64,000 bases of DNA from Gemmatimonas groenlandica (GTDB taxonomy: Bacteria > Gemmatimonadota > Gemmatimonadetes > Gemmatimonadales > Gemmatimonadaceae), in assembly GCF_013004105.1 (NCBI RefSeq), contig NZ_CP053085.1, forward strand, positions 434,001 through 498,000, read 5' to 3'. The position numbers and the translations under genes were made by a program. Shown here piece by piece: positions 1 through 64,000 of this stretch; within the stretch, counting starts at the first letter, position 1, and each line of letters begins with the position of its first letter. The notes under the pieces were generated by a model. The model did not search any database, was not told the origin of the DNA, and saw only the letters and a list, made by a program, of their open reading frames with translations.

Positions 1-527
1 AACGGCTGCTCGATCTCGTGATACATGTGAATCATGATCGCCACGTCCACGCTTGCCGCCGGCAAACGTGGGTCGTGTGTGTCGCCACGAACCACCCGTA
101 CGTTCCGCAGTCCTTCCCGTTGCACGCGGCGTTGCAGCATCGCGAGGTAGTCGGGAATGATGTCCTGCCCGTACACTTGACCCGTGGCGCCCACCAACGG
201 CGACAGCCGCGTCACGTAGTAGCCATCCCCCGCGCCGATGTCGGCAACGCGCTGTCCGCGACCGATCTTGGCCAGTTGCACCACGCGCGCGAACTCGCCG
301 ACATCGTCGCGATCGTCTTCGTCGCTCCAACGCGGCGCGACGATATCCGCCACGGGACGCATCGGGCTCGGAAAGGCACTCGCCGGCGCGCCGGGAGGCG
401 ACGCCGGACCGATCGTATCCTGCGCGGCGCCGGTCGCGCCGCCCACGGCGTTGTCGCTGCGATCGATGGCGGCGCCGCACGCCACGGCGGCGGCAACAAG
501 CAAAAGTGGCCACTTGGCACGGATCAT
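1..527 (-). CDS. Class I SAM-dependent methyltransferase with lipoprotein signal (partial)
   Basis: The frame is open to the window edge, so the C-terminal part is missing. The N-terminus has a lipoprotein-type signal (hydrophobic run ending VAAAVAC, lipobox cysteine near residue 17) and a Pro/Ala-rich linker. A Rossmann methyltransferase domain follows, with the SAM-binding motif VADIGAGDGYY and a downstream VRVVRGDTHDPRLP segment. The ATG overlaps the stop codon of the upstream CorC-like gene (ATGA), so the two are probably translationally coupled. Family membership comes from these motifs; the substrate is unknown. A predicted lipid-anchored, exported methyltransferase is unusual because SAM is cytoplasmic, although similar annotated proteins exist in several Gram-negative groups. 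Confidence 0.75.
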   Translation of the reverse strand, partial: MIRAKWPLLLVAAAVACGAAIDRSDNAVGGATGAAQDTIGPASPPGAPASAFPSPMRPVADIVAPRWSDEDDRDDVGEFARVVQLAKIGRGQRVADIGAGDGYYVTRLSPLVGATGQVYGQDIIPDYLAMLQRRVQREGLRNVRVVRGDTHDPRLPAASVDVAIMIHMYHEIEQP

Positions 528-1879
528 ATGGCGCTCGGTACTTCGGTTCGTAGATGCACGCGGAGGGCAGCCACCCGACGACCGTCCATCGCGACGATTT
601 CGAGTTCACCGCCAGGATAGGTCACCCGATCGCCGACCTTGGGCAGCCGCCCCAGCATCGCGAACGCATAGCCGCCGAGTGTTGACCAATCACCTTCGGG
701 AATCGGAAGCTTGTGATCGGAGCGAACGTCGACGAGTGACATGGAACCGGCGAGTTCGAGCACGCCGTCGAAGAGCAGGGCATCGCGCGACAGCGGATCG
801 TACTCGTCAGCAATGTCACCCACGACTTCCTCGATGAGATCCTCCATTGTCACGATGCCCGCCGTCCCGCCATACTCGTCGAGCACGACGGCAAGGTGCG
901 CGCGGGTGCGTCGCAAATCATCCAGCACGCGTTCGGCCGCGCGCGTGGCCGGAACGAACATCGGTTCACGCAGGTGATCGCGCAGTGAGAACGACTCGGG
1001 ATGCTCATCGAGCCAGAAGTCCTTCGCGAGAAACACGCCGACGATATCATCCTGGGTTTCGCGATATACCGGGTACCGCGAGTACCGCTCGCGGCGCAGG
1101 GTCGCGATCAGCTCGTCGAGCTCCACGTCTTCGGCAATCGCGATCATGTCGGTGCGAGGGCGCATCACGTCCAGCGCCTTTTTGTTGTGGAAGTCGAACA
1201 CGCCGGCCAGCATGGCCGAGTCGGATTCGTCGAGCGTGCCGTGCGCACGGGCCTGCATCACGAGCAATCGCAGCTCTTCCGGGCTGTGCACATGTCCCCC
1301 TTCGGAGACCGGCTGGACGCCGAGCAGCTTGAGCAACCGGTTGGCGGTACCGTTCAGCATGCCGATGAAGGGTGACATGACGCGCGAGAAGAGCATGAGC
1401 GGGCGGACCACCCAGCGGCTCACGCTTTCCGGGCGTGCAAGGGCGATCGACTTCGGGGCCAGCTCGCCGAGCACGATGTGCAGGAAGGTGATGACGAGAA
1501 ACGCGACCGCGATCCCGGCGCCGGTGTGCGCGGCGCCTGTCGCTGGCTCAACGCCCACCAGATGCAGCGCGCGGTCGACCAACACGGCGATGGCCGGCTC
1601 ACCGATCCAGCCGAGGGCGAGGGACGCGAGGGTAATGCCGAGTTGCGTGCCCGAGATGTATCGGTCCAGCTGGCTGAGGGCGCGCTGCACGACCTTCGCG
1701 CTGCTGTCCCCCTCGGCGGCCATCTGGTCGATACGGCTTCGCCGGACCGCCACGAGCGCGAACTCGGCGGCGACAAAGAAGGCATTGAGCAGGACCAGCA
1801 GCAGAACGACGAGCAATCGGCCCGAAGCCACCCCGAAGGTGAGTTCGTCGACGACCGGCGAAGAAGGGTCAGCAAGCAT
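524..1879 (-). CDS. CorC/CNNM-type hemolysin-family membrane protein (DUF21, CBS pair, CorC_HlyC)
   Basis: About 451 residues. Roughly residues 15-200 form a DUF21/CNNM membrane domain with several hydrophobic helices, including the conserved NAFFVAAEFALVAVRRSR segment. Two CBS domains follow at about 215-345 (MRPRTDMIAI, RYPVYRE, then LAVVLDEYGGTAGIVTMEDL), and a C-terminal CorC_HlyC domain (YDPLSRD ... GYAFAMLGRLP). Proteins of this type are linked to Mg2+/Co2+ efflux or homeostasis; the ion specificity here is not visible. The chosen ATG directly precedes the first helix. The frame stays open farther upstream, but that would run over the divergent kinase gene. It ends in an ATGA overlap with the methyltransferase. 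Confidence 0.88.
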   Translation of the reverse strand: MLADPSSPVVDELTFGVASGRLLVVLLLVLLNAFFVAAEFALVAVRRSRIDQMAAEGDSSAKVVQRALSQLDRYISGTQLGITLASLALGWIGEPAIAVLVDRALHLVGVEPATGAAHTGAGIAVAFLVITFLHIVLGELAPKSIALARPESVSRWVVRPLMLFSRVMSPFIGMLNGTANRLLKLLGVQPVSEGGHVHSPEELRLLVMQARAHGTLDESDSAMLAGVFDFHNKKALDVMRPRTDMIAIAEDVELDELIATLRRERYSRYPVYRETQDDIVGVFLAKDFWLDEHPESFSLRDHLREPMFVPATRAAERVLDDLRRTRAHLAVVLDEYGGTAGIVTMEDLIEEVVGDIADEYDPLSRDALLFDGVLELAGSMSLVDVRSDHKLPIPEGDWSTLGGYAFAMLGRLPKVGDRVTYPGGELEIVAMDGRRVAALRVHLRTEVPSAI

Positions 1880-2023
1880 ACTGAAAGGAAACGGACACGC
1901 GGGTGATTCGTCAGGGTAGTGCAATCTGCAAGAGTGCCGGGCATTCCGCTTCTGCGGCATTCTGCAAGACTCACGACTTCTGTGCGCTATACCCCCGCGA
2001 TCCCGCAGGTCCCGATTCAGGAG

Positions 2024-3781
2024 ATGCTCGACCCGCGCCGCGTACTGCGCTGGGTCTGGCTCGGCCGTGTCGTGCTGTCCTGTGCGATTTTGGTGGCAGC
2101 GGTGTTCGTGTGGAGCGAAGCGGCCCCCAGCGACACCCTGATCGCGACGCTCGCCTTCGCCGGAGCGACCCTCGCGACCATCGGTTCTGCGCTCTACGGC
2201 GAATTTGAGCGCCGAGCGCTGAGTTTGCGCTTCTATGGATTGCAGTGCGCGATCGATCTGGCGCTGGTGACCGCGGTCGTCCACATCACCGGTGGCTGGA
2301 GTTCGCAGTTCGCGGCGCTCTACATCTTAGTGATCGCCAGCGCTGCGCTGCTGTTGCCCTTCCGTGGCGGGCTGGCGGTAGCGGGCGGCGCGTGCCTTCT
2401 GTACGCCGCCGATGTGCTCCTGCTGCGGCCGGGAACGCCGTACGTCGGCATCACCGTGCAGATCGCGGTGTTCGTTGTGGTGGCGCTGGGCTCCGGGTAC
2501 GTCTCCTCTCGGTTGAGGCAGGCGGGTGTGGGGCGCGAGGCGCTGGCCGCACAGCTGGTGAAGGTCCAGCTCGAAGCAGCGGATATCCTGCGAACGATTC
2601 GTTCCGGTATCATGACGGTCGACGCCCAGGGCCGATTGCTGTACGCGAATCCTGCGGCGTCCGATCTGCTCGGTCTCGACCTGAGGTCGCTCGTGGGGCG
2701 GCCGGTGTTGAACACTCTTCTCGGTGTGTCGCCGCAGCTGGCCACGCTCCTCGAGCAGTCGTCGCGCGACGGCGTCCGGACCACCCGGGCCGAGGGCGTG
2801 ATTCATCGTGACGGCGAAACCGTGGAAATCGGCGTCACGACCACGATTGCCAATGGCACACGGTCGGACGGCGGTGTGACGGCGACCGCGATCTTTCAGG
2901 ACATCTCCGATAGCAAGCGCATTCAGGCGTTGCACATTCGCGCTGAGCGTCTGCAGGCAGTGGCAGAGCTCAGCGCTTCCCTCGCGCATGAAATCCGGAA
3001 TCCGCTGGCGTCGATCCGCAGCGCAACCGAGCAGCTGGCACGTCGCCGCGCCCGATCGCTGGAGCCCACAGTCGACGATGACGACGAGCGCATTCTGCAC
3101 GACCTCGTGGTGCGCGAAGCCGACCGACTGAGTCGGTTGCTTGCGGACTTCCTCGACTTCGCCCGGGCGCGCGTGACGCGCGTGAGCCGCGTTGACTTGG
3201 GTGCGATCGCGCACGCGGCGTCGACGATCGCGGGATCGCATCCCGATCGGCGCGCAGGCGTACAGGTGCAGGTGAGCGTCGCACCGGAACTGCCGCCGGT
3301 GGAAGGCGACGAGGATCTGCTGCATCGCGCCGTCTTCAATCTCGTTCTCAATGCCGTGCAGGCGGTCGGGCCCGAGGGGCACGTGTTCATCGAGGTCGAT
3401 CGCTATCGCCCGGCTGGGGAGCATGGCGCGGCGTCGGCGATGCTGACCGGCGAGCTGCTGACCGTGAGCGTGACCGATGACGGTCCCGGCGTTCCGCCGG
3501 AGCTGAAGGAGCGACTGTTCGAACCGTTCGTGACGGGCAAGGCCGGCGGGACCGGGCTCGGACTGCCGGTGGTGCATCGCGCCGTCGAGGCACATCGCGG
3601 CGTGGTGCTGGTCGACTCGCTCGCCCGCGGCACGCGCTTCACGATGCTGCTGCCCATCGCCAGTGACAACGACTCGTCGCGTCGCGGTGAAACACCTGTA
3701 CACAACGCTGTCCCCTTCGAGCCGCATCAGGACGATGCGGCTGATGTTCTGCTTCCTCGCCTTACTGGAGTTGCACCGTGA
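2024..3781 (+). CDS. pilS: PilS-type sensor histidine kinase
   Basis: Membrane sensor kinase of about 585 residues. The N-terminal third has roughly six hydrophobic segments. A PAS domain follows (ADILRTIRSGIMTVDAQGRL), then a HisKA helix with the phosphorylatable histidine in SLAHEIRNPLASIRSA and an HATPase domain with an N-box (NLVLNAVQAV), G1 (VTDDGPGVP) and G2 (GGTGLGLPVV). The architecture and the overlap (GTGA) with a pilR-like regulator indicate PilS, which controls pilin transcription. The start is uncertain: in-frame GTG codons at 1919 and 1982 are possible. ATG 2024 was chosen because the first helix follows at once, but its AGGAG sits directly against the ATG. Confidence 0.85.
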   Translation: MLDPRRVLRWVWLGRVVLSCAILVAAVFVWSEAAPSDTLIATLAFAGATLATIGSALYGEFERRALSLRFYGLQCAIDLALVTAVVHITGGWSSQFAALYILVIASAALLLPFRGGLAVAGGACLLYAADVLLLRPGTPYVGITVQIAVFVVVALGSGYVSSRLRQAGVGREALAAQLVKVQLEAADILRTIRSGIMTVDAQGRLLYANPAASDLLGLDLRSLVGRPVLNTLLGVSPQLATLLEQSSRDGVRTTRAEGVIHRDGETVEIGVTTTIANGTRSDGGVTATAIFQDISDSKRIQALHIRAERLQAVAELSASLAHEIRNPLASIRSATEQLARRRARSLEPTVDDDDERILHDLVVREADRLSRLLADFLDFARARVTRVSRVDLGAIAHAASTIAGSHPDRRAGVQVQVSVAPELPPVEGDEDLLHRAVFNLVLNAVQAVGPEGHVFIEVDRYRPAGEHGAASAMLTGELLTVSVTDDGPGVPPELKERLFEPFVTGKAGGTGLGLPVVHRAVEAHRGVVLVDSLARGTRFTMLLPIASDNDSSRRGETPVHNAVPFEPHQDDAADVLLPRLTGVAP

Positions 3782-5160
3782 CCCCTCCCGCGCTCGCCGG
3801 TGACGCACCGCGCGTGCTCATCGTGGACGACGAAACGGGCATCCTCGAGTCGTTGCGCATTCTGCTCAAGAACGAGGGCTTCATTCCCTTTACGGCGCAT
3901 GGTGGCCGTGCTGGCGTGGAGCGCATCCCGGAACTGCGGCCGGACATCGTGCTGACGGACGTTCGAATGCCCGATGTGAGCGGCGTACAGGTGCTGAGCA
4001 CGTCGCGTCAGGTCGATCCCGATGTCCCGGTGATCCTGATGACGGCGCAGGCGACGTTGCAGTCGGCCATGCAGGCCGTGAACGAGGGCGCGTTCTATTA
4101 CATCCAGAAGCCGTTTCGCAACGACGAACTCCTGGCCATCCTGCGTCGTGCCGCCGAACATCGCAATCTGCGCGCGGAGAACACCACGCTGAAGCAGGAG
4201 ATCAAGCGGCGCGAGCGCACGACCAGTGGCCGTCCGATCGGGCGGAGCAAGTCTTGGCTCGACGTGCTGCGGCTTGCTGAAACGGTGGCCCCCACGGATT
4301 CCACCGTGCTCATCACGGGTGAGTCGGGTACCGGCAAGGAAGTGATCGCGCGATACATCCACGAGTTGAGCACGCGAGCGGACAACAGCTTTCTGTCTAT
4401 CAACTGCGGTGCACTCCCGGAATCTCTGCTGGAGAGCGAACTCTTCGGTCATGTGAAGGGCTCGTTTACCGGCGCCGTCAAGGACAAAACCGGCCTCTTC
4501 ACGGCGGCCAATCAGGGCACGTTCTTTCTCGACGAAATCGGCGAGACGACGGCGTCGATTCAGGTGAAGCTGCTGCGCGTGTTGCAGCAGCGTGAAGTCA
4601 TTCCCGTCGGTGCCACCGAAGCGGTGTCGGTCGACACGCGCGTACTCGCGGCCACCAATCGCGATCTCGAAGAAGAGATCAAGCGCGGCAGCTTCCGGCC
4701 CGACTTGTTCTATCGACTCAATGTGATCGCGGTGCACCTGCCCCCGCTGCGTCAGCGTCAGGACGACATTCCGTTGCTCGCGGAGTCGTTCCTGGCCCGC
4801 AGTGCTACGCTGCGCCACGAGAGTGTGAAGATGCTCCGTGACGATACCCTCGACGCGCTGATGGCCTATGCCTGGCCCGGCAACGTCCGTGAGCTCGAGA
4901 ACGCGCTCGAGCGCGCGGTGATCCTGTCCACGGGATCGGTGATCGATCCTGACGCGTTGCCGGAGCGCGTGACGGCCCGTCGGGCCGAGCCGCTGGTGAG
5001 TGAACGCACCCCGGTCTCGCCGACGCTCGAGGCCATCGAGCGCGCCTATATCCAGTGGGTGCTCCAGAACGAAGGTGGGAACAAGAGTCGTGCAGCCGAT
5101 ATGCTCGGCATCGATCCGTCCACATTGTATCGCAAACTTGCCCGCTACGGAGAAGCCTGA
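3778..5160 (+). CDS. pilR: PilR-type sigma-54-dependent response regulator
   Basis: 460 residues of NtrC architecture. The receiver domain has acidic residues D17/D18, phosphoacceptor D61 and K111. The AAA+ domain has Walker A GESGTGKE, the sigma-54 contact loop GSFTGA and Walker B FFLDEIGE. A Fis-type HTH lies at the C-terminus (NKSRAADMLGIDPSTLYRKL). The loop reads GSFTGA rather than the commoner GAFTGA. The GTG start overlaps the pilS stop codon, making a cognate pair. Its likely targets are the sigma-54 promoters found in front of the three pilA genes just downstream. Confidence 0.9.
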   Translation: MTPPALAGDAPRVLIVDDETGILESLRILLKNEGFIPFTAHGGRAGVERIPELRPDIVLTDVRMPDVSGVQVLSTSRQVDPDVPVILMTAQATLQSAMQAVNEGAFYYIQKPFRNDELLAILRRAAEHRNLRAENTTLKQEIKRRERTTSGRPIGRSKSWLDVLRLAETVAPTDSTVLITGESGTGKEVIARYIHELSTRADNSFLSINCGALPESLLESELFGHVKGSFTGAVKDKTGLFTAANQGTFFLDEIGETTASIQVKLLRVLQQREVIPVGATEAVSVDTRVLAATNRDLEEEIKRGSFRPDLFYRLNVIAVHLPPLRQRQDDIPLLAESFLARSATLRHESVKMLRDDTLDALMAYAWPGNVRELENALERAVILSTGSVIDPDALPERVTARRAEPLVSERTPVSPTLEAIERAYIQWVLQNEGGNKSRAADMLGIDPSTLYRKLARYGEA

Positions 5161-5162
5161 TC

Positions 5163-5534
5163 ATGCCCGCACTGATGCGACGTCGCACCGGATTCACGAT
5201 CATCGAATTGTTGATCGTGGTCTTGATCATCGGGATTCTGGCGTCGGTAGCAATCGCAAAATTCGGTGAGTCGAAGCGCCGCGCCTACCTCACCGCGATG
5301 AAGTCGGACCTGCGCGGATTGGCCACAATTGCCGAATCGCGCTACACGTCGGACAACTCGTACGAGAGTGTCGTGGCGCCTCAGGGCTCGGACGGTGTCA
5401 CGCTCACGTTTACAGGAACGGTGTCTGGCTGGTCGGGGACGGCGACGCACGTCGGCGTGCCGGGCGTCCTGTGCACCATCGCGGCGGGTTCGTCGCTGGC
5501 GGCGAACGCGCCCAGTGAGCCAGTCTGTCAATAG
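5163..5534 (+). CDS. Type IV pilin-like protein, divergent from the pilA copies
   Basis: 123-residue prepilin. A short basic leader ends in glycine (RRRTG), followed by FTIIELLIVVLIIGILAS with the conserved Glu at mature position 5. The C-terminal domain resembles the three downstream pilins in layout (KSDLRGL, SGWSGTATH) but differs at many positions and ends in PVCQ. The start lies 2 nt after the pilR stop, so it is probably transcribed with pilS-pilR rather than from a dedicated sigma-54 promoter; none was seen. ATG 5175 is an alternative start giving a 6-residue leader. It could be a minor pilin or a regulator-linked pilin. Confidence 0.85.
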   Translation: MPALMRRRTGFTIIELLIVVLIIGILASVAIAKFGESKRRAYLTAMKSDLRGLATIAESRYTSDNSYESVVAPQGSDGVTLTFTGTVSGWSGTATHVGVPGVLCTIAAGSSLAANAPSEPVCQ

Positions 5535-5656
5535 CCATCGCGGCGCGTCGCTCGACTCACGTGGCATGTTTGTCACGCGACGCGCACGGTCATTACACCG
5601 CGGGAACGCGCGCGAAATACCATGGGTGCGACCGTCGTTGCACGCTGCAAGGAACC

Positions 5657-5664
5657 TTGCGAAA
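5657..5664 (+). promoter_or_regulatory. Candidate upstream activator box for pilA copy 1
   Basis: TTGCGAAA lies about 91 nt upstream of the -24 GG of the sigma-54 promoter. A near-identical box occurs at 89 nt in front of each of the other two pilA copies. NtrC-type activators bind at such distances. That PilR binds it is inference. Confidence 0.35.
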
Positions 5665-5748
5665 GGCGAGACGCGGTACGCCGAGCACGCGGGCGTTGAA
5701 ATGGTGCAAGTGTTTCAATGACAGTGGGTTAGCGTGGTGCCATCAACG

Positions 5749-5764
5749 TGGCAAGGCAGTTGCC
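5749..5764 (+). promoter_or_regulatory. Sigma-54 (-24/-12) promoter of pilA copy 1
   Basis: TGGCAAGGCAGTTGCC has GG at 5750-5751 and GC at 5762-5763, the required 12-nt offset, with good -24 (TGGCA) and -12 (TTGC) elements. It predicts a transcription start near 5775 and a leader of about 60 nt before the ATG at 5836. The 300-nt gap 5535-5835 otherwise holds only the upstream box and no clear terminator. Confidence 0.8.
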
Positions 5765-5835
5765 ATATGCCATGGTGTCGCGTCGGACACCACCACGGGT
5801 GACCAGCGTCGCTTGACCCCCACTGGAGAAGTCAT

Positions 5836-6210
5836 ATGAAGCGCACTCGCAAGGGTTTTACCCTCATCGAACTCCTGATCGTCGTCGTGATCATCGGCAT
5901 TCTCGCCGCGATCGCGATCCCGAAGTTCGCTGACACGAAGCGAAAGGCCTACGTCACGGCCATGAAGTCGGATCTGAAGAACATGGTGTCGTCGGCCGAG
6001 GCGTACTTCTCGGACAACAACACGTACGCTGGCTACGCGGCGCCGACGGGTTCGTCGGGCGTCTCGCTGACGTTCGTGGGTTCGGCGACGGGTTGGGCGG
6101 GCACGGCGACGCATGCGAACGCGGCCGGCGCTACCTGCTCGATCGGTGCTGGCACGGACACGCCGGCCGGCCTCGCCGAAGGCCAGCCGGGCGGCGCGAC
6201 CTGCAAGTAA
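5836..6210 (+). CDS. pilA: Type IV major pilin PilA, tandem copy 1
   Basis: 124-residue prepilin with leader MKRTRKG, cleaved after G7, followed by FTLIELLIVVVIIGILAAIA. Glu12 becomes mature Glu5, and the rest forms the N-terminal alpha-helix. The globular part has a KSDLKNMVSSAEAYFSDN segment and two cysteines (ATCS and the terminal ATCK) that could form the D-region disulfide. It is nearly identical to the pilins at 6531 and 7201. It has its own sigma-54 promoter upstream, an RBS (GGAGAAG) and its own terminator downstream, so it is an independent unit under PilSR/RpoN. The mature protein is short for a type IVa pilin. Confidence 0.93.
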   Translation: MKRTRKGFTLIELLIVVVIIGILAAIAIPKFADTKRKAYVTAMKSDLKNMVSSAEAYFSDNNTYAGYAAPTGSSGVSLTFVGSATGWAGTATHANAAGATCSIGAGTDTPAGLAEGQPGGATCK

Positions 6211-6265
6211 CGTCTCACGATGGCGAAGCACTGCTTCGCTTCGTGTAGGACGACCTGAAGGGGGG

Positions 6266-6294
6266 AAGGGGTCGAGCATCTGCTCGACCCCTTT
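6266..6294 (+). terminator. Rho-independent terminator after pilA copy 1
   Basis: An 11-bp GC-rich stem (GGGGTCGAGCA paired with TGCTCGACCCC) is followed by TTT. A comparable stem follows each of the three pilA genes. Confidence 0.75.
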
Positions 6295-6364
6295 GCCGTT
6301 CCCGTTCGCGTCGTCTCCACCGATCCTCGAGTCTCGGGACGAAACAGGGCATTGTGCGGAAAGA

Positions 6365-6372
6365 TCGCGAAA
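6365..6372 (+). promoter_or_regulatory. Candidate upstream activator box for pilA copy 2
   Basis: TCGCGAAA, continuing as TGAAAG, lies 89 nt from the box GCG to the -24 GG. The same extended sequence (GCGAAATGAAAG) recurs at exactly the same distance before pilA copy 3. Confidence 0.4.
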
Positions 6373-6454
6373 TGAAAGGGTGTCCGCGACGCGTGGTGTT
6401 CGTAGGGTACTCGTAACACCATGGGTATGAGCGACTTGCGGTTGTGCGCGCGGG

Positions 6455-6470
6455 TGGTACGCGCTGTGCC
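6455..6470 (+). promoter_or_regulatory. Sigma-54 promoter of pilA copy 2
   Basis: TGGTACGCGCTGTGCC has GG at 6456-6457 and GC at 6468-6469 with correct spacing. The -24 element TGGTACG fits the consensus; the -12 element is GTGC rather than TTGC, so it may be weaker than the promoters of copies 1 and 3. Confidence 0.7.
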
Positions 6471-6530
6471 TTGATACCAGTCGACGACGCGGGCATCTGG
6501 TTCGCGCGCCTTCTCCCATCGGAGCTCCTC

Positions 6531-6905
6531 ATGAAACGCACGCGCAAGGGTTTTACCCTCATCGAACTCCTGATCGTCGTCGTCATCATCGGCATTCTCG
6601 CCGCGATCGCGATTCCGAAGTTTGCCGATACGAAGCGAAAGGCGTACGTGACGGCCATGAAGTCGGATCTCAAGAACATGGTGTCGGCGGCCGAAGCGTA
6701 CTTCTCGGACAACAACTCGTACGCCGGCTATGTCGCGCCGACCGGATCGTCTGGCGTCTCGCTCACGTTCGTGGGTTCGGCGACGGGTTGGGCGGGCACC
6801 GCGACGCACGCGAACGCGGCCGGCGCAACGTGCTCGATCGGAACGGGTACCGACACACCGGCCGGCTTGGCCGAAGGCCAGCCGGGTGGCGCCACCTGCA
6901 AGTAA
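6531..6905 (+). CDS. pilA: Type IV major pilin PilA, tandem copy 2
   Basis: 124-residue prepilin with the same leader (MKRTRKG), methylation site and helix as copy 1. It differs at a handful of positions (for example SAAEAYFSDNNSYAGYVAP and CSIGTGTD). Two C-terminal cysteines are kept. The ATG was chosen because it starts the conserved leader 9 nt after a GGAG. It has its own sigma-54 promoter and terminator. The near identity implies recent duplication or gene conversion; the copies may be alternative major pilins or provide dosage. Confidence 0.93.
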   Translation: MKRTRKGFTLIELLIVVVIIGILAAIAIPKFADTKRKAYVTAMKSDLKNMVSAAEAYFSDNNSYAGYVAPTGSSGVSLTFVGSATGWAGTATHANAAGATCSIGTGTDTPAGLAEGQPGGATCK

Positions 6906-6939
6906 AGACTGTGCAGGCGTAGCGCGGCTGGGTTTGTCG

Positions 6940-6969
6940 AAGGGGTCGGGCTCTTGCCCGGCCCCTTTG
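6940..6969 (+). terminator. Rho-independent terminator after pilA copy 2
   Basis: A stem of AGGGGTCGGGC with GCCCGGCCCCT around a TCTT loop is followed by TTGT. Confidence 0.75.
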
Positions 6970-7032
6970 TCGTTGGTGGTCACGCGAACGCGCGGCGCGC
7001 ACGTGTCGATGCCGTTGCACAATGCGTGAAAT

Positions 7033-7040
7033 TTGCGAAA
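7033..7040 (+). promoter_or_regulatory. Candidate upstream activator box for pilA copy 3
   Basis: TTGCGAAA, followed by TGAAAG, lies 89 nt upstream of the -24 GG. It matches the box before copy 2 in sequence and distance. Confidence 0.4.
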
Positions 7041-7122
7041 TGAAAGCAATCGCGCGTCGGCCCCTTCGCGCGTCAAGAATGGAAAGCGTTCAGCACCAAT
7101 AGCTTGCGAGATCGGAGCGCGG

Positions 7123-7138
7123 TGGTACGCACGTTGCC
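7123..7138 (+). promoter_or_regulatory. Sigma-54 promoter of pilA copy 3
   Basis: TGGTACGCACGTTGCC has GG at 7124-7125 and GC at 7136-7137. Both elements match the sigma-54 consensus very well; it is the best of the three. The predicted leader before ATG 7201 is about 50 nt. Confidence 0.85.
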
Positions 7139-7200
7139 ATTCATCGAGTCAACGAAACGGGCATCGAGGCCCGGTCGCACCCCCCGAACGGAGACGGATC

Positions 7201-7575
7201 ATGCAGCGCACGCGCAAGGGCTTTACCCTCATCGAACTTCTCATCGTCGTCGTGATCATCGGCATTCTCGCCGCGATCGCGATCCCGAAGTTTGCCGACA
7301 CGAAGCGCAAGGCGTACGTGACGGCCATGAAGTCGGATCTGAAGAACATGGTGTCGTCGGCCGAAGCGTACTTCTCGGACAACAACACCTACGCCGGCTA
7401 CGCGGCGCCGACGGGTTCGTCGGGCGTTACGCTGACCTTTGTTGGCGCGGCGACGGGTTGGAGTGGCACGGCGACGCACGCGAACGCCGCGGGCGCGACC
7501 TGCTCGATCGGAACGGGCACGAGCACGCCGGCCGGCCTCGCCGAAGGCCAGCCGGGCGGCGCGACCTGCAAGTAA
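7201..7575 (+). CDS. pilA: Type IV major pilin PilA, tandem copy 3
   Basis: 124-residue prepilin with leader MQRTRKG. The N-terminal helix is identical to copies 1 and 2 and the globular part nearly so (SGVTLTFVGAATGWSGTATH, GTGTSTPAGLAEG, terminal ATCK). The start is preceded by GGAGACGG. It lies behind the strongest sigma-54 promoter and is followed by its own terminator. Like the other copies it lacks any additional domain. Confidence 0.93.
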   Translation: MQRTRKGFTLIELLIVVVIIGILAAIAIPKFADTKRKAYVTAMKSDLKNMVSSAEAYFSDNNTYAGYAAPTGSSGVTLTFVGAATGWSGTATHANAAGATCSIGTGTSTPAGLAEGQPGGATCK

Positions 7576-7657
7576 GTCGGGCATGACGGCTGCGGCGGTG
7601 CGCGTGGTCGCGCTGCCGATGTCGCATCGAGGTTCCGCGGCTCACCGCGGGCATCGC

Positions 7658-7692
7658 AAGAGGGGCCGAGCAGACGCTCGGCCCCTCTTGGC
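7658..7692 (+). terminator. Rho-independent terminator after pilA copy 3
   Basis: A 14-bp stem (AAGAGGGGCCGAGC with GCTCGGCCCCTCTT) closes an AGAC loop; T residues continue in TTGGCTTT. Confidence 0.8.
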
Positions 7693-7761
7693 TTTGACGC
7701 AATTTCACCCTGACGGCGTTGCCCAGTTGCCACGAGCGCTCGCGGCACGCATCCTCCGCAG

Positions 7762-8970
7762 GTGCTCGCCATTCCGACTCCTCGCATCCATCAACGACTC
7801 AAGCAGGTGCTCGTCCTTGCCAGCGGCAGTGCGCTGGCGGCGATCATCCTGACCATGTGGGTCACCGAATATCTGCCCCCCTACCTTCGGTGGCCGCTCG
7901 TCGTGCTGCTGGTGGTACTGGTGTCGATCGTGTGGGTCAGCGTGCTCCGACGACAAGTCGTCGAGCTGGTCGAGATTCCGTTGGCGCAATGTGTTGAAGC
8001 CGCAGAGGCGATTGCCGATGGCGATAACAGCCGCCGGGTGCCGGTAGGGCAGACCCACGAGTTCGCGCAGCTCGCCACCAGCATCAATCGCATGACCGAG
8101 CAGATGCTGGCCGCCACGCAATCGCGAATGCGAGTGGAAAAGCTGGCTACGATGGGACGGATCGCGGCCGGCATCTCGCACGAGATTGGCAACCCGGTGT
8201 CGGCGATCGCGAACTATGCGCATCTGCTGCGAATGAGGACGAGCGACGTGCCGGGAACGACGGAGCCGCTGGATGCGCTCGAACGCGAGATCACGCGCAT
8301 CGACCGCATCATGCGTGGGCTGCTCGACTACGCGCGTCCTCGTCGGCTCACCCCCAAGCCGATCGTGGTCGATGAGGTGATCGAAGATGTCGTGAGGCTG
8401 CTCGACGACCAAGGCATCGTGCGGCGCTTCCGTGTGTCGCGCGGACTCGAGGCGCCCGATGGCATCGTCTATGCCGAACGGCACGATCTCGAGCAGGTCT
8501 TCGTGAATCTGCTCCTCAACGCCGTCGACGCGATGGATCGCGAAGGTGATGTGGTCATCAGCAGCCGCATCAACGACGCCGAGTCGATCACGGAGGCAAT
8601 TGATAAGCGCCGCACCGACCCGTCGCCTCAGCGCTGGACGCACCGGCCCAGCAAGCGTGCGCTAGCCTGGCTCGCCCGGCCGGAATCTCCGTCGCGGTTC
8701 CTGCAGATCGTCATGGCGGATTCGGGCACCGGTGTCGCGCCCGAAGACGAGGAGCGCATTTTCGAGCCGTTCTTCTCGACGAAGCAGCCGGGAAAGGGCA
8801 CGGGGCTCGGACTCGCGATCGTGGCGAGTACAATCGAGAATCTTGGCGGCACGATCTGGGTGCAACGCGCGCGCGAAGGCGGTGCGGCGTTCGTGATTCT
8901 ACTGCCGCTGCATTCCGGGTCGAGTGGGCTGCTCGCGATGACGTCGGGCGAGCGCGCGGCGGTCTCATGA
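7762..8970 (+). CDS. HAMP-type sensor histidine kinase in the pilus locus
   Basis: 402 residues. Two hydrophobic segments near the N-terminus (VLVLASGSALAAIILTMWV and WPLVVLLVVLVSIVW) are separated by a very short periplasmic loop. A HAMP linker follows (residues about 75-125), then HisKA with the histidine in ISHEIGNPVSAIANYA and an HATPase domain with an N-box (NLLLNAVDAM), G1 (DSGTGVAPEDEERIFEPFF) and G2 (GKGTGLGLAIV). A stretch of about 40 Arg/Pro-rich residues lies between the N-box and G1. No response regulator is adjacent; it sits between the pilins and the minor pilins and could feed into PilR. The start is GTG 7762. Confidence 0.85.
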   Translation: MLAIPTPRIHQRLKQVLVLASGSALAAIILTMWVTEYLPPYLRWPLVVLLVVLVSIVWVSVLRRQVVELVEIPLAQCVEAAEAIADGDNSRRVPVGQTHEFAQLATSINRMTEQMLAATQSRMRVEKLATMGRIAAGISHEIGNPVSAIANYAHLLRMRTSDVPGTTEPLDALEREITRIDRIMRGLLDYARPRRLTPKPIVVDEVIEDVVRLLDDQGIVRRFRVSRGLEAPDGIVYAERHDLEQVFVNLLLNAVDAMDREGDVVISSRINDAESITEAIDKRRTDPSPQRWTHRPSKRALAWLARPESPSRFLQIVMADSGTGVAPEDEERIFEPFFSTKQPGKGTGLGLAIVASTIENLGGTIWVQRAREGGAAFVILLPLHSGSSGLLAMTSGERAAVS

Positions 8971-9027
8971 TACCGCGCGCACGATTCTGGTGACACGTCG
9001 GGGAAGGGGTCGCACTACCGTGCGGTC

Positions 9028-9450
9028 ATGCCTTCCCCGTCATCATCACCCGCGACCTTCGCCGCGACCTGGCGACCGCAAGCACGACCCCGTCGAGGGG
9101 CGCTGCTGGTCGAGTGCCTCATGGCGCTCGTCTTGGTGGCCTTGGCTAGTCTGGTGCTCGCGACCACGTCGGTCTCCCTCGCCACGCTGGGCGACGATGC
9201 GCTCCAGTTGGCCCGCGCTCAGCGCGAGCAAGCGAACGCCGCAGGACGCGCGTTGTTGGCACCGTGCGATACGGCCAGCGGCGGCGTGGTCACCACACGA
9301 TGGCCAACCACTCGGCTGCGGGTCGATGCGGCGCTCACAAACGCCGGCACGCTGCATCGCAGTCTCGTCGACGTTCGGTGGACGGCGTCCGCGCTGGCCA
9401 TCGATGCCTCGCGCGCGCTGCGCGTGAGCAGTGCGGCTCGGTGCCGATGA
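9028..9450 (+). CDS. Minor prepilin, PilV/GspI-like
   Basis: 140 residues. A basic leader of about 24 residues ends RPRRG, followed by ALLVECLMALVLVALASLVL, a prepilin peptidase site with Glu5 and one hydrophobic helix. The rest is poorly conserved. It is the first of three overlapping minor pilin genes, so it probably contributes to the pilus tip or priming complex. Assignment to PilV rather than FimT/GspH rests on position and the short size. Confidence 0.75.
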   Translation: MPSPSSSPATFAATWRPQARPRRGALLVECLMALVLVALASLVLATTSVSLATLGDDALQLARAQREQANAAGRALLAPCDTASGGVVTTRWPTTRLRVDAALTNAGTLHRSLVDVRWTASALAIDASRALRVSSAARCR

Positions 9451-10340
9451 GTCGCGTCGCGCGGTGGCGCCGTGGCGGCACGCTGGTGGAGTTGTTGATC
9501 GCGCTCCCGATTGCCGCACTGCTAGCGGTCGCCGCCGCCGCCACCCTGATCGGTGCCTGGCGAATCGGGCGGCGCGCGGAAGCCTCGCAGGGTGGCACGC
9601 GAGAACTGCGACACGCGCAGGCCGCCTTCGAAAGCGAGCTGCGTCCGTTGCGCGCCGGTGATATCCGAGCCCTGAGTGACACCGCGCTGGAGTTTGATGC
9701 GCTCCTCGGCGCCGGCGTGGTGTGCGACGCGACCGCAGCGGCAGCCGGTGTGAACGATCGTGTGGAGATGGCGTCGGCCGATCCCGCCGATGCACGCGGG
9801 GTGTCGTGGGCGAGCAGCGTGCAGATCGGTGACGATCTGTCACTCTGGCGCGCAGACGCGGATAGTCTCGCGTCACTCATCGAGCACCGGACGACCGTGC
9901 GCGCCATCAGCTGGGGCGCGGCATGCACCGCCTCGCCGTGGATGGCAGGGTGGGCCGACCAACGCACGGTGCGCCTCACCCTCGCGGACGCGAGTCCGTC
10001 AGCGCTTGTGGTCGGCGCACCGGTCGCATTGCATCGCCGCACGCGACTCACGTTGTACCGCAGCGGAGTCTTGTGGTATTTGGGCAAGCGCGCCCGGACC
10101 AGCGGTGTGTGGGACGGCGTCCAGCCGGTGGCGGGCCCGTTTCTCTCGCCAGTGCAGCGCGGTATGACCGCACAGCTGCTCGACGCCGGTGGCACCGCCA
10201 CGCTTCGCCTCTCAGACGCTGCGGCGGTGCGCATCGAGCTGCGGGCCGATCGCGCACCGGACGGGCGCACGGCGGCGCGTCGTGATACGGCAACCTTTGA
10301 TGTGGTACTCCGAGCGGAAAGTGCGCAGCGCCGCCGCTGA
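9447..10340 (+). CDS. Minor prepilin, PilW/GspJ-like
   Basis: About 297 residues. The leader MSRVARWRRGG is followed by TLVELLIALPIAALLAVAAA, with the prepilin cleavage site after G11 and Glu5 present. The larger globular domain, with two or three cysteines, is typical of PilW/GspJ. The ATG overlaps the previous stop (ATGA), fixing the start and implying translational coupling within the minor pilin operon. Confidence 0.75.
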   Translation: MSRVARWRRGGTLVELLIALPIAALLAVAAAATLIGAWRIGRRAEASQGGTRELRHAQAAFESELRPLRAGDIRALSDTALEFDALLGAGVVCDATAAAAGVNDRVEMASADPADARGVSWASSVQIGDDLSLWRADADSLASLIEHRTTVRAISWGAACTASPWMAGWADQRTVRLTLADASPSALVVGAPVALHRRTRLTLYRSGVLWYLGKRARTSGVWDGVQPVAGPFLSPVQRGMTAQLLDAGGTATLRLSDAAAVRIELRADRAPDGRTAARRDTATFDVVLRAESAQRRR

Positions 10341-11373
10341 ACGCGCTCGGCGCGCCGGGTTCGTGCTGCCGTTCGTCGTCGTGGCAACTGCGCTCGTCGC
10401 CGTGCTCGCGCTGGCTGCGATCAGCACCATCTGGCGTGGCTATCGCGCCACTCGCCTTGCCGCCAACGGCGTGCGCGCGCAGTTTGCCGCCGACGAAGGA
10501 GCGGCGCTGCAACTCGATGCGTGGCCGTCAGAGTCGCTGGCGTCGATGCCACCCGGCGCGACCTTGTCGACGCGTCAGACCACCGCGGTGGGGGACAGCG
10601 TGCGCGTGCGGGTCACACGCACGCAGCCGCTAGTGGCGTGGCTCACGGCTGACGTCGCGCTCGAGCCACGGGGGACGCCTGGCGTGGTCCGCCGACATGT
10701 CACACGCGCCGTATCGCTTGAGCCACCCGCGTTGCCGATCGTCGGTGCGGTCACCGCGATCGCCGCGGTGCGGGGGCAGGATCCCACGACGATCGATGGA
10801 CGCGATCTGGTCGATGCCGGTGACGCCTGTGGTCCGCTGCGCGATACCCTGTCACTCGTTCCCGTCGCGTCGAGTGCGTTGGGTGCGTCGAGCGGCGGCG
10901 CATGGACGGCACGTCCGGCCACGTCGGCGCTGGTGGATACGGCAACGGTACGCGCGGCGTTCGACCTCGCGTGGATCTCCGTGATGGCGCGAAGTCCCGT
11001 TCGTGCGGTGGATTCCACGCCACAGCTGCTGGCCGCGTCACCAGGCTGGCATGCTTTGTTACTCGATGGGGCGGTCGTCACCGTGCGAGCACCGTCGAGA
11101 TGGCGCGGTCTGCTTGCGGTGAGCGGTGATCTCGTGGTGACGGGTAGTCTCACAGTCGACGGCATCCTGGTGGTGCGCGGACGACTCGACGCACGTGGCG
11201 CCGCACTACGGATTCGTGGCGCGCTCATCGTCGCCTCACTCGGAAATCCCTCGGTGGAGCTCGGCGATCAGACCACGCTGCGCTACGACCGATGCGCCGT
11301 ACAGCTCGCGCTGGCCACGGTCGCGGTGCCGCGCGCGCAGCCGTTCTCCCTCTGGTTTTCGCCGTTGAACTGA
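10321..11373 (+). CDS. Minor prepilin, PilX/GspK-like
   Basis: About 350 residues from GTG 10321 (ATG 10300 is an alternative). The leader ends RRAG, followed by FVLPFVVVATALVAVLALAA. The usual Glu5 is absent, as in GspK-type tip pilins. The N-terminal helix is followed by a large domain ending in a repetitive Val/Gly/Leu-rich stretch (LVVTGSLTVDGILVVRG) that resembles a beta-helix. It overlaps the PilW-like gene by about 20 nt. A short inverted repeat (CTGACC...GGTCAG) lies at the stop, and the 220-nt gap before pilM shows no other recognisable element. Confidence 0.7.
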   Translation: MRSAAAERARRAGFVLPFVVVATALVAVLALAAISTIWRGYRATRLAANGVRAQFAADEGAALQLDAWPSESLASMPPGATLSTRQTTAVGDSVRVRVTRTQPLVAWLTADVALEPRGTPGVVRRHVTRAVSLEPPALPIVGAVTAIAAVRGQDPTTIDGRDLVDAGDACGPLRDTLSLVPVASSALGASSGGAWTARPATSALVDTATVRAAFDLAWISVMARSPVRAVDSTPQLLAASPGWHALLLDGAVVTVRAPSRWRGLLAVSGDLVVTGSLTVDGILVVRGRLDARGAALRIRGALIVASLGNPSVELGDQTTLRYDRCAVQLALATVAVPRAQPFSLWFSPLN

Positions 11374-11596
11374 CCGTCGAAAGGTCAGAACGCCCGATTA
11401 CGGAAAGCGGTGCAGCGGGCCGACACTGTCACGGTGTGGGCAGTAGTACCGGCCGTTCCTCTAGGAGGGGGCGTTACCTCGTGAGGGGACGGTCGTTTGA
11501 AGGATGACATGCCCGGTGAAGGCAGGTCAATCTGTCCCTTCGGTGCGCTCAGCGTCGAACGGCAGCGTGCAAACCACCAGTTCAACCCCAACAGCC

Positions 11597-12640
11597 ATGG
11601 CGCTCTTCGGCCGAAAGAAAATCACCGTCGGACTCGATGTCGGTTCCGGTCTTGTGAAAGCAGTGGTCATCGACCACAGCGGACCCACGCCGGAGCTCGT
11701 CAAGGTCGTCATCACCCCGCTCAACGACACGGCGATTGTCGAAGGCGAAGTGATGGATCACGGCATCGTCGCCGATGCGATCCGCCAGACGCTCGAAGCG
11801 ACTGGCGTGAAGACGAAGAGCCTCGTGGCGGCCGTGGGTGGACGCGACGTGATCGTCAAGAAGATCTCGATCGAGCGGGTCAAGGAAGCGCAGGCACGTG
11901 AGCTGATGCGGTGGGAAGCCGAACAGCACGTGCCGTTCGACATGGACTCCGTCGAACTCGACTTCCAGGTCCTCGATCCGGACGGCGACGGTCTCGACAT
12001 GAGCGTACTGCTCGTTGCGGCAAAGCGTGATCTGGTGGAAGCGAAGCGACATCTCCTCGAGGACGCGGGGTTCCCGCCCTCGGTGATCGACGTCGACGCC
12101 TTTGCACTGCACAATGCGTTCGAAGCGAATCATCCCGACGCCATGCACGGCACGGTGGCGCTGCTCAACATCGGTAACGAGCAGACGAACCTGAACATCC
12201 TCGATGAGGGTGTGCCCATTCTCACGCGCGATCTGGGCGTCGGCACGCGACGCTTCCGTGAGGATGTACAGCGCGAGCACGGCATCAGCGGAGAAGAGGC
12301 CGAGGATATGCTGCGCGGCTTCGATCGCTCGGCGTTGCTCGACGGCACCATCGCGATGCGCGGCGAGGAGCTCGCCGTGGGTCTCGAGCGCGCGGCCACG
12401 TTCCTCGCGTCCTCGTCACGCAACTTCGGCCAGATCCGCGCCGTGTACGCGTGCGGCGGCGGGTCGCGCGTGCCGGGTCTGCTGGCGTGGATGTCCGATC
12501 GCCTGCGCATTCCGGTTCAGCCGGCCAACGCTCTCGCCCGGATCACCGTGCGCGAAGGCGCGCTGGAGTTCCTGTCCACCGATGAAGTCGCACCGCTGCT
12601 GATGCTGCCGGTGGGACTCGCGCTCCGCGCTGCGGCCTGA
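11597..12640 (+). CDS. pilM: Type IV pilus assembly protein PilM
   Basis: 347 residues of the actin-like ATPase fold: phosphate-1 motif VGLDVGSGLVKAVVI, phosphate-2 region LLNIGNEQTNLNIL, and an adenosine motif YACGGGSRVPGL. PilM is cytoplasmic and binds the N-terminus of PilN in the inner-membrane alignment complex. The frame extends upstream, but ATG 11597 begins the conserved MALFGRKK start. It is first in a pilM-N-O-P-Q cluster in canonical order. Confidence 0.93.
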   Translation: MALFGRKKITVGLDVGSGLVKAVVIDHSGPTPELVKVVITPLNDTAIVEGEVMDHGIVADAIRQTLEATGVKTKSLVAAVGGRDVIVKKISIERVKEAQARELMRWEAEQHVPFDMDSVELDFQVLDPDGDGLDMSVLLVAAKRDLVEAKRHLLEDAGFPPSVIDVDAFALHNAFEANHPDAMHGTVALLNIGNEQTNLNILDEGVPILTRDLGVGTRRFREDVQREHGISGEEAEDMLRGFDRSALLDGTIAMRGEELAVGLERAATFLASSSRNFGQIRAVYACGGGSRVPGLLAWMSDRLRIPVQPANALARITVREGALEFLSTDEVAPLLMLPVGLALRAAA

Positions 12641-12651
12641 GGAATCCGACC

Positions 12652-13407
12652 ATGATGCTCCAAATCAATCTCCTCCCGGGCTCGAAGAAGACATCGCGTG
12701 GCGCCGGCAGTCTCGCCGGCTCGCTCGGCTCCATCGGCGCCTCCGTTCGCGACCCGTGGCTCGTCGGCGCCGCGGGTGCGGTCGTCGTCGCCTGCGCGAC
12801 CGTCGGACTGCTCTTCACTGCCCAGAACGCGCGCGCCGGCGAAGTCACCGAGAAGCTCGATCGCGCCGTGCGCGACTCCACGCGCTACTCCAAAGTGCTC
12901 GACGCGCGCCGCAAGCTGACTGCCGAGCGTGATTCGGTGCAGCGCCAGTTGCAGATCATCCGCACGATCGACGAGAACCGCTACAACTGGGCGCACATTC
13001 TCGACGAGATCAGCCGCGCGCTGCCGGCCTACACCTGGCTGACGACGCTCGAGCAGACGAGCAAGGCGCCGCTGCCACCGGGGGCTGACACGCTGGCCGG
13101 AGTCGCCACGCCGGTGCCGGCCACCGCGGCCGCGAAAGCGAAGAAGGCGGCCGTGGTGCAGGACACCATCGAGGTCCATCCGCCGCTCACGTTCCGTGTC
13201 GTCGGCCAGACGGTCGATATCCAGGCGCTCACGATGTTCATGCGGCAGATGGAGAGTTCGCCGTTCATCCAGCATGTCTCGCTGAGCAAGTCGGAGATCG
13301 TCATCGTCGAAGGCAAGGATGTAACGCAGTTCGAATTGTCGGCGGAGTATGAAGTGCCGCCTCCGGGTGTGGTGCGAACCTCGCCCCTCGTCGTTCCCGT
13401 GCGCTGA
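12652..13407 (+). CDS. pilN: Type IV pilus assembly protein PilN
   Basis: 251 residues. The start MMLQINLLPGSKK carries the INLLP motif by which PilN docks into PilM. One transmembrane segment lies near residues 35-60, followed by a coiled-coil and a ferredoxin-like periplasmic domain. An Ala/Lys-rich linker (ATAAAKAKKAA) lies inside the periplasmic part. It starts 11 nt after pilM. Confidence 0.9.
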   Translation: MMLQINLLPGSKKTSRGAGSLAGSLGSIGASVRDPWLVGAAGAVVVACATVGLLFTAQNARAGEVTEKLDRAVRDSTRYSKVLDARRKLTAERDSVQRQLQIIRTIDENRYNWAHILDEISRALPAYTWLTTLEQTSKAPLPPGADTLAGVATPVPATAAAKAKKAAVVQDTIEVHPPLTFRVVGQTVDIQALTMFMRQMESSPFIQHVSLSKSEIVIVEGKDVTQFELSAEYEVPPPGVVRTSPLVVPVR

Positions 13408-13419
13408 CCAGAGATAACA

Positions 13420-14043
13420 ATGGCACTGCTTCCTCAGACCCAGCGTGATCAGGTCAAGCTCCTGATCGGCTTCGCGGCTCTCGCCCTCGCCGCCGCGTAC
13501 TACATCTATCCGTATGCCGCTCGCGAAGAGCAGCTCGCGTCCGACATCACCCGCGTTGCGGAGCTCGAAGACGCCAATCAGCGCGCCGCGCGCGAGTTCG
13601 CGTCGGGCAGCATCGAGAACCTGCGTGTCCAGGCGGCGGAGAATCGTTCCGCGCTGCTGGTCATGCGACGTCTTGTGCCCACCGGCAACGAAGTGCCGGC
13701 GCTGCTCGAAGAGGTCAGCACCGCCGCCCGCCGCGCCGGTCTCGACGTCGGCGGCGTGACGCCCGAGCCGGTCATCCTCGGCGAGCGCTTCGATACGTAC
13801 CGCTACACCGTCACCATCATCGGTGGTTATCACCAGTTCGGCGAGTTCCTCGCCAACGTCGGTTCGCTGGCCCGCATCGTGGCGCCGGTGAACTTCTCGA
13901 TCGTCGCCGGCTCGGGCGCCAATGCCCCGCGCAACGCGATCAAGACGTCGGAGAAGGGCGCGCTCGCCTCCACGATCACGCTGCAGACCTACGTCGAGAA
14001 GACGACGCCGGCCAAGCCCGCCGCCAAGGAGCGTTCGTCATGA
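13420..14043 (+). CDS. pilO: Type IV pilus assembly protein PilO
   Basis: 207 residues: a short cytoplasmic N-terminus, one transmembrane helix (LLIGFAALALAAAYYIYPY), a coiled-coil, then a periplasmic ferredoxin-like domain with the family motif LEEVSTAARRAGLDV and YHQFGEFLANVGSL. It pairs with PilN. The stop overlaps pilP by ATGA. Confidence 0.9.
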   Translation: MALLPQTQRDQVKLLIGFAALALAAAYYIYPYAAREEQLASDITRVAELEDANQRAAREFASGSIENLRVQAAENRSALLVMRRLVPTGNEVPALLEEVSTAARRAGLDVGGVTPEPVILGERFDTYRYTVTIIGGYHQFGEFLANVGSLARIVAPVNFSIVAGSGANAPRNAIKTSEKGALASTITLQTYVEKTTPAKPAAKERSS

Positions 14044-14549
14044 AGCGCCTCACCATCGTCGTCGCCACGCTCGCGCTCAGTGCTGCCGCACTGACCGTCG
14101 ATGCGCAACAACCGGTTCGCCCCACCGCGGCGCGCACCGTCTCCGGCGAGTCCGCCGGCACCGTCGGGCCCAGTGCCTCGCCGAAGAAGACCGCCGGCAT
14201 GCCGACCGAGATCACGCTGCAGCGCGAGACGTTCGCGTACAGCGGTGGCGGACGGCGCGATCCCTACAAGTCGCTCATGAGCAGCAGTGACGTGCGTCCG
14301 CTGCTCAGCGATCTGCGGCTCACCGCCGTGGCGTTCGACCCCGTCGGCGCTGGCAGCAACTCCGTCGCCATTCTGCGCGACACCTACTCCAAGCAGCAGT
14401 ACCGCGTGCGCGTCGGACAGCAGCTCGGACGGCTGCGCGTCTCCGCCATTCGACAGAAAGCCGTGCAGTTCACCATCGAAGAATTCGGATTTAACCGGCA
14501 GGAAACGCTGCCACTCAGCAGCGACACGACGAAAGTGAGGAACCCATGA
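14040..14549 (+). CDS. pilP: Type IV pilus assembly protein PilP
   Basis: 169 residues. A cleavable signal peptide ends near VDAQQ; unlike many PilP proteins it has no lipobox cysteine, so the mature protein may be soluble in the periplasm. The C-terminal beta-domain (GGGRRDPYKSL, VRVGQQLGRLRVSAIRQKAV) is the PilP homology region that links PilNO to the secretin PilQ. It overlaps pilO at the start and pilQ at the end. Confidence 0.85.
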   Translation: MKRLTIVVATLALSAAALTVDAQQPVRPTAARTVSGESAGTVGPSASPKKTAGMPTEITLQRETFAYSGGGRRDPYKSLMSSSDVRPLLSDLRLTAVAFDPVGAGSNSVAILRDTYSKQQYRVRVGQQLGRLRVSAIRQKAVQFTIEEFGFNRQETLPLSSDTTKVRNP

Positions 14550-16778
14550 TGGGACCGACGACCGTTGCAGTGATCTCCGCGCTCCTGGCCCCCGGCGCTC
14601 TTGCGCTGGCCCACGTGAACGCCCCCGCAGACGGATATGCGGGATACACTGCCCCCTCGGCCCATGTGGCCATCACCTCCCGTACCGATGTGCCGACGCG
14701 TGGACGCGTCTCGAGCATTGCCGTCGCTCCGGCGTCGGCCGGTGCCGACATCGTCCTGGCGATCGACTCGAGCGTGACGCTCAAGCACTTCACGCTCGAC
14801 AATCCGTCGCGCATCGTGGTGGATCTCGGTGGTGCCAACCTGGCCATCCGTTCCAACTACGACGGCAAGGCCCGCGGACCGGTGCGCAACCTGCGCCTGT
14901 CGCAGTATCGCGCCGATACCGTTCGTCTCGTGATTGATCTCGACGGATCACGCAGCTACACCGTCGTCCGTGAAGGCGGCTCGGTGCGCATTGCCCTCAG
15001 CGCGCCAGCCGTCGCGTTCGCCCGCTGGGGTTCCAGCAGCACCGGCGGCGAGTTGTCGTCGCAGGTTGCCGCCGGCCGCCTCGAGCAGTCCGCCCCTACG
15101 GCCCCGGTGGTCGCCCAGGTCGAAGCCAAGCCGCAAGCCAAGCCGGTCGAAGCCAAGCCGGTTGAAGTGCAGCAGGTCGAGACGCCGATCGTGAAGGCGG
15201 GCCCGCAGTCGGTGGTGCTCGATGATCACTCTGGCGATCCGCTCACGGCCCGCACGCCGGCAACGGTTTCGTCGATGGCCGCCGCGCGCCGTCAGCAGCA
15301 GAAGCCGCGCATCACGGTCAGCTACGATGGCACGAACATCCGTGACGTGATCGCCGCCTTCGCCACGTTCTCGGGACGGACGATCGTCGTCGGTAAGGAT
15401 GTGACAGGCGACGTGACGGCGGATATCGCCGATAAGCCGTGGGACGTGGCCCTCCAGGCCATCCTGCAGGCGCAGGGGCTCGCGGCCACCGAAGATGCCA
15501 GCGGCATCATCACGGTCGACAGCTACCGCAACCTCGCCACGAATCAGGCGCTCGAGCCGCTCGTGACGCAGATCATCGACATCAACTACTCGAAGGCCTC
15601 GGTGCTGCGCGGCACCGTGCAGCAACTGTTGGCCCGCGATTGCACCGGATTGACCACGATGGCCACTGGCCGTGACATGGGCATGCCGATGAATCAAGGT
15701 GGCGGTGGCAGCGGTGGTCAGCAGGATCAGACCGCCGGTCAGGGCTGCGTCGTTCGCGGCTCGGTGGCCGCCGACAGCGCGACCAACAAGCTCATCATCA
15801 CCGAAGTGCCGTCACGTCTCCCGGAAATCGTGGCGCGTGTTCAGCAGCTCGACGTCCGCACGCCGCAGGTCGCGATCAAGGCGAAGATCATCTTCGTGAA
15901 TCGCACGGGCATTCAAGACATCGGCCTGGCCTACGACCTCGGCAAGGGTGATAAGCAGTTCTTCCAGCAGCTCGTACCGCGCATCGATCCGAACACGCTG
16001 ACGGCGGTCGATACCGACGGCGACGGTGTGCCGGATTCACGCGGCGGCGGAACGGCCTACGAAGGCCCGGCCCGTATCGCGCTCGGCGGCAACGCGCTGG
16101 CCGGTATCGCCAACGCCAACAACGCCATCAAGCCGAACGCGCTCAATCTGATCTACAGCACGGCGCTCGGTCGCTATCAGCTCACAGCGTTCCTGAACGC
16201 GCTGCAGACCTCGTCGCTGGCCGACGTGCAGTCGGAGCCGAGCATCACGATCCTGAACAACCGCAGCGCCGAGATCTTCGTCGGCCAGGAAATTCCGATC
16301 CGCGTCATCGACGCGAGCTCGGGCGGCGGCGGTCAGGGTGGCGGTGGCGGCGGTGGCGGTGGCGGCGGGACAGGGTCAGCCGAACGCGGCAGCCTTCTTC
16401 CCCCGCGCGACGGTCTCGAAGGAAGAGGCAGGTATCAAGCTCTCCGTGACGCCGCAGATCACCAACAATCGTATGGTGCTGCTCAACATCAAGGCAGAGA
16501 ACTCGAGTGCGGAGATCGCGGCCACGGACGTGGGCGTGATCTTCAACCGCCAGCGTGCGGAGTCGCAGGTACTCGTGGCGGACGGTGAGGCGGCCGTCAT
16601 CGGCGGCCTGACCGTCACCGAGACCAACCGCTTCCGCAGTGGTATCCCGGTTCTCATGAACCTCCCGTTCGTCGGTCGCCTGTTCTCGCAGAACTCCAAG
16701 AACGAAACGAAGCGCGACCTGCTCATCCTGGTGACGCCGCACATCCTGGATGATGGCGTGATCCCGCCGAGCCGCTGA
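14546..16778 (+). CDS. pilQ: PilQ-type secretin, interrupted by a one-base frameshift
   Basis: The outer-membrane secretin of the pilus is split over two frames. The first frame (14546-16588) encodes a signal peptide, an AMIN domain (SRIVVDLGGANLAI), an STN/N0 domain (TNIRDVIAAFATFSGRTIVV), an N1 domain and the start of the secretin domain. It then runs out of frame after a tract of GGC/GGT glycine codons at about 16321-16371. The second frame (to 16778) continues the secretin exactly: SVTPQITNNRMVLL, the beta-strands, and IPVLMNLPFVGRLF. Removing one G near 16371 restores a single protein of about 743 residues. A sequencing error, a pseudogene or slippage-based phase variation are all possible. 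Flanking pil genes are intact, which favours a functional or recently broken gene. Confidence 0.85.
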
Positions 16779-16800
16779 CGCAACGAGGACTCACATACTC

Positions 16801-19212
16801 ATGTCTGAATTCATCGCTGGCCGCAGCTCGCTGCGGCCCACACCTCGCACCGCACGACCGCTCGCCCTCGCGGCGGTGGTCGCACTGACCGCCCTAGGCG
16901 CGTGCAGCGGTGACGAAGTGATCGATCCGCCATTCCGGGACACGATCGTCCCGCGTGTCCAAGTGGCGAAGGGGAACACCGTTGCCGACACGATGCTGTC
17001 CATGACGGTGAACGCTACGGACAACATCGGTCTCAAGCGCGTCCGCGTGCTGTTGGCGGGTGGTATCAGCGCTACGTATGACACAGTCATGACGAGCGCG
17101 GTGACGTCGCTCACGGTGAACGTGAACATCCGGGTGCCCAACAACGCGCCGCTCGGCGCCACCGTGAATGCTCGTGCGGTCGCCATCGACGGCGCTGGTA
17201 ACGTGTCGGATACCTCTCGCGTAGCCCTCACCGTCGGCAATCTCGAGCCGCCGCAGGCGGTCGTGACCAGCCCAGTCACCGGATCACCGGTCGTGAGCGG
17301 CAAGTCGCTCGTGATTTCGTTCTCCGGCAAGGCCCGCTACAAAGTGCGCACGCTGGGCTACGAGATCACCGGCGCGTACAACGTGAAGGACTCAGCGTCC
17401 TTCGGCAATCCGCTCAGGGACTCGGTGGCGGTGCTCGATACGCTCGTCGTGCCGGATACGGTGAAGGGGCAGCTCATCACCGTCACGCCGTTCGTGACCG
17501 ACTCGCTCAACCAGCGCGTGCTGGGCACCGCCGTGCAGTATGCGGTACAGAGCCCGGCGAATGCGACGACGGTGCCGATTGTCCGCACGGGCGTCGCCGC
17601 GCGACTCGAGGTGCAGGACACCATCTTTGTCGAAGCGACCGACCCCGTGGGTATCTCGGTGCTGGGTTACGAAGTGCGCGGTCTCACCGGCCAACTCATC
17701 GTCGCCGACTCCGTGACGTCGACCGGCGGCTTCTCGACACTGGTGCGTACCTTCCGCTCCCGGGTACCGGTCACGGTGTTCCCGACGCTCGTCACCGTCA
17801 CGGGCTTTGCCCGGAACGCGAACGGACGTCGCGACGTGGCACGCTTCACGTCGGGTGCGCTGCGCCTCGATACGGTGGCCGTCGTCGCCGGCTACACCAG
17901 TCCGTTGCCCACCGGTGGACAGGTGGCCGACGCCTTCTACTTCCCGCGCACCGATCGGATCTATCTCTCAAACATCGAGCGCAATTGGCTCGAGGTCTAC
18001 AACCTGGCCGACTCGACGTTCCGCACGCCGATCGCCGTAGGCTCGCGTCCGTGGGGCATCGCGCCCTGGCCGCGCAATCGTGACGGCGTCATGGCCGACA
18101 CGCTGCTCGTCGCGAACTCTGGCGGTACGAATATCAGCTACGTCGACCTGAAGACCGGCACGACGGGACGCGAAGTGTTCCGTTACGCGCTGCCGAACAT
18201 CGTGGCGTACAGCATCACGACCGTGCGTTCAGAAGCCACCGATGCGCCAATGACGCAGCGCACCGTCTACGACTTCAGCGATCGTCCGCAGTACATTGCG
18301 GCGACCTGCAACGGCGCCAACACGCCCGGCGCACCGTGTCAGGACATCATTGCGGTGTACTCCACCACGCCCACGCCCGGCCAGTCGGTTCCGTTCCCGA
18401 ATCAGGGTACGCTTCGATGGGAGAACCTCACGCAGCGCACGTCGCACTTCTTCTTCGAGCAGGCGATCGGTCAGTCCGTCGGCCGCTCCGACACGCTGGA
18501 AGTGGAGCGCTTCGCTGCCGGCGGCTTCGGCAAGGACTCGCTGCTGGTTCCGTACAAGCAGCGCGTCCCGAACGGCAACGGTGGTTTCTTCGACTACTCC
18601 ATCGTAATCCGACTCGATCGGTTGGCCTTCCGCGACACCACGTTCGTGCGCGGCTCGGGCAACTTCCGGCGCGCGGTGTTCGGTGAAGGTGGATCGGTAC
18701 TCGGCAGTCGCGCCATGACGTACGACGCCACGCTGGGCTTCGACTCGACGCCGCCGGTGCCCGTGATCGACAAGGGCATCTCCCGTCCGATCGACGTGAG
18801 CGACTTCGTGGCCAACACCTTCTCCCGCGTGCAGGGCGTCGGCGTCAACTTCGACGGCGAACTGAATGCGGTGAAGGGCGACTCGACCTATCTGTTCGAC
18901 AAGACGCTCCGTCTGCAGGGTATCCTGCAGTCACGGCCGAGCGGTGGTGGGCTGGACTTTCACCCGCTGAACACGGGTGCCAACTCCACGCTCCGCACGC
19001 GTCTCGCGTTCATCGCCTCGAGCGAGCCGGTCATCGACGTGTTCGACACGTATTGCTACCGAAAGATCGCGTCGATCCCGATCCGCGACCCGATCATCGG
19101 TCCGGTGCGCGCCACGACGCGTCCGAATGGCCAGCTGGTGCTGGTCGGCGCGACGATCCGCGGCGTGACGGTGGTCGCACTGCCTGACAATTTCACGACG
19201 ACCTGCCAGTAA
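16801..19212 (+). CDS. Large lipoprotein with Ig-like repeats and a C-terminal beta-propeller
   Basis: 803 residues. A long basic N-region is followed by a hydrophobic helix and lipobox LTALGAC. Residues about 50-370 contain three or four Ig-like repeats with a recurring motif (DNIGLKRVRVLLAG, RYKVRTLGYEITG, DPVGISVLGYEVRG). The C-terminal half resembles a YVTN/YncE-type beta-propeller (IYLSNIERNWLEVYNLADS, RPWGIAPWP, LLVANSGGTNISYVDL). It follows pilQ by about 20 nt and is followed by a terminator, so it ends the pilM-Q operon. It is not a known core pilus subunit; it may be a surface or adhesin-like accessory. No enzymatic motif was seen. Confidence 0.7.
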   Translation: MSEFIAGRSSLRPTPRTARPLALAAVVALTALGACSGDEVIDPPFRDTIVPRVQVAKGNTVADTMLSMTVNATDNIGLKRVRVLLAGGISATYDTVMTSAVTSLTVNVNIRVPNNAPLGATVNARAVAIDGAGNVSDTSRVALTVGNLEPPQAVVTSPVTGSPVVSGKSLVISFSGKARYKVRTLGYEITGAYNVKDSASFGNPLRDSVAVLDTLVVPDTVKGQLITVTPFVTDSLNQRVLGTAVQYAVQSPANATTVPIVRTGVAARLEVQDTIFVEATDPVGISVLGYEVRGLTGQLIVADSVTSTGGFSTLVRTFRSRVPVTVFPTLVTVTGFARNANGRRDVARFTSGALRLDTVAVVAGYTSPLPTGGQVADAFYFPRTDRIYLSNIERNWLEVYNLADSTFRTPIAVGSRPWGIAPWPRNRDGVMADTLLVANSGGTNISYVDLKTGTTGREVFRYALPNIVAYSITTVRSEATDAPMTQRTVYDFSDRPQYIAATCNGANTPGAPCQDIIAVYSTTPTPGQSVPFPNQGTLRWENLTQRTSHFFFEQAIGQSVGRSDTLEVERFAAGGFGKDSLLVPYKQRVPNGNGGFFDYSIVIRLDRLAFRDTTFVRGSGNFRRAVFGEGGSVLGSRAMTYDATLGFDSTPPVPVIDKGISRPIDVSDFVANTFSRVQGVGVNFDGELNAVKGDSTYLFDKTLRLQGILQSRPSGGGLDFHPLNTGANSTLRTRLAFIASSEPVIDVFDTYCYRKIASIPIRDPIIGPVRATTRPNGQLVLVGATIRGVTVVALPDNFTTTCQ

Positions 19213-19246
19213 CGTCTCGAAACACGGTTGATCGAAGTGGGAAGTC

Positions 19247-19287
19247 GGCACGGCCCCGGGGCATTCGCTCCGGGGCCGTGCTGCGTG
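19247..19287 (+). terminator. Hairpin terminator after the pil operon
   Basis: A perfect stem (GCACGGCCCCGG with CCGGGGCCGTGC) closes a 10-nt loop. The T-tail is weak, so termination efficiency is uncertain. Confidence 0.55.
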
Positions 19288-19405
19288 TTGGCTCCGCATG
19301 ATGAAACGTTCGTGTGCGACAACGCTGCCATCGCGCGGTGTCGCGTCATACGTTGTGACACGGGCCCCGGAGCCACCGGCGTCCATCCGTCTGCCTCGCA
19401 CACTC

Positions 19406-20596
19406 ATGCTCCGCTTCACCACCGCCGGCGAATCACATGGACCGGCGCTCGTTTCGATCCTCGAGGGCATGCCGGCTGGCGTTCCCTTGCTGGCGGCCCA
19501 TGTCGACACCGACCTCGCCCGTCGTCAGCAGGGGTACGGACGCGGGCGTCGCATGCAGATCGAAACCGATCGCATCGAGTTCCTGTCGGGCGTTCGCGCT
19601 GGCGAGACGCTCGGATCCCCGATCTCGATGCTGATCCGCAACAGCGACTGGAAGAACTGGCTCGAAATCATGGACCCGGCCCCGCGCGAGGGCGATGCCG
19701 ACGGGCCCCGGAAACGTCAGGTCACCCGGGTGCGTCCGGGACACGCCGATCTCACGGGACTGCTCAAGTACGATCGCACGGACGCCCGCGACATTCTCGA
19801 GCGCGCCTCGGCCCGCGAGACGACCGCGCGGGTGGCGTCAGGGGCGGTCTGCCGCGTTTTGCTGCGCGAACTGGGGATCCAGGTCGGTTCGCACCTCGTG
19901 CACCTTGGCGGGGTCGATGCGGCCCGTCCTGCGGTGATGCCGGGCGACATCAACGCGGCGTCCGATGCCTCGCCGCTGCGCACGCTCGATCCCGCCGCCG
20001 AAGCGGAGATGATCACGCGCATCGATGCCGCCAAGAAGGAGGGCAACACGCTGGGTGGGATCTGCGAAGTCGTCGTCACCGGCTTGCCCGTGGGCCTGGG
20101 ATCGCATGTGTCGTGGGATAGGCGTCTCGATGGGCGGCTGGGGCAGGCGATGCTGTCCATTCCGGCGGTGAAGGGCGTGGAAATCGGGCTCGGCTTTGAG
20201 ACGGCGCGCCGGACCGGCGCCGAGGTGCACGACGAGATCGAGGCTGCCCCGGGGAACACCCGGATGGGTCATGTGCGTCGGAAGACGAATCGCGCTGGTG
20301 GCACCGAGGGCGGCATGACGACCGGCGAGGAGCTGGTCATCCGGGTTGCGATGAAGCCCATCTCGACGCTGATGCGTCCGCTTGGTACGGTTGACGTTGC
20401 CACCGGACAAGCGGCCTCGGCCGTTGCGGAACGAAGCGACGTCACCGCGGTACCGGCCATGGGGGTGATCGCCGAAGCGATGGCCGCGTACGTGCTGGCC
20501 GACGCGCTCTTGGAGAAGTTCGGCGGCGATTCGCTGGGAGAGCTGCGTCGGAACGTCGACGCCTATCTGGCCCGCCTCGACGAGCGGGTGGGGTGA
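19406..20596 (+). CDS. aroC: Chorismate synthase
   Basis: 396 residues from the ATG that begins MLRFTTAGESHG, the conserved first signature of the family; the open frame upstream has no homology features. Further signatures are GYGRGRRM and RPGHADLTG, then MLSIPAVKGVEIG. It converts EPSP to chorismate using reduced FMN, the last shikimate step. Its stop overlaps aroK, so the two shikimate genes form an operon that continues into smg and topA. Confidence 0.95.
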   Translation: MLRFTTAGESHGPALVSILEGMPAGVPLLAAHVDTDLARRQQGYGRGRRMQIETDRIEFLSGVRAGETLGSPISMLIRNSDWKNWLEIMDPAPREGDADGPRKRQVTRVRPGHADLTGLLKYDRTDARDILERASARETTARVASGAVCRVLLRELGIQVGSHLVHLGGVDAARPAVMPGDINAASDASPLRTLDPAAEAEMITRIDAAKKEGNTLGGICEVVVTGLPVGLGSHVSWDRRLDGRLGQAMLSIPAVKGVEIGLGFETARRTGAEVHDEIEAAPGNTRMGHVRRKTNRAGGTEGGMTTGEELVIRVAMKPISTLMRPLGTVDVATGQAASAVAERSDVTAVPAMGVIAEAMAAYVLADALLEKFGGDSLGELRRNVDAYLARLDERVG

Positions 20597-21144
20597 CCCA
20601 ACCGGCCGGCCTTCAGATCGACGGGCACCTCGTGCTCGTTGGACTGCCGGGATCAGGCAAGTCCACCGTGGGGCGCGCGGTCGCGAAACGACTGTCGCGT
20701 CCGTTCCTGGATTTCGACGCCGAAATCGAGAAACGGGAAGGGATTTCGGTGTCGCGTATCTTTGCCGAACGCGGGGAGGCAGTGTTCCGAGGGTTGGAAT
20801 TTGCGCTCACGCAGGAGCTGGCTGCGGCGCCGCCGATGGTGCTGGCACCGGGGGGCGGCTGGGTGACCATTCCCGGGGCCATGGCACTCCTGCGTCCTCC
20901 GGGGCGTATCATTCATTTACATATTTCCCCGAAGGAGGCGCTGCGACGCCTCACCCGGTCCCGGATCGTGCGGCCGCTGCTGGCTCAAGCGGACCCGGCC
21001 ATGGCCATGCAGTCATTGTGGGACCGGCGATCTGGGCTGTACGCCTTGGCCGACGTGACTGTAAACGTGGAAGCTGTTGATTCACAACGACTTATTGATT
21101 CCGTGGTGGCGCTTGCCCACGACGGGACTCTGGGGATAGGTTAG
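20593..21144 (+). CDS. aroK: Shikimate kinase
   Basis: 183 residues. Walker A GLPGSGKST, the shikimate-binding FDAEIEKREG motif, FRGLE, and the GGGW glycine triad (APGGGWVTIP) identify shikimate kinase. The GTG start lies inside the aroC stop (GTGA), indicating translational coupling. It phosphorylates shikimate at the 3-OH, two steps before AroC. The protein ends in a short tail without a second domain. Confidence 0.92.
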   Translation: MTQPAGLQIDGHLVLVGLPGSGKSTVGRAVAKRLSRPFLDFDAEIEKREGISVSRIFAERGEAVFRGLEFALTQELAAAPPMVLAPGGGWVTIPGAMALLRPPGRIIHLHISPKEALRRLTRSRIVRPLLAQADPAMAMQSLWDRRSGLYALADVTVNVEAVDSQRLIDSVVALAHDGTLGIG

Positions 21145-21147
21145 GCG

Positions 21148-21576
21148 ATGAACGATCGGTGGACGCCTGTCATCGATGATTTGCGCGAACGATTCGCGGC
21201 CGACACGGATGTTGTGGAGGTTGAGGCGTATCTCTCGTCGCAAGGATATGACCGGCGACAGATTGGTGAGATTCTTTCACTTCTTTATAGCGATACTGCA
21301 CCACCGCGCGGCTCGGGTGGTTCTGTGATGTCGCGCAACGGGCCGCTCCGCGTTCAGGGGCCGCACGAGCGCGGACGGTTTACCGCCGAAGCCTGGGGCT
21401 ACCTGGTCACGTTGGGTGGCTCCGGAGCGGTGAATCTCAACGATTTTGAGCAGTTGGTGGAGCGCGCGCTGGTTCATATCGACGGCCGCATCAACCTCGC
21501 GGACATCCGTGGAATCGCGGAGGACGTGGGGTTCGATGACGGGGCCATGGACGGCGAGCGCTCCCAGGTACACTGA
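21148..21576 (+). CDS. smg: Smg/DUF494 family protein
   Basis: 142 residues. The N-terminal helix pair (YLSSQGYDRRQIGEILSLL) and the C-terminal region (EAWGYLVTLGGSGAVNLNDFEQLVERAL) match the DUF494/Smg family, a small protein often found beside topA or dprA with no established function. It begins 3 nt after aroK and ends 4 nt before topA, so it is part of the same operon. Gene symbol given on family and context. Confidence 0.7.
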   Translation: MNDRWTPVIDDLRERFAADTDVVEVEAYLSSQGYDRRQIGEILSLLYSDTAPPRGSGGSVMSRNGPLRVQGPHERGRFTAEAWGYLVTLGGSGAVNLNDFEQLVERALVHIDGRINLADIRGIAEDVGFDDGAMDGERSQVH

Positions 21577-21580
21577 TCTG

Positions 21581-24199
21581 ATGCCAATCAAGAAGGGCAC
21601 GACCGCGGCGGCTTCTAGCGTAGCCAAGCCCGCGGCGAAGAAAGCCGTCAAGAAGGTGGCCAAAAAGGCTGCCAAGAAGACGGTGAAGAAGACCACAGCG
21701 ACGGCGGCAGGCCCGGTCGCTGCGCCGTCGCCTGTTCGGAAGTCGGCAGCCAAAACGGCGGCCGGATCGACGACGAAAGCGGTCGCAAAGAAGGCCGCCT
21801 CGAAGACCGCCGCCAAGAAGGCCTCCAGCACCAAGGCTCGCAGCCGCGCCCGGATCGACGACTCGGCACCCGACGACGACGAACCCGCCCCCGCCGGCGG
21901 CACGACGCTGGTCATCGTCGAGTCTCCCGCCAAGGCGAAGACCATCGGCAAGTACCTCGGCAAGGGCTTCACGGTGAAGGCCACCGTGGGTCACGTCCGT
22001 GATCTGCCGGCCAAGAAGCTGGGCATCGACATCGAGCATGGATTCGCCCCCGACTACGTCACCATCGAGGGCAAGGAAGACATTCTCACCGAACTCAAAC
22101 GCGTCGCGAAGGGCGCCCGCGAAATCTTCATCGCCACCGACCCTGACCGCGAAGGTGAGGCGATTGGGTGGCACGTCGAGCAGTTTTTCACGCAGCCTCC
22201 CCGGTACGCCGTCACGGCGCCGATCCGCCGCGTGATGTTCCACGAGATCACGAAGGACAAGGTGAAGGAGTCCATGGCGAACCCGATGGACATCGACAAC
22301 AAGAAAGTCGATGCCCAGCAGGCCCGTCGTGTGCTCGATCGCCTCGTGGGCTACAAGGCCAGCCCAGTGCTCTGGAAGACCGTAAAGAAGGGACTGTCGG
22401 CCGGTCGTGTGCAGACCGTCGCGCTGCGCATCATCGTGGAGCGCGAGCGCGAGATCCGTGCGTTCACGCCGGTCGAGTACTGGAGCATCGCGGCCGACCT
22501 GCAGAAGGGCACGCAGCCGTTCACCGCGAAGCTGCATCAGATCGACGGCAGCAAGCCCGAGATCCCGACGGGCGATGAGGCCGAGCGCATTCTCGCCGAC
22601 CTCAAGGGCCGTACGCAGTTCACGGTCACCGAAGTCAAGCGTCGCGAGAAGCGGAAGAATCCCGCCGCGCCGTTCACTACGTCCACGCTGCAGCAGGAAG
22701 CCGCCAAGAAGCTGGGCTTCGGCTCCAAGCGCACCATGCGCCTCGCGCAGGATCTGTACGAAGGCATCGACGTGGGTGGCGAAGAGGGCCAGGTCGGTCT
22801 CATCACCTACATGCGTACCGACTCGTCGCGCGTCTCCGAGACCGCGGCCGGCTCGGCGCGCGATTGGCTCAAGGCGGAATACGGGGACTCGTACCTCGCG
22901 GCCGGCATGCAGCTCTACCCGAGCGGCAAGGCGAACGCGCAGGACGCGCACGAAGGTGTGCGTCCCACCGACCCCACGCGCCGTCCCGATGACCGTCTCG
23001 CCAAGAAGCTCACCGCCGACCAGTTCAAGCTCTATGAACTGATCTGGAAGCGCTTCATGGCATCGCAGATGGCTCCGGCCGTTTTCGATACCACGACCGT
23101 CGACTTCGATATCCCGACGCAGGGGCGTACGTACCTGTTCCGCGCCACGGGCTCGGTCATCAAGTTCGACGGCTTCCTCACGCTCTATCGCGAAGCGCGC
23201 GAAGAGGGTGACGGCAAGGCGCTCGAAGACGAGCAGGCGTTGCCGTACCTCGAGCTCAACGAGTCGGTGCCGGTCAAGGCGATCACACCGACGCAGCACT
23301 TCACCGCACCGCCGCCGCGCTTCTCCGAAGCCTCGCTGGTCAAGGAGCTCGAACGGCTCGGTATCGGTCGCCCGTCCACGTACGCGTCGATCATCTCCGT
23401 GCTGGCCGAACGACGCTATGTGTTGCTCGAGCAGCGCCGCTTCTTTCCCACCCCGCTGGGCGAAACGGTGGAGAAGGTGATGGTCAAGAAGTTCCCCGCC
23501 ATCTTCAACGTGCAGTTCACGGCGCAGATGGAAGGAGAACTGGACAAGATCGCCGACGGCGAATTGGGCTGGGTGCGCGCGCTTACCGATTTCTGGACAC
23601 CGTTCCAAGCCACGCTCAACGACAACGATCTCGACGTCCTTATCGGCGAAGCCTACGATCTGTCGGCGCTCGCCACCGAGAAGTGTCCCGACTGCGGCGG
23701 AAAGCTGGTGGCCAAGGGTGGGTTCTTCGGACCGTTCGTGGCCTGTGAGAATCACCCCAAGGCGTGCAAGTACACGCGCCCCATCAAGGGTGAGAAGAAG
23801 CCGGCCGAGCTCACGAAGTACATGTGTCAGGAGTGCGGCGAGCCGATGGTGGTGCGTCACGGCCGCTCGGGAGACTTCCTGGGCTGCTCCAAGTTCCCGA
23901 AGTGCCGCGGTACGCGCTCCATGCCCACCGGTGTGAAGTGTCCCAAGGACGGCGGGGAAATCGCCGAGCGTCGCAGCAAGAAGCGCGGCAAGGCGTTCTA
24001 CGGCTGCGAAAATTATCCGAACTGCGATTTCGTCGTGTGGGATAAGCCCGTGGCCGAGACGTGCCCGGAGTGCGGGTACGTGGGGGCCGAGGCCAAGAGC
24101 AATAAGACCCGCGGCGCGTTCCGGAAGTGTCTCAAGTGCGCGAACGAATGGGACGTGCCGAGCCCGGACGAAGCCGAATTGGTGGCCGAAGTGGCCTGA
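21581..24199 (+). CDS. topA: DNA topoisomerase I with a histone H1-like N-terminal tail
   Basis: 872 residues. Residues 1-95 are Lys/Ala-rich with repeated KKA/KKT units, resembling histone H1 or HC2 tails. The Toprim domain follows (VIVESPAKAKT from about 111, acidic triad in IATDPDREGEAIGWH), then the type IA core with the catalytic tyrosine in ITYMRTDSSRVS and GRPSTYASII. Four zinc ribbons end the protein (CPDC, CQEC, CPKD with one Cys replaced by Asp, CPEC). It relaxes negative supercoils. A basic tail at the N-terminus is unusual; basic tails in TopA are usually C-terminal. The chosen ATG precedes the tail, 4 nt after smg. Confidence 0.95.
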   Translation: MPIKKGTTAAASSVAKPAAKKAVKKVAKKAAKKTVKKTTATAAGPVAAPSPVRKSAAKTAAGSTTKAVAKKAASKTAAKKASSTKARSRARIDDSAPDDDEPAPAGGTTLVIVESPAKAKTIGKYLGKGFTVKATVGHVRDLPAKKLGIDIEHGFAPDYVTIEGKEDILTELKRVAKGAREIFIATDPDREGEAIGWHVEQFFTQPPRYAVTAPIRRVMFHEITKDKVKESMANPMDIDNKKVDAQQARRVLDRLVGYKASPVLWKTVKKGLSAGRVQTVALRIIVEREREIRAFTPVEYWSIAADLQKGTQPFTAKLHQIDGSKPEIPTGDEAERILADLKGRTQFTVTEVKRREKRKNPAAPFTTSTLQQEAAKKLGFGSKRTMRLAQDLYEGIDVGGEEGQVGLITYMRTDSSRVSETAAGSARDWLKAEYGDSYLAAGMQLYPSGKANAQDAHEGVRPTDPTRRPDDRLAKKLTADQFKLYELIWKRFMASQMAPAVFDTTTVDFDIPTQGRTYLFRATGSVIKFDGFLTLYREAREEGDGKALEDEQALPYLELNESVPVKAITPTQHFTAPPPRFSEASLVKELERLGIGRPSTYASIISVLAERRYVLLEQRRFFPTPLGETVEKVMVKKFPAIFNVQFTAQMEGELDKIADGELGWVRALTDFWTPFQATLNDNDLDVLIGEAYDLSALATEKCPDCGGKLVAKGGFFGPFVACENHPKACKYTRPIKGEKKPAELTKYMCQECGEPMVVRHGRSGDFLGCSKFPKCRGTRSMPTGVKCPKDGGEIAERRSKKRGKAFYGCENYPNCDFVVWDKPVAETCPECGYVGAEAKSNKTRGAFRKCLKCANEWDVPSPDEAELVAEVA

Positions 24200-24225
24200 T
24201 ACGGCTCGCGTTGGATGGATCGTGG

Positions 24226-24264
24226 AACGGTCGCACGGGCTTCATGCCTGGTGCGACCGTTTTG
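24226..24264 (+). terminator. Terminator after topA
   Basis: ACGGTCGCAC and GTGCGACCGT form a 10-bp stem around a 14-nt loop, followed by TTTT. Confidence 0.75.
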
Positions 24265-24290
24265 CTGTGGGCTTTGGGCTTTGGGCTTCT

Positions 24291-24452
24291 GGTGTGCGCG
24301 AGACGCCCGGCGCGGCCCGTGGGATCCCCTTGGCGAAATTTTCTGCGGGGGTGGCCGTGCGCCTGTCGCTGCGCTCCGGCGCCGGCGTCACCCCCGCAGA
24401 GATTCGCCGCGGGGACCCACGGGCCGCGCCGGGCTGCGTCGTACGCGTACCA
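24291..24452. repeat. Long imperfect hairpin, element copy A, type 1
   Basis: The left arm begins GACGCCCGGCGCGGCCCG and runs to about 24353. The right arm (24388-24440) is its reverse complement with a few mismatches; the stem is about 50 bp around a loop of about 34 nt. The arms share CGGCCCGTGGG, TTTTCTGCGGGG and GCAGAGA with the hairpin at 27257-27390. No gene was seen in the 650-nt gap 24200-24845; this hairpin and the one at 24660 fill much of it. Confidence 0.7.
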
Positions 24453-24659
24453 CGGCGCAGCCGAACGCTCCAATCTCCGTCGTAGCCGCAAAGTGCGCGC
24501 GCTCCCTTGCCACCTCGAAGAGTCCCGCCATTCGGCCGGTCGCATCCTCCCGCCCGCCGCAGATCGCGCGCGTCCGCCTGGGCCATGTGTGGCGGGCGCG
24601 CGCTGACCTGCGCGGTGTCGCGTGCGAGCGCTGGCTCACCTCCCCCCGTGTAGCTCGTT

Positions 24660-24771
24660 CGGCACGGGGACGCCCCGCCGCCGCCTCTGCGTGGGCGCCG
24701 GGATCCTACCTTCCTGCGCCAATGCCCGACCGCACGCGCAGCAAGCGGCGAAGGGGTGCTCCCCGATGCCG
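24660..24771. repeat. Long imperfect hairpin, element copy A, type 2
   Basis: Left arm CGGCACGGGG...GCCGCCTCTGCG (24660-24697) pairs with right arm CGCAGCAAGCGGCGAAGGGG onward to 24771. It matches the hairpin at 27604-27715. It lies about 220 nt after the type 1 hairpin, the same spacing as in copy B. Confidence 0.65.
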
Positions 24772-24845
24772 CACGAGCGTCCACGCCGACCGAAGCGCAA
24801 AGCAGCCACGAACCCAACGAAAGCGCGCCCCGTTAGACTTCACGC

Positions 24846-26210
24846 ATGGCATCCAACGAAGTGCAGGTGATCGGCGGCGGACTCGCCGGAAGCGAAGCCG
24901 CGTGGCAGCTCGCCGAGCGCGGACATTCTGTCGTGGTGCATGAAATGCGCCCTGTCCGCGGCACCGCCGCGCACCGTACCGAGAAGCTCGGTGAGCTCGT
25001 GTGCTCGAACACGTTCAAGAGCACCGAGACCACCAACGCGCATGGCCTGCTCAAGGCCGAGATGCGGCAGCTCGGTTCACTGATCCTTGACTGCGCCGAT
25101 CAGTCGCGCGTGCCCGGTGGATCGGCGCTCACGGTCGATCGCGAGATCTTCTCGCAACACGTGCACGACCGTATCCACGCGCATCCGCGCATTCGCGTGT
25201 CGCGCGAGGAAGTCACGTCGCTCCCCGACGTCGGCATCATCGCCACCGGCCCGCTCACGTCCGATGCGCTGGCCGATGCCATTCGTGCGCGGCTTGGCGT
25301 CGAATCGCTCGCGTTCTACGATGCGATTGCGCCTGTCGTATCGCTCGAGTCGATCGATCAGAACATCGCGTTCCGTGCCTCGCGCTGGGGCAAGGAAACG
25401 ATGGACGGCGCGGGCGAGGAAGGCGCGTATCTCAACTGCGCCTTCACACGCGACGAGTACGAAGCGTTCATCGATGCGCTGACCACCGCCGACCAGTTCA
25501 CGGCGCACGAGTTCGACTCGGTGCCGTACTTCGAAGGCTGCATGCCCATCGAAGAGATGGCGCGGCGCGGGCGTGAGTCGCTCCGCTTCGGACCGATGAA
25601 GCCGATCGGCTTGCAGGACCCGCGCTCCAACTCGCGTCCGCATGCCGTAATGCAGTTGCGGATGGAAGACCGCGGGGGGCGCATGTGGAATCTGGTCGGC
25701 TTTCAGACGCGCCTGCGCATTCCCGAGCAGGCGCGTGTGTTTCGCATGATTCCCGGCCTGGCCGAGGCGGAGTTTTTGCGCTTCGGTTCGATTCACCGCA
25801 ACTCGTACGTGAACGCGCCTGCGGCGCTGTCGTCGCACTTGTCGCTGCGCGACGCGCCGCAGTTGATGTTCGCCGGCCAGATCACCGGCGTCGAAGGGTA
25901 CACCGAAAGCAGCGCCACCGGTCTGTTGGCCGGCATCAACCTCGCTCGACAGATCGACGGACACGAGCCCGTTGTGCCGCCGCCCGCCACCATGATGGGC
26001 GCGCTGTATCGCTACATGCGCGAGGCCGACCCCAAGCACTTCCAGCCGATGAACGCGAACTTCGGTTTGCTCGACGACCTCGAAGGCGTCGCGCCGAAGC
26101 TGTTGAAGGACAAGGCGAAGAAGCGCGAGCTGTTCGCGGAGCGCGCGCTCACGGCGATGGCAGCGTGGCGTGACGAGGCGGGCATCATTCCGACGGCTAT
26201 CCGCGGGTGA
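24846..26210 (+). CDS. trmFO: Methylenetetrahydrofolate--tRNA-(uracil-5-)-methyltransferase TrmFO
   Basis: 454 residues. FAD-binding GGGLAGSEAAWQLAERG at the N-terminus, then VHEMRP, SNTFKS and the C-terminal FAGQITGVEGYTESSATG typical of TrmFO (formerly Gid). It makes m5U54 in tRNA using methylene-THF and FAD. Two conserved cysteines are visible (LVCSNT, FEGCMP). It is followed after 7 nt by xerC, the classic gid-codV pairing; hslV and hslU come later in the window. Confidence 0.95.
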   Translation: MASNEVQVIGGGLAGSEAAWQLAERGHSVVVHEMRPVRGTAAHRTEKLGELVCSNTFKSTETTNAHGLLKAEMRQLGSLILDCADQSRVPGGSALTVDREIFSQHVHDRIHAHPRIRVSREEVTSLPDVGIIATGPLTSDALADAIRARLGVESLAFYDAIAPVVSLESIDQNIAFRASRWGKETMDGAGEEGAYLNCAFTRDEYEAFIDALTTADQFTAHEFDSVPYFEGCMPIEEMARRGRESLRFGPMKPIGLQDPRSNSRPHAVMQLRMEDRGGRMWNLVGFQTRLRIPEQARVFRMIPGLAEAEFLRFGSIHRNSYVNAPAALSSHLSLRDAPQLMFAGQITGVEGYTESSATGLLAGINLARQIDGHEPVVPPPATMMGALYRYMREADPKHFQPMNANFGLLDDLEGVAPKLLKDKAKKRELFAERALTAMAAWRDEAGIIPTAIRG

Positions 26211-26217
26211 TGCGCTG

Positions 26218-27192
26218 ATGAACGACGAGGGCGCGCCTCCCGAACTGGCGGTGCCGGAAACGGCCCTCCCCGCCGAGATCGACGAGTTTCTCGTCCATCT
26301 CGCCAAGGAACGCGACCTGTCGCCCAACACCGTCTCCGCGTACCGGCGCGACCTGCGCGAATTCTCCACGTGGCTGGCGAGTACGCACGGCATCGATGGC
26401 TGGCGGTGGAACGAGCTCGGACGCACCGACATCCGCGGCTTCATGGCGCACTGCACGCGCCGTGGACTCGCCAAACGCTCGGTGGCGCGTCAGCTGTCGG
26501 CGGTGCGAAGCTTTTATCGCTGGATGCACCGCGATGAGCGCGTGGATGTGAACCCCGCGCGCGCCGTGAAATCGCCGCGCTTGCCGCGTACACTGCCGGC
26601 GTATCTCGACAAACGGCAAGCTGACACGTTACTCGAACACGCGGCGACCCGCGCGCAGAGTCTCGAGTTCACCGACGTCCGCAACGTCGCGATGCTCGAA
26701 CTGTTCTACTCGAGTGGCCTCCGGCTCTCCGAACTGCGCGGCATCGACCTCGGCGATCTCGATCTCGTCGCACAACAGGTGAAGGTGCGTGGCAAGGGCC
26801 GCAAGGAACGCATCGTACCGCTCGGCGATCACGCCCAGCGCGCACTGCGCAACTACCTCGTGAAGCGCGACGCCCTGCTCGCGAAACTCAAGGACAGCAC
26901 CAAGAAGCCCGCGCGTGGTGCCGTGTTTCTGAGTGAACGCGGCGGGCGCATGAGCCCCCGCGCCATTCAGCACGCCGTCGTACAGCTGCTGTCGGCTGTC
27001 GACGAAGGGGCAGGGCTCAGCACGCACTCACTGCGTCATAGTTTCGCCACGCATTTGGTCGACGGCGGTGCGGACTTGCGCGCCGTGCAGGAACTGCTCG
27101 GTCACGCCAGCATCAGCACCACGCAGATCTACACGCACACCAGCGTCGAGCGCCTCAAAAAGGTCTATAGGCAGGCGCACCCGCGCGCCTGA
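26218..27192 (+). CDS. xerC: Tyrosine recombinase XerC
   Basis: 324 residues: an N-terminal SAM-like DNA-binding domain (LAKERDLSPNTVSAYRRDL) and a catalytic domain with Arg in SSGLRLSEL, Lys in GKGRKERIV, HSLRHSFATH, LGHASISTTQIYTH and the nucleophile Tyr in that last segment. Length and genomic context (after trmFO, before hslVU) indicate the chromosomal XerC that resolves dimers at dif, rather than a phage integrase. I saw no dif-like site nearby. The ATG chosen lies 8 nt after the trmFO stop. Confidence 0.9.
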   Translation: MNDEGAPPELAVPETALPAEIDEFLVHLAKERDLSPNTVSAYRRDLREFSTWLASTHGIDGWRWNELGRTDIRGFMAHCTRRGLAKRSVARQLSAVRSFYRWMHRDERVDVNPARAVKSPRLPRTLPAYLDKRQADTLLEHAATRAQSLEFTDVRNVAMLELFYSSGLRLSELRGIDLGDLDLVAQQVKVRGKGRKERIVPLGDHAQRALRNYLVKRDALLAKLKDSTKKPARGAVFLSERGGRMSPRAIQHAVVQLLSAVDEGAGLSTHSLRHSFATHLVDGGADLRAVQELLGHASISTTQIYTHTSVERLKKVYRQAHPRA

Positions 27193-27256
27193 GTTTTGCA
27201 TGTGTAGCGGTGTGCTTACGGCTTTGTTCGTGGTGCGTGCGGTGGCAGGTCTGGAC

Positions 27257-27390
27257 GCGCACGCCGCGTCGGCCCGTGGGGAACTCCTCGTCGGCTTTTC
27301 TGCGGGGTGCAGCGTGGGAACGCCGCGCGAGGGCGGTGCGGCCCTCGCAGAGAGCCGCCGTGGAGCCCCACGGGCCGAGCGGCTACACGC
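27257..27390. repeat. Long imperfect hairpin, element copy B, type 1
   Basis: Left arm (27257-27308) containing GTCGGCCCGTGGGG and TTTTCTGCGGGG; right arm (27341-27390) with CGCAGAGAGCC and CCCCACGGGCCGAG. It is related to the hairpin at 24291-24452, with many differences between the copies falling opposite each other in the stem. The gap 27193-27752 contains no plausible gene. Confidence 0.65.
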
Positions 27391-27603
27391 AGATGGCCGG
27401 AAATCACGCCCGCGTCGTTTGCATTCAGACCCGCCCCCCCAGAGAGGCTCCGGCGCGCGGTTACGGGGGTGAGTAAGCGCGGGGAACGACGTGCCCCCGC
27501 AAAGCCCGACAGCAATCACCGCGACGTGGCTCGCGCGCCACGAGCTCCCCGAAGGCACGCTACCCTCGAGCCCCGAGTGCGTGTGCTCCCCCAGCCCCAG
27601 GTA

Positions 27604-27715
27604 GGTCGGCGGTGCATCTCCCTGCAGCCGCCTCTGCGGGCGGCCGCTCCTCACCCGCGTGGCGAACCCGCGCGTCCCGCCCGCAGCAAGCGGCGAAAGG
27701 GAGGTGCATCGACGA
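27604..27715. repeat. Long imperfect hairpin, element copy B, type 2
   Basis: Left arm GGTGCATCTCCCTGCAGCCG onward (27606-27643); right arm CCGCCCGCAGCAAGCGGCGA onward (27677-27714). The stem is about 36 bp with few mismatches. It is the partner of 24660-24771 and shares CCGCCTCTGCG and GCAGCAAGCGGCGAA. Confidence 0.65.
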
Positions 27716-27752
27716 CCATCACCCATCCGCAAGCACACCACCAACTCAAAAC

Positions 27753-28730
27753 TCAAACCGGTGTGCCACCAGACAAAACAGTCACAGCGCGAGCCGCGTC
27801 GAGATTGCCTCCGCACATGACGATGCCGACGGTGCGCCCGGCCAACCTCGGCGCCAGCAGGTGCAAGCCGGCCAGCCCTGTCGCCCCCGACCCTTCGGCC
27901 AGATTGTGCGTGATCCGCCACAAGTCGCGCACACTCTGCGCGATAGCCGCTTCACTCACCACCACGAACTCCTCGAGTCCTTGGCGCAGCGCGGGGAACG
28001 TAAGCTCGTAGGTCGAGCCCGTGGCGATCCCTTCGGCGAATGTGCGCACCGGTGCGCCGGAGCGCGGGACGCCGTCGTGCCAGGCATCGTGCTGCGCCGA
28101 CGCGCCGATGCTCTGCACCGCGTACACCTCGAGGCTGGGCTTGAGCACATCGCGCACCACCGACGCGCCCACCGCTTGCGAGCCACCGCCCAGCGCGATG
28201 ATGATGGCGTCGAGATCCGGTGCCTGTTCCAGAAACTCCGCCGTCATCGTCGCAGCGCCCGAAATCACCTCGTGGTGATTCGTCGAGTGCACCAGTGTCT
28301 GCCCTTCGCGCTCCGCGATCTCGCGACAGGCCGCCACCGTTTCGTCGTAGCGATCACCCACCTCGATCAACGTGGCGCCCAGTCCGCGAATGGCCGCGCT
28401 CTTTTCGGGGTTGTTGCCGCGCGGCACGCAGATGGTCACCGACACGCCACGCTGCGCGCCCGACCAAGCCAGCCCAAGTCCGTGGTTGCCGGTCGTGGCC
28501 GCGATGACCCCGCGGGCCGCGTCCTCGTCGGACAGCGCGGTGATCGACGAGGTGCCGTTGCGCACCTTGAAGCTGCCCGTCGGCAGGTGATTCTCATGCT
28601 TCACGAGCACGCGAATGCCGTGTCCGACGAGCTCGTCCAATGGCGGGTAGTGCCGGACCGGGGACGGGTCCAGATACGGGCGCAGCCGGGTGCGGGCGGC
28701 CACTACGTCGTCGTAGGTGATGGGGTACAT
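27753..28730 (-). CDS. Threonine/serine dehydratase-like PLP enzyme
   Basis: 325 residues of fold-type II PLP enzyme. The PLP lysine is in [10 protein letters not shown], the substrate loop in [13 protein letters not shown], and the glycine-rich phosphate cup in [10 protein letters not shown]. Family members deaminate threonine or serine to 2-oxo acids. There is no C-terminal ACT regulatory domain, so it resembles a catabolic or short biosynthetic type rather than IlvA. It is transcribed against trmFO-xerC and hslV, and starts about 10 nt from the divergent hslV start. Confidence 0.85.
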
Positions 28731-28739
28731 TCCTCAAAT

Positions 28740-29285
28740 ATGCCTCTCCCAATCATTCGAGCTACCACCATCCTGGCGGTGCGTCGCAACGGACGCGTGG
28801 CCATCGGCGGCGACGGGCAGGTGTCCGTCGGGGATACCATCGCGAAGTCGCAGGCCGTCAAGGTTCGACCGCTCAAGGGCGGCCGTGTGATCGCTGGCTT
28901 CGCCGGCTCCGTCGCCGACGCGATCACGCTGTTCGAGAAGTTCGAAGAGAAGCTCGATCGCTTCCCCGGCAACTTGCCCAAGGCCGCCGTGGAGCTGGCC
29001 AAGGAATGGCGGAGCGATCGCGTGCTGCGACGCCTCGAGGCCATGCTCATCGTGACCGACGTCGATCACGGCTTCATGCTGAGCGGCAACGGGGAGCTCA
29101 TCGAGCCTGACGACGGTATTCTCGCCATCGGTTCCGGCGGTGCCTACGCGCAAGCGGCCGCGCGCGCGCTGGTGCGCGAAACGGCGCTGTCGCCGGCCGA
29201 GATCGTGAAGAAAGCACTGACGATCGCCGGCGAGATCTGCATTTATACGAACACCAACATCACGGTGCTCGAACCCACGGCCTAG
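28740..29285 (+). CDS. hslV: ATP-dependent protease subunit HslV
   Basis: 181 residues, the proteolytic core of HslUV. The catalytic threonine is T9 in [14 protein letters not shown], so an eight-residue propeptide must be removed rather than only Met. Further features are [16 protein letters not shown] and [14 protein letters not shown]. The frame is open far upstream, but only ATG 28740 begins the conserved region. It diverges from the dehydratase gene across about 10 nt. Its partner hslU lies at 31706, separated by a minus-strand gene. Confidence 0.95.
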
Positions 29286-29293
29286 TTGGGTGT

Positions 29294-31672
29294 TTACCGC
29301 GACATGAAGCGGTTCACCCAGCTGGCCTTCAGGAAGAAGCTGTCGCTCACGCGGCGCAGTCGATTGAGCCCGAGTGCTTCAGGTTCCGTGAGACTGCTGC
29401 CGTAGCCGGCGAAGAACACCGTACCCGGGCTGGGGCGGAACGAGAACAGCCAGTCGGCGCGCAACAGATTCGAGCGCGTCGCCACGGTTGGCGTGAGTGT
29501 GCCGTCGGCCCGTCGCGTGTACAGCAGGGATCCGGTGCGCCAATCGCGCAGCGTCTCACGACGGTTCGCTTCGTACTGCGTGATCAGGCGAACGAACACC
29601 CACCGCGACACCTGATACTCCGCCTTCACACGCGGAATCTGCGTCGAGAACGTCGACACATCATCCACGCGCCGCACGAACTCGTTGCTGGCGTAGGTCG
29701 CGTTCATGCGCAGGCGTGTGTTCGGTCGCCAGTCCACGCTGCCGGTATAGGCCGTGCGGTTCACGCGCGACGTCTCGTTGAAGTCCACGTCGCTCGAGCG
29801 CAGCACACTGGCCGACGCCGCGAAGCGACGGAACTGCGGCGTAGACACGCTCGCCTGCTGCGAGAACGTGGTGATGCGCGGCGCCGGCGCGAACGGCACC
29901 GCGGTGTTGTTCTCGAGCACGCGCAAGGAACCGTAGACCGTCGGGTCGAACGCATACGTCGCCAGCGCCGGCGTGTAGCCCAGCGACCATCCGCGTCGCA
30001 GCGTGACCGTGTTGCCAAGGCTCGCCTTGCTCTCGAGCAGGCTCTTGGCTTTGAAGAAGTCGCCATACTGCCACAGCCCGCTCACCTGCGAGAACATCTG
30101 CAGCTTCTCGAACAGCTGCCCCTGCTTGCCGAAGATCGACACGCGGTTGGCAGTGCTCACATTCACAAAACCCGTGCGGGCCACGAAACCGTTGTCGGTG
30201 CGGAACTCCGGCGTCACGCCGAGCACGTTGTAGTGGAATCCCCAGCCACGACCGGTGCGATCCACTACCGCTTCCCACAGGCCGCCGCGTTTCTGTTCGC
30301 CGGCCGCGCGCGTCAGACTGCCCACCGCTTGCGCCTGCGCGTAGTACTTGCCACCGAACACGTGGCGCACATCGGCGCCGAACACGCGGTTGGCACGTCC
30401 CCCGCTCACGCGCTCACTGTACACCAACCCACTCTGTGACTGCAGTTGGAAGTCGCGCGTGATGCGCACGATGTCCACCAGCGGTCTGGTCGCGCCAACG
30501 GTGGTTGGCGCTGCATCGAGCGCCGAGAGCATCGCAATGTTCGAGCGCCCTAAGCGGCCGGTGAGCTTCAGGGCCGCATCCGGTTGCACGATGCGACGCG
30601 TGTACACCAGCGTGTTCGGCACGTTGAATTGGTCGGCGCCTTCCACGAAGAATGGCCGACGTTCCGGATAGAACAGCGCGAAGCGCGGGTCGGCCGCCAC
30701 TTGCGTCGCATCCGCTTCGACCTGCGAGAAGTCGGGGCGGATACTGCCGTTGAGCACGAAGTTGCTCCCGAGTCCGACGCGCACGTTACCACCTACGCGT
30801 GGCTTACTCGTGTAACGCCAATCCTTCAAGTTTGAAGGATCGGTCGACGGGATACCGCTGATGGTGCTCGTGAGTTCGGGGTTGATCTGGGCATCGATGC
30901 CACGGGTGAGACCGGTCATGCCCGCCAACCAACCTTCCTGCGAAATGAACGAGGCCGCCCCGCGCTGCACCGGCGTCCACGTTTCTTCGTACCCGCTGTG
31001 CTGCACTTTGCGGCTGAACTGCACGCCCCACCGCTGCACACCGCCCGTGGGAAAACGCAGGCTGGTGTACGGAATGCGGATTTCGACTTCGTATCCCCAG
31101 TCCTCCACGTGCCCGCGCGACGTCCACAGGAAATCGGCGCTGAGGTCGTTCTGCCCAGGCATCACGTTCGAGCCGGGAATGAATCCCCCACCTTCGGCCT
31201 TCGTCCCGTCCGCTTGGATGCCGAGCGGATTGACGATGAATACGAACGCGCGACGACGCTCCTGAAACGGATCGAGATGGATCTCGATGTTGTCGTCGGC
31301 CGTCAGCCGATCGCGGTCGGCCAGCGTCGCGCGCACGATGCCGTGCGGCTCGTAGGCCCGCACCCCGAAGTAGATCGCCGTCGGCGAGTACCACACCCGC
31401 ACTTCGGTCGAGTCCGGTGCTGGACGTCCGTCGGTTGGGCTATACAGCGAAAAACCGGTCAGCAACGACGCCGTGGACCATACCGGCTCGTCGAGACGGC
31501 CGTCGATCGTGACGACCGCCGAGCTCGGGCGGCCCATGCGGACTTCCGTCTGGCCATTGATGGCGTGGTACACCGCCGCCGCGGAATCGTGGGGCGGCTG
31601 GAGCGCGGGCGCGGCGGGAAATGAAGCAACCGTCAACTGCAGCGCGCCCGCAAAACTGAGCAGGAAAGACAT
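29294..31672 (-). CDS. CBM9-like/DUF5916 outer-membrane protein
   Basis: 792 residues with an N-terminal signal peptide. Residues about 50-230 resemble the CBM9-like domain ([54 protein letters not shown]). The remainder is a DUF5916 region of many amphipathic beta-strands ([24 protein letters not shown]), predicted to form an outer-membrane barrel. The substrate is unknown; a role in glycan or metabolite handling is only family-level inference. The gene sits on the opposite strand between hslV and hslU, splitting that operon. Confidence 0.8.
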
Positions 31673-31705
31673 CCCCGAAAGCTAGACGAATCGTTACCGT
31701 TCGGC

Positions 31706-33100
31706 ATGCCCTCTCCTCGCACTCAACAGGCGATCGCTCGGCTCGCCGACCTCACGCCTCGGCAGATCGTGGCGGAGCTCGATCGCTACATCGTCGGCCA
31801 GGCCGACGCCAAGAAATCGGTGGCCATTGCGCTGCGCAATCGCTGGCGTCGGCAACGCGCTCCGGAAGCGATCCGTGAGGAGATCTCGCCCAACAACATC
31901 ATCCTCATCGGCCCTACGGGCGTGGGCAAGACCGAGATCGCGCGGCGTCTGGCCAAGCTGTCGGGGGCGCCGTTCGCCAAGGTGGAGGCCTCGAAGTTCA
32001 CCGAGGTCGGCTACGTTGGGCGTGACGTGGAGTCGATGGTGCGCGACCTTATCGAAAGCGCGATCGACATGGTGCGCACCGAGCGTGAGTCGGAAGTCGA
32101 AGATCTCGCCAACGAGAAGGTCGACGATCGCCTGCTCGACTTGCTGCTGCCGGTGCCGCCGGTCGCCACCGGTGATGCGCCGGAGGTGAAGGCCGAGCAC
32201 GATGCGGCCCTGGAGCGCCACAAGCGCACGCGCGACAAACTGCGTCTGCTGCTGCTGGACGGTCAGCTCGACGGCCGTGAGGTCGAACTCGAGGTTACGC
32301 AGTCGGGTCCGGGCATGCCCGGCATGGCGACCCCGGGCGGCAACGAGGGCATGGAGAGCATGGCGGAGTGGTTCCGCGACATGATGCCGAAGAAGAAGAA
32401 GCGCCGCACGGTGAAGGTGAGCGAGGCGCGGCGCATTCTGCTAGATGAAGAACTCGAGAAGCTGATCGACCTCGATGACATCACCGACGATGCGCTCGAA
32501 CGCACCGAAGCGATGGGGATCATCTTTCTTGACGAAATTGACAAGATCGCAGGCGAGCGGGGGCAGGGTGGTGGTCCCGACGTGTCACGCGAAGGCGTGC
32601 AGCGCGATCTGTTGCCGATCGTGGAAGGGTCGAACGTGCAGACGAAGTACGGGATGGTGAAGACTGATCACATCCTGTTCATCGCCGCCGGCGCCTTTCA
32701 CGTGTCGAAGCCCAGCGATCTCATTCCGGAACTGCAGGGCCGCTTCCCGATTCGCGTGGAGCTCAAGCCGCTCACCGAACAGGACTTCGTGCGCATCATG
32801 ACGGAGCCCGAGAACGCGCTCACCAAGCAGTATGCGGCCCTGGTCGAAGCCGACGGCGCGTCGCTGGAATTCAAGGACGACGGCATCGCCGAGCTGGCGC
32901 GGGTGGCCACACGGGTGAACGAGCGCATGGAGAACATCGGCGCGCGCCGGTTGCACACCGTGATGACGACACTGCTGGAAGACGTGCTGTTCGACCTGCC
33001 GGACCGCGGGAAGGACGCCGTGGTGGTGGACGCGGCGATGGTGCGGGAGCGGCTGAAGTCGATCAGTGAGGATGAGGATTTGCGGAAGTACATCCTCTAG
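31706..33100 (+). CDS. hslU: ATP-dependent protease ATPase subunit HslU
   Basis: 464 residues. [20 protein letters not shown] start, Walker [12 protein letters not shown], Walker [14 protein letters not shown], sensor-2 region [16 protein letters not shown], and the C-terminal KYIL tail that inserts into HslV. The variable I-domain (residues about 110-240) includes a Gly/Met-rich segment. It unfolds substrates for HslV. It starts 34 nt from the divergent DUF5916 gene. Confidence 0.95.
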
Positions 33101-33124
33101 CGCGGTCTCAAGGGGTCTTTCAAG

Positions 33125-33181
33125 GCGTTCAAGGGGTCAGAGTCGTTGAACGCCGTTCAACGACTCTGACCCCTTGAACGC
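33125..33181. repeat. 57-nt near-perfect REP-like palindrome
   Basis: Arms 33125-33152 and 33154-33181 (28 nt each) are perfect reverse complements with one central base. The core GGGGTCAGAGTCGTTGAAC resembles palindromes mobilised by REP-associated tyrosine transposases. It lies just after hslU, where it may also act as a bidirectional terminator. A partial copy of AAGGGGTC lies at 33109-33118. No transposase is in the window. Confidence 0.75.
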
Positions 33182-33201
33182 GCCCCCCCACCACAAAACG
33201 C

Positions 33202-33248
33202 TTGACAGCCGCCACCGCCGGCTGCACTTTGTTGTGTCGGCGAACAAA
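33202..33248 (+). promoter_or_regulatory. Promoter and ROK-type operator of the plus-strand glycan operon
   Basis: TTGACA at 33202-33207 is followed after 17 nt by CACTTT. The inverted repeat TTTGT-N11-ACAAA (33228-33248) overlaps the expected start region. The same operator with the same 11-nt spacer, also behind TTGACA-N17, occurs at 46677-46697. The -10 match is poor. Confidence 0.55.
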
Positions 33249-33315
33249 GATGTTCCCTCCTCCGTCGCCGACCGCACCGCTCTCCCGACCACCGCCCGGT
33301 GGAAGAGGCCCCTCC

Positions 33316-36300
33316 ATGCGCCTAATGCCGAAGCTGGCTGCCCGCTCCGCGCGGGTCCGTCGCTTGTCCGTGCTCGCTACCCTGCTCGTTGCGGTGGTCG
33401 CGCCCGCAACCGCCCGCGCCCAGATGCCGCGCATCGAAGTCCGCAACGATGCCGCCGGCTCGCGCATCCAGGTGAATGGCACCGACATGCTGCTGCGCGG
33501 CGTGAACTGGGACTACTTCCCCATCGGCACCAACTACTCCTACAGCCTCTGGGCACAGCCGGACGACGTCATCAAGACGGCCCTCGATCGCGAGATGGGG
33601 TTGCTCAAGGTCATGGGCGTGAATGTCATCCGGCAGTACAACGGCGTGCCGCCGCGATGGGTCAAGTACATCTACGAGCAGCACGGCATCTACACGGTGC
33701 TCAATCACGCGCTCGGCCGGTACGGCACCACCATCAACGGCGTCTTTCAGGCGCAGACAGTCTACTCCGATCCAAAGGTGCGCCGCGCGCTCACCAACGA
33801 AGTGCTCGCCATCGTCGAGGAATTCCGCGGCACACCCGGCGTCCTCATGTGGCTGCTCGGCAACGAGAACAACTACGGACTCTCCTGGAAGTCCGCCGCT
33901 ACCGAGAATCTCCCCGCCGGTGAGCGCGACGCGGCGAAGGCCACCTACCTGTATTCGCTCGTCGGCGAAGTCACGCGCGCCATCAAGGCCAAGGATGCCT
34001 CGCGCCCCGTCGCCTTCGCCAACGGCGATCTGCAGTACCTCGACATCATCGCCAAGGAAGCCAAGGGCCTCGATGTCTTCGGCACCAACGTGTACCGCGG
34101 TGCGTCATTCCGTGATCTGTTCGATCGCGTGAAAGCATCGATGGGCATTCCCGTCATGCTCACCGAGTTCGGCGCAGACGCGTGGAACGCGCGCGACATG
34201 CGCGAAGATCAGCTCTCGCAGGCCAAGTACCTCTTGGCGCAGTGGCAGGAGATCTACGAGCAGACGGCTGGACACGGACGCGCCGGCAATGCCATCGGTG
34301 GCTTCACCTTCCAGTGGACTGACGGCTGGTGGAAGTTCGGCCAGGAGCTCCGCCTCAACGAGCACGACACCAACGCCTCGTGGTCCAACGCCGCCTACGG
34401 TGATGACTACGCGAAGGGCGAGAACAACATGAACGAAGAGTGGTGGGGCATCGTCGCCAAGGGCCCGGCTGACTCCAAGGGACAGTTCCCGCTCTATCCG
34501 CGCGCGGCCTTCTACGCGCTGCAGCAGGCCTATCAGCTCGACCCGTACGCGACCTCCAGTAGCACGGCCAAGATCGCGTCGCACTTTGCCGCCATCAGTG
34601 CGGCCGATGTGGAGCTTCGCGCCCGCGCCGATCGCGCCGCGCTCACCGGTGAGGGCACCAGCCGCGTCACGGTGAGCGGCCTGCGCATGGAACTGCAGAC
34701 GTTCAACACCGGCGGCTCCAAGATCAGCACGCCCAAGGTGGCCGACGCGGCCTCCACGGTGTATCCGTCGTTCCAGGGCTTCGATCGCATGGAGTCGTTC
34801 TACGCCGACATCACCGCGCGCCCCAGCGAATCCTTCTCGGCCACGTTGTCGCTCAATGTGCTCGGCAATGTCCCCGGCAATCCGATCGACCAGATTTTCT
34901 ACGAGAATCGTGGCCGCCCGCGCAATGTGCTCACCGATGGTACACCACTTCGCCTGAACGGCATCGATCGACTTGCCGTGTATCGCGCCAGCGTGTCATG
35001 GGATGATCGTAACTTCCGGTTGGACGGATTCTATCGCACGGGCCACTACCACTGGGGTTACGAAGGCGACTTCTTCGGCCTCTATCGCGAAGCGAACTAC
35101 GGTAAGAACATCGACATCTACAACGGCAACGCGCCCGCGGGTGTCGAGTTCACGGGCAAGCGCAAGCTGGCCGGCCTGAAGCTCGCTTTCGGTCCCGAGC
35201 TCTGGTGGGGTGCCAATCCCACGGCGATCGCGAAATACGGCCGTAAGGTCGGCGAGACGTACATCACGGCGATGTACCAGGAAGACGTCGCGAAGCTGAA
35301 TGCGTCGGCCAGCAATAGCTCGTTCGCCATCCCGATTCCCCAAACGCGCCGCGCCACGCTGCATCTCGCCGACACCATCGCCGGTTTCGGTGTGGAAGCC
35401 GGTGGTATCTGGGCCGGTGCCACGCGCGTCGGCGTGCCGTTTCAGATCGTCGACTACTCTGGTGGCACGACGCGTGTGCTTCAGGACAAGATCAAGGACA
35501 GCGACGCCTTCGGTGGCAAGGCGCGCATGACGTACTCGAAGGGCCGCTATAACTGGTACGCCCAGGGCGCCATCATGGGTCTCGTGGCAGACGGCGGTCC
35601 GACCTCGGTGCAGACGTTCACTGGCTGGAGCCTCAAGGACACAGGGCTCAACAATCAGTGGAACACGATCTCCGGTCTCTCGGCGCGCTTCGGCGCATTC
35701 GAAATCGCCCCGAACTTCCTGTATCAGAAGCCGATCGTCGGTCCCGTGCCGTTCGACACGCCGGCGCCCGGGCGTCCGCGCAATGTGGTCGATGATCCGT
35801 TTGCCGTACGCGCCAATCGCGAAACGTACGGCGCCGAACTGCTGCTCACGTTCGACCCGACGCCAGCCACGTGGATGTACGCGTGGGACAGCGACATGCG
35901 GGAAGACGCGCGCTTCGCCGCGAATGTGGGCTACGTGTACCGTCGCCTGCCCACCACGATGGACGCCGCGATCGGTATCCTCGGCGACGGCCGCACCACG
36001 TTTCCGTTCCCCGGCGCAACGCCGGCGCGCACCCTCTACGAAGTGCGCTCGCGCATCGTGTCCAAGGTGGCGAACGACGTCCGCCTGATCGCCAACCTCT
36101 ACACCGGTACCGCCGAGCCGAACGGCAACGATCCGCGCTTGCTGCATCGCTCCGGTGTGGATGTGCGCATGGTCAAGCAGCACGTGAAGGTGATGGCCGC
36201 TGCGAAGCTCAACGACTGGGGTCCGTTCGACTACCATCGTGACTTCAACCTGACGTTCCCGAAGCAGTTGCTCACCGACGTGTCGTACTCCATCGGCACG

Positions 36301-36495
36301 CCGCAGTGGTGGGACTTGCCGGAAACGAAGTTTGGCGTGCGCGGTACCTGGCGCGCCCTCGACAAGTACTCGCCGCGCTTCTGCCCGGAGCGGGTGCCCG
36401 ATCTGACCACCGGCGTTCCCACCTGCGATCCCACCGCACCGGCGAAGAACGGCTCGGAGTGGGAAATCCGGACCTATCTCACCGTGGCCTGGTAG
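33316..36495 (+). CDS. Secreted clan GH-A glycosidase fused to a C-terminal outer-membrane beta-barrel
   Basis: 1059 residues. A signal peptide ends near ARAQ. Residues about 45-440 form a GH2/GH5-like TIM barrel: LRGVNWDYFPIG, acid/base E184 in LLGNENNYG and probable nucleophile E284 in MLTEFGADAW, then FTFQWTDGWWKFGQE. From about 460 to the end the sequence is a series of amphipathic strands ending in an aromatic residue (TYLTVAW), as in outer-membrane barrels. The combination suggests an enzyme tethered to or displayed by its own barrel. Substrate unknown; the GH3 and GH16 neighbours suggest a beta-glucan. An in-frame upstream extension to 33202 lacks any feature; the ATG 33316 starts a good signal peptide. 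Confidence 0.78.
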   Translation: MRLMPKLAARSARVRRLSVLATLLVAVVAPATARAQMPRIEVRNDAAGSRIQVNGTDMLLRGVNWDYFPIGTNYSYSLWAQPDDVIKTALDREMGLLKVMGVNVIRQYNGVPPRWVKYIYEQHGIYTVLNHALGRYGTTINGVFQAQTVYSDPKVRRALTNEVLAIVEEFRGTPGVLMWLLGNENNYGLSWKSAATENLPAGERDAAKATYLYSLVGEVTRAIKAKDASRPVAFANGDLQYLDIIAKEAKGLDVFGTNVYRGASFRDLFDRVKASMGIPVMLTEFGADAWNARDMREDQLSQAKYLLAQWQEIYEQTAGHGRAGNAIGGFTFQWTDGWWKFGQELRLNEHDTNASWSNAAYGDDYAKGENNMNEEWWGIVAKGPADSKGQFPLYPRAAFYALQQAYQLDPYATSSSTAKIASHFAAISAADVELRARADRAALTGEGTSRVTVSGLRMELQTFNTGGSKISTPKVADAASTVYPSFQGFDRMESFYADITARPSESFSATLSLNVLGNVPGNPIDQIFYENRGRPRNVLTDGTPLRLNGIDRLAVYRASVSWDDRNFRLDGFYRTGHYHWGYEGDFFGLYREANYGKNIDIYNGNAPAGVEFTGKRKLAGLKLAFGPELWWGANPTAIAKYGRKVGETYITAMYQEDVAKLNASASNSSFAIPIPQTRRATLHLADTIAGFGVEAGGIWAGATRVGVPFQIVDYSGGTTRVLQDKIKDSDAFGGKARMTYSKGRYNWYAQGAIMGLVADGGPTSVQTFTGWSLKDTGLNNQWNTISGLSARFGAFEIAPNFLYQKPIVGPVPFDTPAPGRPRNVVDDPFAVRANRETYGAELLLTFDPTPATWMYAWDSDMREDARFAANVGYVYRRLPTTMDAAIGILGDGRTTFPFPGATPARTLYEVRSRIVSKVANDVRLIANLYTGTAEPNGNDPRLLHRSGVDVRMVKQHVKVMAAAKLNDWGPFDYHRDFNLTFPKQLLTDVSYSIGTPQWWDLPETKFGVRGTWRALDKYSPRFCPERVPDLTTGVPTCDPTAPAKNGSEWEIRTYLTVAW

Positions 36496-36504
36496 CGCCG
36501 GCGG

Positions 36505-38721
36505 GTGTCAGAACTGGTGTCCACACCGCTGTCCGTCGAAGCACGCATCCGCGATCTGCTCGCGCAGCTGTCCATCGAAGAAAAGATCGGACAGCTGCAG
36601 CAGGTGCAGGGCGGTGGCGGGCAGGTGTCGGACGACCTCGCGCAGGCCATTCGTGATGGGCGCGTCGGGTCGGTCATCAACGAGGTACACGTCGATACGG
36701 TGAACGCACTGCAGCACATCGCGGTGCGCGAATCGCGCCACGGCATCCCCTTGCTGATCGGACGCGATGTGATCCATGGCTTCGCCACCGTGTTTCCCAT
36801 TCCGCTGGGGCAGGCGTCCAGCTGGAATCCCGACGCCGTCGAGCGCGGTGCGCGCGTGGCCGCCACGGAAGCGGCGGCCTGTGGCGTGAATTGGACGTTC
36901 GCGCCGATGATCGACATCGGTCGCGATCCGCGTTGGGGGCGCGTCGCGGAAGGGTTCGGCGAAGATCCCTATCTCACCGGCGTGCTCGCGGCGGCATCGG
37001 TGCGCGGCTATCAGGGTGCCGACCTTACCGCACCGGACGCCATCGCCGCGTGCGCCAAGCACTTCGTCGGCTATGGCGCCAGCGAGAGTGGCCGAGACTA
37101 CAACACCACGAACATCGCGCCGCGCGAGCTGCGCGATGTGCACTTGCCCCCGTTCGAGGCGGCCGTGCAGGCGGGCGTGGCGTCGATCATGACGTCCTTC
37201 AGCGACATCGACGGCATTCCGGCCAGCGCGAATGGACCGTTGCTCACCGGTATTCTGCGAGAGCAATGGGGCTTCGATGGCCTCGTCGTCAGCGACTGGG
37301 ACTCGATTCGCCAGCTCGCCATCCATGGCCTGACTGCCGACGATCGCGGCTCGGCGCAGGAAGCGGCTATCGCCGGCGTCGACATGGAGATGGCCAGCAC
37401 GACCTACGCCGACCATCTCGCCGATCTGGTACGCGATGGACTCGTGCCCGTCGAGCGGCTCGATGCGATGGTGGCCAACGTGCTGCGCATGAAGCTGCGG
37501 CTCGGTCTCTTCGAGCGCGCGATGACCGACCCGAGCACATTCCCGGTCGCCGGGAACGTCGAGCATTTACAGGCGGCGCGCGAAGTGGCGCAGGAAAGCA
37601 TCGTCCTGCTCCGCAATTCCATGCACGACGGCGAGTATCTGCTGCCGCTCGCCGCCGGCGCACTCACTCGTCTCGCCGTAATCGGACCGCTCGCCGATGA
37701 CCCATACGAGCAGCTCGGCACCTGGATCTTCGACGGCGACGCCCAGCACAGCCGCACGGTGCTCGGCGCGCTGCGGGAGGCGCTGCCCGACTCCGTGCAG
37801 ATCGAGGTCGCGCAGGGTGTCCCCAACACGCGAAGTCAGGACACGAGTGGCTTCGACGACGCCGTGCGCGCCGCGGCCAACGCCGACGTCGCGCTGCTCG
37901 TGCTCGGCGAAGAATCGATCCTCTCGGGCGAAGCACACTGTCGGGCTGACATCGCCCTTCCCGGAGCCCAGGAAGCGCTGGTAGAGGCCATTGTGGCCAC
38001 AGGAACGCCCGTCGTGCTCGTGGTCATGGCCGGTCGCGCGCTGGCGCTCGAGCGCGTGGCGCATCGGGTGCACGCGCTGCTGTACGCTTGGCATCCGGGT
38101 TCGATGGGTGGGGCCGCCATCGTGGATCTGCTCTTTGGTGCCGCGTCGCCGTCGGCTCGCCTACCAGTCACGCTGCCGCGCGCGACGGGTCAGATCCCGA
38201 TCTACTACGCGCACAAGAATACGGGAAAGCCGGCCACACCCGAGACGGTCGTGTCGATGCATGACATCCATCCGCGCGCCCCGCAGCTGTCGGTTGGCAA
38301 CACCTCCTTCCATCTCGATGTCGATCCGTCGCCCCTGTATCCGTTCGGCTTCGGACTCACGTATACCTATGTCGAGTACGAGGCGCCGTCTCTGCGCCTC
38401 GCCGAGGTGTCGCTCGATGGCACCGTCGAGATCAGTGCCACGCTCACGAATCGCGGCGCCCGCGCCGCCGACGAGGTCGTGCAGTTGTATGTGCGCGATC
38501 TCGTCGGCAGTGCCACGCGCCCCGTGAAAGAGCTCAAGGGCTTCCAGCGCGTGCACCTCGCCGCAGGAGAGCGCCGAACCGTGCGCTTCTCGTTGCCGGT
38601 CGCACAGCTCGCCTTTCACGGCTGCGATCTCCAGCGCGCCGTCGAGCCCGGACGTTTTCATGCATGGATCGCTCCGAACGCTGGCACCACGACCTCCGTA
38701 GAATTCTCCGTCCGTTCCTGA
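36505..38721 (+). CDS. Glycoside hydrolase family 3, BglX-like beta-glucosidase
   Basis: 738 residues without an obvious signal peptide. GH3 N-terminal TIM barrel with KHFVGYG and the catalytic nucleophile D264 in GLVVSDWDS; C-terminal alpha/beta sandwich (VVLVVMAGRAL) and a fibronectin type III-like end (LTNRGARAADEVVQLYVRD, PVKELKGFQRV). It releases glucose from beta-gluco-oligosaccharides; linkage preference is not visible. It starts at GTG 36505, 9 nt after the fused glycosidase, in the same operon. Confidence 0.88.
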   Translation: MSELVSTPLSVEARIRDLLAQLSIEEKIGQLQQVQGGGGQVSDDLAQAIRDGRVGSVINEVHVDTVNALQHIAVRESRHGIPLLIGRDVIHGFATVFPIPLGQASSWNPDAVERGARVAATEAAACGVNWTFAPMIDIGRDPRWGRVAEGFGEDPYLTGVLAAASVRGYQGADLTAPDAIAACAKHFVGYGASESGRDYNTTNIAPRELRDVHLPPFEAAVQAGVASIMTSFSDIDGIPASANGPLLTGILREQWGFDGLVVSDWDSIRQLAIHGLTADDRGSAQEAAIAGVDMEMASTTYADHLADLVRDGLVPVERLDAMVANVLRMKLRLGLFERAMTDPSTFPVAGNVEHLQAAREVAQESIVLLRNSMHDGEYLLPLAAGALTRLAVIGPLADDPYEQLGTWIFDGDAQHSRTVLGALREALPDSVQIEVAQGVPNTRSQDTSGFDDAVRAAANADVALLVLGEESILSGEAHCRADIALPGAQEALVEAIVATGTPVVLVVMAGRALALERVAHRVHALLYAWHPGSMGGAAIVDLLFGAASPSARLPVTLPRATGQIPIYYAHKNTGKPATPETVVSMHDIHPRAPQLSVGNTSFHLDVDPSPLYPFGFGLTYTYVEYEAPSLRLAEVSLDGTVEISATLTNRGARAADEVVQLYVRDLVGSATRPVKELKGFQRVHLAAGERRTVRFSLPVAQLAFHGCDLQRAVEPGRFHAWIAPNAGTTTSVEFSVRS

Positions 38722-38743
38722 TCCTGTTCTCCTTACCCCTCTC

Positions 38744-40549
38744 ATGACCACCATGACGCGACACGAGATCGTGGCCGAGCGCGCTGAGTCGCTGCTGGCC
38801 CGCATGAGCCTCGCTCAGAAGCTCGGACAGATGATCATGTCCGAGCGGATGGCCACCACGCCTGACGACGTTCGCGACTTCCACTTGGGCTCCGTGCTCA
38901 GCGGCGGTGGCTCCGCTCCGGGCGCGAACGCCGTAGGCGATTGGGTCGCCATGAACGACGCGTACTGGACCGCTTCGATGTCCGAAGCGAACGGCCGCTT
39001 ACCTATTCCGCTGCTGTATGCGGTGGATGCAGTACATGGTCACGCCAACGTGCTCGGCGCCACGGTCTTCCCGCACAACATCGGCCTCGGTTGCGCGCGT
39101 GATCCCGAGCTGGTTGAGCGCACGGCACGCGTGATGGCGAAGGAAGTCCTGGCCACCGGCGTCGACTGGACGTTTGCCCCCACGCTAGCCGTGGCGCAGA
39201 ACATCCACTGGGGCCGCACCTACGAAAGCTTTTCGGAGGATCCCGCAGTCGTCGCATCGTACGCCGCCGGGTACGTCCGTGGTGTGCAGCACGACCTTGG
39301 CACCGACGGCGTGATCGCCTGCGCCAAGCATTGGGTCGGCGACGGTGGTACGACCGCCGGCAATGATCAGGGTGACACGGCGATCTCCGAGGAGGAGCTC
39401 GAGCGTACGCACATGTCGCCGTACTATCCGGCGCTCGAGGCGGGTCTGCTCACCGTGATGGCGTCGTTCAACAGCTGGAACGGCGACAAGTGTCACGGGC
39501 ATCGCTATCTGCTCACCGATGTGCTCAAGGGCCGCCTTGGCTTCGATGGACTCGTCGTGTCCGATTGGGACGGCGTCGACTACCTGCACGAAGACTACGG
39601 CACCGCGATCGGCATGGCGGTGAATGCCGGCATGGACGTGTTCATGGTGTCGCTCGAATGGAAGCGCTGCCTTGAACTGCTCCAGCAACAGGTCGAAGCG
39701 GGCATTGTGCCGATGTCGCGCATCGATGATGCGGTGCGCCGCATTTTGAGCGTGAAGCTCCGCTTCGGCCTCTTCGAGAAGCCACGGCCGGCCGATCGCT
39801 CGTGGTCAAACAGCGACAGCTTTGGCAGCGCCGCTCACCGCGAGATTGCCCGAGAGGCGGTGCGAAAGTCGCTGGTGTTGCTCAAGAACGAGGACGCGCT
39901 GCTGCCGCTGTCGCGCGCGGCGCGCATCCTCGTGGCCGGCAAGAGCGCACACAATCGCGGGCACCAGTGCGGCGGCTTCACGGTAGCGTGGCAAGGCGAG
40001 ACCACGAATGAGGCGATCGTGGGTGGCACGTCGATCTGGGAAGGCATTCAGGCCCTCGCGCCGATGGCCGCGCTCGATGAACACGGAACGTCGGCCGACC
40101 CCGCGCTGCATGACGTGGCCATCGTAGTGATCGGCGAAAAGCCGTACGCCGAAGGGATGGGCGACCTACGTTTGGGCGGACGCGTCGAGAAGGGTTCGCA
40201 CAACCCGGCGAAGCCTCACAACCTTGCCCCCTACGGCAAGACGATCGAACTCGCGCAGCTCCACCCGGAAGATCTCGCACTCATCACCGCGATCGCGGCT
40301 AAGGGCATTCCGGTCGTCACGGTGTTCGTGGGCGGACGTCCGCTTGTGGTGAACGCGGAACTCGACGCCTCGCAGGCGTTCGTCGCGGCATGGCTGCCCG
40401 GCTCCGAAGGGCAGGGTGTCGCCGACGTCCTGCTCGGCGACTACCCGTTTCACGGCACCTTGTCCTTCGCCTGGCCGCAGAGTGCGGCGCCGTCGTACAA
40501 AGACGAGGCGCCGCGTTTCGCCCGAGGCTACGGAATCACGACGGGCTGA
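38744..40549 (+). CDS. Glycoside hydrolase family 3, exo-beta-glucosidase (ExoP-like)
   Basis: 601 residues without a signal peptide. GH3 with KHWVGDGGTTAGNDQGD, nucleophile D274 in GLVVSDWDGV and a second domain with GEKPYAEGMGD carrying the likely acid/base Glu. It resembles plant barley-type and bacterial ExoP beta-1,3/1,4-exoglucanases and lacks the FnIII tail of its neighbour. Having two GH3 types in one operon fits stepwise degradation of a mixed or branched beta-glucan. Its 3' end overlaps the convergent transporter gene by 22 nt. Confidence 0.88.
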   Translation: MTTMTRHEIVAERAESLLARMSLAQKLGQMIMSERMATTPDDVRDFHLGSVLSGGGSAPGANAVGDWVAMNDAYWTASMSEANGRLPIPLLYAVDAVHGHANVLGATVFPHNIGLGCARDPELVERTARVMAKEVLATGVDWTFAPTLAVAQNIHWGRTYESFSEDPAVVASYAAGYVRGVQHDLGTDGVIACAKHWVGDGGTTAGNDQGDTAISEEELERTHMSPYYPALEAGLLTVMASFNSWNGDKCHGHRYLLTDVLKGRLGFDGLVVSDWDGVDYLHEDYGTAIGMAVNAGMDVFMVSLEWKRCLELLQQQVEAGIVPMSRIDDAVRRILSVKLRFGLFEKPRPADRSWSNSDSFGSAAHREIAREAVRKSLVLLKNEDALLPLSRAARILVAGKSAHNRGHQCGGFTVAWQGETTNEAIVGGTSIWEGIQALAPMAALDEHGTSADPALHDVAIVVIGEKPYAEGMGDLRLGGRVEKGSHNPAKPHNLAPYGKTIELAQLHPEDLALITAIAAKGIPVVTVFVGGRPLVVNAELDASQAFVAAWLPGSEGQGVADVLLGDYPFHGTLSFAWPQSAAPSYKDEAPRFARGYGITTG

Positions 40550-42084
40550 TTGGCCAGCCCACGGCGCCGCTCGAGTTCCTGGCGCACGTCTTGGGCCTTC
40601 TCCTCGGTGATCGGATAGCCGGAGATCGCCCAGATCGCGATACCCGATGCGATGAACGGCACAAGCACGTCGCAGAGCCGCAGTAGCACGAGCGTGCGCG
40701 GTGTCTGCGCACCGGCCAACGCGACGTCGAACCCGGTCCAGTTCACGAGGAAGCCACCACCGGCGAGCGCGGCCGCCATGCCGACCTTCACCACCCACCA
40801 GTAGATCGAGCCGAACATTCCCTCGCGGCGCTGCCGCGTCTCCAGCTCGTCGCAGTCGACGACATCGGCGATCATGGATCCCATGAGCGTGAACAGTCCG
40901 CCAAGACCGAATGCCATCAGCGGCGCCGGTAGCATGACCAACCACGGACGGCTGGGATCGTAGCAAAACCACTTCACGGCATAGCCAACCATCGAGAGCC
41001 CGGTCGACACATAGAACGCTCGCTTTTTGCCAATCTTTGTGGCCAGCCACGTGATGAAGAAAATCACGGCGAAGGTCGAGACCGCTCCGAGCGTACCCGC
41101 ATAGCCGGCGTACTCGGCACCGCGCTCCTGATTGCCACCGAACACATAGTAGATGATCACGTACGATTGAAACGACGAGATCATGATGAAGCCGTTGAAC
41201 ACCAGAAACGTCGCGATGCACAGCTTCAGAAACGGCCGCGACTGCAAGGTCGACTTGCAGCCGGCAAGGAACTCGATCGTGTGGTGTTTCGTGGACTGCC
41301 AGAGACTCGTGCGTGCCTCGCGTGCTGCCGTCGAGGCCTCCGTCTCCGGCTCATGAACGAATCGCTCCCGCAGGAAAATCGCCGGCAGGATGCCGACACA
41401 CGCCGCGACGATGCCGATGGTCAGTGCGAGCGAGCGCGCACCTTCAGTCGGCGTCGAGAACCACGGCTTGTGGGTCATGATCCACAAGAACCACGGCGAC
41501 ACGAGATAGGCGATCTGTCCGATGAAGTTCTGCACGCCCATGAGACGTGTCCGCTCGTGATAGTCAGGCGTGAGCTCATAGCCCAACGCGACCCACGGCG
41601 CCGCAAAGATCGTGTAGGCTACGTAGAACAGGTTCGAACCGATCACGAAGTACCAGAAGTAGAACGACTCGGTCTTGCCGATCGGCATGGCCCAGAGCAC
41701 GGCGTACGAGATGCCTGACAGGATCGCGCCGACGAAGATGTACGGGCGCCGTCGTCCCCAGCGAGACCGCGTCTGGTCCGAGATGAACCCCATCAGCGGA
41801 TCGATCAACGCGTCGGTCGCCCGTGGAATCGCGCCCGCGATGCCGACCAGGGCCGGGTTCATGCCGAATCCGAGATTCAGAATGATCATCATGCCGCCGA
41901 TCGCAGCCGCCAGCAGATTGTTCACGAAGGCGCCGAGGCCGTAGGCGATCTTGCGTGAAAACGCGATGCGGTCCTGAGGGAGCGTGGTGTTGGCGACGGC
42001 GATGCCGCCCTTCGTTCCCAATCGCGTGTGCCACGCGGACACCGCCGCGCGTGCCAAACCGCGTAGCGTGAGCGTATCGCTCAC
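40528..42084 (-). CDS. GPH-family (MelB-like) sugar:cation symporter
   Basis: 518 residues with about 12 transmembrane helices. Typical features are DALIDPLMGFISDQTRSRWGRRRPYI and the sugar-transporter core of the glycoside-pentoside-hexuronide family. A cytosolic loop lies around residues 250-280. It would import oligosaccharides released by the GH16 and fused glycosidase for the cytoplasmic GH3 enzymes. The start overlaps the GH16 stop (ATGA). The first 35 residues are hydrophilic and an internal start is possible. Confidence 0.85.
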   Translation of the reverse strand: MSDTLTLRGLARAAVSAWHTRLGTKGGIAVANTTLPQDRIAFSRKIAYGLGAFVNNLLAAAIGGMMIILNLGFGMNPALVGIAGAIPRATDALIDPLMGFISDQTRSRWGRRRPYIFVGAILSGISYAVLWAMPIGKTESFYFWYFVIGSNLFYVAYTIFAAPWVALGYELTPDYHERTRLMGVQNFIGQIAYLVSPWFLWIMTHKPWFSTPTEGARSLALTIGIVAACVGILPAIFLRERFVHEPETEASTAAREARTSLWQSTKHHTIEFLAGCKSTLQSRPFLKLCIATFLVFNGFIMISSFQSYVIIYYVFGGNQERGAEYAGYAGTLGAVSTFAVIFFITWLATKIGKKRAFYVSTGLSMVGYAVKWFCYDPSRPWLVMLPAPLMAFGLGGLFTLMGSMIADVVDCDELETRQRREGMFGSIYWWVVKVGMAAALAGGGFLVNWTGFDVALAGAQTPRTLVLLRLCDVLVPFIASGIAIWAISGYPITEEKAQDVRQELERRRGLANQPVVIP

Positions 42085-42872
42085 TTGGCCACCTCATACA
42101 CGCGCACCCAGTCCACCACCATCGCCTGCGGAAACGTCGTGATCGCATCGGGTGCGCCCACGAAGTTGCCACCCACGGCCACGTTCAGGATGATGAAGAA
42201 CGGCTTTTCGAATACCCACGGACCCTTCACATCGGCCGGCGTCGAGGTGAAGTATTTCTCGCCATCGATGAAGTGCTCGATCTTCTCGGGTGACCATTCC
42301 ACGGCGTACACGTGGAAGTCATTGTCGAGGCGTGCCAGCGTGAGCGTCTTCGCTTTCGTCCGCGCCGCGCCGCCGGAGTAGCCCGGGCCGTGCAGCGTGC
42401 CGACCACCGTACTCGGCTCTTGACCGCGATACTCCATGATGTCGATCTCGCCGGTCTGCGGCCAACCCACCGTCGGAAAGTCGGTGCCGAGCATCCAGAA
42501 CGCGGGCCACATGCCGCGCCCGCGAGGCAGCTTCATGCGCCCTTCGATACGGCCATACTTGAACGACTGCTTGCCGAGCGTGATCAGTCGCGCCGATGTG
42601 TACTGACGGCCGCGATAGTTCTCGCGCCGCGCCGTGATCACCAGATTGCCAGTGCCGTCGAGTGACGCGTTCGACGCACGATCGGTGTCGTACTCGAGCT
42701 GCGCATTTCCCCAGTCTTCGCCCACGTCGAACTTCCAGTTGGCCGCATTGGCCACTTGTCCCGCCGGCCCGCTGAAGTCGTCCTCCCACACCAACGTGCG
42801 AGCAGGCGCTTCGGTGGAGGACGAACATCCGACGGCAGAGCAGAGGAGGGCAGCGGCAATGACACGACGCAT
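42081..42872 (-). CDS. Lipoprotein endo-beta-glucanase, GH16 family
   Basis: 263 residues. Lipobox with C16 (CSAVGC). GH16 fold with the catalytic motif GEIDIME: nucleophile E142 and acid/base E147; NAQLEYDTDRASNASLDG and MWPAFWMLG also match. The bulge in the motif fits laminarinase/lichenase-type enzymes acting on beta-1,3 or mixed-linkage glucan. Anchored to a membrane, it would make oligosaccharides for the adjacent symporter. It belongs to a four-gene minus-strand operon. Confidence 0.9.
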   Translation of the reverse strand: MRRVIAAALLCSAVGCSSSTEAPARTLVWEDDFSGPAGQVANAANWKFDVGEDWGNAQLEYDTDRASNASLDGTGNLVITARRENYRGRQYTSARLITLGKQSFKYGRIEGRMKLPRGRGMWPAFWMLGTDFPTVGWPQTGEIDIMEYRGQEPSTVVGTLHGPGYSGGAARTKAKTLTLARLDNDFHVYAVEWSPEKIEHFIDGEKYFTSTPADVKGPWVFEKPFFIILNVAVGGNFVGAPDAITTFPQAMVVDWVRVYEVAK

Positions 42873-42883
42873 GGCAGGCGGGG

Positions 42884-44134
42884 TTAAGGCGACGAAGCCT
42901 GGGTGGGAAGAAGAGACTTGGGGTCCTGCAAGACCGCGTCGAGCACGAGTGTCGCGGCGCCGATGGCGATGGCGCGATCTCCGAGTGTGCTGACGTGAAT
43001 TTCCGATGAGGCGACGGCACTCACGAACGTCCGCCGCAACACCGTTTCGCGAATAGGCACGAGCACCTGCTCGCGCAGCTTCGGCAATCCGCCGCCAAGG
43101 ATCACGGCGGCAGGGTTGAGCAGATTCAGCATACCGGCAATCACCGCGCCGATGTGTTCTGCTGCTTCGTGCACCACGCGCGACGCGAGCGGATCACCCC
43201 CCTTGGCTGCAGCTTCCAGCGAACCGGTTGTGATTTCGCCGGCGGCGAAGTCACTCGAGGGATACTCTGGGGCCAACTCCTTCGCGCGTTTTACCAGTTC
43301 CTGCGACCCGACGTACGTCGTGAGACAGCCGCGGTTCCCGCAAATGCAGGGATGACCATGCACGTCGATCGTGACGTGGCCGATCTCACCGGCCACGCCC
43401 CCGGCGCCTCGAAAGATCCGTCCGCCTATGAAATGCCCCGCGCCGATACCGGTCGCGATCTTGATGAACGTAAAATCCGAAAGCCCTCGGGCCGCTCCCC
43501 ACCAGTGCTCTGCGAGAGCGCCAAGATTCGCGTCGTTGTCCAGCAGTACCGGTACGTCGTATTGCTGGCTCAGAACCTCGAGCCCGTGTCGGCCATCCCA
43601 GTTCACCATGGCCAGCCGCGAGACGCGCTCCGGATGACGCGGGTCCATCGGACTCGGCAGCGCGACGCCGATTCCCAGCAATGGCGCGGCGTCGACGTCG
43701 ATCATGCCCAGGCAGGCGTCACAGAGCTTCGCGATCAGTTGCCGCGTTCCCTCGGCATCACCATGCACCGGGAACTCCTGATGCTGCCACGCACGCACGC
43801 GACCACGCAGGTCGGTCAGCACCACCGACACATGCGAGGCACCCACGTCGACACCCAACAACGAAAACGCGTCGTACTGGAACTTGAGTACGATCGGCCG
43901 ACGCCCACCGCTCGATGCACCCACGCCCGCCTCGGCCACGAGGCGCGTGGGCAACAGCGCATCGACGATCTCCGAGACGGTGGAGCGCGACACCTCCAAC
44001 CGCCGGGCGATGTCGGCGCGTGAAATATGCTCCTCGTCCCAGATCAATCGCAGGATCGTGGTGGCGAGCGGGCGGGGGCGGGACGGGTCGGCGCCTGGGG
44101 CGCCGACCTCGCAGCGGATGGTGTCGGTCATCAA
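42884..44134 (-). CDS. ROK-family transcriptional repressor
   Basis: 416 residues. An N-terminal winged helix (ISRADIARRLEVSRSTVSEIV) is joined to a ROK sugar-kinase-like domain (LLGVDVGASHVSVVL, GHVTIDVHGHPCICGNRGCL with the CxCGxxGC zinc site). NagC/XylR-type ROK repressors release DNA on binding a sugar. Position between the CBM lipoprotein and GH16 makes it the likely local regulator, and the TTTGT-N11-ACAAA repeats at both operon promoters are candidate operators. Start at the first Met of MMTDTIRC; the second Met is equally possible. Confidence 0.88.
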   Translation of the reverse strand: MMTDTIRCEVGAPGADPSRPRPLATTILRLIWDEEHISRADIARRLEVSRSTVSEIVDALLPTRLVAEAGVGASSGGRRPIVLKFQYDAFSLLGVDVGASHVSVVLTDLRGRVRAWQHQEFPVHGDAEGTRQLIAKLCDACLGMIDVDAAPLLGIGVALPSPMDPRHPERVSRLAMVNWDGRHGLEVLSQQYDVPVLLDNDANLGALAEHWWGAARGLSDFTFIKIATGIGAGHFIGGRIFRGAGGVAGEIGHVTIDVHGHPCICGNRGCLTTYVGSQELVKRAKELAPEYPSSDFAAGEITTGSLEAAAKGGDPLASRVVHEAAEHIGAVIAGMLNLLNPAAVILGGGLPKLREQVLVPIRETVLRRTFVSAVASSEIHVSTLGDRAIAIGAATLVLDAVLQDPKSLLPTQASSP

Positions 44135-44174
44135 TCTCTCCGTAGGGCTCGAGCGGGCAGCCCCGAAGATAGCG

Positions 44175-46604
44175 CTACTTGTGTACCAACACGTTGTCCA
44201 CGTACACGGTTTTCAGATCGCCGGAGAAGATCAGCTGCGCGAGGTTGCCGCGCGCCGTCAGACCCGGGAACGCCGTAAACGGGATGTCCAGCCTGACCCA
44301 ACTCCCCGTCACAAGCGCTGGCGTGGTGGAGGCCGTGAGCGTGACTTCGTGCTCGGAGTCGTCACCGCCGCCGAACGTGCCGTTCGCCCCGAAATTCACC
44401 AGTTTCACCTTGAAGACGGCCGGTGCGGCTGTCGCGTCCGGCGTCCAGATATCCATCGAGAAGTGCGTCATCGTGCTCGCGTTGATCTGCTTCGAGATGA
44501 ACTCGATGCCGGCAAACACGACGTTGCTGTACCGCTTCACATCATCGTTTCCGATCTTGATGTCCGCCACGTCCGCCTGATCCCAATCGGCCGACCACGT
44601 GTCCGCGCCGTTGCTGGTGTACGCGTTGGAGAACAGCGCAATGGCGTTCGCCGCCGTGTATGTCGGTGTCGGTGCGGCCGTCGTGGGCGCAGTCGGAGCG
44701 CCACTCGACCGATAGAAGTAGACGTTGTCGACGTACAGCGTGGTCAGTGTGCCGGACAGGATGAGCTGCGCGAGATTCTTGCGCGTGGTGAGACCGGTGA
44801 AGGCCGAGAACGGAATGTCGAGCGAGATCCAGGCACCGGTGGTGAAGCCCGGCGTGGTCGTGCGCGTGATTGAGATCTCGTGCTCGACGTCGTCACCGCC
44901 GAATACCCCGTTGGCCCCGAAGTCCACCAGCTTGATCTTGAGCAGCGCGGGCAGCGCCGTGGCGTCGGGCGTCCACAGGTCCATGTGCATCGTCGTCATC
45001 GCCGTGGCATCCACCTGCGAGGTCGTGAACTCGATGCCGGCGAACGACATGCCCGTGTAGCGCTTCACGTCGTCGTTGGCCACCTTGACGTCCGCGACAT
45101 CGGCGATGTCCCAATCGGCGGACCACGTGCCCACCGTGCGGTTGGTGTAGGCGTTGCTGAACAGCGAGATCACGTCCGCCGATGCGCGCGTCGGCGTCGG
45201 TGCGGCGACAGTTGGTGCGTTCGGCGTCGGCGGAGCCGCGGTCTTGTAGAAGTAGACGTTGTCGAGGTACACCGTCGCGCTCGATCCCAGGAGAATGAGC
45301 TGCGCGAGGTTAGCGCGCCGGGTGAGTCCGGTGAATGACGACAGCGGGATATCGATGCTGTTCCACGCGTTTGCCACCAGCGGCGGCGTGCTGCCCGGCG
45401 TGATGGCCACTTCGTGCTCGCTATCGTCGCCACCACCGAACACGTTGTTCGGACCGAAGTCCACCAGCTTCACCCGGAAGGACGCTGCGTCATAGACGTA
45501 CACGTCGAGGTGAAGATGCGTCATGGCCGTCGCGTTGACCTTCGTGCCGATGAATTCGGCCGCCGCGAACGTGAGGTTCGTGTAGCGCTTGGTCGCGTTT
45601 CCACCGATCTGCACGTCGGCCACATCTGCCTGGTCGAACGAGGCCGACCACGTGTCCACCGGTACATTGGTGTAGGCATTGCTGAACAGGGAGACCACGT
45701 CAGCCGCTGCGCGCGTCGGTGTCGGTGCCGCCGCGCTCGGTGCCGTCTGCGTGCGCAGCGTGATCGCTCCGGTCGCCGTCGTCTCGCCGAGTTTGGCGGT
45801 GATCGTGCTCGTGCCGACGCCCACCGTGGTGATCGCGCCCGTCGCGCTCACGGTGGCCACCGCGGCATTCGACGAGGCGAAGGTGAAGTAGCCGGCCGAC
45901 GCCTCCGTGATCTGCTCGACGCCGCCAATCGTGTGCGCAACCCTGGTGCCTGTCAGGGCCACGGTCGCACCGACTTCCGACGTGATCGACTGCGTCGGGA
46001 TGCTCGGGCGAGGCGTGCCCAGATCGACCGTTTCGAATTTGATCTCGTCAAACCAGATCGTGTAACCAACGCCGTTTTCCGGTCCTTCGGCGAAGTAGAA
46101 CATGCCGCGTTCCGCCGTCAGCTTCGAGGCGAGCGGAATCGGCAGCGTATACTTCGTCCACGTCGTCGTCAGGTCGAGCGCCGACCGCTGTGCGGTGAGT
46201 GTCGACGTGCCGGTGTTGTCGTTGCCAAGACCGACAACATCGAGCTTGGCGCTGATGCTGGCCTTCGCCCAGAACGTCACGGCGTTGTAGCTGCTCAAGT
46301 TGCGCGGCACCTGCGCCACGAACGCGCCACCGGCGTATCCGCCGGTCGGATCGCCAGGGGATGGCACGATCACCTTGAGCGCTGCCGTTCCCTCGCGCTT
46401 CATCGTCGCATCCGACGACAGGGCGTCGGTCTTCGAGCCGCTGAATCCCTGAAAGTCGACACCGGCGCCGAACGCGTCGCCGAAAATGGTGCCGCCTGAC
46501 GGGAACGGGGCTGGCTCGAGCATGCTCGTGTCACGGCTGCAGGCCGCGGTCAACAACAAGCCGGCAAGGCCAAACAGGCGGGACGCGGACGAGGGCAAAT
46601 GCAT
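44175..46604 (-). CDS. Surface glycan-binding lipoprotein with three tandem modules
   Basis: 809 residues. Lipobox C22 (LLLTAACS). Residues about 30-200 form a first carbohydrate-binding-like domain (FSGSKTDALSSDATMKREGT, NDNTGTSTLTAQRSALDLTT), then a Big2-type Ig domain (ITSEVGATVALTGTRVAHTI). Three repeats of about 160 residues follow, each with ADVISLFSNAYTN, TWSADWDQADVADI, VKLVDFGANGVFGG and WVSLDIPFSAFTGL. These modules are seen attached to GH16 laminarinases in other bacteria. No catalytic residues are evident, so it probably binds the polysaccharide at the cell surface. First gene of the minus-strand operon. Confidence 0.78.
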   Translation of the reverse strand: MHLPSSASRLFGLAGLLLTAACSRDTSMLEPAPFPSGGTIFGDAFGAGVDFQGFSGSKTDALSSDATMKREGTAALKVIVPSPGDPTGGYAGGAFVAQVPRNLSSYNAVTFWAKASISAKLDVVGLGNDNTGTSTLTAQRSALDLTTTWTKYTLPIPLASKLTAERGMFYFAEGPENGVGYTIWFDEIKFETVDLGTPRPSIPTQSITSEVGATVALTGTRVAHTIGGVEQITEASAGYFTFASSNAAVATVSATGAITTVGVGTSTITAKLGETTATGAITLRTQTAPSAAAPTPTRAAADVVSLFSNAYTNVPVDTWSASFDQADVADVQIGGNATKRYTNLTFAAAEFIGTKVNATAMTHLHLDVYVYDAASFRVKLVDFGPNNVFGGGDDSEHEVAITPGSTPPLVANAWNSIDIPLSSFTGLTRRANLAQLILLGSSATVYLDNVYFYKTAAPPTPNAPTVAAPTPTRASADVISLFSNAYTNRTVGTWSADWDIADVADVKVANDDVKRYTGMSFAGIEFTTSQVDATAMTTMHMDLWTPDATALPALLKIKLVDFGANGVFGGDDVEHEISITRTTTPGFTTGAWISLDIPFSAFTGLTTRKNLAQLILSGTLTTLYVDNVYFYRSSGAPTAPTTAAPTPTYTAANAIALFSNAYTSNGADTWSADWDQADVADIKIGNDDVKRYSNVVFAGIEFISKQINASTMTHFSMDIWTPDATAAPAVFKVKLVNFGANGTFGGGDDSEHEVTLTASTTPALVTGSWVRLDIPFTAFPGLTARGNLAQLIFSGDLKTVYVDNVLVHK

Positions 46605-46676
46605 GGCGATTCACTCCGGGAGGAAATAGCGGAGGCGCTGGCAGGCGGCCGGGGAGGGAGAGGCACGCCGAATAAG

Positions 46677-46725
46677 TTTGTCCAGTAACCGAACAAAGAA
46701 TGACGCAAGGCGGGCGACCTGTCAA
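46677..46725 (-). promoter_or_regulatory. Promoter and ROK-type operator of the minus-strand glycan operon
   Basis: On the minus strand, TTGACA (46720-46725) is followed after 17 nt by CATTCT, then TTTGT-N11-ACAAA (46677-46697). Spacer length and operator half-sites are identical to those at 33228-33248. The predicted leader before ATG 46604 is about 80 nt. Confidence 0.55.
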
Positions 46726-46787
46726 GGAAAGTTTTATGAGTAGTCGAAGGCTTGGTCCCGCCGTGTCCGTTCCATAACTTTGCGCGG

Positions 46788-47714
46788 ATGCCGCATAATC
46801 ATCCGCCGCATCGCGACTTCCTGAACATCGCCGACTTCTCCCCCGCGGAGACGTTCGCCCTGCTCAACCTGGCCGAACGCATGCGCACTGGCGCCTACGA
46901 TCGTAAGCCATTGGCGGGCAAGGCGTTGGCCATGATCTTTATGAAGTCCTCGACGCGTACGCGCGTGTCGTTCGAAGTCGGGGTGACCCAGTTGGGCGGC
47001 ACCGCGCACTTCCTGTCCCCCCGCGACGTCCAGCTGGGCCGCGGAGAGCCGATCGCCGACACCGCGCGGGTGCTCGACCGCTACGTGCACGGTATCATGA
47101 TCCGCACCTTCGCCCATGCCGACGTGGAAACGCTGGCCGAGTATGCGAAGGTGCCCATCATCAACGGCCTCACCGATCTGTCGCATCCCTGCCAGATTCT
47201 GGCCGATGTGCTCACGATCCAGCAGCATCTGGGCGACGTGCGTGGCAAGACCGTCGCGTGGATCGGCGACGGCAACAACATGGCCAACTCGTGGATCGAG
47301 GCGGCCGCGCATCTTGGCTTTACGCTGAAGCTCGCCTGTCCTGAAGGATACGATCCCGATGACACGTTCCTGCGGGCCGGTCTCTCGTCTGGGATGGTGC
47401 TGCTGCTGCGCGATCCGCGGGAAGCGGCCGCTGGTGCGGACGTGGTGACCACCGACGTGTGGGCGTCGATGGGGCAGGAGGAGGAGCAGGCCAAGCGGGC
47501 GCTGGCGTTTGCCCTCTATCAAGTGGACGCGCCACTGATGGCGCTGGCGGCACCGCAAGCCATTTTCCTGCATTGCCTCCCGGCGCACCGCGGCGAAGAA
47601 GTGACCGCCGAGGTCCTCGACGGCCCGCAGAGTGTCGTCTGGGACGAAGCCGAGAATCGCCTGCATATTCAGAAGGCGATCATGGCCGCGCTGATGGGGA
47701 ACGAAGCGCTCTAA
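46788..47714 (+). CDS. argF: Ornithine carbamoyltransferase
   Basis: 308 residues. Carbamoyl-phosphate site STRTRVSFE, HPCQILAD, and ornithine loop HCLPAHRGEE identify OTC in arginine synthesis. The chosen ATG starts MPHNHPPHRDFLNI, matching family N-termini; an upstream extension to 46752 adds nothing recognisable. It is divergent from the glycan operon. I see no ARG-box. Confidence 0.92.
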   Translation: MPHNHPPHRDFLNIADFSPAETFALLNLAERMRTGAYDRKPLAGKALAMIFMKSSTRTRVSFEVGVTQLGGTAHFLSPRDVQLGRGEPIADTARVLDRYVHGIMIRTFAHADVETLAEYAKVPIINGLTDLSHPCQILADVLTIQQHLGDVRGKTVAWIGDGNNMANSWIEAAAHLGFTLKLACPEGYDPDDTFLRAGLSSGMVLLLRDPREAAAGADVVTTDVWASMGQEEEQAKRALAFALYQVDAPLMALAAPQAIFLHCLPAHRGEEVTAEVLDGPQSVVWDEAENRLHIQKAIMAALMGNEAL

Positions 47715-47731
47715 CCCGGAATTCACACCAC

Positions 47732-48190
47732 ATGCCAATCGCTGAAGGAATACCCGCCCCCGATTTTACCCTCCCCACCGACGCGGGCGACACGCTCACG
47801 CTGTCCTCCCTCCGTGGTCAGTGGGTCGTGCTCTTTGCTTATCCGAAGGACGACACCTCCGGCTGCACCGTCGAGGCGTGCGAGTTCCGTGACGCGCTCC
47901 CGCGCTTCGATGCGTCGAAGGCGGTCATCCTCGGTATCAGCCCCGACTCCGTGAAGTCGCACGTGAAATTCAAGGCGAAGTTCGAACTGCCGTACACGCT
48001 GCTGGCCGACGAAGAGAAGTCTGTGCTGCAGGCGTACGACGTGTGGAAGGAGAAGTCCATGTACGGCAAGAAGTACATGGGCGTCGAGCGCACCACCTTT
48101 CTGATCGACCCCAAGGGACAGATCGCGAAGGTCTTTACCAAGGTGAAGCCGGCCGGTCACGCGGCTGAAGTCATGGCGGCGATCACCTGA
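47732..48190 (+). CDS. bcp: Peroxiredoxin, BCP/PrxQ subfamily
   Basis: 152 residues of thioredoxin fold. The peroxidatic cysteine is in PKDDTSGCTVEACEF, with a second cysteine five residues later, the atypical 2-Cys pattern of PrxQ. It reduces hydroperoxides with thioredoxin. It follows argF by 17 nt and probably shares its transcript; a terminator follows. Confidence 0.92.
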   Translation: MPIAEGIPAPDFTLPTDAGDTLTLSSLRGQWVVLFAYPKDDTSGCTVEACEFRDALPRFDASKAVILGISPDSVKSHVKFKAKFELPYTLLADEEKSVLQAYDVWKEKSMYGKKYMGVERTTFLIDPKGQIAKVFTKVKPAGHAAEVMAAIT

Positions 48191-48256
48191 GTTTCGCAGA
48201 GAATCACTGCCAGCGTGGCAATTCGCTGGCACGTTCCTGCCAAACTGGTCATGTTT

Positions 48257-48294
48257 CTGGGCGCGGCCGCTCCGGTCGCGCCCAGCTTCTTTTC
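48257..48294 (+). terminator. Terminator after bcp
   Basis: CTGGGCGCG and CGCGCCCAG form a 9-bp stem followed by CTTCTTTT. A further hairpin, TGCCAGC with GCTGGCA, lies just upstream at 48208-48231. Confidence 0.7.
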
Positions 48295-48299
48295 CAGCC

Positions 48300-49412
48300 A
48301 TGACAGCTATCGCTCCCGGCACGCTCAAGCGTACGCCGCTCCACGACGTTCACGTCGCCTTAGGCGCGAAGATCGTCCCCTTCGCCGGTTACGAAATGCC
48401 GGTGCAGTATCCCACTGGCATCACCGCCGAGCACAATGCGGTGCGTACGGCGTGCGGCATGTTCGATGTGTCGCACATGGGTGAAGTGATCGTCCGTGGT
48501 CCCGACGCGATGCGTTTCGTGTCGTCGGTGACGAGCAACGATGTCGAGGCGCTCGCGGTCGGACAGATCCAGTACTCCACGCTGCTGCGCGCTGATGGCA
48601 CCATCGTCGATGACTTGCTCGTGTATCGGTTCGCCGATCATCTGATGCTGGTGATCAATGCGAGCAATCGCGATAAGGATCTCGCGCATCTTCAGGAGAA
48701 CATCGCCGGCTTCGATTGCACGATGACGGATATCTCCGACAGCATCGCGCTGCTCGCCGTGCAGGGGCCGCAGGCGCCGGCGATCGTGGCCTCGCTGGCC
48801 GATGTGCCGCTCGACGGCATCAAGTACTACTGGTTTACCGAAGGCAATGTGGCCGGCGTGCCGTGCATCATTTCGCGCACCGGCTACACCGGCGAACTCG
48901 GCTTCGAGTTGTACTTCGACGCCGCGCACGCCGTGACGGTGTGGAACGCCGTGATGACGGCCGGTGCGGTGACGCCCGCAGGGCTTGGCTGCCGCGATTC
49001 GTTGCGCCTCGAGGCGGGCATGTGCCTGTACGGCAACGAGCTCGATGATCGCACCACGCCGATCGAAGCGGGGCTGAACTGGCTTGTCAAGCTCGCCAAG
49101 CGCGAGCCGTTCTTGGGCAAGGACGTGCTGGTTCGTCAGCATCAGGAAGGCACCGACCGCAAGCTCGTCGGCTTCACGATCGATGAACGCGCGATCCCGC
49201 GACATGGTCACGGTGTGGTGTACGGCGGCGTGGCGATCGGTGAGGTCTGCAGTGGCTGTATGAGCCCCACGCTCGGCATACCGATCGGCACGTGCTATGT
49301 GCCGGCCGCCGCAGCGGTGGAAGGCACCACCTTTGAGGTCGATATCCGTGGACGGCTGCTGCCGGCCCGTGTGGTGAAGCTGCCGTTCTACAAGCGGGCA
49401 GGGAAGGCGTGA
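48300..49412 (+). CDS. gcvT: Aminomethyltransferase, glycine cleavage T protein
   Basis: 370 residues. LKRTPLHDVHVALGAKIVPFAGYEMPVQY start, FDVSHMGE, SRTGYTGELGFE, RDSLRLEAGMCLYG (folate-binding region) and a C-terminal barrel with GEVCSGCMSPTLG. T protein transfers the methylene group to THF in glycine cleavage. No other gcv gene is adjacent; the downstream gene is a regulator overlapping its stop by GTGA. No glycine riboswitch was seen upstream. Confidence 0.95.
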   Translation: MTAIAPGTLKRTPLHDVHVALGAKIVPFAGYEMPVQYPTGITAEHNAVRTACGMFDVSHMGEVIVRGPDAMRFVSSVTSNDVEALAVGQIQYSTLLRADGTIVDDLLVYRFADHLMLVINASNRDKDLAHLQENIAGFDCTMTDISDSIALLAVQGPQAPAIVASLADVPLDGIKYYWFTEGNVAGVPCIISRTGYTGELGFELYFDAAHAVTVWNAVMTAGAVTPAGLGCRDSLRLEAGMCLYGNELDDRTTPIEAGLNWLVKLAKREPFLGKDVLVRQHQEGTDRKLVGFTIDERAIPRHGHGVVYGGVAIGEVCSGCMSPTLGIPIGTCYVPAAAAVEGTTFEVDIRGRLLPARVVKLPFYKRAGKA

Positions 49413-51085
49413 GCGCGCGTCCGCGCCCCGCAGCAATGCGGCGTGGCGGCGTAGAAGACGGCGCCGCCAGCGTCGTGGCGATTCTCATGACCGATGTCGA
49501 GCCAGCGGTGCGATTGAACGCCGCGCTCGAGGCCGCCGGATTGACCACCGTGACGATTTCGCCGATGGACGATGTGCGCGGTGATCTGCATCGCGCGCGT
49601 CCCGACGTCGTCGTGCTCACCGGTGCGTTGCTCGACGCCGCGAATATGTCGTTGGTGCGACGCCTGCTGTGGGAGAACGTGGCCGTCCTAGGCTTCACGG
49701 ATGTCTCCGATCCGCAGATGGTCGAGCGGTTGCGCGAGATCGGCTACGCCGAGACGTGGCCGAAGCCGGTGCGGATCGAAGATGTCGTTGACAGTATCAA
49801 ACGTCGGCTGGAGCGACAGCGCCTGGCCGAGCTCACCGGACTCGTCGGTGAGTCTGCGGCCATTCGCGAAGTGTTGGTGAAGGTCGAGCAGATATCGCCA
49901 GTGACCAGCACCGTGCTGATCGAGGGTGAAAGCGGTACCGGGAAGGAACTCGTGGCGCGCGCGATTCATCGTCTCAGTCCGCGTCGGGGGAAGCCGTTCA
50001 TCGCGGTGAATGTGGGTGCGCTGACCGAGACGTTGCTCGAGAGCGAACTCTTCGGTCATGAGAAGGGTGCGTTCACCGGCGCGGCCGAACGTCGCCTTGG
50101 TCGCTTTGAATTGGCGGACACCGGTACGCTGTTTCTGGACGAGATCGGTGAGATACCGTCGAGCACGCAGGTCAAGCTGTTGCGCGTGCTTGAAGAGCGC
50201 GAAGTGACGCGTGTCGGTAGTGGTCAGCCGATCGCAATCGATGTGCGGGTGGTCGCGGCAACGAATCGTCCGTTGCGCGAGCATGTCGACGACGGCGGTT
50301 TCCGCGCCGACTTGTTCTATCGCCTCAACGTGCTCGGTATTTATCTGCCGCCGCTGCGCGAGCGTCGCGACGATATCCCGCTGCTTGTGCGGCGCTTCGT
50401 CACCGAGTTCGCCGCGCTACACGATCGCGAGTTCCACGGGATCTCGGCCGAGGCGTTGACACTGTTGGTCGAGTACGATTGGCCTGGCAACGTCCGCGAA
50501 CTGCGTAATCTCGTGGAGAGCATGGTCGTGCTCGCACACGGACGTGAGATCGGCCCGGATGACATCCCGCGCGCGATCCGCGAGGGCGGTGGCCGGAGGC
50601 GGTTGCCGGTGCACGTGGGCCCGGTGGTACGAGAGGGCGAACGGGCGCAGGGGCGGGAGCTGGAGTTCATCGTGCGATCGCTGGTCGAACTCAAGTTACA
50701 AGTCGAGGAGTTGCGTCGTCGGATGGACGTGGAAACGCGTACGTCCGCGCCAGGCTGGGTCGGTGATGTGCGGTCGCCGTCAGTGGGAGCGGGAGAGATC
50801 TCGGGAGAAGTGGTGCCGATGCCGGGGTTCGGACTGATGCGTGGCATCGAACCTCGAGAGCAGGGACCGCAGGCCACGGTGATTACACTCGGGCCCGGAA
50901 TGACGATGGCGGAGATCGAGCGGCTGGCAATTCAGGCGGCGCTGCGGGATACCGCTGGGAACCGACGGAAAGCGGCCGATCTGCTGGGAATCGGGGAGCG
51001 TACGCTCTATCGGAAGCTCCGCGAGTACGACGGCGAGGACCCAGAGCAGGGAGACGAGGGGGACGCCCCCTTCGACGAGACTTGA
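49409..51085 (+). CDS. Sigma-54-dependent activator with a degenerate receiver domain
   Basis: 558 residues. The N-terminal domain (about 20-130) is receiver-like, but the phosphoacceptor position holds T71 (VVVLTG) although the distal lysine (WPKPVR) is kept, so normal phosphorylation is unlikely. The AAA+ domain has [14 protein letters not shown] and LFLDEIGE. An insert of about 110 residues with a coiled-coil ([14 protein letters not shown]-like) separates it from the Fis HTH ([20 protein letters not shown]). It overlaps gcvT by 4 nt. Targets are unknown; the 160-nt gap after it shows nothing clear. Confidence 0.85.
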
Positions 51086-51245
51086 GGTCTGGGACGATAC
51101 GTCCATGCCGGACAACGCCTTGTGAAATTCTGAGTCTTGCTGGAACGCGACTCTGGTCACATATTAGCTCCGCAGAGAACCGAACACAGGTGTTTGGTAT
51201 GCATCAGCCGCGGAGACACTTCTGTCCATACCCGTCAATTTCGGC

Positions 51246-52115
51246 ATGACGTCCCCTCAGACCCCCTCCGGTATGATTGCCGGGAGTGTGCTGCCTATCC
51301 GTCGGGCCGAAGAGCTGATTGCCACCCTTCCCGGGGTGTTGTCGGTTCGTATCGTACCGAACGAGACAGGCGCCGTGGATGAGATCCACGTGCTGACCAC
51401 CGACCTGGTCCTCCCGAAGAATACGGTTCGCAACATCGAGAGCGCGCTGATGGCGCAGCTCGGTCTCCGGGTGAATCACCGAAAGATCTCAATTGCGACC
51501 ACATTGGACGCTCCGCGGGCGGCCGATCTGCCGCCGGCGGCTCAATCGCCGGCGGGCTTGAGCGCGATGGCCGGCGGTGCGGCGGCGCCAGTGGCGCCCG
51601 CTCCCGCAGTTCCGGCCACTGCATCCGTTGCGTCTGCGTCCCCCGGTGGTCACATAGGGGGACCTCCGCGTGCCGCGGCGGCCATTTCGCCGCTGGGCGA
51701 CGCGACGCCCTCTGGTCGTCGTGTGTTGGTCTTCGAGGATGTGGAAGTTCGTCGCTCGCGTTCACGTGGTGTGCTGTGCCGGGTGACGCTGAGCCGTGAC
51801 GGGCAGGAGTTTGTGGGTGAGTCGGAAGGTCAGGAAAGCGAGCGATCGCGGATCGACCTGGCGGCTCGCTCGACGTTGTTGGCGATCGTATCGGCCACGA
51901 AAGCGACGCCGGGCGGAGAACGCTCGTTGGCGCTGGAAGGGTCGAAGCTGATCGACGCCTTTGACCGTGAGTTCATTTTCGTCAGCGTGGCGGCGCGCGT
52001 CGGACGCGAGCCGGTGGTACTGACTGGAAGTTGTGAAGTGCGTGAAAGTGCCGAAACGAGCGCGGTGCTCGCGGTGCTGGATGCGACGAACCGCTGGATG
52101 CACATCGATCGTTAG
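51246..52115 (+). CDS. Hypothetical two-domain protein
   Basis: 289 residues, not assigned to a named family. Residues about 15-85 form a compact alpha/beta domain (LPGVLSVRIVPNETGAVDEI, VRNIESALMAQLGLRVNHRKIS). A Pro/Ala/Ser-rich linker (about 95-155) leads to a second alpha/beta domain (VEVRRSRSRGVLCRVTLSRD, VVLTGSCEVRESAETSAVLA). No signal peptide, membrane segment or catalytic motif. The linker and two small domains suggest a regulatory or scaffold protein. It stands alone with a terminator downstream. Confidence 0.7.
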   Translation: MTSPQTPSGMIAGSVLPIRRAEELIATLPGVLSVRIVPNETGAVDEIHVLTTDLVLPKNTVRNIESALMAQLGLRVNHRKISIATTLDAPRAADLPPAAQSPAGLSAMAGGAAAPVAPAPAVPATASVASASPGGHIGGPPRAAAAISPLGDATPSGRRVLVFEDVEVRRSRSRGVLCRVTLSRDGQEFVGESEGQESERSRIDLAARSTLLAIVSATKATPGGERSLALEGSKLIDAFDREFIFVSVAARVGREPVVLTGSCEVRESAETSAVLAVLDATNRWMHIDR

Positions 52116-52124
52116 CTCATTCGT

Positions 52125-52151
52125 GGAGCGCCGCGGGTTGGCGCTTCTTTC
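52125..52151 (+). terminator. Terminator after the hypothetical gene
   Basis: GAGCGCC and GGCGCTTC pair around GCGGGTT, followed by TTTCG. Confidence 0.65.
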
Positions 52152-52187
52152 GTCCCCCTCATCGTCTAACGAGACGAAACAACAAGT

Positions 52188-52413
52188 GTCCCCGTCAACC
52201 GAACCAGAGCGGAGCTGAGCGGGCAGGCCAAGCAGTAGGAGCGGAGCCAACCTCGTCAAGCATGTGGAGTCCCGAGCGGGACACACGTGACTACCCCGAT
52301 GGGAGGTGACGCAAAGATGGAATTCGTGGCCCAGCTCGTGAATGCGATGTGGTCGTTCGTGTTGGCTGATCTTAAGCTTTGGGGCTGACCTAAAGCACTA
52401 GGTTGACGGGGAC
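52188..52413. ncRNA. Candidate structured element bounded by 13-bp perfect inverted repeats
   Basis: GTCCCCGTCAACC (52188-52200) and its exact reverse complement (52401-52413) enclose 200 nt. Inside, AGCCAAC (52245-52251) can pair with GTTGGCT (52361-52367). An 11-bp hairpin with a GAGC tetraloop lies at 52261-52289, and ACCCC/GGGAGGT can pair at 52293-52307. The nesting suggests a structured RNA or leader for the HD-GYP gene. The arms also resemble REP palindromes, so a pair of inverted REP units is an alternative. Orientation is not certain. This fills most of the 309-nt gap before 52425. Confidence 0.35.
52317..52388 (+). CDS. Possible 23-residue small protein or leader peptide
   Basis: ATG 52317 is preceded by GGAGGTGA (52302-52309), an 8-nt perfect match to the anti-Shine-Dalgarno, with suitable spacing; I saw no stronger RBS in the window. 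The peptide starts MEFVAQLVNAMW and is amphipathic, with hydrophobic residues throughout. It lies inside the inverted-repeat-bounded element and its RBS could be hidden by the CCCC stem, so it could be a regulated leader ORF or small membrane peptide. Conservation is needed to support it. Confidence 0.3.
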   Translation: MEFVAQLVNAMWSFVLADLKLWG

Positions 52414-52424
52414 CGGTTTTCTCT

Positions 52425-53756
52425 ATGTCCATGAAGACAAGCGTAATCGCCTATGTGTATGCGATCGTGGCAGCTGCCGCTGCCTCGCTTGTCGGGCTGT
52501 ATGTGTATCAGCCGGACGTAAATGTTCTATTCTTGGCGGGCGCTGGTTGGCTGACGTTGGTTGCTTTCCTAGGGACTGTTCTTAGCTACCGGGTACAGGG
52601 AAGCACTTTTGGCGCAGTTTCATTTATCCCGTTCTTAACTGCGTTTGTCCTGTATCCATCGTGGGCCACCGTTGCGATCGTCGGTACGGGTGCGTTCATC
52701 GCTGAGATGATCAAGCCCAAAATGGCGATCAAGCGCGCCTTTAATGTGGCGCAGATCGTACTTGCGGGATGTTTTGCGATCGCTGTCTACATAACGCTTG
52801 GTGGGTTACCGCTACTCCTTGATCCGGAGTTTCAGGCGATCCCGCATGCGACCGCGGTCGTGGTTTTCCTATTCGTGAATACGCTTTCCGTTGCAGCGGC
52901 GATTGGCTTCGCTGAGGGAAAGAGCGTAATAAAGACTTGGTATGAAGGAAATTCCGCCGGACTCGTCTACGACGTCGTTGCCATCCCCGTCGTCTACGGT
53001 TTCGCGCGAGCATATGTTGACTGGGGCGGTTGGGGCGTCGCAGTGCTATGTGCTCTCGTTCTAGGACTGCGGCTGACCTATCAGTCGAAGCACCAACTTG
53101 AAACGACGAACAAGGAGCTGCTTGAGCTGTTCGTCCAAACGGTGGAATTTCGTGACCCATATACTTCTGGTCACTCACAGCGCGTCAGCCGTTATTCGCG
53201 CATCATAGCCCAAGTGATTGGACTAGGGCCGAAGGATATCGAGAGAATTTCAACTGCGGCACTGCTGCATGATGTCGGAAAAATCCATGAGATCTTCGCT
53301 CCGATTCTTTCGAAGCCAGGCAGACTGACCCCGGAAGAGCGCGCGATAATGGAGCTTCACCCGATAAAAAGCGCGGAACTCGTCGCGAAGATCTCCGATC
53401 TTCAGGATATCATCCCCGCGGTTCGCCATCATCACGAGAATTGGGACGGAACTGGATACCCTGATAGGCTCGAAGGTCGGGATATCCCGCTTGGGTCAAG
53501 AATTATCATGTTCGCTGACACCATCGATGCGATGACTACCGACCGTCCGTATCGGAAAGCGCTCGGCGAGGCGGAAGTCCGTTCAGAACTTAGAAAGTTC
53601 CGCGGAATTCAGTTCGATCCAACCATATGCGATGTGCTGGTAGCGTCCCCAGATTTCGCCAGACTTTTTGATCAGAATGATTCGGGGCGTGTTCAATCAC
53701 TGACGCAAATCTTCGAGCTCGTTCGGCGTAGGATGAAGACTCCCGCAGTTGCTTAG
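52425..53756 (+). CDS. Membrane HD-GYP domain protein, probable c-di-GMP phosphodiesterase
   Basis: 443 residues. About seven transmembrane helices (residues 5-215) form a MASE-like sensor, followed by a short coiled-coil (HQLETTNKELLELF) and an HD-GYP domain. Metal-binding and signature residues are intact: HSQRVSRYS, H282/D283 in LLHDVGKI, HHHENWDGTGYP and DTIDAMTTDRPYR. It would hydrolyse c-di-GMP, often affecting motility, pili and biofilm. Base composition is visibly lower in GC than the left-hand genes, with AGA, ATA and AAA codons, suggesting transfer. Confidence 0.88.
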   Translation: MSMKTSVIAYVYAIVAAAAASLVGLYVYQPDVNVLFLAGAGWLTLVAFLGTVLSYRVQGSTFGAVSFIPFLTAFVLYPSWATVAIVGTGAFIAEMIKPKMAIKRAFNVAQIVLAGCFAIAVYITLGGLPLLLDPEFQAIPHATAVVVFLFVNTLSVAAAIGFAEGKSVIKTWYEGNSAGLVYDVVAIPVVYGFARAYVDWGGWGVAVLCALVLGLRLTYQSKHQLETTNKELLELFVQTVEFRDPYTSGHSQRVSRYSRIIAQVIGLGPKDIERISTAALLHDVGKIHEIFAPILSKPGRLTPEERAIMELHPIKSAELVAKISDLQDIIPAVRHHHENWDGTGYPDRLEGRDIPLGSRIIMFADTIDAMTTDRPYRKALGEAEVRSELRKFRGIQFDPTICDVLVASPDFARLFDQNDSGRVQSLTQIFELVRRRMKTPAVA

Positions 53757-53761
53757 GCGGT

Positions 53762-56700
53762 CTAACCGCTGAGGTTACTCTTCAGGTGGAGTAGGCTGAC
53801 TGCGAGAGGGGATCGATCGCGCCGTAGCGAGTTTGTGTAATCCACTATTTTTTCGCGTGCTTCCTCTAAGCGCCCAGCGCGTTGCAGTGCGCTGAAATAG
53901 ACTGTCGAAAGAAAATCACTTGTTCCGAATCGTGCCGTCGACTCGTGCCGCGCACTGGCTACCTCAAGGAGCGCATCGCTTGGGATCCATGTCGGATTGA
54001 GTAGCTGAGTACCGATCTCGAGTGCTACCACATACGCGTGCGCTTTCACTGTCGGAAAACGTGGGTACGCGCGCTTGCATCTTTCGAGCAACTCAATCGC
54101 GCCGTCGATGTCTCGATTGTAGATAGCGACCCTGCAGAAGTACGCGATAACAAAGCTTGACGAGACTTCATCCTCTTCGCTTTCAAAGAGCTTGGCGAGC
54201 GTACTCGTCCAGTCATTCGCGCTCGGCTCGTCGGCCATCTCCAGGTACAGGTTGGCAAGCTGCCAGGCAGGAAACTGCGCAAGCCGCGGAGCGTCGATCT
54301 CGATCGCAGTGCGATAGCTGTAGTTGAATGCTTCAATGGCGAGAGCTGTCTTTCCGCACATCCGAAGAGTGAACGCTGCTCGTCCAGCATCTTGGTACGA
54401 GGTCGTGGAAGCGGCCTGTCTTAGCGACTTCGAGTAAAGACTCTGGGCGACGAGCTCGGCAATATCTAGTGATCCAAAGATCGTGTGATACAGAAGTGCC
54501 ATTCGCTGGATTCGATCATCCGTCGCGATCTCCTTATCCGTCGGAGAGATAGACTGGAATATCGAGTTCGCCTTCATGCTATCGCAGGTGTTCGAGCAAA
54601 TGACCAGGCCGATCTCGGCGGCGCGTAGTCGGGTTGATCGGGGAAGCTGTAGGGAGTTCACCAGTCGTAGTGTGAACTCGACAAGTCCGTCTTTGTCGAC
54701 GAACGGATCTGCTCTGTACGCTGAATCGACGATAGACAGGGCTTCCTCAGCCTCTCCGTGCGTCACAGACGCGATGTCCGTTGGCAGTTTAAGCTCATTG
54801 GGGCCCAGCGCTAAGAATTTCGCATACTCTCCCGAGTCGAGCTCCAAGCGTGCTTGGAGCCAACGAAGATCGGTCGCAGTGCTGACTAGCGCCCTCGCCG
54901 AAGTAGCGCGGTTCAGTGTCTGAAGAAGTCCACGGGGGCGCCCGGATTCTACCAACGAGTGGGCGTGCTTGACCAAGAAGCGGAGCACGGCCTCGCCTCG
55001 TCCGCTGAGCTCAGTCTGGTGCAAGCCTTGAAGGAGAACGTTTACGTCCGCTGTCCGGTCGAACTCGCGTTCGAAAGCTTCGGCAATCGATGATCGCAAC
55101 GCTGCACGAACTAGAGTCGACATGCGGCTTGTAGCAGCCTTACCCACAAGTTCATGCGAGACGACAAGCGCCGCCTCGTCCTGCGCGAGATAGCCTTCTT
55201 TCTCCAGTTGCTCTAGGGCGGCTAGCAACTCGTGCGTAGGTAGCTGCAACGATTCCATGATACGATCGAGCGACGCATACTCTCCGAGCAGCGAAATGGT
55301 CTGGAGCGCTCGAACAGCCGTTGAAGGGAGTCGCTCTATGCGTTGGTCCAGTAGTCCCTGAAGCGTCGGCGGGATACCACTCGCATCACCCGTCTCCACC
55401 CAATGATTCACCAACGCAAGTAGGAAGAACGGGCTTCCCTCACTCGCGCTGACAATCCAGTCCTCCACTTTCGGAGAGAGAGGCGCGGCCATCTCGCTAC
55501 TCAGCCAACGCGCGAGGGAGAGCGACTCCTCCGGAAGCAGCGCGTCGAGCTTGACAACTTGCAGTGCCGACGGGGACTTGGATGACCGATCCACACGCCG
55601 TGCGGGAGGACGGGTTGTGATTACCAGGAACACCCGCATCAGCGCCACACTCTCGGCGAGGTCAACGAGGACATCCCACGAATCATCGTCGATCCAGTGG
55701 GCATCTTCAATGATCAGAAAGAGCGGCTTCTCCTCCGTAACGGCGCCGATCAAATCGATGATTGAATGGCGCACCGTCTGACTCCTGATCGACGTCAGGT
55801 CAACACCTTCCAGCGACCGCGCGGCAGCTGACGTCGACGAGGCGTCGCCTTCGGTGCGAGAAAGCTCCGCATCGCTGATGCCGACAATCTTGCGCAGGAT
55901 GCTCATACTCTCCGGCGCGCAGCCAAGTGCACCGGGGAGCGTCAGCAGCTCGGTGACGGGTTCCAGTAACGCATGGAGCGGCCGGTTCACGTCACCGTCA
56001 CGGCACTCCACACGTATTTCGCGGAATCCTTCAATCGTTGAGACTTTCGAGAGTTCGTTGGCGAGTCGAGTCTTCCCGATACCCGCGTAACCCTCAATCA
56101 TCACCGCGCTCCCGTCGTGCCACCGGGCCCGCCGCATCGCCATCGTCAGATTCGCCAGCTCGGTCGTGCGACCGACGAAATGCCGCTCCGCCGGCACGAA
56201 CGATGGACGCTTCTTCGTGGGTGGCTCGGTGAAGCGCTTCCGCAGCAGCGTCGCCGGCAGCCGAATGTCGCCGGCCGACGGGCCGATCTCCGCGAGATAG
56301 CGATCGATGATCGCCACCGCCTCCGCCTTCGAACCAGCCAACATCGTGCACTCGGCCAGCGTCAGCGTCGCCTCCTCATGCAACGGGTCGAACTGCAGCA
56401 GCCACCGCGCTAGCGCCTCCGCCCCCGACCAGTCGGCGCGCTCGCGACGGGTACGCAGTAGCTCGACCAATACCCGGCGCACGGCGGCGTGCACGGTCGC
56501 TCGCTGCGCGTCGACCCACTCCTGATAGTCCGGCCACGGCGCGACGAAACTCGGCAGAAAGACGCCGAAGGGCTCGTTCCCGCGCACCACATCCCGATCA
56601 AATAAGGCTGGCGTGTGCGACAACGAAAACGTCGTCACCACCTGCCGCGGATCGAGACACACGCAGTCGCCCATGAGCGACACGTTGATCCCCATCGACC

Positions 56701-57061
56701 GCGCCTTGTACAGCGTCTGCCGCAAGTTGCCGCGCTGACGCGCGATCGACTGGCCGGGCCACAACGAGGTCAGTAGCTCGTCGCGCGAGTGCCGGTACTC
56801 GGGGCTGTACGCCACGCGCACCAGCAAGGCAAAGAGCGTCCCCGTCGACGGCACGATGCGGTCGTCACCCAACATCAGGCGCGCCGCGCCCAAGGTCTGA
56901 AACACCAAGGGCAGCCCGCCAAGATCCGCGTCGTCCGCCACCTCTGGCAACGTCAGCTCGTCTCGAGCCGCTGATTGGAGTCGCATGCGAGCCATTGGCA
57001 CACCCGTCGGCAAGAGTACAGGCTGGGCGATCGACGTCGTCACCCGGGGACGACATGACAC
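53762..57061 (-). CDS. BTAD/AAA/TPR transcriptional regulator (SARP-LuxR-like)
   Basis: 1099 residues. The N-terminal region (about 50-270) has a winged-helix/BTAD arrangement (RDELLTSLWPGQSIARQRGNLRQTLYKAR; DPLHEEATLTLAECTMLAG). It is followed by an AAA-type ATPase with Walker A GYAGIGKTRLANEL and Walker B LFLIIEDAHWID, then a long alpha-helical TPR-like half. No C-terminal LuxR HTH was seen. The convergent stop lies 5 nt from the HD-GYP stop. The 3' two-thirds (53762 to about 56090) has much lower GC than the 5' third, an abrupt change within one gene near the Walker A region. Starts at 57061 or 56995 are both possible. Confidence 0.78.
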   Translation of the reverse strand: MSCRPRVTTSIAQPVLLPTGVPMARMRLQSAARDELTLPEVADDADLGGLPLVFQTLGAARLMLGDDRIVPSTGTLFALLVRVAYSPEYRHSRDELLTSLWPGQSIARQRGNLRQTLYKARSMGINVSLMGDCVCLDPRQVVTTFSLSHTPALFDRDVVRGNEPFGVFLPSFVAPWPDYQEWVDAQRATVHAAVRRVLVELLRTRRERADWSGAEALARWLLQFDPLHEEATLTLAECTMLAGSKAEAVAIIDRYLAEIGPSAGDIRLPATLLRKRFTEPPTKKRPSFVPAERHFVGRTTELANLTMAMRRARWHDGSAVMIEGYAGIGKTRLANELSKVSTIEGFREIRVECRDGDVNRPLHALLEPVTELLTLPGALGCAPESMSILRKIVGISDAELSRTEGDASSTSAAARSLEGVDLTSIRSQTVRHSIIDLIGAVTEEKPLFLIIEDAHWIDDDSWDVLVDLAESVALMRVFLVITTRPPARRVDRSSKSPSALQVVKLDALLPEESLSLARWLSSEMAAPLSPKVEDWIVSASEGSPFFLLALVNHWVETGDASGIPPTLQGLLDQRIERLPSTAVRALQTISLLGEYASLDRIMESLQLPTHELLAALEQLEKEGYLAQDEAALVVSHELVGKAATSRMSTLVRAALRSSIAEAFEREFDRTADVNVLLQGLHQTELSGRGEAVLRFLVKHAHSLVESGRPRGLLQTLNRATSARALVSTATDLRWLQARLELDSGEYAKFLALGPNELKLPTDIASVTHGEAEEALSIVDSAYRADPFVDKDGLVEFTLRLVNSLQLPRSTRLRAAEIGLVICSNTCDSMKANSIFQSISPTDKEIATDDRIQRMALLYHTIFGSLDIAELVAQSLYSKSLRQAASTTSYQDAGRAAFTLRMCGKTALAIEAFNYSYRTAIEIDAPRLAQFPAWQLANLYLEMADEPSANDWTSTLAKLFESEEDEVSSSFVIAYFCRVAIYNRDIDGAIELLERCKRAYPRFPTVKAHAYVVALEIGTQLLNPTWIPSDALLEVASARHESTARFGTSDFLSTVYFSALQRAGRLEEAREKIVDYTNSLRRDRSPLAVSLLHLKSNLSG

Positions 57062-57159
57062 TGAGCTCGTACCGTCAGCGACGCGTCAGCAGTAGTAAAT
57101 GTCGCCGCAGTGAAGCGATCCCAACAGCGCACCCCGTGACTCCGAGTGAACAATGCACG

Positions 57160-57193
57160 ACGGGCGGTCTCTCTCGTGGAGAAACCGCCCGTC
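57160..57193. terminator. Strong hairpin between the AAA regulator and moxR
   Basis: ACGGGCGGT pairs with ACCGCCCGT, with TCTC/GAGA extending the stem, at 57162-57193. It lies after the minus-strand moxR stop and before the regulator, but there is no T-run, so function as a terminator is uncertain. The rest of the 180-nt gap 57062-57241 shows nothing recognised. Confidence 0.45.
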
Positions 57194-57241
57194 CGCTGTC
57201 ATCCGTCCCGTCCCTGCCGGACTGCCCACCGACCCGGGAAC

Positions 57242-58225
57242 TCACGGAAATTCTATCAACGACTCCGTTGGAATGCCGTCGGCTTCCGCTTGAAAGTTGA
57301 CCACAAGACGGTGTCGCAACACGGCCTTCGCTACACTGCGCACGTCGTCAAGATCGGGCATCGCCCGTCCATCCATCGCCGCCCGCGCTTTCGCCCCCAG
57401 GACGAGATACTGCGACGCACGCGGACCGGCACCCCAGCTGACGTATTTCTTCACCTTCGCACTCGCGTTCGGATCGTCCGGTCGCGTGCTGCGCGCGAGC
57501 TTCACGGCGTACTGCACCAGACTCGGCGGCGCCGGCAACCGACGCACGAGTCGCTGCAATCGCAGCAACTCTTCGCCGCCGACCACCGGACGCACATCGC
57601 CCTGCGACGCACCCGTCGTCGACATCACGATCTGCTCTTCCTCCTCGCGCGACGGATAGCCGACCGTGAGTTCGAACATGAAGCGGTCGAGCTGTGCTTC
57701 CGGCAGCGGATACGTGCCTTCCTGCTCGATCGGATTCTGCGTGGCAAGCACGAAGAACGGCTTCGGCAACTCGTACGTGCGTCCCGCCACGGTCACCGTG
57801 CGCTCCTGCATGGCCTGCAGCAGCGCGGCCTGCGTCTTCGGGGGCGCTCGATTGATTTCGTCGGCCAGCACCATGTTGGCGAACACGGGGCCTTCGGCAA
57901 AACGAAACGCGCGCTTGCCCGTGCCTGGCTCCTCTTCCATGAGCTCAGTGCCGGTGATGTCACTCGGCATCAGGTCGGGTGTGAACTGCACACGCGAGAA
58001 GGTGAGATCGAGCGCCTGCGCAACGGTCTGCACCAGGAGCGTCTTCGCGAGGCCCGGCACACCGACGAGCACCACATGTCCGCCGGCGAGCAGCGCCGTC
58101 ACAAGGTCGTCGACCACCTGGGTCTGTCCGACGATGCGCTTTCCGATTTGCGTGGCGAGCTCACGTCGCGCCTCAGCGAGACGGTCGAGCAGGGCGAGGT
58201 CGTTCTCGACAGGCGGTGTAGTCAC
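57242..58225 (-). CDS. MoxR-family AAA+ ATPase
   Basis: 327 residues. Walker A GVPGLAKT, Walker B VLADEINRAPPKTQAALL, and the MoxR signatures FTPDLMPSDITG, ATQNPIEQEGTYPLPEAQLDRF. MoxR proteins are chaperone-like ATPases, often next to DUF58 and von Willebrand factor genes; none of these partners lies here, the next minus-strand gene upstream being a BsuPI lipoprotein. It is preceded by a terminator and is probably monocistronic. Confidence 0.92.
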   Translation of the reverse strand: MTTPPVENDLALLDRLAEARRELATQIGKRIVGQTQVVDDLVTALLAGGHVVLVGVPGLAKTLLVQTVAQALDLTFSRVQFTPDLMPSDITGTELMEEEPGTGKRAFRFAEGPVFANMVLADEINRAPPKTQAALLQAMQERTVTVAGRTYELPKPFFVLATQNPIEQEGTYPLPEAQLDRFMFELTVGYPSREEEEQIVMSTTGASQGDVRPVVGGEELLRLQRLVRRLPAPPSLVQYAVKLARSTRPDDPNASAKVKKYVSWGAGPRASQYLVLGAKARAAMDGRAMPDLDDVRSVAKAVLRHRLVVNFQAEADGIPTESLIEFP

Positions 58226-58255
58226 GAGATCGGTGTGAGATGCGAAATGGACGAG

Positions 58256-58292
58256 CCTGAAAACAGATACGGACGCCCGCGGGCGTCCGTTG
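58256..58292 (-). terminator. Terminator between the BsuPI gene and moxR
   Basis: A perfect palindrome (ACGGACGCCCG with CGGGCGTCCGT, 58269-58290) is followed on the minus strand by ATCTGTTTT. Confidence 0.7.
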
Positions 58293-58354
58293 CAGTGTCA
58301 GAGAATGTAACGCGCGAACCGAGGCGCGCGAGCAATGCACGCTCCCACCGGCAA

Positions 58355-58804
58355 TCAGCGAAGGGCGAACTCGACGCGCTGTTGCACGGGATAGTTCTCG
58401 CTGCGCAACGACGCCACGAGTGTGTAGTGACCGGGCGACGGGGGCAACCAGCGCTCGTCATAGACGACAGAGTCATGAGCGTCGAGCAGGCGGTTCTGCA
58501 TAGCCTGCGTGAAGAGACGCCCCGTACTCCAGCGCCATACCTCACGGCCCGCATCGTTCAGCACCACGAAATCGTGCGTCCGGCCATCGGGAAAGTTCAG
58601 CTCGACCCGCTTGCGGGAGTCGTTCGCGACTTCGATCGCGAATCGCACCACGCCTTGAGCCGTGTCTACCATGACGTGAGACGTCACACCCTGCTCGACC
58701 CCACCTTTGGGGCGCGCGCTGGCTACCGGACTCGGCGTTCGCGGGCCACACGCGAACATCAGGACGGCGGCTGCCAGCAGTGGAACGATGATGCGGGAAA
58801 GCAT
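58355..58804 (-). CDS. BsuPI-domain lipoprotein
   Basis: 149 residues. Signal with lipobox LMFAC, then a beta-sandwich domain of the BsuPI (intracellular proteinase inhibitor) type: VANDSRKRVELNFPDGRTHD, VVLNDAGREVWRWSTG, RWLPPSPGHYTLVASL. The family is named after a Bacillus protease inhibitor, but most members, including secreted ones, have no tested function. It diverges from the atp genes across a 269-nt gap (58805-59073). Confidence 0.8.
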   Translation of the reverse strand: MLSRIIVPLLAAAVLMFACGPRTPSPVASARPKGGVEQGVTSHVMVDTAQGVVRFAIEVANDSRKRVELNFPDGRTHDFVVLNDAGREVWRWSTGRLFTQAMQNRLLDAHDSVVYDERWLPPSPGHYTLVASLRSENYPVQQRVEFALR

Positions 58805-59035
58805 CAGGGAGTGGGTCGGATGGTCGGGTCGCAGTAGCCGATGCCAATCGTAAGCACCGACATAAGCTTGGACGACGCACGGTCACATTTCGATACTTCG
58901 CCACGTTATCAACGGCAGCTGTGGCTGTCAAGCATCAGTTGACGCGCTAAGTGACGATGCTGCTTCACATTTGCCTTTTGTTACTTGCCCGCATTCGCGT
59001 GTCGGTGTTTGTTCGGGTTCGGTCATTTTGATAGC

Positions 59036-59053
59036 TTGCGAAAAATTTCACAA
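59036..59053. promoter_or_regulatory. Rex-like operator upstream of the atp operon
   Basis: TTGCGAAAAATTTCACAA is an 18-nt near-perfect palindrome, differing by one base from the Rex consensus TTGTGAAA-N2-TTTCACAA. It ends 20 nt before the atpZ start. Rex senses NADH/NAD+ and is known to control ATP synthase and respiratory genes in some bacteria. No rex gene is in the window, so the link is inference. Confidence 0.5.
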
Positions 59054-59073
59054 GCCTCTAGCTTCCGCGCCGA

Positions 59074-59352
59074 ATGGCAGATGAACCGCGGAACCCAACA
59101 CCCGGCTCGACGCCGCCCGGAGAGCAGTCTCCGTGGGCGCTCGCCGGACTCGGCATGCAGTTCTTCGCGTCAATCCTGTTGTTCGTGTACGCCGGCAGTT
59201 GGCTCGACCGCCGGTTCGACACATCGCCCCTCTTCTTGTTGGGGGGGCTGTTCGGAGGTGGGGGAGGAGCTTTCTACGCGAGTTACCGGCGTCTCACGAA
59301 GCCGACTGGCTCGCGGTCCACGGACGATACCGATTCGTTGCCGAAGCCATGA
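59074..59352 (+). CDS. atpZ: AtpZ-like F0F1 ATP synthase accessory protein
   Basis: 92 residues with two transmembrane helices (LAGLGMQFFASILLFVYAG and SPLFLLGGLFGGGGGAFYAS) in the AtpZ/AtpI pattern: a Gly-rich hairpin joined by SWLDRRFDTSP. A Pro-rich N-terminus precedes them. In other bacteria AtpZ and AtpI act as assembly or Mg2+/Ca2+ factors. First gene of the atp operon, overlapping the next gene by ATGA. Confidence 0.8.
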   Translation: MADEPRNPTPGSTPPGEQSPWALAGLGMQFFASILLFVYAGSWLDRRFDTSPLFLLGGLFGGGGGAFYASYRRLTKPTGSRSTDDTDSLPKP

Positions 59353-59735
59353 CGACCGATCGTGTTGCGCCCAATCGAATGCTCCGTGCGCTGCTCGGCT
59401 TCACCGCCGCGCAACTCACCCTCGTGGTGAGTGCTGCGTTCCTCATGCAGCGGTTCGTCTGGCCTGACCCCGCGTCGGCCGAAGCGGTGCGCGCCAGTGC
59501 GTGGCTCGCCGTGATCGTGCAGACATTCACCTTTGCGATCGCGATGCTCGTCGCGCGAACGCAGGTGATGGCGGGGTGGGGGCTCGGCGTGTTGTTGCGG
59601 GGAGCGACGTTGGCCTTCTGGGCCTTCTTGGGAGCTGAAGCGTTGGGGTTGCCGTCGACTCCCGCGCTCATATCACTTGTCGTTTTCTACTTCGTCTCGA
59701 CTGTGATCGAGCCGATCTTTCTGAACGCTCACTAA
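59349..59735 (+). CDS. atpI: AtpI-like membrane protein of the ATP synthase operon
   Basis: 128 residues with four predicted helices (LLGFTAAQLTLVVSAAFLMQ, WLAVIVQTFTFAIAMLVA, LLRGATLAFWAFLGAEAL, ALISLVVFYFVSTVIEP). It lies between atpZ and atpB, where AtpI is typically found, but sequence similarity to AtpI is weak, so the name rests on position, size and topology. The ATG overlaps the atpZ stop. Confidence 0.65.
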   Translation: MTTDRVAPNRMLRALLGFTAAQLTLVVSAAFLMQRFVWPDPASAEAVRASAWLAVIVQTFTFAIAMLVARTQVMAGWGLGVLLRGATLAFWAFLGAEALGLPSTPALISLVVFYFVSTVIEPIFLNAH

Positions 59736-59747
59736 GACCTGATTCGG

Positions 59748-60695
59748 ATGCAGTCCATGCTCCGCTCGTTGTCCTGTGCCATGCTCCTTGCCCTCGCGCC
59801 CGTCGCGTTGAGCGCGCAGGAGCATAGCGAACACGCCCCGGCCACGCCGGCGGCGGGTCCGGTGGATTTTATCACGCCGCACATCACCGATGGCTCGCAC
59901 CTCGAGATCCCGTGGCCGAATAGCCACCTCGCCAAGGAAATCGAGCTCCCGAAGATTGCGCCGGTGCACATCGGCAGCATGGAAGTCGATCTGTCGCCGA
60001 CCAAGCATGTCGTGTTCATGCTGTTGGCCGCCGTGGTCGTGGCCGTCGTGTTGATCAGTGCGGCGTCGGCTTCGCGCACGCAGCATGAGACCGAAGGGCG
60101 CACCAAGGGCTTCGCCGGTGCGATGGAAGCGATGGCGCTGTATCTGCGCAACGAAGTCGTGCTGCCGAACGTCGGGCACCACGGCGAAGCGTTCGTGCCG
60201 TTCGCGCTCACGCTGTTCTTCTTCATCCTCACGTGCAATCTGTTCGGCATGATCCCTTACGGAGCCACGGCGACGGGTAACATCGCCGTGACCGCCACGC
60301 TTGCCCTCATCACGGCGGTGGTCGTCGAGGTCGCCGGTATCCGCGCCAACGGTATCGGCTACCTGAGCACGATTTTCTACTGGAACAAGGATCTGCCGAT
60401 CGTCATGCGCGTCATGATGTTCTTCATCATGTCGCCGGTCGAAATGGTGGGCAAGATCTCGAAGCCGTTCGCGCTCACCATTCGTTTGTTCGCGAACATG
60501 ACCGCCGGGCACATTCTGCTCCTCGCGCTGATCGGTCTCATCTTCGCCTTCCAGTCGTGGGCGTTCGCCGGCGTGCCGGTCCTCATGGCCACGGTGATCA
60601 GCTTGCTCGAATTGTTCGTCAGCTTTTTGCAGGCCTTCATCTTCACGCTGCTGGCCTGTGTGTTTATCGGACAGATCCGCGAAGCGCACCACTAG
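59748..60695 (+). CDS. atpB: ATP synthase Fo subunit a
   Basis: 315 residues. The N-terminus has a cleavable-looking signal (SCAMLLALAPVALSAQE) and a periplasmic extension of about 75 residues before the first core helix. The essential arginine is in IRLFANMTAGH, with further family motifs FFFILTCNLFGMIPYG and LLELFVSFLQAFIFTLL. It forms the proton half-channels. The 164-nt gap to atpE contains short inverted repeats (TGGGCTTCGGCCC) but no gene. Confidence 0.93.
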   Translation: MQSMLRSLSCAMLLALAPVALSAQEHSEHAPATPAAGPVDFITPHITDGSHLEIPWPNSHLAKEIELPKIAPVHIGSMEVDLSPTKHVVFMLLAAVVVAVVLISAASASRTQHETEGRTKGFAGAMEAMALYLRNEVVLPNVGHHGEAFVPFALTLFFFILTCNLFGMIPYGATATGNIAVTATLALITAVVVEVAGIRANGIGYLSTIFYWNKDLPIVMRVMMFFIMSPVEMVGKISKPFALTIRLFANMTAGHILLLALIGLIFAFQSWAFAGVPVLMATVISLLELFVSFLQAFIFTLLACVFIGQIREAHH

Positions 60696-60859
60696 CACCT
60701 GTTGAACTCGTTCGGCGGAATCTCCCACCGCCTGCGAGAGACGTAGCCGATCGAGCGATCGGTGATTCCCGTTGGGCTTCGGCCCGCTGACGGGACGCGC
60801 GGTACCTGGTACCGCCGCCGGGAGTGCATTTCTCAACGACTATTTTTCGGAGTGTTACG

Positions 60860-61138
60860 ATGGAAATCATGGGTCTCCTCCAGGCCGCTGCGCCGGTTGT
60901 TCAGGATCCGAAGGGCATGGCCATGATCGGCGCCGGCATCGCTGCCGGTGGTGCCGCGATCGGCGCCGGCATGGGTATCGGCCGCATCGGTGGTTCGGCG
61001 GTTGAGGGCATGGCGCGTCAGCCGGAAGCCGCGGGTCGTATTCAGACCGCCGCGCTCATCCTGGCCGCGCTCATCGAAGGCGCCGCGCTGTTCGGCGTCG
61101 TCGTCGGCTTCCTGATTCAGGGCAAGATCACGTTCTAA
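60860..61138 (+). CDS. atpE: ATP synthase Fo subunit c
   Basis: 92 residues, two helices: Gly-rich helix 1 (GAGIAAGGAAIGAGMGIGRI), the RQPEA loop, and helix 2 with the ion-binding glutamate in AALIEGAALFGVVVG. There is no Gln in helix 1 and Ala follows the Glu-Gly, so it looks proton- rather than sodium-coupled. ATG 60860 follows an atypical GGAG; an upstream in-frame extension is hydrophilic and unlikely. Confidence 0.95.
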   Translation: MEIMGLLQAAAPVVQDPKGMAMIGAGIAAGGAAIGAGMGIGRIGGSAVEGMARQPEAAGRIQTAALILAALIEGAALFGVVVGFLIQGKITF

Positions 61139-61206
61139 CGTGATCGCGCGCGCGGGGCGTCCATCCGGGCGCCCCGCCGCACTCTCTTCTTCTCGTGGAC
61201 CTCTCC

Positions 61207-61806
61207 ATGCTCGCTCTTTCCGCCCGCCGTATCGGCGCGCTCGCTGCTCTGCTCGCGGTCACCGCCTCTCCGGCGCTTGCGTCGGAAGCCGCCGAAGGAC
61301 CGCCCAATCTGCTCGACCCAAATGTCGGCGTGATGGCGTGGACGCTGGTCATCTTCGTCCTGCTGATGGTCGTGCTGTCGAAGTTTGCCTTCAAGCCGCT
61401 CTTCGCTGCCGTCGAGGCGCGCGAAAAGGCGCTCGAGGATGCGATCGAAGGTGCCAAGCGCGATCGTGCCGCTGCCGAGTCGCTGCTCACGCAGCAGAAG
61501 GCCCATCTCGAAACCGCGCGTACGGAAGCGCAGCAGATCATCGCTGACAGCCGCGCCACGGCCGAGAAGATGCGGACCGATCTGCTCGCGCAGACCAAGA
61601 CACAGCAGGAAGAGATGATCGAGCAGGCCCGCCGTGCGATCGAAGGCGAGAAGGCTGCCGCCATTGCCGCGCTGCGGACGGAAGCGATCGACCTCGCCAT
61701 CGCCGGCGCTTCGCGCGTGGTCGAGCAGAATCTCGATTCGACCGGTAATCGCAAGATTGTCGAGAGCTTCCTGGCCTCGCTCGACGGCGCCAAGGGTACG
61801 CGCTGA
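61207..61806 (+). CDS. atpF: ATP synthase Fo subunit b
   Basis: 199 residues. A signal-peptide-like N-terminus (ALAALLAVTASPALASEA) precedes the usual membrane anchor (VMAWTLVIFVLLMVVLSKFA), followed by a long charged coiled-coil (AVEAREKALEDAIEGAKRDR). A cleavable signal on subunit b is uncommon but known in a few lineages. A GTG start at 61195 is possible. It overlaps atpH by TGATG. Confidence 0.92.
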   Translation: MLALSARRIGALAALLAVTASPALASEAAEGPPNLLDPNVGVMAWTLVIFVLLMVVLSKFAFKPLFAAVEAREKALEDAIEGAKRDRAAAESLLTQQKAHLETARTEAQQIIADSRATAEKMRTDLLAQTKTQQEEMIEQARRAIEGEKAAAIAALRTEAIDLAIAGASRVVEQNLDSTGNRKIVESFLASLDGAKGTR

Positions 61807-62363
61807 TGCCGGCCGGCGTGCAGGGCGAATCGGTCGCCCGTAACTACGCCGAGGCGCTGCTGGACCTCGCGCGCAAGGCTGAGGACACGGCGGGGTGGGG
61901 CACGATGTTGCGGCAGATCGCGACCGCGATCGAAACCGACATCACGCTCTTTCGCTTCCTCGAGTCGCCGCGCATTGCTGCCGACCAGAAGTCGGCGGTG
62001 CTGACCAAGGCCCTCGGCGATCGCGTGCCGCGTCTGTTTCTGCGCTTCTTGCAGCAGCTGGTGAAGAACCGTCGGCAGATGCTGATCCCGATCGTGGCCA
62101 ACGAGTACGACACGCTCCTCGACGCGTCGGCCGGTATTGTACATGCGCGCGTGACCGTGGCACGTGAAACAGGTGACGACGAGCGCGACGAGATCGGCAA
62201 GCGGTTGTCGGCCATCGTTGGCAAGACGGTCGTGCCGCACCTCGCCGTCGACCCGAGCATTCTCGGTGGTATCGTGGTCCGCATCGGCGACACCGTGATG
62301 GATGGCTCGCTGCGCCGGAAGCTCGGCTTGCTGCGCCGTCGCATGGGTGCGTCGCGCGTCTGA
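61806..62363 (+). CDS. atpH: ATP synthase F1 subunit delta
   Basis: 185 residues. SVARNYAEALLDLARK start, helical N-domain, and C-terminal signature VDPSILGGIVVRIGDTVMDGSLRRKL of OSCP/delta. It connects F1 to subunit b. It is the last atp gene here; alpha, gamma, beta and epsilon do not follow, and a terminator does. Confidence 0.93.
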   Translation: MPAGVQGESVARNYAEALLDLARKAEDTAGWGTMLRQIATAIETDITLFRFLESPRIAADQKSAVLTKALGDRVPRLFLRFLQQLVKNRRQMLIPIVANEYDTLLDASAGIVHARVTVARETGDDERDEIGKRLSAIVGKTVVPHLAVDPSILGGIVVRIGDTVMDGSLRRKLGLLRRRMGASRV

Positions 62364-62390
62364 TTCGGCTCCACTCGCTTCGTGAAGGAA

Positions 62391-62430
62391 CGGGGGAGTG
62401 CACGAGAGTGCACTCCCCCGATTCACATTC
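62391..62430 (+). terminator. Terminator after atpH
   Basis: A 12-bp perfect stem (CGGGGGAGTGCA with TGCACTCCCCCG) closes loop CGAGAG. The T-tail is weak (ATTCACATT). Confidence 0.65.
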
Positions 62431-62444
62431 TGCCGATCATCTCC

Positions 62445-64000
62445 GTGCGTAAACGCCTCGCTTTCGTTCTCCTGCTCGTCGCGCGGGCCGTCACGGCGCA
62501 AAGCGCGCCGGCTCAGCCGGCCGTCCTCCCGAATCAGCAGGCGCTCGCGCCCCGCATCCCGGTCCGCGCCGCGACCACGCGGGCGAGTGGCGACACGACG
62601 GGGTACTGGCAGCAGCGAGCCGACTATCAGATCGTGGCCACGCTCGATGAGCGCGTCGGTGTGATCACGGCCACCGGGTCGTTGCGGTACGTGAATCGCA
62701 GCCCCGAAGTGCTGCGTGAGCTCTGGGTGCATCAGTACCTCAATGCGTTCCGCCCCGGGTCGAGGTGGTCGGCGACCGATGAGCGCGAGGGCCGTTTGCG
62801 CTTTCAGGAACTGCGTGATCCCGACTACGCGTATGAGCGTTTTACCTCAGCCCCGCGCGTGAATGGCCGCACTGTGACCGTGGAGTATCCGCTGTCGCCG
62901 GACAGCACCGTCGTGCGGTTGCCTCTGGCCACGCCGTTGGCCCCCGGGGACTCGGTCACCGTGGAGTTTGCGTGGACGGCGCGGCCGAGCACGGTGCCTC
63001 GACGTCAGGCACGCCGCGGGCGGAGCTTCGACTTCTCGCAATGGTATCCGAAGGTGGCCGTGTACGATCGCGACGGCTGGAAGCCGAATGCACTCGTGCC
63101 GGCGGGAGAGTTCTACGGGGAGTTCGGGGCATTCGATGTCACGCTGGTCTTGCCAGCCGATCAGACGGTGGGCGCCACGGGTGTCCCGGTGAGCGGCGAC
63201 CCGGGCTATGCGCGCGTGATGGCGCCCGGCAGTGAGCGTCCGCGGCTGGCGGCGCAGGCGTATCGTGATGTACCGGCGGCGACCACGGTTCGGGTGCCGA
63301 CAGGCTACAAAGCGGTGCGCTTCATCGCGCGCAACGTGCACCATTTCGCGTGGAGCACGTCGCCCGGATTCCGGTATGAAGGCACGTCGTATGTACATGC
63401 CCCGTCGCAGTTCTATCGCTTCCCGATTTGGGACACGGTGTCGGTGCACGTGCTGTATCGGGCCGATGCCGCCGACGACTGCTCCCGGGCGTCGCTGAGC
63501 GAGAGCGCCGAGAAGCGCTGCGTGGACGAGTCCCTCACGCAGTGGCAGGGTGGCAAGGCGCTGGATCAGACGCGCAAGGCTCTCCGCTGGCTGGAGGCAC
63601 TGTACGGGGACTATCCGTATCCGCAGATCACCGTGGTCAAACGCATCGACGCCAGCGGCACGGAATTTCCCATGCTGCTCATGAACGGTGAGGCCACGCT
63701 GGGGCTCACGGTGCACGAACTCGGGCACGTGTACACCTATGGCATTCTCGCCAACAACGAGTGGCAGAGCGGTTGGATGGACGAAGGGTTGAGTTCGTAT
63801 CAGGAGTTGTTGCAAGCCGGAGACTCACGCGTGCTGCTGGCCGCCCGGCTCGAGATGGCGAACGATCGGAATCCATCACAGCCCGCCGACACGGCCGTTC
63901 GTCGCTTGCGTGCTCGACTCGATTCCATGTCAGGCGAGCAGGCGACCACGGTGCGCGAGGGGACCGCGGAGCCGATCGGGTCGCGGGCGGATCTGTTCCG
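62445..64000 (+). CDS. M1-family metallopeptidase (partial)
   Basis: Runs off the right edge, 518 residues visible. GTG start, signal peptide ending near TAQS. An N-terminal beta-domain (VITATGSLRYVNRSPEVLRELW) typical of gluzincin M1 peptidases precedes the zinc site HELGH at residues 424-428, with the third ligand Glu 18 residues later in GWMDEGLSSYQE. The usual GAMEN is replaced by SGTEFPM. Probably a periplasmic or secreted aminopeptidase-like enzyme; substrate unknown. It follows atpH after a terminator. Confidence 0.85.
   Translation, partial: MRKRLAFVLLLVARAVTAQSAPAQPAVLPNQQALAPRIPVRAATTRASGDTTGYWQQRADYQIVATLDERVGVITATGSLRYVNRSPEVLRELWVHQYLNAFRPGSRWSATDEREGRLRFQELRDPDYAYERFTSAPRVNGRTVTVEYPLSPDSTVVRLPLATPLAPGDSVTVEFAWTARPSTVPRRQARRGRSFDFSQWYPKVAVYDRDGWKPNALVPAGEFYGEFGAFDVTLVLPADQTVGATGVPVSGDPGYARVMAPGSERPRLAAQAYRDVPAATTVRVPTGYKAVRFIARNVHHFAWSTSPGFRYEGTSYVHAPSQFYRFPIWDTVSVHVLYRADAADDCSRASLSESAEKRCVDESLTQWQGGKALDQTRKALRWLEALYGDYPYPQITVVKRIDASGTEFPMLLMNGEATLGLTVHELGHVYTYGILANNEWQSGWMDEGLSSYQELLQAGDSRVLLAARLEMANDRNPSQPADTAVRRLRARLDSMSGEQATTVREGTAEPIGSRADLF

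Follow-up and report, generated by a model that had tools for sequence, protein, structure and literature searches.

The window, a 64,000-nucleotide stretch of Gemmatimonas groenlandica DNA, contains on the plus strand an ORF that begins with ATG at 33316, ends with a stop codon at 36493–36495 and is open throughout. Its product (1059 aa) joins a clan GH-A glycosidase domain to a predicted outer-membrane beta-barrel (Table 1), with the TIM domain starting directly behind a cleavable signal peptide that ends near ARAQ; only 3 of 76 relatives scored as lipoproteins with a simple pattern. Mean column conservation was 0.71 in the enzyme, 0.69 in the barrel and 0.52 in the linker. The sole Pfam match was Glyco_hydro_2_C (PF02836, E 7.9e-8, residues 88–293), with none in the last 600 residues, and NCBIfam gave just distant, sub-cut-off matches to beta-galactosidases. 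The protein is labelled by NCBI as "glycoside hydrolase family 2 TIM barrel-domain containing protein", and databases name the glycosidase alone.

Table 1. Features of the fusion gene and its neighbours, in window coordinates
Feature	Position	Strand	Basis
792-aa protein, CBM9-like and DUF5916 region	29294-31672	-	
Signal peptide, residues 1-36	33316..33423	+	Sequence read directly; no lipobox
Clan GH-A catalytic TIM-barrel domain, residues 37-412	33424..34551	+	Pfam PF02836; GH158 best profile; GH158/GH157/GH2 fold matches
E184 codon	33865-33867	+	
E284 codon	34165-34167	+	
Helical linker, residues 413-450	34552..34665	+	Low conservation; helices in AlphaFold2 model
Predicted outer-membrane beta-barrel, residues 451-1059, about 26 strands	34666..36492	+	AlphaFold2; fold matches; strand alternation; conserved polar face
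GH3, beta-glucosidase-like	36505..38721	+	Pfam PF00933/PF01915/PF14310; no evident signal peptide, probably cytoplasmic
Second GH3	38744..40549	+	Pfam PF00933/PF01915; no evident signal peptide
MFS_2 (GPH type) inner-membrane sugar importer	40528..42084	-	Pfam PF13347, E 6.7e-58
GH16 endo-beta-1,3-glucanase-like lipoprotein	42081..42872	-	Pfam PF00722; lipobox AVGC
ROK-family regulator, winged helix-turn-helix	42884..44134	-	Pfam PF00480
Repeat lipoprotein	44175..46604	-	Lipobox TAAC, then CSRDTSMLEPA; Big-like Pfam domain

The GH16 gene is the only one of its family in the genome, and its product has a beta-1,3-glucanase (2hyk, E 4.8e-78) as best PDB match. The second GH3 gene and the MFS gene overlap tail to tail (40528–40549), and the MFS and GH16 genes share 4 bases (42081–42084); because of these overlaps, the minus-strand genes probably form one operon. 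The repeat lipoprotein, for which no solved relative was found by sequence, has a Big domain and about three similar C-terminal repeats, and is proposed to be the glycan-binding partner of the fusion. On the other side, 1.6 kb before the fusion and on the opposite strand, lies the gene for the 792-aa DUF5916 protein, which may be another outer-membrane protein.

Enzyme and barrel halves of the fusion

The original prediction described the N-terminal half as a GH-A catalytic domain with both Glu residues, E184 and E284, and alignment with a characterized enzyme bears this out. E184 and E284 align to residues 115 and 198 of chain 6pal, which, with a constant offset of 22, are E137 and E220 of BuGH158, i.e. 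the catalytic acid/base and the nucleophile, whose alanine mutants are inactive (PMC7157763). Residues N183, E184 and E284 are invariant in an alignment of 54 sequences and pair with N136, E137 and E220 of BuGH158, so that the domain has the TIM barrel, the Asn-Glu acid/base and the Glu nucleophile of a clan GH-A retaining glycosidase. When the family profile was compared with PDB, GH158 chains came top (6pal, 31.4 bits; 9oro, 22.3 bits), with GH2 and GH5 chains at about 21 bits, and Foldseek on the fusion model ranked GH158 and GH157 first. With VIA-align, GH2, GH5, GH157 and GH158 all scored Z 26–28 over about 290 residues, lying within about 2 Z units of one another; because of this near-tie, the clan assignment is firm but that to a CAZy family is not. 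The fusion shares the GH-A TIM barrel, the catalytic pair and a beta-1,3-glucan locus with the GH158 enzymes BuGH158 (6PAL) and GH158(Pro) (9oro), but it is at most about 20% identical to them, carries a membrane barrel and lacks the Ig-like C-terminal domain of BuGH158. As for GH2, the TIM domain exceeds the Pfam cut-off of PF02836, but this was the only GH2 domain found with Pfam; the sugar-binding and immunoglobulin-like sandwich domains that precede the TIM barrel in that family gave no match. The enzyme resembles degraders of the seaweed glucan laminarin.

The C-terminal half had been described as about 600 residues of barrel-like strands, and structure prediction agreed, placing about 26 strands across residues 451–1058, with outer-membrane barrels retrieved in fold searches. 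AlphaFold2 was run with 54 aligned sequences on the whole fusion (pLDDT 77.6) and on residues 437–1059 alone (pLDDT 78.5, pTM 0.74); both models are of moderate confidence and both have about 26 strands. Hydrophobic and polar residues alternate along the strands (mean difference 2.8, versus 1.4 for segments drawn at random from the enzyme domain, with the face assignment taking the larger value for strands and random segments alike). The polar, lumen-facing side of the strands is better conserved than the lipid side (0.75 versus 0.59, Wilcoxon p 0.0009), and the loops at 574–607, 628–634 and 968–980 are 90–94% conserved. VIA-align with the barrel alone gave AlgE as the best match (Z 16.2), followed by MOMP (Z 16.0), OccK/OprD porins (Z 15–16), FimD (Z 14.5, with the alignment covering model residues 9–623), maltoporin (Z 13.4) and the SusCD complex BT1762-1763 (5t3r; Z 13.4 over 371 residues). 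Foldseek E-values for the barrel reached 1.9e-10, yet the TM-scores to known barrels were just about 0.3–0.4; since these fold scores are moderate, the exact number of strands and the closure of the barrel are provisional. The predicted protein thus combines a signal peptide, amphipathic strands, short periplasmic turns, long outer loops and a known fold, as expected of an outer-membrane beta-barrel, and a soluble secreted protein was rejected because of the strand pattern and the barrel fold matches. Of the two outcomes named beforehand as refuting the prediction, neither a C-terminal region lacking a closed barrel nor a soluble secreted protein was seen, with closure provisional. The chain was also said to end in an aromatic residue; this holds for the nearest relatives, the majority of the others terminating with -GM, -GK or -GN or with an aliphatic residue.

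In the model, the turns on the side of the termini are mostly of 2–3 residues, whereas the opposite loops average 20. Since this arrangement, with the short turns next to both termini, is the standard porin topology, the GH-A enzyme probably sits on the periplasmic side. The same topology was used to argue for a periplasmic cytochrome in the cytochrome-porin Cyc2 (PMC8406198), which likewise carries an N-terminal functional domain and a C-terminal porin in one chain but differs in having 16 strands and, in place of a glycosidase, a haem domain for iron oxidation.

Distribution of the fusion and content of its loci

Full-length relatives of 53–79% identity were found in Gemmatimonadota, Bacteroidota, Krumholzibacteriota and other phyla. 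A scan of genome contigs gave 571 stretches encoding relatives, the best 80 of which are near full-length (53–66% identity) and span Gemmatimonadota, Bacteroidota, Ignavibacteriota, Krumholzibacteriota, Eisenbacteria and Zixibacteria. Because relatives keep one frame at full length with 53–79% identity, a frameshift or a chance gene fusion was ruled out. Among Gemmatimonadota, 23 of 200 genomes carry the fusion, and a barrel-only profile matched the same 23 (in G152 split across contigs), revealing no free barrel in these genomes. The whole fusion, kept in hundreds of bacteria, is thus the conserved unit. In its tree, the Bacteroidota-labelled rows lie on one side of a branch with support of 100, and the labels of phyla cluster far more strongly than they do after shuffling, suggesting that the fusion is probably old. 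Within the genus it is patchy: of 8 other same-genus genomes sampled, 7 (G019, G055, G068, G078, G111, G171 and G180) are without it, although it is 79% identical in G039.

No fusion relative was found in viral contigs and no match in PHROGs, and two plasmid records contain one. Of these, "plasmid 29" of Bacteroides finegoldii (L111, NZ_OY725931.1) carries valS, rpsA and glutamine synthetase genes and is probably a chromosomal fragment. The copy of the locus in this human gut species is without SusCD in the stretch shown.

Neighbouring ORFs were clustered in 83 stretches and named with Pfam and PDB. In the 76 loci with a clustered fusion, the recurrent neighbours were the repeat lipoprotein (62), GH16 (51), MFS (38), GH17 (33), GH149 (31; PDB match 6hq6, 1264 bits), a Y_Y_Y regulator (23), GH3 (22), GH30 (21) and ROK (10). 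The laminarin-type gene content of the window, with GH16 and GH3, recurs in relatives. Among Gemmatimonadota, GH16 was present in all 23 genomes with the fusion versus 40 of the 177 without it (Fisher p 1e-13, uncorrected for relatedness), and in 18 of the 23 it lies within 15 kb of the fusion. The repeat lipoproteins frequently (42 of 74) have the pattern C-x-R-D/E after the lipobox. Of the 68 loci offering enough room, 39 have the lipoprotein gene no more than 400 bp behind the fusion; these are mainly loci of Bacteroidota, in which the gene occupies the place of SusD, directly behind the fusion as SusD is behind SusC.

The absence of a SusCD pair from the locus, claimed from the sequence at the outset, was confirmed: the locus has no adjacent susC and susD genes, and the nearest TonB Plug and SusD matches are 67 kb and 126 kb away, respectively, in a genome with 8 SusD and 49 Plug matches. 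Neither SusC nor SusD was among the families matched by at least two members of a set of 115 of the 142 unclustered flank ORFs of at least 400 aa (a non-exhaustive scan: 27 ORFs were set aside on reading, and most flanks extend no further than 10 kb). SusCD was seen beside the fusion in one of about 80 loci, L076 from Bacteroidales, where genes for SusC, SusD and a third lipoprotein-like protein (positions 74–6469) precede a regulator and the fusion; L076 is possibly an intermediate or a double system. In those other fusion genomes that allowed the distance to be measured, at least 47 kb separate the fusion from the closest SusD of its contig. Two fusion genomes that are 94–95% complete (G042 and G054) gave no SusD match, and most genomes hold other SusD proteins and TonB-dependent transporters that could potentially import glucan. 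The fusion locus is like SusC/SusD importers in that an outer-membrane barrel adjoins a lipoprotein in a glycan locus, but differs in that the partner lipoprotein is not SusD by Pfam, the enzyme is in the same chain as the barrel and the TonB plug is missing. As the fusion gave no Plug or TonB_dep_Rec match in Pfam up to E 0.1, it does not qualify as a TonB-dependent SusC. The suggestion that enzyme and porin in one chain might replace SusCD is thus backed only by context, i.e. an otherwise complete locus, the near absence of SusCD and a lipoprotein in the place of SusD, but since L076 has a SusC/SusD pair next to the fusion, replacement is not universal.

A candidate route for beta-1,3-glucan uptake

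Together, the fusion, the two GH3, the MFS, the GH16, the ROK and the repeat lipoprotein genes would provide for glucan binding and cutting, import across the inner membrane, hydrolysis in the cytoplasm and control; within the locus, only the fusion could fill the outer-membrane step. An importer function is likely, and we infer, on balance and with modest confidence, that the fusion is an enzyme-porin for the uptake of laminarin-type beta-1,3-glucan. In this scheme, the glucan would be bound by the repeat lipoprotein at the surface and cut by the GH16 lipoprotein. Fragments would then pass through the large barrel, selected by its conserved loops and polar lumen. On arrival they would be recut by the fused GH-A domain, located in the barrel lumen or at the periplasmic mouth, and this recutting would sustain an inward gradient. 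Short oligosaccharides would be carried to the cytoplasm by the MFS protein and finished there by the GH3 enzymes, and in relatives by GH149 and others. More tentatively, the enzyme-porin without TonB plug and its lipoprotein might constitute a separate class of glycan importer that does the beta-1,3-glucan work of SusCD in Bacteroidota, Gemmatimonadota and related groups, with uptake driven by cleavage on arrival; we regard this as possible rather than probable.

The barrel could instead be an anchor or an autotransporter-like translocator that displays the GH-A domain outside as a surface laminarinase, the fragments entering by another way. The order of signal peptide, enzyme, helix and barrel resembles that of type V secretion, and the helices at 417–444, just ahead of the first barrel strand in the AlphaFold2 model, recall autotransporters, making surface display possible. 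Classical autotransporter barrels have 12 strands, whereas about 26 are predicted here, so that the fusion is not a classical type Va autotransporter, and neither conservation of the polar lumen nor long loops conserved at 90–94% would be needed if the barrel were just an anchor. Although the GH158 enzymes of SusCD loci are predicted at the cell surface (PMC7157763), we consider this arrangement rather unlikely for the fusion.

It is also conceivable, though improbable, that SusCD pairs encoded elsewhere import the glucan and that the fusion is their helper enzyme at the outer membrane. The many SusD and Plug matches in the G. groenlandica genome, the arrangement of L076 and the TonB receptors and SusD of Formosa laminarin loci (PMC6246565) all speak for such a role; however, this locus and nearly all others examined lack SusCD, and no SusD match was obtained in G042 or G054, which carry the fusion. 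That AlgE, an alginate exporter, is the best VIA-align match of the barrel would fit the export of a self-made glucan trimmed by the GH domain, as in exopolysaccharide secretion. This seems very improbable, since none of the recurrent neighbours was recognised as a glycosyltransferase, and those that could be named (inner-membrane sugar carrier, phosphorylase, glucosidases) are catabolic.

The fusion is a real and widespread architecture that has gone unremarked as far as the literature searched shows; no paper describing it or its barrel was found in that literature, mostly outside subscription journals. Genes like it may nevertheless have been recorded. In one report, Muricauda laminarin loci contain a "GH2 beta-glycosidase", GH16, GH149, two GH17, GH30_1 and MFS genes, and are syntenic with a laminarin-induced Formosa locus (PMC13188888). 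A North Sea bloom study describes laminarin loci of the type GH149-GH0-GH16_3 as highly expressed (PMC10108472). The variant laminarin PULs described for Muricauda, Polaribacter and Formosa share GH149, GH16, GH17, GH30_1 and MFS with the fusion loci; they also contain a gene named GH2 in Muricauda and GH0 in the bloom genomes, which the parts consulted present as an ordinary glycosidase (PMC13188888, PMC10108472). This gene is probably the fusion.

Laminarin is a very abundant marine sugar and one of the largest carbon pools on an annual basis, and SusCD is the system to which its uptake is generally attributed. The genes and proteins of SusCD also serve as bloom markers of laminarin use (PMC6298971). 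If the GH2/GH0 label indeed hides an enzyme-porin, SusCD-free loci would have been miscounted or left without a transporter, a feeding route on laminarin would have been overlooked, and the fusion would clearly exemplify a single chain that holds both a glycosidase and a pore; how the outer membrane is crossed in these loci becomes a directly testable question. GH149 CAZyme clusters without susCD have been noted (PMC5827456), and in the bloom study one variant 1 laminarin locus (NS4) is reported to be without susCD (PMC10108472).
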